DNA of 34,863 nucleotides from a virus, in IMG/VR virus record IMGVR_UViG_3300030104_004611, positions 1 through 34,863 of that record; one strand, given 5' to 3'. A program made the position numbers and the translations under genes. Position 1 is the stretch's first letter; every line of letters starts with the position of its first letter. This document shows positions 1 to 34,863 of the stretch, in pieces. The notes beneath the pieces were generated by a model, which searched no databases, was not told the origin of the DNA, and worked only from the letters and a program-made list of their open reading frames with translations.

Positions 1-118
1 CCCCCTTTCCCCGTAGGGCTCGAACTCCCCTCTCCAACCCCGGCTCGGCTTGCCCTTTGGTGGGCCGCCGACCCTTGTCCATCCCTGCTTTTGCTTGGTC
101 CTCGATAGTAGACAACAA

Positions 119-135
119 GAACCACGTAGGGGTTC
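119..135. repeat. Inverted repeat GAACC-N7-GGTTC
   Basis: Perfect 5-bp arms (119-123 and 131-135) flank a 7-base centre, 39 bases upstream of the predicted -35 box. Its place in the divergent region makes an operator conceivable. The arms are short and could arise by chance. Confidence 0.3.
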
Positions 136-173
136 ATGAAACTCAGTCATTTCGTCATACCCACAAAAACGGT

Positions 174-202
174 TTGACGTGTCTGCCGGGATAGTTTACG
201 GT
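174..202 (+). promoter_or_regulatory. Putative sigma70-type early promoter
   Basis: A TTGACG -35 box (174-179; five of six consensus bases) is followed by a 17-base spacer and a weaker TACGGT -10 box (197-202; keeps T, A and the final T). The predicted start of transcription is near 209, about 20 bases before the first gene and its ribosome-binding site. It is the only plus-strand promoter I can support, and it would drive the early operon. Confidence 0.45.
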
Positions 203-230
203 AGGGGTACAACAAGCGACGGAGAGAGAC

Positions 231-773
231 ATGGCAGCCGGATTCAACAAGTACGAGGACAGGCGATTGGGCCAACCAGTAACCGTCCTTCGAGACCTCA
301 ACGCCACGAGGAACGGCAAGCGCATCCGCATTGAGAGCGGCGAGCATGTCTGGACCGTCGCACCCTGTGGGCTTAAGCCGAACGGTGACGTGAAGGCGTC
401 GCCGGGCAAGGCTGCAGAGGGCGGCAAGATTCGCCGCGACGACACGGGCGGCACCGCTCCGGGCAAGCAGCAGGTCGCAGAGGTCCTGTACCTCTACGGC
501 GCGCGCCCCGGATTCAGCCCTTCGCAATACGCGAAAGGTCAGCGCATGGGGAAGCGCACTGTCTGCGCTTGGATGCATGGTACGGCGTCAAAAATTCCTC
601 CAGAGGGTGCGGGTCGGTGGGTGAATCTCCGGTTCAACCCGAAGGTTTCAGACAAGTTTCACGTCGGCACATTTGATGCTTCAAGCGTGCTCGACAGCGG
701 TGCCCGACTTAACTGTGTGCGCTTCGATTCACGGGGTGCGTTCGTGTTCATCCCATGGGAGGAGAGATCATGA
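231..773 (+). CDS. Hypothetical early protein (180 aa)
   Basis: This is the first gene behind the putative early promoter. The ATG follows a strong ggagagag Shine-Dalgarno site by a few bases. The protein is basic in its N-terminal half, with many Lys, Arg and Gly, and looks more globular after residue ~110 (aromatic and beta-prone stretches ending in a FIPWEERS-type tail). I recognise no domain, signal peptide or membrane segment. As the first early gene it might act in host takeover or regulation, but that rests only on position. Its TGA overlaps the next start codon as ATGA, so translation is probably coupled. Confidence 0.75.
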   Translation: MAAGFNKYEDRRLGQPVTVLRDLNATRNGKRIRIESGEHVWTVAPCGLKPNGDVKASPGKAAEGGKIRRDDTGGTAPGKQQVAEVLYLYGARPGFSPSQYAKGQRMGKRTVCAWMHGTASKIPPEGAGRWVNLRFNPKVSDKFHVGTFDASSVLDSGARLNCVRFDSRGAFVFIPWEERS

Positions 774-1054
774 AAACCGTTAAAATCAGATTTGTCGATG
801 AAGCTTTAATCATTGGAAACCTTGGCAGGGAACACCTTCACCTTATGCGCGAAGAATTGGTGCGGGCGTTCAAGAGGGCGCACCCCGATCTTGCCATTCG
901 CCGCGTTGACAAGACACGCCTTGAAATTGAGAAGGCTGTCGGGGTGGTGCACCCGGTCTTTCTTATAGCCGAGTCAATGGAAGCAGCGCCGGGCATCCCT
1001 GCTGATGTGTGTTTCGATTACCGTGGGATTGATGGAGAGGTTATCTATGGTTGA
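770..1054 (+). CDS. Hypothetical early protein (94 aa)
   Basis: The start is placed at the ATG at 770, inside the stop of the previous gene (ATGA) and just behind a gggaggagag ribosome-binding site. An in-frame ATG at 755 is less likely. The product is a small soluble mixed alpha/beta protein: an N-terminal strand (KTVKIRFVDEALII), a charged helix at ~20-40 and a second strand-rich half. No family is recognised. It overlaps the following gene by 8 bases. Confidence 0.7.
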   Translation: MKTVKIRFVDEALIIGNLGREHLHLMREELVRAFKRAHPDLAIRRVDKTRLEIEKAVGVVHPVFLIAESMEAAPGIPADVCFDYRGIDGEVIYG

Positions 1055-1307
1055 TCTGGTTGCAACGTGGGTGCTCGATCATGAGGTGATCTCATGGTCG
1101 GGGCTCACGAACGATACCACGGGTGAGGTGATCGAGTATCGCTTCACCGCGTGGGGCCCAAAGTCTAGCGAGGTATGGCCCGAAGTCGAGTGGTGGTCAC
1201 CCGGAGAGTTGAGAAGTGAGAGCGAGGTATTGGGATTCGCTGAAGCTATGGCTGACGCGGTTGAACTTGAACATGGGGTACGACCCCGAATCATAAAGGA
1301 CTATTGA
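1047..1307 (+). CDS. Hypothetical early protein (86 aa)
   Basis: The start is set at the ATG at 1047 because it follows a gatggagagg ribosome-binding site and overlaps the upstream gene by only 8 bases. An upstream in-frame ATG at 1005 would overlap much more. The small acidic protein is rich in Trp (VATWVL, VISWSGL, WWSPGEL), and its C-terminal half looks helical. I see no recognisable family, signal or membrane segment. Confidence 0.68.
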   Translation: MVDLVATWVLDHEVISWSGLTNDTTGEVIEYRFTAWGPKSSEVWPEVEWWSPGELRSESEVLGFAEAMADAVELEHGVRPRIIKDY

Positions 1308-1310
1308 GAC

Positions 1311-1586
1311 ATGAAGATTAAAATCGACACCAGCGCCATTATTGATACCGCTGGAATTACGCTTCACGTAGGGAACGCACCGATACCAGTTATCGATGAG
1401 ACACTGACATACCTGCGAGCCCAGCTCGATAAACACACGGACCGCAACGGGCACGCTTTGGGTGAGTATGGCTCGGACAACGAACGCCGCGTTGATCGTT
1501 TGTATCACAGGATCTGGGAGGTCGAGGGAATTGCTGCAAGCCTTCGGGAGGGCAATCACCTCATCGGCACGATGGGTAAGATATGA
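1311..1586 (+). CDS. Hypothetical early protein (91 aa)
   Basis: This short soluble protein lies three bases after the previous gene, with an aaagga ribosome-binding site. It has a beta-rich N-terminal third (KIKIDTSAII, GITLHV), then two helices rich in charged residues (residues ~28-80). No domain is recognised. The stop overlaps the next gene's start as ATGA. Confidence 0.68.
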   Translation: MKIKIDTSAIIDTAGITLHVGNAPIPVIDETLTYLRAQLDKHTDRNGHALGEYGSDNERRVDRLYHRIWEVEGIAASLREGNHLIGTMGKI

Positions 1587-1825
1587 AGGTTTTTATCCAG
1601 ACGATTCTACTTCTGATCAGCGCTTCCGCTATGGCGGAACCGCCAAAGGTGAAGAAGTCGAAGTCGGGCATATGCCACGACCAGACGAGCAGATACTACA
1701 AGCGCGTGAAGCATTTCACGGCATACGAAACAACCAGGGCCTGCATTGAGAGCGGAGGCCGGGAACCACAAACAGGGGGGAACAATGAAAAACACAGTAA
1801 TCTATTTCGCGGGCGACAAGGTTAG
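1583..1825 (+). CDS. Small secreted Cys/His protein, copy 1 (80 aa)
   Basis: A Sec-type signal peptide is visible: MK, a hydrophobic stretch FIQTILLLISASA and a likely AMA cleavage site near residue 18. The mature part has a compact motif: ICH (30-32), a YY pair (38-39), F45, C54 and GGREP (58-62). The same motif occurs in the gene at 2319, so the two are paralogues. I associate this kind of short ICH...C..GGR.P segment with secreted bacterial proteins, some nuclease-linked, but have not verified that. The product should be periplasmic or exported. The start overlaps the preceding stop (ATGA), and the C-terminal tail overlaps the next gene by 41 bases. Confidence 0.72.
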   Translation: MKVFIQTILLLISASAMAEPPKVKKSKSGICHDQTSRYYKRVKHFTAYETTRACIESGGREPQTGGNNEKHSNLFRGRQG

Positions 1826-1964
1826 GCTAACCGGAAAAACCTACGAGAAGCACGGCGAAAACTGGGCTGAATTCGAGTGGATTGAAGGCCACAAAAAGGG
1901 TCAGCTTGGCGCTTGTGGAATGAGTCACTGGACGTTCACAACTCAAATTGACCTACAGAGCTGA
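1785..1964 (+). CDS. Hypothetical small protein (59 aa)
   Basis: The ATG at 1785 follows a strong aggggggaac ribosome-binding site, so it is preferred over the in-frame ATG-type start at 1746. The protein is about 59 residues and beta-prone (VIYFAGDKVRLTGK, AEFEWIEG), with aromatics and Gly turns consistent with a small SH3-like or beta-barrel fold. That fold is a guess from pattern only. It overlaps the upstream gene by 41 bases in another frame. Confidence 0.62.
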   Translation: MKNTVIYFAGDKVRLTGKTYEKHGENWAEFEWIEGHKKGQLGACGMSHWTFTTQIDLQS

Positions 1965-1977
1965 AAGGGAACGACCA

Positions 1978-2322
1978 ATGAATCTCAACACGTACACAAG
2001 CGCAGACCTCGAAGCCTTCGACTGCATTTCAGGCTTCGAGACAATCACCGAGCAATGTCGATTCCTATACCAGCTAACCGAGGGTGAGAAGGGTTGGTTC
2101 GAGTGGATTGGTGACCGGTACGCAATCGCTGTGGTTCTCGGAAATACCTGGAGCGAAGACGATGACGGCACGGTCACCATCACCATCGACACCATGGAGG
2201 TCTCAGAGGCACTCGCGGCGGACGGCGTAGACCGTGCGCCTTGCCTTTCTGAAGATACGCAACTTGCTCTGCTCATCTGGTTCATTGGACCCGATGAAGA
2301 CTACGAGGGAAACGAACAATGA
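1978..2322 (+). CDS. Hypothetical acidic protein (114 aa)
   Basis: The start at 1978 is behind an aaaggga site 13 bases after the previous stop; a longer in-frame start at 1948 would overlap it. The protein is strongly acidic, with many Asp and Glu in the second half and an acidic tail (GPDEDYEGNE). Small acidic early phage proteins sometimes mimic DNA to block host DNA-binding enzymes, but nothing here proves that. No known domain is recognised. The stop overlaps the next gene as ATGA. Confidence 0.68.
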   Translation: MNLNTYTSADLEAFDCISGFETITEQCRFLYQLTEGEKGWFEWIGDRYAIAVVLGNTWSEDDDGTVTITIDTMEVSEALAADGVDRAPCLSEDTQLALLIWFIGPDEDYEGNEQ

Positions 2323-2552
2323 AAACCGCACTCATTCTGATGATTCTACTAACGGGTTCCGCTCTGGCGAACCCTCAGCCACAAGTGAAATTAACCAAGA
2401 CCTTAATCTGCCACGGCATCGACTCGCCCTGGTGGGACAAAATCAAGAGCCCAATCGCGACATTCAAAACGGTGAAGGATTGCCTGGGTTCCATCGAGGG
2501 CGCACGGGAACCGAAGCGAAAAAAGAAGAAAGCAAAAGGGGGTGCATCATGA
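2319..2552 (+). CDS. Small secreted Cys/His protein, copy 2 (77 aa)
   Basis: This is a paralogue of the gene at 1583. It has an N-terminal signal peptide (MKTALILMILLTGSALA, likely cut after ALA near residue 17). The same motif follows at almost identical spacing: ICH (30-32), WW (38-39), F49, C55 and GAREP (61-65). It ends in a Lys-rich tail (RKKKKAKGG) that the first copy lacks, which could bind nucleic acid or another anionic surface. The mature protein should be exported. The start and stop both overlap neighbours as ATGA, so it is embedded in the early operon. Confidence 0.74.
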   Translation: MKTALILMILLTGSALANPQPQVKLTKTLICHGIDSPWWDKIKSPIATFKTVKDCLGSIEGAREPKRKKKKAKGGAS

Positions 2553-2740
2553 ACGTTAACGAATTTCAAGAGCCAGCCATCCGAAGAACCACGAAATGGT
2601 CAACGAAGTGGCAACGCCGCGAGTGGGTAATTGATGAGCTTTTCACGCTTGTTGACAGCCTTATCTGTATTTTAACCATGGGCCATTTTCTCGGGGGCCT
2701 GTCCTGGAATCGAAAATTTGGCGGAGATGAAGGGGTGTGA
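2549..2740 (+). CDS. Hypothetical small protein (63 aa), possible membrane segment
   Basis: The ATG at 2549 overlaps the previous stop (ATGA) and follows a run of purines (aaaagggggtgc) that can serve as ribosome-binding site. The N-terminal half is basic (IRRTTKWSTKWQRR). Residues ~32-53 (FTLVDSLICILTMGHFLGGL) are hydrophobic enough for one membrane-spanning or amphipathic helix. An inner-membrane early protein is possible. No family is recognised. Confidence 0.58.
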   Translation: MNVNEFQEPAIRRTTKWSTKWQRREWVIDELFTLVDSLICILTMGHFLGGLSWNRKFGGDEGV

Positions 2741-2741
2741 G

Positions 2742-3170
2742 ATGAGTGATTGTGAGCAGAGGGTAGACGGTGCGCTGAACTCAAGGGCTGACGACTTCAC
2801 CGTGTACATGAACAACGTCGAGATAGAGGAAGAGGGGTCGGACGAGTTGCCCCCGATGAATCACTATGGATTGTCATTTGAGTATGTTGAGCCACATGAG
2901 GACGATATCGAGAAGGACGACTGGTCTGGCGCATACTTTCGATATCAGCTTTCGTGGGGCGGTCCATCTGATGAGATCAGGTTTAAGAGGAACGGCAAAA
3001 TTGAGTACGTGTTTCAGGATTGGTTTGACGGTGCAACGCGAGACATCAGTGATGAAGATTGGGCCATGTGGCTGCGCGAAGCTTTTGCGGTTAGTGGCTC
3101 GGCATTTGATATCAATCGAAACATTGCGCAAAAGGCACACGACTTGTACCTGGAAAGGAGTTTTCTATGA
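2742..3170 (+). CDS. Hypothetical acidic protein (142 aa)
   Basis: The start is placed at 2742, one base after the previous stop and behind ggagatgaaggggtg; in-frame ATGs at 2718 and 2727 would overlap the upstream gene. The protein is very acidic in residues 1-60 (EIEEEGSDELPP, EPHEDDIEKDD), with a beta-rich centre (YFRYQLSWGG, IEYVFQDWFDG) and a helical C-terminus. No domain is recognised. As with the gene at 1978, the charge would fit a DNA-mimic or host-inhibitor role, but this is only speculation. Confidence 0.68.
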   Translation: MSDCEQRVDGALNSRADDFTVYMNNVEIEEEGSDELPPMNHYGLSFEYVEPHEDDIEKDDWSGAYFRYQLSWGGPSDEIRFKRNGKIEYVFQDWFDGATRDISDEDWAMWLREAFAVSGSAFDINRNIAQKAHDLYLERSFL

Positions 3171-3343
3171 ACAACGGACTCAACGATCACTTGTGGAACC
3201 TGCTGGAGCAGGCGAGAGACGAGAGAGACGAAGCTCTCGCCCGAATGATTAACGCAGAAGAGGAACTGAAGAAGGCAAAGGAACAGGCCGCGAAGGCAGT
3301 CAAGCTGCTCGTTGGTCTAGACATTACGGACAAACCGTTATAA
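3167..3343 (+). CDS. Hypothetical coiled-coil protein (58 aa)
   Basis: This short gene was found by reading the gap after 3170. Its ATG at 3167 overlaps the previous stop (ATGA) and follows a good ggaaaggag ribosome-binding site. It encodes 58 residues ending at a TAA at 3341-3343. Residues ~13-48 form a charged heptad-like helix (LLEQARDERDEALARMINAE...EELKKAKEQAAKAVKLL), so a short coiled coil is likely. No function can be assigned. Confidence 0.65.
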   Translation: MNNGLNDHLWNLLEQARDERDEALARMINAEEELKKAKEQAAKAVKLLVGLDITDKPL

Positions 3344-3345
3344 CA

Positions 3346-3358
3346 TTAACCAAGTTAA
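3346..3358. repeat. Inverted repeat TTAAC-CAA-GTTAA
   Basis: A perfect 5-bp inverted repeat with a 3-base centre sits in the only intergenic gap (32 bases) of the early operon, just upstream of the Cys-rich gene. It could be a small operator. It is too short and AT-rich, and has no U-tract, to call a terminator. Confidence 0.3.
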
Positions 3359-3375
3359 ACCTGTGCGGGGATAAC

Positions 3376-3972
3376 ATGAACGCTAAAACATCATGGGCGC
3401 AACTGCTTAAACAGTGCGAATTCTGTAAATCGACAACGTGTGACAGGGATTGTCTGTCAGACCATTGGTGCGGGTGTGGAGACTGCGAGTGGACAGTCAG
3501 AGAGGACATCACCATTTGCCGGGAGTGTGGCGAGGAACCGCGAGACCACGAGCCCGAGTTGCCTGCGGGTGAGTATTGGATTGGCGACCCTTGCTATATC
3601 CTCACCGAGTCCAATGGCTTTGACTGGCACGACGTGCTTCTCCAGACGAACTACCTACAGGGTGGAACAAGGGAGCACCCAGGCCGGGGCGGTCTGTTCA
3701 CATATTCAAACAAGGACGTGGACATTCTGATCTTTTCATCCAATACGCAGTGGGGCGATGGGTGTTACCAAGACCAACACGGTAACGAGTATGGTGTCGA
3801 TGCCGGATGCATTGCGTGTATCCCAATGGAGGCCTTGACGAGCGTCGCGGGTGTGCCCGATGGGTTGCACCTTGGACACGTTCACACGATGCCTGACTTT
3901 GTGTGCAGCACGGTTAACCGTGCGGGGCACATCACCTTTGGAGATATCACCATCAAGACAGGGGGGCGATGA
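3376..3972 (+). CDS. Cys-rich (zinc-ribbon-like) protein with IGDPCY domain (198 aa)
   Basis: The first 51 residues hold nine Cys (14, 17, 22, 26, 32, 34, 37, 48, 51) plus His30, a pattern for one or two zinc-binding modules. The rest matches a pattern I know from many small phage and bacterial proteins: IGDPCY (69-74) followed by WGDGCYQDQHG and VDAGCIACIP (126-150). That family has no assigned function as far as I know. The combination of a Cys cluster with this domain is unusual. The gene follows a short intergenic gap with an inverted repeat, has a ggggata ribosome-binding site, and its stop overlaps the next start (ATGA). Confidence 0.75.
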   Translation: MNAKTSWAQLLKQCEFCKSTTCDRDCLSDHWCGCGDCEWTVREDITICRECGEEPRDHEPELPAGEYWIGDPCYILTESNGFDWHDVLLQTNYLQGGTREHPGRGGLFTYSNKDVDILIFSSNTQWGDGCYQDQHGNEYGVDAGCIACIPMEALTSVAGVPDGLHLGHVHTMPDFVCSTVNRAGHITFGDITIKTGGR

Positions 3973-4199
3973 TGCCACATATAGATAGAGTAATAGAGAT
4001 TGCAACAGACGCAATCAAAAGGGTTCGGGGTTACGGCCTCGTTATGGCAAGCGAAGCGTTCCAACGCGGATTCGCTCACGGTATATGCGGACACACCCAG
4101 GGAGCCCCATGGTTCCGTGGGAGTGATGTCTATCAATTGGGTGTAAAGGTCGGCGCTGATATGCGCGCCGAATGGACAACGAAAGAGGGTGCGGAATGA
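3969..4199 (+). CDS. Hypothetical protein (76 aa)
   Basis: Two adjacent ATGs (3969, 3972) can serve as start; the first overlaps the previous stop (ATGA), and the second has better spacing from the caggggggcg site. The product is a short, Gly-rich soluble protein with a helical N-terminus (IDRVIEIATDAIKRV) and a central sequence with His and Gly (FAHGICGHTQGAPW). No domain is recognised. Its stop overlaps the next gene as ATGA. Confidence 0.65.
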   Translation: MMPHIDRVIEIATDAIKRVRGYGLVMASEAFQRGFAHGICGHTQGAPWFRGSDVYQLGVKVGADMRAEWTTKEGAE

Positions 4200-4498
4200 G
4201 TGTGAGAGACACAATTGTCAAGCAGCTTGATGGGCCATCGTTTGGCGACAAGGTATCCGACAGGATTCGATGGCGCCTTATGCTTCTCCAGTGCAATGCA
4301 GAAGAGCGCGCGCGGAAGCTTGGTCTTGATGAGGCGGGTGCAAAGAAGGTGGCGCGGACAATCAGAGACACAACGTCACGCTCAAGCGGTAGGCGAATCC
4401 ATGAGGTTGCCGAGTACCTTGGTTTGCCTACTGGAGCTGTCCTGCTTGGCGGGCTACCTGCTCTTGATGATGAACTGTTGAGGCCCGAAGATGTATGA
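4196..4498 (+). CDS. Hypothetical helical protein (100 aa)
   Basis: The start at 4196 overlaps the upstream stop (ATGA); an in-frame ATG at 4172 would overlap more. The protein is helical and charged, and residues ~55-90 (VARTIRDTT...RRIHEVAEYLGLPTGAVLLGGL) could form a small DNA-binding fold, though no clear helix-turn-helix is visible. It lies immediately upstream of, and overlaps by 8 bases, the recombination exonuclease. It may therefore be co-translated with the recombination cassette. Confidence 0.65.
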   Translation: MSVRDTIVKQLDGPSFGDKVSDRIRWRLMLLQCNAEERARKLGLDEAGAKKVARTIRDTTSRSSGRRIHEVAEYLGLPTGAVLLGGLPALDDELLRPEDV

Positions 4499-5639
4499 CC
4501 CATCTCAATATGTAAGACCAGAGGCAGACCGGCAAAGGCTTGAGGAACACTTCGGGGTTCCGATTGCTGACACGGTTGACAAGATCTATAGCCTCGGGGC
4601 GTCGAACGTGTCCATGGTCCTGAACCGTAACCCCTATGGCGGACCCCATAGGGTGCGGGCCGACCTACTCGGACGCGGGGAAGCTGTGACGGGTGACCAA
4701 TTGGCACGAGGTCATGAGCTTGAGAACACCATCGCCATGCTTGTCATTGAAGACTTGCGTGCCCGTGGGTTTTCAGTGATTGAACCGTGGGGTTCGACCA
4801 GATGGTACGCTCTGCCCTGGACACACTGCACCTATGACAGGCTAATCCTGAACAAGGATGGTGTGGCTGTCGGCGTTCTGGAGATTAAGAGCGTAAACAA
4901 TGAGTTTAAAGCTTACTCATTCGAGGACCGAGACGACCATCAGCTACAGATGGAGCATTGCGCCTATGCTATCACGAGGGCATGGGGTAAGCAGGCCCAC
5001 CCGATGATGCCTGAGAGCATGCTCGTGTGTTTGGCCACGAGTGAGAACGCCTTCACCATGTTGAGAGAGAAGCTCGCGAGCGAGGGCCTCGATTCAAGTG
5101 TCGCGCTTGCTCAGGAAATGGTGAAGACAGGCTTGGCAAAGCTGCACGTCTGCAAGCCGTCCGTTAATCCAGACAAGTATGAGAGGGACGTTATCCCCGT
5201 CCTGTCCGAGTGGTACAAGCAGCACGTCGTGCTTGACCAGATGCCAGCCGTCGATGATTCGCGTGAGTGCTCCGAGTTCTTGCGCCTGTCGGTCGATGAG
5301 AGAGATGGGGACACCGAGGTGTGTGACAACATTGCGCAGCTAGCCAAGCGGCGCATTGAAATCAAGGAGGCAATCAAAGAGCTAGAGTCAGAGGTGAGAG
5401 GCATCGACAACCAGTTAAAGCTTGTGATGGGAAGACATCGAAGAGCTTTCGGTCAAGGTGTGTCGGTGACAATCAGCAGGCGTCCAGGCGCAAGGCGTTT
5501 GAACCAAGCAAAGATGCGTGAAGAGGTGCCCGATATCGTTGAGAGGTTTATCGAAGAGGGCAATGAATACGAGGTGCTTTTAGTGAAGCGCCAAAAACAG
5601 GAGGTGCGGGATGGCGGCGAAGAAAAAGAAGCTGTGTGA
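4491..5639 (+). CDS. YqaJ-like recombination exonuclease (lambda-Exo fold)
   Basis: This is a phage recombination nuclease of the PD-(D/E)XK superfamily, expected to resect one strand of double-stranded DNA ends so that an annealing protein can load. The motifs are clear: GHELE (74-78) in the N-terminal helix, D116 in CTYDRLI, E131-I-K133 in LEIKS, and a Gln/Tyr helix QLQMEHCAYAI (151-161). Residues ~280-320 look like a coiled coil (KRRIEIKEAIKELESEV), and the tail is charged. At 382 residues it is longer than a minimal YqaJ domain. It is followed at once by a DUF1071-type annealing protein, SSB and a RuvC-like resolvase, which strongly supports the role. An alternative reading as a Cas4-like nuclease is unlikely, since the cysteine cluster is missing. 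Confidence 0.88.
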   Translation: MYDPSQYVRPEADRQRLEEHFGVPIADTVDKIYSLGASNVSMVLNRNPYGGPHRVRADLLGRGEAVTGDQLARGHELENTIAMLVIEDLRARGFSVIEPWGSTRWYALPWTHCTYDRLILNKDGVAVGVLEIKSVNNEFKAYSFEDRDDHQLQMEHCAYAITRAWGKQAHPMMPESMLVCLATSENAFTMLREKLASEGLDSSVALAQEMVKTGLAKLHVCKPSVNPDKYERDVIPVLSEWYKQHVVLDQMPAVDDSRECSEFLRLSVDERDGDTEVCDNIAQLAKRRIEIKEAIKELESEVRGIDNQLKLVMGRHRRAFGQGVSVTISRRPGARRLNQAKMREEVPDIVERFIEEGNEYEVLLVKRQKQEVRDGGEEKEAV

Positions 5640-6231
5640 AAGGGTCTGGTCCACGTTTAGTGAGATCAGAGTCTTTGAACGTGGCTATGTATCAAAGAAG
5701 CAGGGCCTTAACTATGTTCAGTGGTCCTATGCAATGGAGTGTCTCAAGGCAGCATTCCCTGATTCAGATGTGTGCTGGAGAGAGTGGGATGGTTTGGACC
5801 ATTTGCTTTACCCAAATGGTTCAGCCGTTGTTGAGGCTATCATTACAATTAGGGATGGTGGTGAAGAGGTTACGGCTAAGTTTCCATTGCCCGTTCTCGA
5901 CTACAGGAACAAGGCAATCGAAAACCCTAATGCCATGGATGTCAACACGGCAAAGATGCGTGCCTTCGTTAAGGCGATGGGCACCCTTGGCTTTGGGCTT
6001 AACGTCTACCAGGGTCATGAGCATGACGGCGTTACCGAGCAGGCTGATCCAACCGAGGCGCTGGAGGCCCTCAAGAAGACATGTGACGATGCAGGTCTAG
6101 ACCTTCGACTGGTCGAGGATTTTGTACAGATGAACAAGAGTACATCAATGGCAGACCTTGAGGCTAAGGACATCTTTAGCCTTCAGGTGTATGTCTCAAA
6201 CAACCAGAGCAAATTCAGAAAGGATACGTAA
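5611..6231 (+). CDS. DUF1071-type single-strand annealing protein
   Basis: This 206-residue protein matches the pattern of the DUF1071 family of phage single-strand annealing recombinases. It has a basic N-terminus, LNYVQWSYAM (33-42), a central strand pair ending in PLPVLDYRNKAI (93-103), and the long conserved segment NPNAMDVNTAKMRAFVKAMG followed by LGFGLNVYQG (106-135). Such proteins coat single-stranded DNA and promote annealing at the ends made by the partner exonuclease. The start follows an excellent aggaggtg ribosome-binding site and overlaps the exonuclease gene by 29 bases. The C-terminal ~65 residues are less conserved and helical. It sits between exonuclease and SSB, the usual arrangement. 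Confidence 0.85.
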   Translation: MAAKKKKLCERVWSTFSEIRVFERGYVSKKQGLNYVQWSYAMECLKAAFPDSDVCWREWDGLDHLLYPNGSAVVEAIITIRDGGEEVTAKFPLPVLDYRNKAIENPNAMDVNTAKMRAFVKAMGTLGFGLNVYQGHEHDGVTEQADPTEALEALKKTCDDAGLDLRLVEDFVQMNKSTSMADLEAKDIFSLQVYVSNNQSKFRKDT

Positions 6232-6614
6232 TGCAGAACATCACAACCATCGGTCGGCTTGGTGCCGACCCAGAGAGCAAGCAAGCAGGCAACTCCAACG
6301 TGACCGAGTTGCGCTTGGCTGTTAGCGGTGGCAAAGACCGAGACGGTAACGACCAGACAACGTGGTACCGCGTATCCGTCTGGGGCAAGCAGGGTGACGC
6401 CATCTCAGGCAGAGTTGGCAAGGGTGGACGGGTGATGGTCATGGGCAGGCTGATGCCGCCCAAGATCTATCGATCTAAGAATGGTGACCCCGGCCTCGAC
6501 CTAACAATCAACGCCGACACCGTCCGCATTATCGACTACAAAGACGACACACCAAAGCACAAGGATGTGAGCAGCGGCAGTGGTGGGTGGGGCTCAGACC
6601 CGGTGCCGTTTTGA
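6231..6614 (+). CDS. ssb: Single-stranded DNA-binding protein (SSB)
   Basis: This is a typical OB-fold SSB of 127 residues: MQNITTIGRLGADPE at the start, ELRLAVSGG, TTWYRVSVWGKQGD around 43-56, and GGRVMVMGRL. A flexible Gly/Ser linker (SSGSGGWG) leads to the tail DPVPF, a short version of the acidic SSB tip (consensus DDDIPF) that docks partner proteins. It protects single-stranded DNA during replication and recombination. The start overlaps the previous stop by one base (TAATG). The codons for the tail overlap the resolvase gene if that gene starts at 6587. Confidence 0.92.
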   Translation: MQNITTIGRLGADPESKQAGNSNVTELRLAVSGGKDRDGNDQTTWYRVSVWGKQGDAISGRVGKGGRVMVMGRLMPPKIYRSKNGDPGLDLTINADTVRIIDYKDDTPKHKDVSSGSGGWGSDPVPF

Positions 6615-7114
6615 GTGGTGCTATTGTCGGCATTGACCCCGGCAGACGGGGTGCAATGGTGGCCATCGAGGGGGGCGAGGTTGTCGCCTCCCTCATGATG
6701 CCATATAGACAGAACGCACTCGACCATGAAGAGGTGCTAACGTGGCTAGAGAGGCGCGACATCAGGATGATTGTTATTGAGAAGCAACACGCTATGCCAC
6801 GGCAGGGCCTGTCATCAATGTTCACCCTTGGCTATCGATACGGGGAACTGTGCGGCATCGCCAGAGCCCTAAGGTTTCACCTCGAATGCCCATCACCGCA
6901 AACATGGCAAAAGATTATGCTGAAAGGTGCAGACGGGTACGGCAAACTTAGAGCCCTTGGCAGGGTTAAAGAGTTGCTGCCCGGTCTAGGGCTGCGTCCA
7001 GGCAGATGTCGTGTTGACCAGGACGGCCTAGCCGATGCTGGTCTGCTTGCCTTATATGGTGAATGGGTCATCGACAAGGAGCGCAGCCGTGCCCGGTTTA
7101 GCTGGATAGATTAG
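6587..7114 (+). CDS. RuvC-like Holliday junction resolvase
   Basis: A compact RNase H-fold nuclease of the RuvC type. Numbered from the GTG at 6587, the acidic residues are D17 in IVGIDPGRRGAM, E65 in IVIEKQ, and D146/D150 in DQDGLADAGLLALYG, all in the expected order. It would resolve branched DNA made by recombination and clear junctions before packaging. It completes the exonuclease - annealing protein - SSB cassette. The start is uncertain: GTG at 6587 lies within the ssb gene; a TTG at 6611 would give a TTGA overlap with the ssb stop and keep the whole catalytic domain. Host-type RuvC partners (RuvA/B) are not present. Confidence 0.85.
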   Translation: MGLRPGAVLSGAIVGIDPGRRGAMVAIEGGEVVASLMMPYRQNALDHEEVLTWLERRDIRMIVIEKQHAMPRQGLSSMFTLGYRYGELCGIARALRFHLECPSPQTWQKIMLKGADGYGKLRALGRVKELLPGLGLRPGRCRVDQDGLADAGLLALYGEWVIDKERSRARFSWID

Positions 7115-7195
7115 ATGAGCAGGACTCACCTATTTCTAATCGGGTGCTTCATGCTTGGAATGCTGGTTGGCAGCCTTGTCACCTGTGACGGTTAG
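7115..7195 (+). CDS. Possible 26-aa membrane peptide
   Basis: A tiny open reading frame starts directly after the resolvase stop (TAG-ATG) and ends at a TAG at 7193-7195. Residues 6-23 (LFLIGCFMLGMLVGSLVT) form one clear hydrophobic segment, so it would be a single-pass membrane peptide. It is the last plus-strand gene and overlaps the end of the converging minus-strand gene by 4 bases. The ribosome-binding site is weak, and so short a frame can occur by chance. Confidence 0.35.
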   Translation: MSRTHLFLIGCFMLGMLVGSLVTCDG

Positions 7196-7536
7196 TCCAA
7201 ATGGGTAGCAGTGGGGTCCAGCAATCGCTGGGCCTGCATTCCCCGGATTGAAGCGTGGACATCTTCTAAGATGCGTCCATGATCGTCTAGTTTCTTAACC
7301 ACATCAGCATAGATAACGCTTTGCTTTTCCTCATGACGGGCTATGACATTGTCATACCGATTGCGGATTAGCTCTTCGGCTGCACTGTGTGCAGTCTCTT
7401 GGTCCCTGACTGTCTGCTGAAAGGACTCAACAGTCTCGTCGAGACGTTTGGTGTTCTTGGTATGCTGCCAGATGAGGAACCCGGCGAATAGCCCAAGCGC
7501 ACCGAAGTCCAGCAGGCTTGAGGTTATAGTTTCCAT
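7192..7536 (-). CDS. Membrane-anchored coiled-coil protein, holin or i-spanin candidate (114 aa)
   Basis: Residues ~5-23 (LLDFGALGLFAGFLIW with flanks) form an N-terminal membrane helix, followed by a long charged coiled coil (about 27-105; RLDETVESFQQTV, AEELIRNRYDNVI, DVVKKLDDHGRILEDV). This topology is seen in i-spanins and in a loose group of phage BhlA/UviB-like proteins sometimes called holins. It is the last gene of the late operon, after the fibre genes, where lysis genes are common. It could equally be a virion or membrane-anchoring protein. The ribosome-binding site is weak, but it sits 5 bases from the upstream gene. Confidence 0.6.
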   Translation of the reverse strand: METITSSLLDFGALGLFAGFLIWQHTKNTKRLDETVESFQQTVRDQETAHSAAEELIRNRYDNVIARHEEKQSVIYADVVKKLDDHGRILEDVHASIRGMQAQRLLDPTATHLD

Positions 7537-7541
7537 GATTG

Positions 7542-7793
7542 TTAACTCGCAACGTACACGATGTGCTGGAGTTCCATCATCTCGGCCTCGGTCGGGGCCT
7601 GTGCCTGCACCTTAGCTTCGTAGACTCTGAGGTCGCCTGCAATGACGTTGGTCTCCCTGCTCATGCCAGAGAATGGCATTGTGGGCTCAACCACCATGAT
7701 GATTAAAACCCACTCCGCATCGATGTCCTTAAGCTTGATTGCCGGAAGCCCCGACAGGTCGGTGGGTGCGCCATAAGACTGTCCAGTTATCAT
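7542..7793 (-). CDS. Small late protein, fibre-associated (83 aa)
   Basis: The start is placed at the ATG at 7793, which overlaps the upstream stop (ATGA) and follows a gtggagcg ribosome-binding site; a GTG at 7805 would extend it by four residues. The sequence has a beta-rich first half (IDAEWVLIIMVVEP, NVIAGDLRVYEAKVQ) and a helical end (PTEAEMMELQHIVYV). It lies directly after the three fibre genes and may be a small virion protein or fibre chaperone. No family is recognised. Confidence 0.62.
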   Translation of the reverse strand: MITGQSYGAPTDLSGLPAIKLKDIDAEWVLIIMVVEPTMPFSGMSRETNVIAGDLRVYEAKVQAQAPTEAEMMELQHIVYVAS

Positions 7794-8512
7794 GTCACGC
7801 TCCACTTAGAGGACATTGAGAATGAGTTATTTGATGAGCCCAGATACACATCATCCCCGCCCGGCTGAACCGTTAAGGCCCACCAGTCACCAGCATTGTA
7901 TGCATTCCCTGAGCTTACCGTTGAAGAGCCCTTATAGTAGGTGTCATCGGTGCCGGTGCCACTCCATGTGAGTGAGTCAACACGGGTCCATGTGACAAGG
8001 GTGTCGTAGTCAACACCATCAGTGGGTGCCGGGGCACTCCACATTGACCACTTTGCATTGCCAGGGTCGGTGCCGCTGGCCAGGGTCTCAGTCATATACC
8101 CATCAACACTGAAGCTATCGAGCGTGCAATCAACGGCAACAATGCCGCTCCTGATGTAGAGCAGCGAGTTAACAATTGATGCCGTGAAGGTTGGCGCGTT
8201 TGGCGTGCTGTCTGAATACGTAACCTTACCACTGAGGGTTGTTGTAATTAGTGAGTATCGGGAGTTTTCTGTATAGGTGGAGTGACCCATCAGGTTGTTA
8301 TTCGTCCACTTAAACCGACCAAAATGGTCAATGGAGAATGTGTCTGATGAGCCACCGCCGCCACTTGCTGCAATGGTGACCGACCCCGACCCCGTTGTCA
8401 GGGTCACGCCGGACCCAGCAACAAGGGTCACACCATTGTCGGAAGCGGGCTCTGCGTTTGACTGACCGGACACCTCGAAGTGTGTCACGGGATTGGGGTT
8501 ACGGTATGCCAT
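7790..8512 (-). CDS. Putative tail fibre / receptor-binding tip protein (240 aa)
   Basis: The start at the ATG at 8512 leaves only 1 base between it and the upstream stop; a GTG at 8539 would add nine residues. Ser/Thr/Gly-rich repeats at ~25-60 (NGVTLVAGSGVTL, GSGSVTIAASGGGGSS) form a shaft-like or linker region. They are followed by a ~180-residue beta-rich, Trp/Tyr-containing domain that ends the protein. It has the make-up of a fibre tip that contacts the host surface. Being last in the fibre cassette, it is the best candidate for the receptor-binding domain. No enzymatic motif is seen. Confidence 0.65.
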   Translation of the reverse strand: MAYRNPNPVTHFEVSGQSNAEPASDNGVTLVAGSGVTLTTGSGSVTIAASGGGGSSDTFSIDHFGRFKWTNNNLMGHSTYTENSRYSLITTTLSGKVTYSDSTPNAPTFTASIVNSLLYIRSGIVAVDCTLDSFSVDGYMTETLASGTDPGNAKWSMWSAPAPTDGVDYDTLVTWTRVDSLTWSGTGTDDTYYKGSSTVSSGNAYNAGDWWALTVQPGGDDVYLGSSNNSFSMSSKWSVT

Positions 8513-8513
8513 C

Positions 8514-9341
8514 TTACAGGATCCACCATGCAACGGCACTGCCGTCGGTACAGGCTACCAACTCAACGGCAGCGTAAGCAGTAACAAGGGCATCGAGTGC
8601 GCTTGAGCTGTGGTCGACGCCATCAATCTTGTCGGCAGCTGCGGCAGACTTCAGGGAAACCTTGACGCTTCCACTTACGGAACCACCAGCCTTGAAGATG
8701 ATGCGGTCACCAGCAGATGGCGATGGAAGGGTAACAGTACAGCTGGAGCTGATGTCGCAAATGTAAGTGTAGTCAGCAGCAGCGGTGAAACTGGTGCCGG
8801 TCTGTCGGCTGACGGTCATTCCGCCGGAGTCGTCTGCGCCCCACGAAAGGGTGCCCGAAGAGTTGCTCTTGAGGACGTAGCCGGAAGATGAGGCGTCTGA
8901 CGCTGGCCATGTGTAAGCCACACCGTTGAAGGTGGTGGTACCCGAAGAGCCAACGGTGAAGTTACCACCAGTGGTAACAGCACCAGAGCTGAAAGATAGT
9001 GCGGTTGCAGCGCTACCATCCTTGATGTCATTACCGGTGACGGTGAGGTCTCCGGTAACACCCAGGTTTGCGCTGACGGAGATGTCCCCGCCTGAGCTGG
9101 TCAGGACGGTAGTGTCACTGCTGTTCTTGAAGAGGGTGCCGCTGGCACCGGCCTTGATGTAGCCGCCACCCTGGAGGACGAGGTCTTTGCCGCTTGCAAG
9201 AGTAACGTCACCACCCGCGCTGACTGCACCCGCTAGAGCAACAGCACCAGTGCTGTCGGTCAAAGTGATTGCCGTCGTTCCGTCCGAAGCCTTGAGGTCA
9301 TTACCCAAAAGCACGTTATCATTTGATACTGAATAAGCCAC
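8514..9341 (-). CDS. Putative tail fibre protein (275 aa)
   Basis: The gene starts with GTG at 9341 behind a perfect aggagg ribosome-binding site. The first ~140 residues are a low-complexity beta shaft with repeats such as GDVTLASGKDLVL and LGVTGDLTVTGND, typical of trimeric phage fibres. The C-terminal ~100 residues (SFTAAADYTYICDISSSCTV then LPSPSAGDRIIFKAGG and a VELVACTDGSAVAWWIL end) match the beta-sandwich-like end of the neighbouring gene at 9353. So the two appear related. Likely a fibre shaft subunit with a small head domain. Confidence 0.7.
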   Translation of the reverse strand: MAYSVSNDNVLLGNDLKASDGTTAITLTDSTGAVALAGAVSAGGDVTLASGKDLVLQGGGYIKAGASGTLFKNSSDTTVLTSSGGDISVSANLGVTGDLTVTGNDIKDGSAATALSFSSGAVTTGGNFTVGSSGTTTFNGVAYTWPASDASSSGYVLKSNSSGTLSWGADDSGGMTVSRQTGTSFTAAADYTYICDISSSCTVTLPSPSAGDRIIFKAGGSVSGSVKVSLKSAAAADKIDGVDHSSSALDALVTAYAAVELVACTDGSAVAWWIL

Positions 9342-9352
9342 CGTTGTACCTC

Positions 9353-9844
9353 CTAGTACACGTAATAGTTAGTGCCATCAGACACGATTGAGACTGCCGC
9401 TCTTGCGCCAATCAGGTTGTAAGTGCTCGATCCGTTCACATTGCCACCATTGCCGTCAATGATGGTCTTATAGGTGCCCGCTGAACCTGTGTCGATGAAG
9501 TGCCAGGACTCACCACTCAACCCCGAAGCTGGCGCTGGAAGTGTGAGGGTGATGTCTCCTGAGCTGCCGGAATGGTCAATCAGAATGAAGCCATCCGAAG
9601 CGGTGACGCTGTAGTTGCCAGTCTTCGTTGCAATACTACGAGAGCCACCACCAGAAATTGTAAGAGTCGAGCCCGATGCGCTGGTCGATACGCCATCAGC
9701 ACCAACGATGGCAAAGGTGCCAGATGCTGTGATGGGTGTGACGCTGCCAGAGTCGGACGAGAGGCCGACAGAGGTGACGGTGCCACTACCGGAGCCACCA
9801 GATACCGGACCACTGTTTGTGAAGTTACTTAGCAGGTTGCTCAT
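9353..9844 (-). CDS. Putative tail fibre protein with GTVTSVG repeat (163 aa)
   Basis: It begins with an ATG behind a ggggg ribosome-binding site. Residues ~15-70 are a Gly/Ser-rich segment with GSGTVTSVGLSSDSG and SGSTLTISG, a repeat style very common in tail fibres of environmental phages. The C-terminal half (ATKTGNYSVTASDGFILIDH, DITLTLPAP, IDGNGGNVNG, SIVSDGTNYYV) is a beta domain shared with the following gene. It would attach to the tail through its N-terminal part and form part of the fibre complex. Confidence 0.7.
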   Translation of the reverse strand: MSNLLSNFTNSGPVSGGSGSGTVTSVGLSSDSGSVTPITASGTFAIVGADGVSTSASGSTLTISGGGSRSIATKTGNYSVTASDGFILIDHSGSSGDITLTLPAPASGLSGESWHFIDTGSAGTYKTIIDGNGGNVNGSSTYNLIGARAAVSIVSDGTNYYVY

Positions 9845-9852
9845 GTTGCCCC

Positions 9853-10185
9853 CTACTCAAAACACAGGGCGTAGACTGCCGCACCGTTCTGTATGTAGAT
9901 GCCTCCAGTTGGAACGCCAACCAGGGGGATGAACATACTGCCAAGCTCAGAGATGGCGATACCCTCGCCTGCCTCACCCTTGTCTGCCTCGTCTCTGATG
10001 TAGATGGTGGCTGCTGAGTTGTTGCTCAGGAGAACCGATGACGGGAAGAACCCAGCCAAAGAAGTAATCTGGCCGATGAGGTCTTCAGCGTCAGAGCCTG
10101 GGTTAGCAGGGATCTTGATGTACTTTGTTTTAGCAGTGAAGACGCAGTTGTTTACGTAACTTCTTGCTGTTATTCCAGCGGCCAT
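9853..10185 (-). CDS. Small virion protein of the fibre cassette (110 aa)
   Basis: The ATG follows a clear aaggagt ribosome-binding site, and a 49-base gap (10186-10234) separates it from the giant internal protein gene. The protein is beta-rich (KTKYIKIPANPG, SVLLSNNSAATIYIRDE, GIYIQNGAAVYALCF), like a small jelly-roll or Ig-type decoration or baseplate-hub subunit. The position between internal proteins and fibres suggests a tail-attachment or fibre-adaptor role. No named family is recognised. Confidence 0.6.
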   Translation of the reverse strand: MAAGITARSYVNNCVFTAKTKYIKIPANPGSDAEDLIGQITSLAGFFPSSVLLSNNSAATIYIRDEADKGEAGEGIAISELGSMFIPLVGVPTGGIYIQNGAAVYALCFE

Positions 10186-10234
10186 TGGTTACCACTCCTT
10201 AATAGTGTTGTGGTTATTCGAGGCTATTTGTGGA

Positions 10235-13200
10235 TTATTCTACTATATTGTCGCCCGGTCGTCTTTCTTTTTTGGAACGATTGAGACCCCTCTTCATGCG
10301 GCCCCTTAAGAAAATGGAGTCGGGGTCAAGCTCCAGCCCGCGCTCTGACATGCGCTTTTCCATTATCTCTCTGTTGGTGCGGTACTTACCACCTGCCTGA
10401 TTCTTGCGGTGCTCAATCTCAGCCCGGTCTGCATCAAGCTGTTTCAGCAGCCTATCTCTAAGCCTTTGAGCCTCATCAGCGATGATGTCATCCCAGAATG
10501 CTGCCTCATCCTTCAGCTTGTTGATGATGTTAATCTCTTTGCCGGTGGCTGGGTCGGTCACCATTCTGGTAACCTCTGCCTGCTCAAACCTTTTGGCTTC
10601 CTTCTTAAGCCTGCCCGCTGTTTGAGCCTTAAGCTCACGTTCAAAGCCCTCTACATGGTAATCTATTGAGCCCTTCTTACCGGACACAATGCGTGGCTTG
10701 CCTGTGCTCACCCTGCCAGACTTAGAGATGCGGAACTTGCTTTTCTTTCTGGACTCAACCCTTGTCGGGGTGTACGCGAACCGGAATATCTGCCGGATGC
10801 CGAATCGCGCAGCCGTTTCCTTTAGCTCTGGGTCAAGTTTCACACGCTCTGGAAGGTCATCGAACAGGCCCTTCTCTGAGATGATGGCTCGTGCAGCCTG
10901 GGCGCTATGGAACAGGGTGCTGCCCACCATGCTTGCACCAAACTTCATGGCCGCCTTCTCTAGGGTCATCGGCCTGCCAAACTTGTCCTTGAAGTTTGAT
11001 GTTGCATCCACAACAAACTCCAATAGCGGCCCACCAGCCATACCCACAAACTGAACTGCCTCTCTTGAGTTGAGGCCCTTGCCGGTCAACTGCCTTATGG
11101 CCAGAGACATGCGGCGCTTATCCTCAAGCGAGTCTCCGGTGGACTCCTTGATTCGCTCCTTAATCTCCGCAAGGTTTTCAGCCTTGGTGTCTCCACGGGC
11201 AAGAGCTACAGCCCCGCCGAATGCGCGAAGGGCCATGTTGAATGGCCCGAAAAGGTCTACGTTCTGGAGTGACTTGATGCCTACAACACCCTCGTTGTTG
11301 ACGGGGCCAGACACAAGGATGGGGCTCTGGATGTCGTAGTAAGACGCCATCTCTCTATATGCGTCTCTTCGAGCACGGTCTTCAATATCGCCAACCTGAT
11401 GGAATGCTGTACGCCTTAACGATGCAGTCATCGAGTCTTTAAGCTGCTTGGCCATGAGTGCTGTGCTGCTGCTGTCCACAATCGGTGAGAACTCACCCAT
11501 TATGACGTTGCCAGCCAGCCCGCCGCGCCTCCCGAAGAGGGCCTTGCTGAACCATGTATAAAACAGGGAGCCGATGCCTACCAGCGGTGCGCCACGGAGC
11601 GTTGTACTCAGCAGCCCAGTGTCGAAGTAGTTAAAGAACTTGTTCTCAGCGGCCATTGCAGCGCCTTGTGCAGCAATGTCGGACAGCTCGTCAGGGGATA
11701 GCAGCTTCCCATCGCGGAAATACTTATCACCTACCCTCTTGAGTTGGACAGCTTTGGTGCTGTCCACCATGAGTGTGGCTGTGTCCCCATCCTTGAGCAT
11801 CTTGAGGTCAGATAGAACCCGGTTATAGACAACGCGAATTTCACTGAGCTTGGCTAGAACGTCTCCATACCTGTAAAAGGTTTCAAACGGTTTGGCTATC
11901 TTGCCAGCCAGCCCCTTGCCTTCGATTAGTTTTGTTTCAACCTTTAGCTGGTCAGTTTCTAGAACCCCAGTCTTTTTTACTGAGTTAAAGAATCTGTTCT
12001 CGGCAGGGCTGACCCGCTTACCTCTTTCGTATGCAAGGAAATCTGCACCCTCTTTGAGAAACTCTGCAAGCGTTGCGGAGAGCGGCGTGCCGCGATCTAT
12101 AGATTGGACCAGGGCGTTCGCAATCACCTGAAAGCTTCCTGTTGCCACACTGAATACGGTGAGAGCCTTCTTGCCAAACCTGTTGAGTTTAGCAAAAGCC
12201 CCTCCCCCCGTAGCCATCTCTGTCGCCTTGTCGATGGCGTCGAAAACTTTGACCGCCTTTTTATCAACAAAGCCACCAAGGTCGTCCCTCTGTATGAAAT
12301 CGTTTCTGATCCTTTGGTTGAGCTTAATCATGTCTTGTTTGACTAGCTCGGGGGATAAGCCTGGGTGGTTTTCAATAACCTTGTCTACAGCCCGGTCCAG
12401 ATTGCCGGGTCTAAACGTCATTGTGCGCCTAAGCTTGTTCCGCGTCACATCCTTAAACGGCAAAAAGAGTACGGGAGTGCCATCGATGAGCCCCTTTTCA
12501 AGCTCATAAATCTTGGCCCACATGTCCTGATAGCCAGAGGGGTTTTGCTCTATAAATTCCTCGAATGACTTGCCTATGTTTTCAGCTTTGGACGCCCAGT
12601 TTTGATATATCGAAGACACGGGGGTAGATGTGTCTGCAATAATCTTGGTCCTGTAGTCGTTGGTGACCCTCTTGTGGATTATGCCTAGCGTGTTAAGGGC
12701 TACATTCCTCTGCGCCGTTGGAGACTTGGCTACTGCATCTTGGATGTACCTGCTGATGGGCACCTCTTCGATAGCCTCTGGCTCAAACCCTTTTGCACGC
12801 CTTTTCCTCTGGACTACAGCAACAGTGTTGGAGCCAGCCTGCCAAGACGCCTCAAGTTCAGCCAGCCATTCACCGGCAGATACGGGATTCCACCCTTCTT
12901 TAATAAGCTTGGACAGCACTAGGTTCTTTACGCCCTCATCGGCCAAGAGGCCGATGCTGTCGCCACTCATTAGCTCTCGAATCATTGCCATGTGAGCAGG
13001 GACAAGATTCTTTTGCTCTCGAAAGAGCTTTGACTGGCTTTCACTCAGCCCCATCCTGGATTCTGCAAGCCCTTCCAGTAAGACGTTCTCAATCTTACCC
13101 ATAAGGGCTTCTGCTCGCGGACCCAGGTCTTTGATGACCACCGGCTGCTCTAGGCCAGCCTGCACCCTTTCCGATAGAAGCTTCTCGGCACCCCTAACTC

Positions 13201-15013
13201 GACCGCCACCCACCTCTTCAACACGGGCAATGCCACCGGGCTTTGTTCCGACGGGAAGCCTTGCTCGCGTTGCGTCGGGGTCGATGGACGCCAGCACCTC
13301 TGGGTCTGTCAACTCTTTGCCGACAATAGAGAGTTCAGCTTCTGCTCTGTTTGGACGCATGATTGCGTCCCTGACAGTGGTATATATTTTGGTGTTGCCC
13401 CTTGCGGCCTGATCAAGAAGGTATCTCGTAAACAACTCAATCGTGGCGTTGGGTGCAGCACCCTTTACAATCCTAAACGCTGGAGCCAGAAGAGCGAAAG
13501 CCTCTTCCTCATCGAACGCCTTCCCGACAACAACACCGCCAAGCGCAGCGTATAAAAGGTCACCAATGTCTAAGGGTCTCAGGCCCCCAGATAGCTTACC
13601 GTCAGCCCTCTGGGTGACCGGGGTTCCCACCTGTGGCTCGAATGGTGCCCTGGGTATATCCTCTGGTATAGGCTTGCTGCTGCTTCTCCCCATCCCGGGT
13701 TTTGGTGGCCACGATAGGTCAACGTCGCCTGTGGGTTTACCCCAGTTGGGCTTTGACGGAAGCGGCACTTTGACAGGGGTCTCAAGCAGTCGGCCCGGTG
13801 CCTCTACCACCCTCCGTGCGCCACGTACAGCAGGCGTAGCGTCAAGTGTTACCGCATCATCGGGGCTTATTCTTGTCGGGCTCTGCCTGATTGGGGGATC
13901 TCTTCTGATAGCCGAGAGGTCCATGTCGAGCGAGCTACCCTTTGGTCTCCAGGTCGGGTCTGTCACGTTAATAATGACACCCTTATCCTCAAGCTTCTTA
14001 AGATAGTCTACAGCTTTGGAGTTGCCCCTCTTTGCGAGACGGTAAATCTTGGGCAGTAGTGGGGCGATTGTCATCACGGCATCTGCGGGGTGCGTCCGTA
14101 TCGTATCAACCGGCCTCTCTTGTAGCTGCTTGAAGAATGCAGCCATCCCACCGGCCATGGCTGGGGCAACACCAAGCGTCTCTGTAAATGCGCGTGTTAC
14201 CCCCTCTGTCCAGCTTTCGTCGTCTAGCTCATCGTCGCCCACGTCAATAATGTCTAGCCCTAATTCGAGAAGACCCTCACCTATGTCGGAGGCGTTTGCG
14301 CCAGCATTAGACACAATGTTTTCAGCAAGCCTAAAGTCGGTATCTCTCTCTATTGCCTCCTTTGCCTGCTCGAACGCTTGTGAGATGGCACTACCCTCAG
14401 ACCTTAGACGGTCAAGATAGCCGGGATCCTCGTCTGGCTCATCTAAGGATGTCCACGTAGATGCGCCCTCCACATCAAAACCAACATCAATAGGAGGCAT
14501 GGTTGCCTTGGGGTCTAGCCTTCTATGGGGGCCAGCTACTGCATACTTGGGGCTACCTAGCTCATAACCAAAATCAAAAGCCCCCTTGCCAGCACCTGCG
14601 GCAAGACCAGCCAGGGATGCAACAAACTCAGACGTCCCCTGAAAGAGCCCTGGGCTTCCATCCTGCTCAACTATGGCGTCACCCATCCTAGCTTCGGGTT
14701 CAACGGTAGGCTGTGGAGCCACGGGCTGTTGAGCAATGGGCTGTGGAATGAAGTTGGTAAACTGTGGGCCAGTGACGGTCTCGTCAAAAGTATCAACTGG
14801 TGGGAGACCTGTTATGGTTAACCCTGAGCCTTCTGCGGGCTGCTGTTGTGCAGCACCCGCACCGGGTCGCATAGCATTTAACTCTTCCCTGGATAGACGC
14901 AACTGCTCCATCGTCGGGGTGAAGCCCAGGTACTCAGTTATGCCAATCTTGGCTTCTTCTGGAGAGAGCCCCTTATCGAGCAAGTCCCCAAATAGTTCTA
15001 ATCCGGTTGGCAT
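10235..15013 (-). CDS. Giant internal virion / DNA-ejection protein (1592 aa)
   Basis: The largest gene in the window. The N-terminus (LELFGDLLDKGLSPEEAKIGI) is followed by a long Pro/Gln-rich, low-complexity stretch to about residue 450, then mostly helical sequence. Hydrophobic patches occur near residues 948-966 (VFSVATGSFQVIANALVQ) and 1140-1170 (GIGSLFYTWFSKALFG). The C-terminal ~150 residues are strongly charged. Position and size fit the large ejection protein of podoviruses (T7 gp16 plays this role), which leaves the capsid to help carry DNA across the cell envelope. A tape-measure protein is the alternative, but no tail-tube genes are present. I do not see a clear lytic transglycosylase motif. 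Confidence 0.62.
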   Translation of the reverse strand: MPTGLELFGDLLDKGLSPEEAKIGITEYLGFTPTMEQLRLSREELNAMRPGAGAAQQQPAEGSGLTITGLPPVDTFDETVTGPQFTNFIPQPIAQQPVAPQPTVEPEARMGDAIVEQDGSPGLFQGTSEFVASLAGLAAGAGKGAFDFGYELGSPKYAVAGPHRRLDPKATMPPIDVGFDVEGASTWTSLDEPDEDPGYLDRLRSEGSAISQAFEQAKEAIERDTDFRLAENIVSNAGANASDIGEGLLELGLDIIDVGDDELDDESWTEGVTRAFTETLGVAPAMAGGMAAFFKQLQERPVDTIRTHPADAVMTIAPLLPKIYRLAKRGNSKAVDYLKKLEDKGVIINVTDPTWRPKGSSLDMDLSAIRRDPPIRQSPTRISPDDAVTLDATPAVRGARRVVEAPGRLLETPVKVPLPSKPNWGKPTGDVDLSWPPKPGMGRSSSKPIPEDIPRAPFEPQVGTPVTQRADGKLSGGLRPLDIGDLLYAALGGVVVGKAFDEEEAFALLAPAFRIVKGAAPNATIELFTRYLLDQAARGNTKIYTTVRDAIMRPNRAEAELSIVGKELTDPEVLASIDPDATRARLPVGTKPGGIARVEEVGGGRVRGAEKLLSERVQAGLEQPVVIKDLGPRAEALMGKIENVLLEGLAESRMGLSESQSKLFREQKNLVPAHMAMIRELMSGDSIGLLADEGVKNLVLSKLIKEGWNPVSAGEWLAELEASWQAGSNTVAVVQRKRRAKGFEPEAIEEVPISRYIQDAVAKSPTAQRNVALNTLGIIHKRVTNDYRTKIIADTSTPVSSIYQNWASKAENIGKSFEEFIEQNPSGYQDMWAKIYELEKGLIDGTPVLFLPFKDVTRNKLRRTMTFRPGNLDRAVDKVIENHPGLSPELVKQDMIKLNQRIRNDFIQRDDLGGFVDKKAVKVFDAIDKATEMATGGGAFAKLNRFGKKALTVFSVATGSFQVIANALVQSIDRGTPLSATLAEFLKEGADFLAYERGKRVSPAENRFFNSVKKTGVLETDQLKVETKLIEGKGLAGKIAKPFETFYRYGDVLAKLSEIRVVYNRVLSDLKMLKDGDTATLMVDSTKAVQLKRVGDKYFRDGKLLSPDELSDIAAQGAAMAAENKFFNYFDTGLLSTTLRGAPLVGIGSLFYTWFSKALFGRRGGLAGNVIMGEFSPIVDSSSTALMAKQLKDSMTASLRRTAFHQVGDIEDRARRDAYREMASYYDIQSPILVSGPVNNEGVVGIKSLQNVDLFGPFNMALRAFGGAVALARGDTKAENLAEIKERIKESTGDSLEDKRRMSLAIRQLTGKGLNSREAVQFVGMAGGPLLEFVVDATSNFKDKFGRPMTLEKAAMKFGASMVGSTLFHSAQAARAIISEKGLFDDLPERVKLDPELKETAARFGIRQIFRFAYTPTRVESRKKSKFRISKSGRVSTGKPRIVSGKKGSIDYHVEGFERELKAQTAGRLKKEAKRFEQAEVTRMVTDPATGKEINIINKLKDEAAFWDDIIADEAQRLRDRLLKQLDADRAEIEHRKNQAGGKYRTNREIMEKRMSERGLELDPDSIFLRGRMKRGLNRSKKERRPGDNIVE

Positions 15014-15033
15014 TGGTTATAACCGTCCCCGCC

Positions 15034-16473
15034 TTATTTAGATTGAAAAACGCCAGCAGCCTTGGCTCCAAGGGCTTCCATTTCTTCAGGGGTGCGCGTC
15101 CTGGCGGGCTTGCTTGCGCTCGGAGTTGCTCCATCCAGCCATTTTTCAAGGTCGGCTTTTGGTGTCTTGACGCTCTCAAGCACATTTAGCGCACCGAGTA
15201 GCGTGCCATACATCTTATCAACCCCGGCCTCTGTAAGTACTCTTTCATTACTTGAGGTGCTGCGGTCAATTTCCCACTTGCCGTCCTTCTTGTATATCAA
15301 CTTGGCAATTGCAGGGTTCTTGCGCTGGGCCTCAATTTGACCCTCCATTCGCTGCGCAGTCGCCTTTGCCTCGGCTTCTATCTTATTAATGTTACCAAGG
15401 GTTCTGCGGTTCACCACATCCTTGTTGCTGACTGCTGCTGACCTGGGTGAATCCTGTGTTGTTCGCCTTTGCTTGTGATCGAATCTTATCTTATTTATTG
15501 CGTTGTTATACTTTGTCTTCGCCATATCGACTTGGGCATCAATTCTCGTCTGAAGGTTTGTTTTTGTCGCAGCCATCTGGTCTCTGGTCAGCTTGTCACG
15601 CGCCTTACGTGACGTCTCATCTGCTGAAATTCTTTCGTCCTGTGCAACCTTTCGCATATACGCCAGAAGCAGCTTCACATCATCACCGCTGGCCTTTGAT
15701 GCCTGCGCTGCACGAAAAAATAGAGGCATCGCCTTTTCCACGTTGCCAGCAAAGTCGTACATGCCAGAGCCCTCTTTGATGGCGTTAAACATCTGCCGAA
15801 AGCTGGACTTAAGCTGCTCGGCGTTCTCGGCAATCTGGGCTTCTTGAATGGACTGGCTGACTTCGGCTTTGGCTTGGGATTTGGCTTGGGCTCTTTCGGC
15901 TTCGGTCGCAGCATCCCTGGTTGCTAGAGCCTCAGCCTCAGACCGCAACATGGAGTCGGCCCACTCAGCCGCCTGCTCTTGGGTGTCTCCACTCTGAACC
16001 GCTTGCGCTATGAGTGATTCCCTGTTCGCTCTGGTCAGCGTAGACTCCATATCTTCTGGGCTAACAACCTTCGCCATGGGCACACCAGTCACACTGGCGT
16101 CCATGGGTGGGGGTCGAAGATACTGCTGAGGTACAGCCGCCCCCGGCGAGGGTGCGGGGGATGCGCCAAGACCTTGAGAGGGAGGTTTTGGCACTTCCGG
16201 GAGCGGCTGCTTCTCCTGTATACCAGCAAGTCGTCTCGCTCGGTCAACTCTTTCTGCCAGTGGTGCGGTTGCACCTTGGCGGCGAGCCATCATGTCAAAG
16301 ACTGGGTCCATCATTTCGGGCGTTACTGAGGGGTCATCAGGGATTATCTTCTCAATAATCTGCTGGGCGTTAAGGCCCAGCTTAAGCCACTGATTAATCT
16401 CAGACGCAAGGTTACGCCTACCTGAAGCAACCTTTGGCATCTGAACCACTCTGCGTCTGAGAATACGTGCCAT
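15034..16473 (-). CDS. Putative internal virion protein (479 aa)
   Basis: An alpha-helical, Ala/Gln/Lys-rich protein. It has an N-terminal basic patch, a Pro-rich linker at ~88-135, and then long charged helices (residues ~140-350, e.g. AEAERAQAKSQAKAEVSQSI) likely to form coiled coils. It lies between a smaller helical protein and the giant internal protein. This arrangement recalls T7 gp14-gp15-gp16, whose products assemble inside the head and are ejected with the DNA. No enzymatic motif is visible. The start overlaps the previous stop by one base (TAATG). Confidence 0.58.
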   Translation of the reverse strand: MARILRRRVVQMPKVASGRRNLASEINQWLKLGLNAQQIIEKIIPDDPSVTPEMMDPVFDMMARRQGATAPLAERVDRARRLAGIQEKQPLPEVPKPPSQGLGASPAPSPGAAVPQQYLRPPPMDASVTGVPMAKVVSPEDMESTLTRANRESLIAQAVQSGDTQEQAAEWADSMLRSEAEALATRDAATEAERAQAKSQAKAEVSQSIQEAQIAENAEQLKSSFRQMFNAIKEGSGMYDFAGNVEKAMPLFFRAAQASKASGDDVKLLLAYMRKVAQDERISADETSRKARDKLTRDQMAATKTNLQTRIDAQVDMAKTKYNNAINKIRFDHKQRRTTQDSPRSAAVSNKDVVNRRTLGNINKIEAEAKATAQRMEGQIEAQRKNPAIAKLIYKKDGKWEIDRSTSSNERVLTEAGVDKMYGTLLGALNVLESVKTPKADLEKWLDGATPSASKPARTRTPEEMEALGAKAAGVFQSK

Positions 16474-17120
16474 TAGAATATACTCTTAAAGAGGTTGCCA
16501 ACCCCTCTGAAGGGTGAGCTAAGCGCCCCCGCGTTCAGCTCTTGATTAATGCGATCAGTCAGCATAGCCTTAAGCGCAGGATCCTCGGTCTGTCGCCTAG
16601 CAGCCCTCAAGTAGTTGGCCCGGTCCAGGTTTGCGCCGACAAGATCTTCTTCAGGCATCCCCGCGAGGATTGCAGCAAACTGCTCCTGGGCGTTCCTCTG
16701 TCGGTCAAGAAGCTCCGAGCGTTCCATCGTCTTGGTAGCCTCGACATCTGCCGCAGCCATCTTTGCAGCCTGGATTCTTGCGTCATCTTGAGCCTTTTGG
16801 GCTGAGATTGCACGCTCAGTGTCGCGCCCAACCTGACCAAGTGCTGCGAGTGTGCCACCGCCAGCAGCCCTTCGCCCTGCTGCCTGGAACTGGCTGGCAA
16901 GACCCCTTGCTGCCTGAGCCCTCATCTCGGCAAGGCTCTTATCGCTTGCCTCTTGGGCCAAGGTTACACCCTCTTGAGCCAGGGTTATCTGGTCGGCAAG
17001 AGCCTGGGCTGCACGCCCTCGCGCCCGTTCGCTCTGACCGTATGACTCCCGCCTAATCCTTGCCGCATCGGCGGCGTCGTCTCTCCAACCGGTTAGCTGT
17101 TGCCCTTTCGACCAAACCAT
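16473..17120 (-). CDS. Putative small internal virion protein (215 aa)
   Basis: An almost wholly helical, Ala/Arg/Gln/Glu-rich protein with a small Gly-rich hinge near residue 85-95 (RRAAGGGTLAALGQVG). It ends in a basic/hydrophobic tail (FRGVGNLFKSIF) that could insert into or contact a membrane. It heads the run of three helical genes before the fibres, and its size is close to T7 gp14, the smallest ejection protein. A coiled-coil connector is the alternative. No sequence family can be named. Confidence 0.55.
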   Translation of the reverse strand: MVWSKGQQLTGWRDDAADAARIRRESYGQSERARGRAAQALADQITLAQEGVTLAQEASDKSLAEMRAQAARGLASQFQAAGRRAAGGGTLAALGQVGRDTERAISAQKAQDDARIQAAKMAAADVEATKTMERSELLDRQRNAQEQFAAILAGMPEEDLVGANLDRANYLRAARRQTEDPALKAMLTDRINQELNAGALSSPFRGVGNLFKSIF

Positions 17121-17124
17121 AACC

Positions 17125-18732
17125 CTACTCCTGATTGCTTGTGACCGTGGTGGTCTTGCCTATAATGTAAACCCAATTGCCGTAATGGGGGACGATAATC
17201 TCGCCAGTGTCGAGGAGTTCTAGTCCAGTCGTGTCCTTAATGCCCCATCGGACTTCGATGAAGCTCTCTTGCCCCTCCGTGGCCGGCGTGCTGCCCGACC
17301 CTCCCGTCCAACTGCCCACATTCACCCTGGGGTTTGCCTCAGTCCGGGCTTGCCCAATGAAGAATGGCCTGCCCTGCTGCCCGTAGTTGGTGCTCGTCTG
17401 GCCCGTTATGTAGACCAGCGGGATACTAACAACCTCCCAGAAGTCTGTCAGCGTGTCAGTGAGCGCGACACTGCACTCGTCAACCTCGTGCGATGCTGCG
17501 CCGTATGGGCTCCAGCTTAGATATGCCACCTGTTGATAGGCATGAAGGTCAGACCTGAGACCGGACCCTATGCCCACGCCGACGTTATGAGTAAAGGTGC
17601 CGGAAGATGGCGGCATTGCCTTCTCGTAGTTGGCGCACGCGATTACGTGGTGGACCGTGAAGTTGTTGGATATGGGGATAACCCTGCGGTCCACAATCAT
17701 CGTTTGATATGGGGCCGTGCCAATATATGGCTGGTATGATACGTTGTCTTTCGTGATGTTACCGCTCCGGTTCCCCCACATGGGGACCGCTATGACCTTA
17801 TAAGCAGACCCGTCTGTGAGATTCTCATCGGCGGGCAGCTCAGAGTGAATGTTGTAACCGCCCCTGAGTTTATCCCTGAATATCTTGTCGACCTTCCCAA
17901 GGGCAGTCTGGATTCCGTCGTATACGGGCGTGTTGTCGTCTGCCGTTATGGTGTCGCCTGGAATTGGTGCCGTAACTGTAATCGGCGTCGTCTGCACGGC
18001 GCCATTGTGAATAGATGGAATGTTCTGAACGTACTTGCCGCCCGACGGGTCATGAACGTCACGGGGCACCAATTTGGTGCTCAGTTTCATCCAGATGTTA
18101 AGGTTGGGCAGCGCAAGGGTGTGTGTGTTCCCGATGTCGGGGGCAACCACCCTCAAGATATACGTCCTCATCGGACTAAGCTCTGAGCTAATCTCGGAGA
18201 ACGTGTGCGGGTTTAGGCCGGCCTCCCACGCTGCCGCCGGTATCGTATTCGACCAAACTGTCGAATACCTAGTCTGGTCTGCGGGCGGGGACGCCTTACT
18301 CTCTTGCTCAGTCTCAAGAATTGAGACCTCAAGCTTATAGTCAGACAGTGCCCCAAAGTAAGCCTTGCTCGCGTCGGCGTCGTTCCATGCGCCTATCCCA
18401 GCAAGCTCGTCATGGGAGTCGAAATAGAACCCAACGTCCTCAATCTTGAAGACAGCGGTCTCTTGGCCAGAGTAGTAGTTTGTCCATATGGGGTCGTCCT
18501 GGTACGCAGGGAGAACGAACGGTATGGATGTCGCCAAGCGGTTGGCGTCGAAGTTTGGGACGGACAGGTGAATGGTAAATGGGGCGTCTGGTGTTTCCAT
18601 CTGGTCAGCCACCACCCCGTCGGGGCCTCCCGCTTTCTCTGTAAGGTTAAGCAAGGCGGAACTGACCGCAGTGTAAATGTGCCCCACCTGTAGCTTTACG
18701 CCCCGTGCCAGCCTATTAAAGGTGTGCTTCAT
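17125..18732 (-). CDS. Putative virion structural protein (535 aa)
   Basis: A large beta-rich protein (many Val, Thr, Tyr and Pro; IHLSVPNFDANRLA, TYILRVVAPDIG, NWVYIIGKTT) without signal peptide, membrane segment or enzymatic motif. It shares a one-base TGATG junction with the upstream 251-residue gene, and both contain PxI-type turns and long beta stretches. They probably act together in the virion. The position between nozzle-like protein and internal proteins suggests a tail or vertex component. It could also be a fibre-attachment or spike protein. Confidence 0.55.
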   Translation of the reverse strand: MKHTFNRLARGVKLQVGHIYTAVSSALLNLTEKAGGPDGVVADQMETPDAPFTIHLSVPNFDANRLATSIPFVLPAYQDDPIWTNYYSGQETAVFKIEDVGFYFDSHDELAGIGAWNDADASKAYFGALSDYKLEVSILETEQESKASPPADQTRYSTVWSNTIPAAAWEAGLNPHTFSEISSELSPMRTYILRVVAPDIGNTHTLALPNLNIWMKLSTKLVPRDVHDPSGGKYVQNIPSIHNGAVQTTPITVTAPIPGDTITADDNTPVYDGIQTALGKVDKIFRDKLRGGYNIHSELPADENLTDGSAYKVIAVPMWGNRSGNITKDNVSYQPYIGTAPYQTMIVDRRVIPISNNFTVHHVIACANYEKAMPPSSGTFTHNVGVGIGSGLRSDLHAYQQVAYLSWSPYGAASHEVDECSVALTDTLTDFWEVVSIPLVYITGQTSTNYGQQGRPFFIGQARTEANPRVNVGSWTGGSGSTPATEGQESFIEVRWGIKDTTGLELLDTGEIIVPHYGNWVYIIGKTTTVTSNQE

Positions 18733-19487
18733 CAGACAATCTCTTCAAGATAATGGACGGTCATGCCCGGGATGATCGTTTGATAGGGCCGTGCAGACCA
18801 CCCGCCAACGCTCTGCGGTATCACAACCTGGTATAGCACCCTTGCGCCCGCAGGTATCGCAACCCCCAGATTCTGGAATGAGACGACGTTGCCAGCCAGG
18901 TCTTCCGTGTGAGCGGGAAGCATGTCAGCCGTGGGTGCGCCGCCCGTGCGCCTAAATCTCCATGAGTCGTCCCTAATCAGGTGCTTTACGGCCTCAAAGC
19001 TGTTCAGGTGCCTGTCCTGGCCCTCTCCGTCGGCGTTGACGCTAATCAGCAGATGCATGGCGTTGTCGGTCAAGGCGTTAATAAACACGGAGTCTGTTAC
19101 CGCGTTGAAGTGAAGCTCGTTGACTATGCATGGCGAGACGTGATGAACACCGCTAGACCATGCGAGCTGGTCACCCGTGGCGGGGGAGGCGATGTTCCCG
19201 TTGTAGCAACCCTTGATTCTGACCGGGTTGACAACCTTGTCTAGGCCACCAGCGACAACCCATGGTGAAGAGTTATACAGGGGACCCCACGGGTACGGAA
19301 AGAACGAACCCATACCCCCAGGCATGAATCCCAGGTGAATTGTCTGCTCTACATATCGAGGCAATATGTCGCCACGGGGGATCGCGTTGATGCGCCCCTC
19401 GACTGTATCGAGGGCGCCCTGAATCCTGTTGCCGTCAACGGTCGTACCCTCGCTAAACTGCTCCCTAATGATGCGGTTAGACGCCAT
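18732..19487 (-). CDS. Putative virion structural protein (251 aa)
   Basis: The start follows a strong ggggaggtg ribosome-binding site. The N-terminus reads IIREQFSEGTTVDGNRIQGALDTVE and then IPRGDILPRYVEQTI. I have an impression of this GTTVDGNRI...N.IP pattern in virion proteins of environmental podovirus contigs, where it usually begins a tail or fibre-attachment protein; not verified. The rest is beta-rich and ends in GMTVHYLEEIV. It may be an N-terminal virion-anchoring protein for a fibre or for the neighbouring 535-residue protein. Confidence 0.58.
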   Translation of the reverse strand: MASNRIIREQFSEGTTVDGNRIQGALDTVEGRINAIPRGDILPRYVEQTIHLGFMPGGMGSFFPYPWGPLYNSSPWVVAGGLDKVVNPVRIKGCYNGNIASPATGDQLAWSSGVHHVSPCIVNELHFNAVTDSVFINALTDNAMHLLISVNADGEGQDRHLNSFEAVKHLIRDDSWRFRRTGGAPTADMLPAHTEDLAGNVVSFQNLGVAIPAGARVLYQVVIPQSVGGWSARPYQTIIPGMTVHYLEEIV

Positions 19488-19490
19488 GGG

Positions 19491-20051
19491 TCACACCTCC
19501 CCAAACAGGGTGACGTTTAAGTGGGGCCAGCCAGTCTCATTGACGCCCGACACAATGGTGACATCGGTGGCCAGGTTGGCCGCATCGCTAACCACCGCAT
19601 TCGACGCACCCTGCATTACGCCAGTATCCTCGTCAGACCGAAACCTGCACCCAAGAAAAGTGGCTTTAGAGCCTGCGGCAACGGTAACAAAGGCCGTGGT
19701 TAGGTTCGTGCCGGCGTCTCGAATGAAGGTGCAGCCCCTGAACATCGCAGGCATTGTGCCCGTAACCTCGACGAGGGCGTCTTCACCCTTGAATGTGACC
19801 CCCTCAATCGTGGCTCCGTCCGTAATCTTGACCAGGCCACTGAATTGAGCACCCTGCACTGCCTTAATCTCGGTATGCGGAGAGTCAGACGTGTGACCCT
19901 TAAAGTCTCCATCTATCAGAACGGTCTCGTTGCGCTTCAGGCTGTGCCTAATGGAGTCCTTCTGGACCGTTAATCGGTGATATCCGTCAACAATCCCCTC
20001 ATTTCGGAGGCCTGTGAGGGTCTGTTTTGAGGGCCTAAGCAGTCTGAACAT
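19491..20051 (-). CDS. Predicted beta-helix virion protein (186 aa)
   Basis: Residues ~60-150 have a repeated pattern of short beta strands with GxxFxG and GCxF turns (GATIEGVTFKGEDALVEVTG, FRGCTFIRDAG, FLGCRFRSD), characteristic of a right-handed parallel beta-helix. Such folds build phage tailspikes and needle-like virion parts, sometimes with glycan-cleaving activity. At 186 residues it is short for a tailspike, and no catalytic residues are evident. It sits directly after the nozzle-like gene with an aaggagggg ribosome-binding site. Confidence 0.6.
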   Translation of the reverse strand: MFRLLRPSKQTLTGLRNEGIVDGYHRLTVQKDSIRHSLKRNETVLIDGDFKGHTSDSPHTEIKAVQGAQFSGLVKITDGATIEGVTFKGEDALVEVTGTMPAMFRGCTFIRDAGTNLTTAFVTVAAGSKATFLGCRFRSDEDTGVMQGASNAVVSDAANLATDVTIVSGVNETGWPHLNVTLFGEV

Positions 20052-20053
20052 GG

Positions 20054-22654
20054 CTACCTGCCCCTCCTTCGGGCGCCGCCGATGACCTTGTACGTCATCC
20101 TCGCCGCGTGGAGCCTGACAGACTCGGCCTTGTCTTTGATGAAGCCGAAGAGGGTGACACCGATACTGCCTCCCCTGGCGCTGGTGCTCATTGCTATGGA
20201 GTCGACCTGCTCGTTGTCTATGAGGAGGTCTCCCGTCGCAGCAACTGCGGGGTCGCCGTATTTGGCGATGCTGAAGACTTTCTGGACCATTGTCCCCGCA
20301 GAGTTCTGGATTCTTGTGCGTATGGAGATCTTCTCTGGGGCCGTAGAAAGGCCGTCTGTGCCATCAACCACCTGGCTGTTATAGATTCCATTATCTGAGC
20401 CGAACGCGGCGTTATAGAGGCCGTAAGGGTAGGGTGTTGTCCCTGTCACGGCCTTTCCGTGTGATGTTATCCTCGTGTAAAGCCCTCGTGTCCTAAGCTG
20501 GTCGCTGTTGTCAGAGCGCGTCGTCGGGGCTTTGTAGAGGTAGTTCACAGGCTGGCCGAGGCCGTACACTGCCGGCTCCGTAGTATAACTGAGTTCGTTT
20601 ACATACACGCTGGCGTCGATGTCTGTGGGGAGGACGCCATCATCTATCTGCGCCACGTATCCGGCGGGGTGCGCCCAGCCAAACGTGTTGATGGGCTTTG
20701 TTGCATCAACTGGCTCGAATTTCACGTATATCAACGGGTTCTTGTTCCGCAGGTTTAACTCTTGCCTCCCGGCAGCCGCCCAAATAATCATGATGCTGTT
20801 GCCGGCGATATCCGACCCCACCCCATGCTCCCACCTGTCCGCGAAGATGCCCGCCGCCGTGCCCTGTCTCTCGTGCGGCACAGAATAACTCAGATGCGTT
20901 CCGCCAGACATGACCGGCTTCCAGTATGTCGTATTGAACCCAAGCTCAAACTGCCAGCGGGTTGGCGCCTGCGATGCCGGCGCTAATAGGTCGGGAGGCA
21001 CCCCTGACAGCAGGAACACATACTCGCCAGAGGCGTTGATTTCGGTGAGTTCAAAGTAGAAGGCTGGTGCCGACTCTGGGGCAACCTGGGTCTCCAGACG
21101 CAGATTGGAGATCATATTCCTAACTATTACGTCTTTCTCGTTCTGAAAGCTGCCGTCTGTGCCGCCACCCCTCCCAAGCTCATAGATGCTGTATGGGCGG
21201 GCGGTCACCGACCCCAAACCCTGCCCTGGATACTCTGTCGGGTTATCCAGTGAGACCACATACGTCTCACCAAGCAGGGATAATGCCTGAGCCTGGTTGA
21301 CGGGGGTCGTCGCTACCACCTTGGACGGGGTCGGACTGTAAAAATAGTTCTCAAAGTCCCACAACAGCCAAGTCTCGTTCGAGAAAACCCAGACCTTGCT
21401 GTCAAACGAGCAGTATATCTCGTCAAAATGCTCGTTATAGCCAACGTGCGGTGCCGTCGGCGGTGCGCTAAAACTCTCTGGCTGTTGTAGCGCCAGCCCT
21501 GTAAGCCCCGCCTGTGTCGCATAATGGGAGAAGGGGTCTGACACGCCCGCTCTCCAGTATTCCTGAATCGGGTCTGACAGGGTTGCGTAATCAAAGTTGC
21601 CAGAGATGGCGTGAACACCCCGACTAGAAACCCAGATGGGGACACCCTTTGCCGTCATCAATGCCGACGGCGCCACGCAGCCAACCTCTGAAGAGAGCTT
21701 TGTCAAGATCCCGCCCGACAGAAGGCCGGTCTGAGTAAGAGCTGGCTGTATTACCCACGTCTCGGTGTCGGAGAAGACATAGATTAACTGCCCGTTTGAT
21801 GCCAGCCCGGTGATGTTAGACAGAACGGGTATGATGTCAGAGTTGCTAGCCTTGATATTGTTGGGCAGAAAGGCATCAGAGTAGAAGATGGTGTTGCCAG
21901 AGGCGTAAACCAGGGAACCCTGGTGCTCGCACATGGCAGAAACGCCGGCCAGGTCGCTGTTTGTGACATAATTAAAGGCCTCAGTGTTTAACCCATCAGA
22001 GAAAACCACTGGGGTAACAGAGCTTACCTCACCCCTCGCTGGAGACCAGTCGTAGTCATCCGCACCCTGAAGTTGAGCGTTACGCTCAACAACCAGAGAG
22101 GGCCTGTAGACGTAGACTCCAATGTCATCGTTAGAAAAGTATAGGTTCCCGGCCAACTCCTGGAAGGCTACAGGCTGGGCGCCAGACATCGTCCAATTCG
22201 CCGCCGCCTTATCAGCCGCCGTCTCGTAGCAAGCCTTCAGAACTCTCGTCTCATGGAACGAGCGACCACCGTCCCCGGTAACCTTGTGGAGAACGTGCTC
22301 AACGCGCACATTATCGTTAACATCAAAGACCGAGACAGAGTAGACTGTCGCGTATGTACCAACCTCTCGACTCTCACCTGTGAACAAATTTGCTGATAAC
22401 ACTGTAATTATCTGGGTATGGCCGAACGCTGTCTTCAGAGCGTAGCTTCCCAGGTGCTTCTTATATCCTAGAGGTGAAGACGATGACCCATTGATGGACA
22501 TCGTCGAATCGCCTCTATAAAGAAGACCAAACCCCGGCCTTACAGCCCAAGAGCCCTGCCTGTTCTCCATGTTGCGGACAAAGCTGCCATCGTTTGCCGG
22601 GTCGAGCGACATCGTGGGGCTAAGGATGTCCAGTTGCTGCTTAGATGTCGCCAC
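20054..22654 (-). CDS. Putative tail nozzle / stabilisation protein (866 aa, gp12-like)
   Basis: The gene starts with GTG at 22654 behind aggag. The protein is large and beta-rich, with propeller-like repeats: GSLVYASGNTIFYSDAF, a segment near residues 290-305 (GQLIYVFSDTETWVIQP) and GCVAPSALMTAKGVPIW followed by SSRGVHAIS near 325-350. This pattern (expected value read-out, 'GC..S', 'GV..S..G') is shared by T7 gp12-type nozzle and P22-type stabilisation proteins that close the end of the short tail. Position right after the adaptor gene supports this. Residues beyond ~560 are extra C-terminal beta domains. Confidence 0.68.
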   Translation of the reverse strand: MATSKQQLDILSPTMSLDPANDGSFVRNMENRQGSWAVRPGFGLLYRGDSTMSINGSSSSPLGYKKHLGSYALKTAFGHTQIITVLSANLFTGESREVGTYATVYSVSVFDVNDNVRVEHVLHKVTGDGGRSFHETRVLKACYETAADKAAANWTMSGAQPVAFQELAGNLYFSNDDIGVYVYRPSLVVERNAQLQGADDYDWSPARGEVSSVTPVVFSDGLNTEAFNYVTNSDLAGVSAMCEHQGSLVYASGNTIFYSDAFLPNNIKASNSDIIPVLSNITGLASNGQLIYVFSDTETWVIQPALTQTGLLSGGILTKLSSEVGCVAPSALMTAKGVPIWVSSRGVHAISGNFDYATLSDPIQEYWRAGVSDPFSHYATQAGLTGLALQQPESFSAPPTAPHVGYNEHFDEIYCSFDSKVWVFSNETWLLWDFENYFYSPTPSKVVATTPVNQAQALSLLGETYVVSLDNPTEYPGQGLGSVTARPYSIYELGRGGGTDGSFQNEKDVIVRNMISNLRLETQVAPESAPAFYFELTEINASGEYVFLLSGVPPDLLAPASQAPTRWQFELGFNTTYWKPVMSGGTHLSYSVPHERQGTAAGIFADRWEHGVGSDIAGNSIMIIWAAAGRQELNLRNKNPLIYVKFEPVDATKPINTFGWAHPAGYVAQIDDGVLPTDIDASVYVNELSYTTEPAVYGLGQPVNYLYKAPTTRSDNSDQLRTRGLYTRITSHGKAVTGTTPYPYGLYNAAFGSDNGIYNSQVVDGTDGLSTAPEKISIRTRIQNSAGTMVQKVFSIAKYGDPAVAATGDLLIDNEQVDSIAMSTSARGGSIGVTLFGFIKDKAESVRLHAARMTYKVIGGARRRGR

Positions 22655-22658
22655 TGAA

Positions 22659-23330
22659 CTACTCCTGTACCCAACTCGCCCCTCGTGGAACCCTGGTGCT
22701 CTGCAAGAATGAGCGCATCTCCTGGGTGAACTGTGCCGTCTTAGCCTCTAGCTGCTCGTTCACACCGTTATCAATCACGCTGTAGTGCTTGGCAGCAAAC
22801 ATGGCGATAAGAGGGTGAAACTGAGGAAAGTCATCCACAAACCCAGAAGCCGCAGAGAAGTCAACACTGGCTTCTTTGAGGTAGTTAACCCTGACAGTGC
22901 CCGTCTGCGCCGTGGCAAAGCGGAGGGTGGAGGCCCGCAACCATGCGATAGGCGTAGACAGAATCGGGTACGGGTAGTCTGTAATCTCGCGGTTATCTAC
23001 TACCAAGTCGTAATAATACGACACGTCATCTGTAGACATCATGGCCACAGAATGGATCTTGAGCATGGGGTTTGTTGATGCTGCACCCAGTAACACATCT
23101 CCAGCAGCACCACCGTCTGGAACAACCGCTGTTAAGTCAATCGTCTTTGCGCTGCTCAACGTGTAGTTGACGGTAGACACCATATCGAGAGGCGTCTCTT
23201 CATAAGCGATGGTCCTGAACTCGTTATGACCCAGCTTGAGGAATAGGTACTTGTCCGTCTCGTTGACGAACGTGTTATCACTCTCGTCAATCACCATCTC
23301 GAAGTATCGCAACAACTCAGTGGTGTTCAC
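22659..23330 (-). CDS. Head-to-tail adaptor protein (223 aa, gp11/gp6-like)
   Basis: The gene starts with GTG and overlaps the portal stop (GTGA), preceded by gggagag. The sequence begins with a helix (TELLRYFEMVIDESD). Middle strands follow, and a C-terminal helix with VDDFPQFHPLIAMFAAKHY and then AKTAQFTQEMRSFLQSTR. That pattern is typical of adaptor proteins that ring the portal and link it to the short tail. The neighbours (portal before, nozzle-like after) fit. No other family is suggested. Confidence 0.68.
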   Translation of the reverse strand: MNTTELLRYFEMVIDESDNTFVNETDKYLFLKLGHNEFRTIAYEETPLDMVSTVNYTLSSAKTIDLTAVVPDGGAAGDVLLGAASTNPMLKIHSVAMMSTDDVSYYYDLVVDNREITDYPYPILSTPIAWLRASTLRFATAQTGTVRVNYLKEASVDFSAASGFVDDFPQFHPLIAMFAAKHYSVIDNGVNEQLEAKTAQFTQEMRSFLQSTRVPRGASWVQE

Positions 23331-25153
23331 GGCATCTCTCCCTGGGCTTCTGCGTTCTCGTCAAGGATAGCCTGTGGGTCAAACCCTGCATTCGGTGGCA
23401 CCAGCCTTGTCTGTCGCTGGGGTCCGGGCGCAGGAGCCTGCATAGGTGCCGGTGGTCTTGGGTAGACAACCGGCTTGCCCTCAAGGCCCTGAAGCGCTGC
23501 ATCATCAAGCGGGACAAGCAACGCATTCAGGATTGAGGCTATAACATCCTGCGTTTCTTCAGGAAGGTCATAGTAGTCAGAACTCTTAATGAAGTCGCTG
23601 AAGACGGTCTTGAATGCATCAATGTCGTCATTAGCCATGACCTCAATCTCGAAACCAGCAATGACTGCGGCAAGAGCCTCACGAGCATGAGACATCGTGG
23701 CAGCTTTCTGGAGCCTGAAGGATGTGCCCGTCTTGAAGGACAGCTCCCGCATTGCGGTTTCCTGGTCGATCAATTGAAGCTGGAATAGCTCAAGTATCTG
23801 AGCGTCCCTGGTCTGCTTCGTATCTTGGAACATTGAAGACGCGCTGATGAACACGTCTGGATTATCGACAAGGTTAGACGCCTTCAACTCCCTGAAGACC
23901 GCCTTACCGTATGTGTCGAACATGGCAATCATCTTGCCCTCGGTATAGTGCGCCTTCATAAGCTGGAGCACCTTCGAGAATGCGTGCGCTGCCGTGTACT
24001 CAATGCTCGCCTGGGTGAGCTGAAGCTGGCTAATGTCCTGAGACGCCAGTGCTTCTATTGCCTTACCAGACGTAACGCCTACAGTACGCTTGCCCATCGA
24101 GATATTGTGGATGCCAGCGACATCCTGAATCTCAGCTTGTAGACGTTGAATGTTGTCGAACACGTAAGATGGTAACGGTGCAGCCGCTAACTGCTGCGGT
24201 GTGCCACCAGCGGGGTTGTAGTAGATTTTCTCCCCGGCCTTCCCCCTGATGCTGTCTGCACTCACCCCGGAGGTTTTGGGGATGAGCCACTTCGGGTTCG
24301 ACATTAACTCTACGTTCTTGAGAACCTGGGTTCTCGCCTGATTGTAAAGGTTCTGCAACTCCAAGCAGGGCTCGATGAGGCCAATGCCCCAGAACTCGCG
24401 TGGAAGCTTTGAGTACCGGCTAACGCACACAGGGTGAACACCGTCCCATTCACCCTTAAACAAACACTTGCCCTCAAACATGATGAGATGCCTGCCATCG
24501 TCGCAGTACACCTCAAAGACCTCACACCTGTCAGCCAGGGACTTCTCCGTAGGCTTGTCGTCATCGACAACTGGTGGCGTGTAGTCTTCGATCTTTTCCT
24601 TTTGCTCAGGGTACGCCTTCTTCAACACCTCTTTCTGAATGAAGTGCCTGATTGCCACAAACCTGGACTCATCAATGCTGGTAGCCCCAACCTCAACAAG
24701 CAGGTCGTAGGGCGAGACTGTCTTGGTCGTAACCCGGTCGATATCCGCATCGTAATAGGTGTGCAGCCCAGCAGTACCAAACTGAACCAAGTCGAGGATG
24801 TGGTCGTTCAGCGTCTCTTTCATGTTGTCGTTATGAAAGTTGTACTGGATCGCCTCTTCGCTCAACTCGGCCCTGGAGATATCCTCACTAGATGGGGATG
24901 CAGGCAATACACCTACCGACGGGTAGATAATCTGAAGCTTGGCAATGACTGTTCGCTGAATGCCGAGAAGCCTGTTGATGACCACCCGGTTGTCAGTGCG
25001 CTGTCGTCTGATGAACTGGTTAATCTTGCGGTCAAAGCTAAGTGACTGCTTGCCTGCTACATAACGAGAAATTAAATCCCAAGTACGAACAACGGGCTTG
25101 TTCTCTTTCTTGGCATCAGCGATGAGCTTGGCAATGTCTTTGATTTCCATCAT
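23327..25153 (-). CDS. Portal protein (608 aa)
   Basis: The protein has the size and build of podovirus portals. It has a helical start (KDIAKLIADAKKENK, LISRYVAGKQSLSFDRKINQ), a strand-rich wing with a YDADIDRVTTKTVSPYDLLVEVGA segment, a stem and helix-rich body (residues ~250-400, IEPCLELQNLYNQARTQVLK), and a Pro-rich C-terminal tail. It would form the dodecameric ring through which DNA enters and leaves the head. Two ATGs lie in tandem at 25153 and 25150; the upstream stop overlaps them (ATGA). It follows the capsid genes rather than preceding them, an order found in several podovirus groups. Confidence 0.85.
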   Translation of the reverse strand: MMEIKDIAKLIADAKKENKPVVRTWDLISRYVAGKQSLSFDRKINQFIRRQRTDNRVVINRLLGIQRTVIAKLQIIYPSVGVLPASPSSEDISRAELSEEAIQYNFHNDNMKETLNDHILDLVQFGTAGLHTYYDADIDRVTTKTVSPYDLLVEVGATSIDESRFVAIRHFIQKEVLKKAYPEQKEKIEDYTPPVVDDDKPTEKSLADRCEVFEVYCDDGRHLIMFEGKCLFKGEWDGVHPVCVSRYSKLPREFWGIGLIEPCLELQNLYNQARTQVLKNVELMSNPKWLIPKTSGVSADSIRGKAGEKIYYNPAGGTPQQLAAAPLPSYVFDNIQRLQAEIQDVAGIHNISMGKRTVGVTSGKAIEALASQDISQLQLTQASIEYTAAHAFSKVLQLMKAHYTEGKMIAMFDTYGKAVFRELKASNLVDNPDVFISASSMFQDTKQTRDAQILELFQLQLIDQETAMRELSFKTGTSFRLQKAATMSHAREALAAVIAGFEIEVMANDDIDAFKTVFSDFIKSSDYYDLPEETQDVIASILNALLVPLDDAALQGLEGKPVVYPRPPAPMQAPAPGPQRQTRLVPPNAGFDPQAILDENAEAQGEMP

Positions 25154-25509
25154 CGGTAAATCACCTCAATGCCGCCATTAGCAGCAGGCCCACCCAACAG
25201 CTTTCTAATGATATCAGCAGACTTCTTGTCAGTGGCGAGGTTGGCAAGACCGAGGGCGCCAGCGCCCATTCGTGCGACATCCTTTTCACCGGCACCTGAA
25301 AGCATGGCCCCCGAACCAGCGCCAATTGAACCACCCAGCGATGCACCCTGTAGTGCGCCAACGGGGCCGCCCAGAAGACCACCAGCAATAGCACCACCAC
25401 CCATACCGATAAGCGGAAGTATATCAGCGAAGGTGCTGCCCCCCTTGTCAGACATTTCTTTAGCAGCCTTCATCCTGGCAATAGACGTTGTCTTGCGGCC
25501 ATACTTCAT
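25150..25509 (-). CDS. Gly-rich small virion or membrane-active protein (119 aa)
   Basis: After a basic N-terminus (KYGRKTTSIARMKAAKE), residues ~30-90 are dense in Gly and Ala in a GxxxG/glycine-zipper manner (MGGGAIAGGLLGGPVGALQG, SLGGSIGAGSGAMLSG). Such segments form tightly packed membrane helices or pore-like assemblies. In a phage head cluster, a candidate is a small ejection-type or membrane-interacting virion protein. It lies between capsid-associated genes and portal, with a gaggt ribosome-binding site and an ATGA overlap with the portal gene. Confidence 0.6.
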   Translation of the reverse strand: MKYGRKTTSIARMKAAKEMSDKGGSTFADILPLIGMGGGAIAGGLLGGPVGALQGASLGGSIGAGSGAMLSGAGEKDVARMGAGALGLANLATDKKSADIIRKLLGGPAANGGIEVIYR

Positions 25510-25518
25510 AAGGCTACC

Positions 25519-25683
25519 TCAATCAATCTCTAGGAGGTCAGCGACAGACTCGATTGGCGTGACACCAATGTTCGCCTTCTGTTGTTGGTAGTCATGCCAA
25601 ACGCCCCACAGCTTGAGTGACTGATTTATAAATGCAGGAAGCATCATAAACGCAATCAAACAAAGATATGGAGCGCAGGACAT
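25519..25683 (-). CDS. Small membrane protein (54 aa)
   Basis: This gene fills the gap between 25509 and 25701. Its ATG at 25683 follows a strong tggagag ribosome-binding site and it ends at TGA 25519-25521. Residues 3-25 (CAPYLCLIAFMMLPAFINQSL) form a hydrophobic segment, followed by a polar helix (WHDYQQQKANIGVTPIESVADLLEID). It is a plausible single-span membrane protein, or a small virion protein with a hydrophobic patch. The location in the head cluster argues for co-expression with capsid genes. Confidence 0.62.
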   Translation of the reverse strand: MSCAPYLCLIAFMMLPAFINQSLKLWGVWHDYQQQKANIGVTPIESVADLLEID

Positions 25684-25700
25684 ATTCTCTCCAGTTGTGT

Positions 25701-26027
25701 CTAGCTACCCTTGACCCACTTTTGGTTGTCTTTATCCTTAGTGTTCTTAGGGCTCCACTTTACACGGTCAGCCCAATAAGCCGCAGACATCTTACCCCTG
25801 GCAATATTCTTAGCATGCCTGGACTTAAAGGCTTTACGCTGACCAGCAGTTTGATTGGTTTTTACACCCTGCTGGCCAAACCTGATTGTCTTAACCGTAT
25901 CGCCATCCTTAGCCACAACAACGTGTGACTTAGTAGGGTGGTTTGGCGTGCGCTTGGGTTTGTTGAAACCTTCAACTCCCGCTGCGCGCACCAAAGCCAC
26001 TCCATGAAGGCGAGGGTCTCGCTTCAT
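25701..26027 (-). CDS. Basic head-associated protein (108 aa)
   Basis: A small, highly basic protein with one globular conserved region: KSHVVVAKDGDTVKTIRFGQ (residues 33-52), then FKSRHAKNIARGK (67-79) and SAAYWADRVKW (81-91). I have seen this FK.RHAKNIA.GKMS..YWA..VKW pattern in phage structural clusters, without an assigned function. The charge suggests contact with packaged DNA or acidic capsid surfaces. It overlaps the capsid stop (TGATG), so it is co-translated with the major capsid protein. Minor capsid or decoration protein is the best guess. Confidence 0.65.
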   Translation of the reverse strand: MKRDPRLHGVALVRAAGVEGFNKPKRTPNHPTKSHVVVAKDGDTVKTIRFGQQGVKTNQTAGQRKAFKSRHAKNIARGKMSAAYWADRVKWSPKNTKDKDNQKWVKGS

Positions 26028-27286
26028 CAGCGGATGTTGATGCCAGCGATAACCGCCTGGGCGTTGGGTCGAGTACAGGCAGTATTGTAGTAGTGCCTGT
26101 AGTAACCCTCGGCTGCGTCGGTGTTCGCAACACGAGACAGTGCGGAACCGTCAAAGTCTGCGAATCCGCCCTTGTCAAGCTGCAACAGCTTCCAGTGCTT
26201 CATGGACATAAGGATCATGCCACCGCGACCACATGCTCGGCTGGAGCGAATCTCCACTCCACCATAGCTGAGTCCGGTGAAACCACCGTCGCCACGGCCA
26301 GCCTTGTCGCTCATGGTCTGAATGTTTGCAGTAAGCAGTGCGGTGTAGCTCTGTCGCTGCAATGGGTTCATGAAGATAACGTCGATGTCTTCGCCGCTCT
26401 CATTGAGAACACCGTCGATGGCCTCCTGAATGTGGTCAAGGGATAGAGCCATTCGCTGTGCTGCGTTTTCTGGCTTGAACCCGTTGCCGTTGAGGGGCGT
26501 TCCGGCCCGCGTAATACCGAACAGCGCAGTCGAAGCAATGTTGCCATAGATTCCGACAGGCTCTTCGCTGTACTCAATTCCTGCCTTACGGCTGGTAAGC
26601 TCAAGAGCCCAAACCTTTGCGGCATCACCAACTGCAATACCAGCGCCAAGCGTAAGCTCGACCTGACATGCGGCAACATCGCCAGCAGCAAACGCAATGT
26701 TTGTAACAGCGCCACCAAGAACGGCCCCGGTATCAACGTCGATGAGATCAGCAGTTGGGTTACCACCGCCGCCCCCGTTAACTTCAGCCTGAAGCTTCGT
26801 AATATCGCCAAAGAATGCGGCAGTAACAGCACCAGGGCCACCACCCTCATCGGCAGTGCGGAAGGTGCAAAAACCGACAACTTCGCCACCGGAGAAGACT
26901 GCCTGATTCATCTTGTCGCGCACATCTTCTGCCAGAAGGTCCATGGAGCCCTCCATCCAGTTGATGACTTGGTCGGTGTTGCCCTTGCGAGCAGCAGTCA
27001 TGACCATGCCGTCAACCTGGAAGCGGGCCAAAAGGCGTCGAGCTTCGACGTTGAGCTTGTCAAAAGTTTGATTCCTGGCTGCTGGAACGGTTCCGGCATC
27101 ACTGAAATCAACGTCGCCACCGGTTGCGCCAGTGTGAACGGGGATGATGGCAACGCGGCCTGCCCAGTTAACGCGGGCTTTTTCAAACATATCGAGTGCG
27201 ATGGTCTCGCGATTTAGCTGTTCCTGTACTGGTGACAGGAAGAACTCTTTGAGAAGTTTTCCGATTTCGGTTGTTGAGAGAGGCAT
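26027..27286 (-). CDS. Major capsid protein (419 aa, HK97-like fold likely)
   Basis: Follows the scaffold gene with an aggag ribosome-binding site. The length, the helical N-arm (IGKLLKEFFLSPVQEQLNRE), Gly/Ala-rich central domain, the spine-like helix NAAQRMALSLDHIQEAIDGV and the P-loop/A-domain strands ending in YYRHYYNTACTRPNAQAVIAGI all fit an HK97-type capsid of podoviruses. A large loop with GGGGGNPTADLIDVDTG may be an insertion or surface domain. It forms the icosahedral shell with the scaffold protein as assembly partner. Confidence 0.85.
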   Translation of the reverse strand: MPLSTTEIGKLLKEFFLSPVQEQLNRETIALDMFEKARVNWAGRVAIIPVHTGATGGDVDFSDAGTVPAARNQTFDKLNVEARRLLARFQVDGMVMTAARKGNTDQVINWMEGSMDLLAEDVRDKMNQAVFSGGEVVGFCTFRTADEGGGPGAVTAAFFGDITKLQAEVNGGGGGNPTADLIDVDTGAVLGGAVTNIAFAAGDVAACQVELTLGAGIAVGDAAKVWALELTSRKAGIEYSEEPVGIYGNIASTALFGITRAGTPLNGNGFKPENAAQRMALSLDHIQEAIDGVLNESGEDIDVIFMNPLQRQSYTALLTANIQTMSDKAGRGDGGFTGLSYGGVEIRSSRACGRGGMILMSMKHWKLLQLDKGGFADFDGSALSRVANTDAAEGYYRHYYNTACTRPNAQAVIAGINIR

Positions 27287-27302
27287 GAGTTTTGAGGCTC
27301 CT

Positions 27303-28121
27303 TTAAGTCATTCTTGCGATAGCCTCTTGTACTGCTTTGTACCGGCTATCACGGTCGAGGGGTTTTGGCGCTTCCTCAGTTTTGGCTGCACCAGTTTTCT
27401 TTGGGCGCGGAGGCCCTACTTTTTTCTTCGGTGCGACTTCTACTGTTTTCATATGCTCTGCAATCGCCTTCTCTTGAACCTCTGCAATGTAGCTGCTGTA
27501 TCTTTCAGCCACAGTGTTGAGATTCTCGTTTGGGTTTTGCACCACAGCTTGAATCAGTAGCTCGCGTGGTACGTTGGGGTGTTGCTCCAGAACGCCGTTA
27601 AGTTCTTGTTCTAACAACGCTTTTTGTTGCGACACCTCAAACCGTGTAAGTCGTTCGTTAAGTTCCTCATACTGATCAGGTACTTGGGACTCTTCCAACG
27701 CCTCGTCTAGCCAGTCTTTTTCTTCTACTGGCTCTTTGGGGGCTCTTGCTTGCTTCGGCTGATTGACCTGAGCTTTAAGCTCTTCAATCTGTTGCCTAAG
27801 CGACTCACCTTCTTCTCTAAACGAGTTTCGGGCCTGGATGACCTTCTGGAACCTTTTATAAGGCACAGCGTGACCATCAGCATCGTCTCCCTTGTCATCT
27901 TCGTCTCCGTCTTCAGACGCCTCGGCGTCAACAGGTGATGAACCCTCTTCAGAAGCGGCCTCTACCTCTTCTGATACATCTTCTTCTAACGGTGACTCTT
28001 CCTCAACTTCCTCAACTGCTTCAGGCTGGGCTTCCACCTCAGCTTCTGGCTCTGCCTCCGCAGCATCAGACAAACGACTGGCGAGATCGTCAAGTGCGCC
28101 TTCATCTAACAGGTTGCTCAT
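27303..28121 (-). CDS. Scaffolding protein (272 aa)
   Basis: The start is set at the ATG at 28121 with a ggggac ribosome-binding site; a TTG-type start further upstream is unlikely. The protein is highly acidic in residues ~15-85, then has a long coiled-coil region starting VPYKRFQKVIQARNSFREEG and a basic C-terminal helix with APKKKVGPPRPKK and a short end region. This acidic-coil-basic pattern is the usual scaffold build, with the basic end binding the capsid inner surface. It lies between terminase and capsid. A head protease was not seen. Confidence 0.8.
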   Translation of the reverse strand: MSNLLDEGALDDLASRLSDAAEAEPEAEVEAQPEAVEEVEEESPLEEDVSEEVEAASEEGSSPVDAEASEDGDEDDKGDDADGHAVPYKRFQKVIQARNSFREEGESLRQQIEELKAQVNQPKQARAPKEPVEEKDWLDEALEESQVPDQYEELNERLTRFEVSQQKALLEQELNGVLEQHPNVPRELLIQAVVQNPNENLNTVAERYSSYIAEVQEKAIAEHMKTVEVAPKKKVGPPRPKKTGAAKTEEAPKPLDRDSRYKAVQEAIARMT

Positions 28122-28167
28122 TGCGTCCCCTACGATGGGCTTTAGACCGCCCAAAGAAAGTCATAAA

Positions 28168-29727
28168 TCAATTCATCATACTGAACACACTCTCGAAAGT
28201 ATAGTCATCACGTTTATTCGGATTATACTTCTTACCGTGTACAGCTTCCCACTTGAGTACCTCTTGAATTGACGTGGGCTTTTTGAGCTTCGTTGTCTGG
28301 TAGATATAATCAGACTGCTCATAGGCCACATACGCCAAGGCCAGGGAGAATATGAGGTCATCGTGACAGCCGGTGTCATGTCTCGGCTTTCCGTTTACAT
28401 ATACAAAAGTATTCAACTCATGCTGTAAACGCTCATCGATTACCTTCATCTTTTGGCCCATGAGAAGCTCGTGGAGCTTGGCCATGAGCAAAGCTCTCGT
28501 CTTTGTGTTGGTATTGAACCCCAGTTTCTCGGTTAGCTCTGCCGAGGTCTTATCCTTAATCATGCGTCGGTACAGATGCGGGTGCTCACCTCTCTTGAGG
28601 TGTTCGATGACTGCATATCCGGTGGACGCGGCCTCGACGTTGACCATGGCGTTGTACTTGGTTGCGGTTGCCAGGACTTGGCACGCAAAGTCTTGCACGG
28701 GTTCTTTGTTGTAGTATGTCGCCACAATCCGTGGTGGTTTGGAGCGGGTTAGCACTGTGAATGCTGAGTAGTCGCCGCTTGGCCCACCTTCGGCGGCATC
28801 GACGCCCATGATGTATGCCTGGAGGGGGTTGGGTGTTTCGTACTCGATGAGCCCGACTCCGACTTTGGCATCTGGGAAGACGAGGTCAAATACGCGCTCA
28901 CCGCTGCTAATGAAGCATGAGATTGGATCACTTGCGTATTCTTGCCTGAACGTAGCTGTTGAGTTTGCACATTTGGTGCGGAGTGTTTGGATCGCCCAAT
29001 TCCGCTGACTCTTTGTCAGGTTTGGCAGGCTCTTGAGGAACTCTTGCTCTGACTCAGACGGTGCTGGCGTGACCTTTTTCTTCCGGCTGTAGCTAGGTTC
29101 GATCATCCATGAGATGAACGTCTTGTTGTATCCAGACTCGGTAGTCCACAGGTTGTGGTAGTGGTTTAGCCCGTTGGGTGTGCTCTCGAAGATGATGGTT
29201 GGGTTTTCACCGGCAGTCTGCAAAAGCGCAGCGATATCTTCGTCTGGGCTCTTCCAGAACGCAGCCTCAGATGCGTGGATGCTCTGATAGGTAGAACCAC
29301 GGAAGCTGTTTGGCGTACCCACTTTGATACGAGAGCCATGCTTGAACCTAAGCTCGTTGGCGTTCTCGTTGCTGCACGGCAGCTTTAGCTGCGGCGGAAG
29401 ATTGTCATAAATCGTTTGATAGATTCCGAAAATCTGCCTAACAGCTTCAAGAGTGTGGGCAGCAATCGCAACGCGGTGATTACGGTGAAAAAGTGCTTTA
29501 TGGAGGTAATAAGCCGCAACAAATGTCGATGTTCCTGTCTGACGAGCTTTCAGCACCATCTGCCATTGGTTTGTTTGCAGGCCCTCATGCAGCATTTGCT
29601 GAGAAGCGTTTAAGTCAAACCTGACGAGCTTTCCGCCCTTATCGATAATCTTGACGAACTTGCAGAAGTAAAGAAAGTCTTCTTTACATTTACGTATCTG
29701 CTCAAGGTCTGACTTTGAGTACTGCAC
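28168..29727 (-). CDS. terL: Terminase large subunit (519 aa)
   Basis: The packaging motor ATPase and nuclease. The adenine/Walker A region is KARQTGTST (60-68), the Walker B region SIHASEAAFW (149-158) with E154 as candidate catalytic Glu, and ESTPNG (181-186) the coupling motif. The RNase H-like nuclease domain shows D310 (IMGVDAAEG), E365 (VNVEAAS) and D456/D457 (CHDDLIFSLALA). All motifs are intact. It starts with GTG just after the upstream stop. No small terminase gene is obvious next to it; the 84-residue gene at 29929 is a candidate. Confidence 0.92.
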   Translation of the reverse strand: MQYSKSDLEQIRKCKEDFLYFCKFVKIIDKGGKLVRFDLNASQQMLHEGLQTNQWQMVLKARQTGTSTFVAAYYLHKALFHRNHRVAIAAHTLEAVRQIFGIYQTIYDNLPPQLKLPCSNENANELRFKHGSRIKVGTPNSFRGSTYQSIHASEAAFWKSPDEDIAALLQTAGENPTIIFESTPNGLNHYHNLWTTESGYNKTFISWMIEPSYSRKKKVTPAPSESEQEFLKSLPNLTKSQRNWAIQTLRTKCANSTATFRQEYASDPISCFISSGERVFDLVFPDAKVGVGLIEYETPNPLQAYIMGVDAAEGGPSGDYSAFTVLTRSKPPRIVATYYNKEPVQDFACQVLATATKYNAMVNVEAASTGYAVIEHLKRGEHPHLYRRMIKDKTSAELTEKLGFNTNTKTRALLMAKLHELLMGQKMKVIDERLQHELNTFVYVNGKPRHDTGCHDDLIFSLALAYVAYEQSDYIYQTTKLKKPTSIQEVLKWEAVHGKKYNPNKRDDYTFESVFSMMN

Positions 29728-29728
29728 C

Positions 29729-29932
29729 CTAGCTTACGGTAAGGAGGGTGTTTGCCACATGAGCGATTACGCTTGCAGCCGCAGCCATGCCTGCCCACTT
29801 AACGTGAGCCATCCCGGCGGCCAGCAGTTTGACGCTGGCGGTCAGGTCGTAGATGTTGGCCGTTAAATCTTTAACGTCTCTTTCAAGAACGCCGAGACGA
29901 TGGTTGATAAGTTCTTCGTTTGCGCCGCTCAT
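29729..29932 (-). CDS. XhlA/holin-like coiled-coil membrane protein (67 aa)
   Basis: Residues ~6-35 are a heptad-like helix (LINHRLGVLERDVKDLTANIYDLTASV). Residues ~44-65 (VKWAGMAAAASVIAHVANTLL) form one membrane segment at the C-terminus. This coil-then-membrane build resembles the XhlA family of small phage proteins linked to lysis. The gene sits directly before the terminase, and its start overlaps the previous stop (ATGA). Role in lysis is an inference from topology; a small membrane anchor is the alternative. Confidence 0.55.
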   Translation of the reverse strand: MSGANEELINHRLGVLERDVKDLTANIYDLTASVKLLAAGMAHVKWAGMAAAASVIAHVANTLLTVS

Positions 29933-30183
29933 TCGTCACCTGCCAGGATAGAGAGTAGGTCTTGGTGCGTTTCTTTCGACGAGTTATTTTTGTTGATGTC
30001 AGCCAACAGCCTGAGAGCGTCGAGTTTGACTTTTGCTCTTGAGGCGTTGTTTCCATCGGGGGCGTCGTCGGGCGTCTCAACAATGAGTCGCAGCACCAGT
30101 TCTTTGATTCCAATATCATCAACATCGACGGTGGGCAACTGTGCGATGACCTGGGAGAGTGTTTTGGCGTCCCTGCTACTCAT
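29929..30183 (-). CDS. Small acidic protein, candidate small terminase subunit (84 aa)
   Basis: A helical protein with an aagga ribosome-binding site. The segment SRAKVKLDALRLLADINKNN (residues ~48-67) is similar to the LDAL.LL helices of some small terminases, and it lies two genes upstream of the large subunit. It is short for a TerS and has no visible helix-turn-helix. It could be an unrelated small protein. Its stop overlaps the following gene (ATGA). Confidence 0.5.
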   Translation of the reverse strand: MSSRDAKTLSQVIAQLPTVDVDDIGIKELVLRLIVETPDDAPDGNNASRAKVKLDALRLLADINKNNSSKETHQDLLSILAGDE

Positions 30184-30195
30184 GGTGGTCCTTCA

Positions 30196-30894
30196 TCATC
30201 GGTAATACGCGACAGTAAAGTGCTCTGACGCGATTGCCCTTATTCGGTTCATATCTTCAACAAAAACTGCACGGCTACACCTTGTAAGCTTACGGAAGTC
30301 AACCGGGGTTATCAACCCTAGGAGCAGATAGACGTATGGCCTGCCCACCTGTTCATCGATGGCTTCGATGAGTCTGACTACCTTAAGCCGCAGTAGTGGG
30401 CTTGTGGTTGCTGTGGCGAAGGGTGCTTCTTCGTCGATGATTTCTTCAATCATGTTGTACGCAAGGCTGACAGTTCTGCCATCCTTTTTGTACTGACACT
30501 CCAGCTTGGCCAGCACGTTTAGTGCCCGGTAGTAGACAATCTGCGGTGAGAAGAATGCGCCAACGTGGTCGCGCTTCTTCATCTCCCTGGTCTTTGAGAG
30601 CAGGGTTGTGATTGCCACTTCGTATGCTGCATCTTTGATGTCGCATCGCATAAGCTCTGCAATTTGCAGCAGCACACTTTCGAGCTTGGGCTTTTGCTTT
30701 CGTAGGCCCAGGACCAGCTTGGTCATACATTCTGGAGCCCAGCAGAAGTCTGTGCGTTTGTCGTACTGGTACAGCTCTGAGTCACAAAAGTGGCATGGCT
30801 TTGCGCCATCTCTAGCTGGGTAGCTACTGATGCGCTTGTATAGCCTGCTATCTTTGAATGACTTAGTGCTGCGTTTCCTTTTCGGTAGCGACAT
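30196..30894 (-). CDS. Zinc-finger-like protein of unknown function (232 aa)
   Basis: Start at the ATG at 30894 is chosen because the longer form (30957) overlaps the upstream gene by ~95 bases; both are possible. Near the N-terminus, after a basic patch (SLPKRKRSTK), four Cys in a C-X2-C-X13-C-X4-C layout (34, 37, 51, 56) suggest a zinc-binding module. The remaining ~170 residues are helical (LVLGLRKQKPKLESVLLQ, RLIEAIDEQVGRPYVYLLL). A DNA-binding role (regulator, packaging accessory) is plausible, since it precedes the terminase genes. No family is recognised. Confidence 0.62.
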   Translation of the reverse strand: MSLPKRKRSTKSFKDSRLYKRISSYPARDGAKPCHFCDSELYQYDKRTDFCWAPECMTKLVLGLRKQKPKLESVLLQIAELMRCDIKDAAYEVAITTLLSKTREMKKRDHVGAFFSPQIVYYRALNVLAKLECQYKKDGRTVSLAYNMIEEIIDEEAPFATATTSPLLRLKVVRLIEAIDEQVGRPYVYLLLGLITPVDFRKLTRCSRAVFVEDMNRIRAIASEHFTVAYYR

Positions 30895-31357
30895 CCCAGT
30901 CACGGACAATCCGCCCGCACATTGCTTTGTGAACATCGCAGGCGTCGCCTTCATCATCCATCCCCATAACTTGAGAAGCAGCAGTTAAAAATTCTACAAT
31001 CAGTCTAACGGCATCGGTGTCATCAGGCTTTGATTCGAGGACGTGTAGTGCGCCCCTTACCAGTGAGACGGCAGCATGGAGACTTGGGGTACTCTCGATA
31101 TAAGAATCAGTGCCCGCCAGCTTTGCCGTAGTTGTGAGTTCTTCTCTGGTAATAAGAAGGAGGGCCTTGACGCTCTGGTTGAACGTGAGGGCAGTCTCCG
31201 TGCCATTAGCAACGTCATGGGTGACTTTGAGTGAGTCTTTGATGGATGCAACTGTTTCATAGAAGCTGCCCCATATCATTCCTCCAGGTGGCTGGGTTGA
31301 CTCACCTTCTTCGATTGCCGTGATGAAGTCATCATTTTTGATTTGTTCGTCGCTCAC
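30863..31357 (-). CDS. Hypothetical acidic protein (164 aa)
   Basis: The gene starts with GTG at 31357 behind aggagag, one base after the endolysin stop. The protein is acidic and mostly helical (SIKDSLKVTHDVANGTE, SLHAAVSLVRGALHVLES, VRLIVEFLTAASQV). No known domain, signal or membrane segment is seen. Its end overlaps the zinc-finger-like gene by 32 bases. Function cannot be proposed. Confidence 0.6.
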   Translation of the reverse strand: MSDEQIKNDDFITAIEEGESTQPPGGMIWGSFYETVASIKDSLKVTHDVANGTETALTFNQSVKALLLITREELTTTAKLAGTDSYIESTPSLHAAVSLVRGALHVLESKPDDTDAVRLIVEFLTAASQVMGMDDEGDACDVHKAMCGRIVRDWDVATEKETQH

Positions 31358-31358
31358 A

Positions 31359-32069
31359 TTACTCTCCTATGTATGCGTGTACTTCGACCCATGAGCCAGT
31401 TTCGGCGCATCGTGCAAAGCCTTCCCATCGGCTGCCTTCACCGAGTAGTAGGTCATGCAGGTCGTAGCTGAGTCGTTTTACTTTTGCCGGGTATGCTCCG
31501 ACGTTGCCTTCGATTGTATGGAGTATGCCATCGGACACTGATTCGACAATGCCGATGTGTCCTTGCCATGAGCCAGGGGCACCTCTATCCCAGAGGACGA
31601 CATCACCGGGTCTTGGGTCTCTCACCTTTTCTCCTGTAATGGTGACATTGCTGAAGAGTCTCTTGGCCCCACCGCTTCTTTTGAATGGCATTTCGATACC
31701 GATTTGCTTTGCACCTTCTTCAAAGCAGTATGAAACGAACGCGGCGCACCATGCGCCATCGTCGTCATCATTTCCATCGTCAGCGATACGATGATACTTG
31801 GCGACATGCATACCCGAGTTGTTTCCACCCTCTTCACCGTACCCGATTTCGCGGCGTGCAACTTCGAGGGCTGCTGCTGCGAGTGGTCCGATTTCGATAT
31901 CGTCGCCCTCAAAGATGGAGTCGATGATGCTTTGCTGTGTGTTTGGTCCACACTTGCCGTCTGGTTCCAGGTTTTTGCATCCTTGCCAGAACTCGACAAG
32001 TCGAGCAATCATGATTTGGGTGAAGTTGCCCTTATCGATTTCTTTGAGATTGTATTCTTCTGGTGTCAT
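31359..32069 (-). CDS. Endolysin, CHAP-type with peptidoglycan-binding-like N-terminus (236 aa)
   Basis: Cell-wall hydrolase. The catalytic Cys sits in GAWCAAFVSYCFEEG (C108) and His in WQGHIGIVESV (H171), followed by E187/N189 (HTIEGNVG), the order of CHAP/NlpC-P60 amidase-peptidases. DPRPGDVVLWDRG before the His is a further hallmark. The N-terminal ~60 residues contain EPDGKCGPNTQQSI (35-48), the D-G-x-x-G-P-x-T turn of a peptidoglycan-binding domain. There is no signal peptide, so it needs a holin to reach the wall. It has an excellent aggagg ribosome-binding site. Confidence 0.85.
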   Translation of the reverse strand: MTPEEYNLKEIDKGNFTQIMIARLVEFWQGCKNLEPDGKCGPNTQQSIIDSIFEGDDIEIGPLAAAALEVARREIGYGEEGGNNSGMHVAKYHRIADDGNDDDDGAWCAAFVSYCFEEGAKQIGIEMPFKRSGGAKRLFSNVTITGEKVRDPRPGDVVLWDRGAPGSWQGHIGIVESVSDGILHTIEGNVGAYPAKVKRLSYDLHDLLLGEGSRWEGFARCAETGSWVEVHAYIGE

Positions 32070-32081
32070 GTCTGCCTCCTG

Positions 32082-32873
32082 CTATTCCTCACCATCGAAG
32101 CACATGCATGGCTCTGATGGTGCCATAAAGAATGGCATTTTAACCTGTCGCCTGTCTGCATCCACAATCTCTTCCCACGACAGGTTTCTTGCCAACCCTC
32201 GCACGGTTGAGAGGGCTGACTTTGCATTGTGCTCCATCTTTACGGCTCTCTCAAATAAGTCAGGTCTCTTGTTTGCCAGTTCAATGATTTCCCACTTCCT
32301 TGATGCGGGACAAAACCAGCAGGCCGACTTGCCCGGGGGCTCCAGGCCAGCACCTTCGATAGCTGCGATACATTCGTCGCGCCCCCAATACCAGTCAATC
32401 AGCGGGAACTTGTAGACAAACTTGTTGTCATCAGGAATCTGTCCTCGATGTCTTTCGCCAGCATCAATGCCGATAAGTCTGGTAACTCGTCCACCAGCCT
32501 CCCAGTGTTTAATGGCGGGCTCCCAGGTTTTGACGTATCGATCCATGGGTTGGCGCTTCCACTTAACGGAGCAGCCCTTAAAGCCAAACGCTAGGGATGG
32601 GAGTGTTTTGTTGTTGATGCATTCGTCTTCGAGTGACTTGTGTGGGAAGCCCTCTCTAGCAGCATTATTTACTCTAACGATTGGGTCCATGCCCTGCTTT
32701 GCGAGCCATGCATCCATTTCGTCGAGGTGAACATACGTGCGCTCATGCTCCGCCCCGGTGTCTGCGAAGAGGATGAGGTCTGGGGGCGTGCATTTTTGCA
32801 CGAGGCCGATAAGCAGTGCGGTGGAGTTAACGCCCCCACCAAGGGATAGGACTGTTGGGTTTTGGGTGCTCAT
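32082..32873 (-). CDS. PP-loop PAPS-reductase-like protein (263 aa)
   Basis: An ATP pyrophosphatase-fold enzyme. The PP-loop is SLGGGVNSTAL (10-20), and FADTGAEHERTY (36-47) is the typical next motif of the PAPS reductase/CysH-DndC group. Several Cys follow: C101 (KGCSVKWKRQ), C185/C188 (CWFC), and C256/C258 (CMCF), which could bind an iron-sulphur cluster or carry sulphur. True PAPS reductases have a C-terminal catalytic Cys in ECGLH, which is not seen here, so assimilation of sulphate is unlikely. Sulphur transfer to nucleic acid or a nucleotide is a better guess. It overlaps the helicase stop (ATGA) and precedes the endolysin. Confidence 0.75.
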   Translation of the reverse strand: MSTQNPTVLSLGGGVNSTALLIGLVQKCTPPDLILFADTGAEHERTYVHLDEMDAWLAKQGMDPIVRVNNAAREGFPHKSLEDECINNKTLPSLAFGFKGCSVKWKRQPMDRYVKTWEPAIKHWEAGGRVTRLIGIDAGERHRGQIPDDNKFVYKFPLIDWYWGRDECIAAIEGAGLEPPGKSACWFCPASRKWEIIELANKRPDLFERAVKMEHNAKSALSTVRGLARNLSWEEIVDADRRQVKMPFFMAPSEPCMCFDGEE

Positions 32874-34117
32874 TCGTATATCCTCTCAACGAACCGTTGG
32901 TGTCTACGCTCAAATGTTAGTGATATGCTTCCAGTTCTGCCGTGTCTGTTTTTAAGCACGCGCAGATGGCAGTCAACTCCTGACGACCCTGGTATCCAGG
33001 CGTCATCTTCATAGTCTATGCGTAAGACGGCTGATGCGTCATGTTCGACGGAGCGTGATTCTCTGACGAGCCCTTGGTCGTTTAGCTGACTGAGTGCGAT
33101 GACGGGCACTTCGCATTGCCTTGATACGGCCAGGAGCCCTGCGCTGATGGATGCCACCTCTCTTTCGCGGCTGTATGTGGACTCACACTTCAGCAATTGA
33201 AGGTAATCGACGATAACGAGGTCGATGCTTCGAGCAGCTTGTGCAGTTTTGACGATAGCCGAGAGTCTTTCTGCATCGACGTGTACGTTATCCATAATCA
33301 TAAGGTTGTTGCCGATAAGCTCTAGTGCTGTTGATGCGTGTCTCATGGCGTCGATTTGGTCATGATTGAGCCTACCTGAGCGTATGGCATCGGGTGGCAC
33401 TCTGGCTTCAGCGGCGACGAGTCTTCTGGTGAGGTCTGCGTGGCCCATTTCTAGCGATATATATAATACGCCATGATTTGACTTTGCGGCGGCCATAGCG
33501 AAGTTGAGTGCCATGACAGATTTACCGCGTCCTGTACCGGCCCCTAATATATATACAGCCCCGGGTTGCCACTGGCCTAGAATCCAATCAAGGTTTTCAA
33601 AGCCGGTGGTCACCCCATGCTCGGAGGTGGGATCTAAATATGCTTGGTGGCTTTGTTCCATGACTGTAGCCAGCGAGTCCTTAAGACTCGTGGGCGTAGA
33701 CTCTGACTTCCCTCCAGTCTCGATGGACAGCAATGCAGCAATCGCAGCATCCTTGGCATCGGTAGGACTGAGCGCCTGAGAGGATGCAGTCATAGCAGCC
33801 TCGATGGCAGCGTTTGTCTGCCTTAACTCAGCAGCCTCATGCAACTCATCAAAAGCTGTACGGCCTCCACCGTAATGGCTTGTAAGTGAAAGCAGCTTGG
33901 GAAGACCACCGATTAGCTTATAGTCATCAGTGCCTTCGCCTAATGCTTGAGCAACCGCGACTTCATCTGCACGTCCTTTATTGTGGGCTTGCTTAATGGC
34001 TCTAGCCAGCACCTGGGTGCGTGGGTCTGACCAGCATGCCTTTGGCAAAGCGACAATTCTATCGGTGCCGTTGCCCTGCATAGCGTTAGCTAATGCAACT
34101 AGCTCAAGGTCTAACAT
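32870..34117 (-). CDS. DnaB-like replicative helicase (415 aa)
   Basis: Replicative helicase of the DnaB/RecA-type superfamily. Motifs: Walker A GAGTGRGKS (192-200), SLEM (221-224), Walker B DLVIVDYLQLL (299-309), ALSQLND segment near residue 345 and VLKNRHGRTG near the end. The N-terminal ~150 residues correspond to a DnaB-type helical domain. It should unwind DNA ahead of the fork, probably with host polymerase since no phage polymerase or primase is seen. A ggaga ribosome-binding site precedes the ATG. It is the only clear replication enzyme in the window. Confidence 0.9.
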   Translation of the reverse strand: MLDLELVALANAMQGNGTDRIVALPKACWSDPRTQVLARAIKQAHNKGRADEVAVAQALGEGTDDYKLIGGLPKLLSLTSHYGGGRTAFDELHEAAELRQTNAAIEAAMTASSQALSPTDAKDAAIAALLSIETGGKSESTPTSLKDSLATVMEQSHQAYLDPTSEHGVTTGFENLDWILGQWQPGAVYILGAGTGRGKSVMALNFAMAAAKSNHGVLYISLEMGHADLTRRLVAAEARVPPDAIRSGRLNHDQIDAMRHASTALELIGNNLMIMDNVHVDAERLSAIVKTAQAARSIDLVIVDYLQLLKCESTYSREREVASISAGLLAVSRQCEVPVIALSQLNDQGLVRESRSVEHDASAVLRIDYEDDAWIPGSSGVDCHLRVLKNRHGRTGSISLTFERRHQRFVERIYE

Positions 34118-34248
34118 TGTCTCTCCGTGATGTGTCCCGCATGAAGAACATCTCAGCTACGAAGAGAGAAAGAAACGTAATAGAATTAACGGTTGGTGGT
34201 TATGTGGGGAAAAGGTAGTAATCGAAATGAAAATACGCTGCGAATTTT
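34118..34248. other. 131-base gap upstream of the helicase gene
   Basis: The largest internal gap of the minus-strand block. Apart from the ggaga ribosome-binding site next to the helicase start, I see no credible promoter, terminator or open reading frame. The gap still marks a natural place for a promoter separating the two small membrane genes from the long late block. Confidence 0.4.
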
Positions 34249-34611
34249 TTAGGGTAAAGAGACATGAGAGGACATGGCCCAACCTACGATCACCCCTACC
34301 GTTAGGAAGCTGACGGCCACCACCCACGCGCGTGCGTTTATTACCGCAGGCCTGTGCGCGCGCGCTAATAAAGCAGTGTCCACTTCTACTCCAGCTGTCG
34401 CCACAGCTCGCTTGAGGTCAGCCTGACAGGTCGGCAGCTCGACGGTCTTGCAATGCAGTGCTTGCCGCAAAATGTGAGGGCTTGTCAGCATGCCATCGCA
34501 GGGTGCAGGGGTGCCCGCCCTAATCGGCGTTGTTCTGCATGTCGCCAAAGACTGACTCGACAGCATTAGCGAGACCATCAAGATCAAGGTCTGCATTGCG
34601 GGCTTCAACAT
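34249..34611 (-). CDS. Signal peptide + C-terminal membrane helix protein, u-spanin or spanin candidate (120 aa)
   Basis: The start follows a strong ggaggtg ribosome-binding site. Residues 1-24 form a signal (MLKPAMQTLILMVSLMLSSQ then SLAT), ending at C25, a lipobox-like LATC site (Thr at -1 is atypical). Cys 38, 54 and 62 follow in a periplasmic stretch, and residues ~95-112 (AWVVAVSFLTVGVIVGWAM) form a C-terminal membrane helix. A lipid-anchored N-terminus plus an inner-membrane C-terminus is the topology of unimolecular spanins such as T1 gp11. The gene overlaps the upstream membrane-coil gene by 92 bases in another frame, reminiscent of Rz/Rz1 nesting. Function is inferred. Confidence 0.6.
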   Translation of the reverse strand: MLKPAMQTLILMVSLMLSSQSLATCRTTPIRAGTPAPCDGMLTSPHILRQALHCKTVELPTCQADLKRAVATAGVEVDTALLARAHRPAVINARAWVVAVSFLTVGVIVGWAMSSHVSLP

Positions 34612-34801
34612 CGTCTATCACCTCCGTGACGGCTGCGTGCTCCTGCTCTGCCCTCCGTCTCACCCTCAGTGCCTCAGCCAATGCGTCAGCCCTCGCTGTG
34701 GCCGTGCTGAGGGCTTTCCCCTGCTGCCTGAATAGGAAAAACCCAAGGGCCCCAACAAGGGCCCCGAGGATGGCTTCAAAAATGGACACAGGACCCCCCA
34801 T
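34520..34801 (-). CDS. Rz-like i-spanin candidate, N-terminal membrane + coiled coil (93 aa)
   Basis: First gene of the minus-strand block. Residues ~6-24 (SIFEAILGALVGALGFFLF) form a membrane helix, followed by a charged coiled coil (residues ~27-75; ATARADALAEALRVRRRAEQ) and an acidic tail. This is the layout of an inner-membrane spanin, and the overlapping downstream gene could be its partner. An alternative GTG start at 34789, just after ggggggt, would remove four residues and is better spaced. A generic small membrane protein is possible too. Confidence 0.55.
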   Translation of the reverse strand: MGGPVSIFEAILGALVGALGFFLFRQQGKALSTATARADALAEALRVRRRAEQEHAAVTEVIDDVEARNADLDLDGLANAVESVFGDMQNNAD

Positions 34802-34863
34802 TTCGTGCGAAGAAAAGGTGTTCGGGGTGGGCGGTGGGCTCTCCCCCGCTCCCCTCCCCTCAG
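34802..34863. other. Non-coding right end with C-run cluster
   Basis: This is the gene-free right end, upstream of the first minus-strand gene. The + strand carries G-runs at 34824-34838, then C-runs at 34843-34847, 34851-34854 and 34856-34859. Joined to the left end (C-runs at 1-5 and 9-12), it would give five G-runs of four or five bases within about 33 nt on the minus strand. That is a G-quadruplex-type pattern. I could not find a convincing minus-strand -35/-10 pair here. Confidence 0.5.

What the first reader, a model, noticed from the sequence alone, without database searches (positions are those of the whole stretch)
1583..2552. Two paralogous secreted Cys/His mini-proteins in the early operon
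Genes at 1583 and 2319 each have a signal peptide and the same motif: ICH at 30-32, aromatic pair at 38-39, Cys at 54/55, then G-x-REP. Retaining two copies of an exported protein in the early region suggests a role at the periplasm or envelope, perhaps in superinfection exclusion or inhibition of a host envelope enzyme. The second copy has an additional Lys-rich tail.
Basis: partly seen in the sequence, partly recalled or inferred. Interest (0 to 1): 0.6.

Follow-up and report, generated by a model that had tools for sequence, protein, structure and literature searches.

The report
Phage copies of exported-nuclease accessory domain
A phage carries two tiny exported proteins that are free-standing copies of a small, probably disulfide-locked domain which bacteria attach to several unrelated secreted DNA-cutting enzymes, suggesting that the phage uses them to act on DNA or on nucleases in the host's periplasm.

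Summary
ORFs 1583-1825 (80 aa) and 2319-2552 (77 aa) have signal-peptide-like N-termini and share ICH 30-32, an aromatic pair 38-39, Cys 54/55 and G-x-REP. They align at E=9e-13, or 2e-9 without the signal peptides. Each is one copy of a ~45-aa exported module, (V/I)K-x-S-x-SGICH-x5-YY-x-R-x-K-x-F-x2-(Y/F)-x5-C-L-x2-GGR-x-P, not covered by a Pfam or NCBIfam model above its cut-off but widespread in Proteobacteria. There it is fused to exported nucleases of unrelated types (GmrSD_C HNH, SNase, Endonuclease_NS; once to a metallo-beta-lactamase-fold protein), or stands alone or in tandem pairs. Profile and structure searches point weakly but consistently to the 'sunset' domain and the N-terminal DNA-binding domain of Ada. 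The Ada zinc cysteines are absent; strict two-Cys-per-module bookkeeping indicates a disulfide. The second gene is under purifying selection (dN/dS 0.09 in the mature part) in the one close relative found, which lacks the first gene. Best reading: basic, disulfide-locked, probably nucleic-acid-binding periplasmic mini-proteins. Whether they shield DNA, interfere with host exported nucleases or exclude superinfecting phage is undecided; superinfection exclusion was neither supported nor excluded.

The parts
1583..1825 (+). Protein 1 (P0001), 80 aa: exported single-module protein; ATG overlaps the stop of the gene upstream (1311-1586)
   Evidence: module profile 78.9 bits; phrog_37565 C-terminal part E=4.6e-15
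1583..1636 (+). Predicted signal peptide of protein 1 (MKVFIQTILLLISASAMA, cut before E19)
   Evidence: sequence form and hydropathy heuristic; no SignalP run
1646..1768 (+). Module of protein 1 (K22-P62) with C31-H32 and C54, predicted order strand-strand-strand-helix
   Evidence: alignment A2, AlphaFold2 pLDDT about 82-87 over the first 40 mature residues
1769..1825 (+). Non-conserved tail of protein 1; bases 1785-1825 overlap the start of the next gene (ATG at 1785)
   Evidence: low pLDDT
2319..2552 (+). Protein 2 (P0002), 77 aa: exported single-module protein with Lys-rich tail; ATG overlaps the stop of the upstream gene, stop overlaps the ATG at 2549
   Evidence: module profile 28.1 bits; 84% identical ortholog in L010
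2319..2369 (+). Predicted signal peptide of protein 2 (MKTALILMILLTGSALA, cut before N18)
   Evidence: heuristic; evolves freely between two phages, dN/dS about 1.4 on few sites
2382..2513 (+). Module of protein 2 (Q22-P65), diverged: WW for YY, 1- and 2-residue insertions, GAR for GGR
   Evidence: alignments A2/A3, AlphaFold2 pLDDT 85-93 in the core, dN/dS 0.09 in the mature part
2514..2549 (+). Lys-rich tail of protein 2 (KRKKKKAKGGAS)
   Evidence: conserved in L010 ortholog, predicted disordered

Best explanation
Both genes encode free-standing copies of a small exported module that bacteria use as an accessory domain of secreted or periplasmic nucleases. Shown by computation: homology to the module, presence of signal-peptide-like N-termini, a common predicted fold, two cysteines per module, basic charge, and purifying selection on protein 2. 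Inferred: after Sec export and signal-peptide cleavage the proteins fold in the oxidising periplasm, C31 pairs with C54/55 in a disulfide that takes the place of the zinc site of the Ada-like fold, and the basic surface (plus the Lys tail of protein 2) binds nucleic acid. Inferred with less certainty: made during infection without a catalytic partner, they coat DNA in the periplasm or compete with the host's module-bearing exported nucleases for substrate or docking sites, so that phage DNA crossing or released into the periplasm is spared (or, in the mirror version, superinfecting DNA is held back). My estimates: exported module identity 0.9; disulfide 0.8; Ada/sunset-like fold 0.65; nucleic-acid binding 0.5; specific role in protecting phage DNA 0.2.
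For: Module homology with a window-independent profile. Fusion partners among exported proteins: GmrSD_C HNH, SNase in L033 and L104, Endonuclease_NS in L153, metallo-beta-lactamase fold in L097. Stand-alone single and tandem forms. Weak but repeated match to NCBIfam sunset: 62 of 74 modules at E<=1, best 2.2e-5; that library also lists ribosomal proteins with sunset domains. Foldseek of the protein 1 model against 350,542 PDB chains returns only three hits, all N-terminal Ada, two of them DNA complexes (TM about 0.5, E 3-9); protein 2 also finds N-Ada at TM 0.52-0.55. Exactly two Cys in 59 of 60 short proteins, four in 32 of 32 tandem proteins, and an extra pair in 5 of 5 'CHC' variants. Net charge +7 and +9, pI about 10. 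dN/dS 0.09 in mature protein 2. An unrelated phage contig with a DNA-polymerase gene, L166, also carries a single exported module.
Against: No direct evidence of DNA binding; Foldseek E-values are not significant and sunset scores lie below the curated cut-off (27 bits). The module could equally anchor nucleases to the envelope. Basic charge is common in small phage proteins. Neighbours of stand-alone bacterial copies give no functional hint. The host is unknown, so it is not known whether it makes a module-bearing nuclease. A protein made after entry cannot protect the genome that is already inside.
Confidence: 0.45

Rival explanations
1. Envelope-anchoring module: it binds a cell-surface or periplasmic component (peptidoglycan, LPS, an envelope protein), which keeps nucleases at the cell; the phage copies occupy that site, perhaps blocking DNA entry of a second phage (superinfection exclusion).
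For: N-terminal position right after the signal peptide in the HNH fusions and C-terminal in others suits a targeting domain. Small exported Cys-containing phage proteins with exclusion roles are known in general (own knowledge; HK97 gp15 is cited as such in PMC13190303).
Against: No similarity to any known exclusion protein was found; the weak fold and profile signals point to nucleic-acid-associated domains.
Confidence: 0.27
2. Host-benefit or neutral cargo picked up from a host: a bacterial stand-alone exported protein of general use (for example handling of external DNA as nutrient) carried by the phage, with protein 1 a recent arrival.
For: Protein 1 is nearest to stand-alone betaproteobacterial copies, is close to the bacterial consensus, and is absent from the closest relative phage. 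The family is patchy: 2 of 274 genomes drawn from one class, one of them the genome used as centre.
Against: Protein 2 has diverged far from bacterial forms yet is strongly constrained in its mature part, which implies a phage-specific function; no integrase was noticed in the window.
Confidence: 0.18
3. Zinc-binding Cys/His mini-protein (classical zinc finger or Ada-type zinc domain).
For: C-H motif and distant resemblance to the zinc-containing N-Ada domain.
Against: Only C31, H32 and C54/55 are conserved as possible ligands; cysteines come strictly in pairs per module; the compartment is oxidising.
Confidence: 0.05

Closest known systems
N-terminal module of exported 'HNH endonuclease family' / DUF1524 (GmrSD_C, PF07510) proteins of Alteromonas, Vibrio, Marinobacter, Oceanimonas
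   Same: Same module, same place directly after a signal peptide, 46-60% identical to protein 1
   Different: The phage proteins lack the nuclease domain altogether
Stand-alone exported single-module proteins (e.g. L082, L096 Betaproteobacteria; L062, L106 Salinisphaera; L045 Aeromonas)
   Same: Same architecture: signal peptide plus one module, basic, two Cys; nearest to protein 1 in the tree
   Different: Bacterial genes; usually end with P-K-R/K at once, whereas protein 1 has an unrelated tail and protein 2 a Lys-rich tail
phrog_37565 (phage family, function unknown)
   Same: Its last ~50 positions are this module (E=4.6e-15 and 0.002)
   Different: 291-position family with a large additional N-terminal part, absent here; a Vibrio phage member has its module broken by a stop
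NCBIfam sunset domain NF051437
   Same: Weak match over the S-G-x-x-H..Y stretch in most modules; similar size of about 42 aa
   Different: Below the curated cut-off (13 bits for protein 1 against 27); the helix Cys and the Cys before His are features of the present module
N-terminal domain of E. coli Ada (PDB 1u8b, 1zgw, 1wpk)
   Same: Only PDB hits of the protein 1 model; a DNA-binding domain (Ada function in PMC4437013)
   Different: Ada is cytoplasmic, larger, with a four-Cys zinc site and methyl transfer to C38; here two Cys and export
Excalibur-type tail of SPbeta YokF nuclease
   Same: A small two-Cys module on an exported SNase (YokF sequence; naming from own knowledge)
   Different: Different sequence; calcium-binding type; no sunset match

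Membership tests
Exported ICH module family (defined here) | Profile match clearly above shuffled sequence | tested here: met
   78.9 and 28.1 bits; best shuffle 10.8
Exported ICH module family (defined here) | Signal peptide before the module | tested here: met
   heuristic hydropathy and cleavage-site form; not SignalP
Exported ICH module family (defined here) | Two cysteines per module, C before H and C in the helix | tested here: met
   C31 and C54/55; family count. The search pattern required both Cys, so their invariance is partly built in, but the absence of further Cys is not
phrog_37565 | Match over the full profile length | tested here: not met
   only positions 240-290 of 291: shared domain, not membership
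NCBIfam sunset NF051437 | Score above curated cut-off 27 bits | tested here: not met
   13.0 bits for protein 1; 20.6 for the best full-length relative tried, L007
Ada zinc-binding domain | Four-cysteine zinc site | tested here: not met
   two cysteines only
Ada zinc-binding domain | Fold of the N-terminal Ada domain | tested here: inconclusive
   TM 0.48-0.55 to 1u8b/1zgw/1wpk, E 3-9, models of moderate confidence
GmrSD_C / DUF1524 exported nuclease | HNH nuclease domain | tested here: not met
   no Pfam hit; ORFs end after the module
Superinfection exclusion protein | Blocks infection by related phage when expressed | not testable with these tools
   needs plaque assays

The most novel reading that the evidence does not exclude
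Phages have taken the targeting domain of the host's exported nucleases, free of its catalytic domain, and export it during infection as a competitive inhibitor that protects DNA in the periplasm from those nucleases: a periplasmic anti-nuclease.
Probability: 0.15. Interest if true: 0.75.

Novelty: new variant of a known kind. Interest (0 to 1): 0.42.

Why it matters
It shows that a small exported domain, so far without a model of its own in Pfam or NCBIfam that reaches cut-off, recurs on secreted nucleases of at least three unrelated types and has been taken up on its own by unrelated phages. If it binds nucleic acid, it is a portable periplasmic DNA-binding unit stabilised by a disulfide; if the phage uses it against exported nucleases, it would point to a counter-defence stage at the periplasm, where few anti-nuclease proteins are known (the last clause from own knowledge).

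Tried and rejected
Pfam, NCBIfam and PHROGs scans of the two proteins gave no functional family. Scans with the RecE-like protein and with protein 1 found no relatives in viral contigs; megablast of window 1-12000 against phages found nothing. Related DnaB-bearing fragments (L148-L151) carry no module, but they are fragments. A sequence profile search of the PDB gave only a chance hit. BPTI hits for the protein 2 model are probably noise: TM about 0.33, rmsd 5-7 A. Neighbourhoods of stand-alone bacterial copies show no shared partner. I expected Bacillus phage SPbeta YokF to carry a sunset domain; it does not. Recent duplication within the phage was considered and is disfavoured by identities, but the tree (46 columns) cannot decide. 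No paper on the sunset domain or on exported DUF1524 nucleases with this module was found in the library.

Full report
OBSERVATION. The window is a 34,863-base virus record with terminase, portal, head, DnaB-type helicase, SSB and recombination genes. ORF 1583-1825 encodes 80 aa and ORF 2319-2552 encodes 77 aa. They are homologous: BLASTP E=9e-13, and 2e-9 for the mature parts alone, so the signal peptides do not carry the match. Both start with K2, a hydrophobic stretch and an A-x-A cleavage site (AMA|E, ALA|N); this is a heuristic judgement, as no signal-peptide predictor was available.

WHAT IT IS. PHROG family 37565 matches both proteins only with its last ~50 of 291 positions, so the shared unit is a domain. 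tblastn against plasmids found the same unit at 46-60% identity near the N-terminus of exported 'HNH endonuclease family' proteins of Alteromonas, Vibrio, Marinobacter and Oceanimonas, and alone in Aeromonas. The C-terminal part of those proteins is GmrSD_C/DUF1524. A degenerate DNA pattern of the module then gave 17 viral and 119 cellular stretches, the latter capped. The genes read from them fall into: signal peptide + module + HNH domain (42 by motif and about 19 more by eye); signal peptide + one module (29 short genes, some cut by contig ends); signal peptide + two modules (32, mostly Comamonadaceae); signal peptide + module + SNase (L033 and L104 confirmed by Pfam; L039 and L044 by eye); Endonuclease_NS + module (L153, E=3.8e-49); metallo-beta-lactamase fold + module (L097); and L103, an exported protein with no Pfam match that may be a PD-(D/E)XK nuclease (by eye, untested). 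A profile from the database modules alone, leaving out the window's two proteins and the L010 ortholog, scores the window proteins 78.9 and 28.1 bits, against 10.8 bits for the best of 4000 shuffles. The module thus accompanies exported nucleases of at least three unrelated types.

FOLD AND CHEMISTRY. AlphaFold2 with 74 and 55 aligned modules gives the same order of elements, strand-strand-strand-helix, for both proteins (mean pLDDT 75.6 and 83.2, cores about 82-93). Foldseek of protein 1 against the PDB returned three hits in all, every one the N-terminal domain of Ada, with TM about 0.5 but non-significant E-values; protein 2 finds the same Ada entries among BPTI hits that I judge to be noise. 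In the viral library the best hit has probability 0.99 and TM 0.60, but no name. In NCBIfam, 62 of 74 modules weakly match the sunset domain (best E=2.2e-5, below cut-off), and the same library lists ribosomal proteins with sunset domains. Ada's N-terminal domain binds DNA (PDB titles; PMC4437013). The four-Cys zinc site of Ada is missing. Instead cysteines come in strict pairs: two in 59 of 60 short proteins, four in 32 of 32 tandem proteins, and an extra pair in all five 'CHC' variants. In an exported protein this is best read as a disulfide between C31 and C54/55. The pattern used for the search required C, H and C, so their invariance is partly built in; the lack of additional cysteines and the invariance of K in strand 1 (74 of 74) are not.

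SELECTION AND HISTORY. The nearest relative found (IMGVR 3300030110_004040; DnaB 98% identical) has an 84% identical protein 2. The mature part has dN/dS 0.09 and the signal peptide about 1.4 on few sites, as expected for a working exported protein. That relative has no protein 1. Protein 1 is nearest to stand-alone betaproteobacterial copies (L082, L096). A clade of the two phage proteins is neither supported nor rejected. An unrelated viral contig with a DNA polymerase gene (L166) carries its own stand-alone exported copy, so phages have acquired the unit more than once.

MECHANISM. Steps supported by computation: export signal, module identity, common predicted fold, basic charge (+7, +9), constraint on protein 2. 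Inferred: disulfide, nucleic-acid binding. Speculative: purpose in infection. Because the module's partners are exported nucleases and the phage copies lack a catalytic part, I favour action in the periplasm on DNA or on module-bearing nucleases of the host. A shield or competitor of such nucleases and an exclusion device against a second phage are both compatible. Nuclease attack on phage DNA at the membrane during injection is a documented defence (SNIPE, PMC13190303), though SNIPE's nuclease domain is cytoplasmic and unrelated. An envelope-binding function of the module is the strongest rival.

NOVELTY. The module has no Pfam or NCBIfam model that reaches cut-off, and the papers available do not describe it. 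It is best called a new, probably disulfide-locked, exported variant of a known kind of small accessory domain (sunset/Ada-like), with the reservation that this kinship is suggestive rather than proven.

Noticed in passing
window 1 and 34863; L010: In the relative phage contig the DnaB gene (window 34117) runs on into the early gene series (window 231 onward), so the two window ends are probably joined: a circular or permuted genome of about 35 kb.
   Followed up: partly
L002 4495-4620 (Vibrio phage vB_ValM-yong1): A module remnant (SSGI-stop-NSPASSWYKRTKNYTAYNSMDSCVANGGRLPN) follows the exported protein QGF21274 between CI repressor and integrase; the stop lies inside the C-H motif, so the module looks decayed.
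   Followed up: partly
L103 3313-3447 (Bacteriovoracaceae MAG): Module at the C-terminus of an exported protein with RVDCLTDEHAIEIDFA...KWYEAIGQ, possibly a PD-(D/E)XK nuclease; no Pfam match.
   Followed up: partly
window 32082-32873: Gene for a phosphoadenosine phosphosulfate reductase-like protein (phrog_424) next to DnaB.
   Followed up: no
L166 5436-5771: Viral contig with a DNA polymerase gene carrying a stand-alone exported module (SEICH variant) among accessory genes including possible wall hydrolases.
   Followed up: partly
window 10235-15013: A 1592-aa protein on the minus strand without any PHROG match; position among structural genes suggests a virion protein.
   Followed up: no
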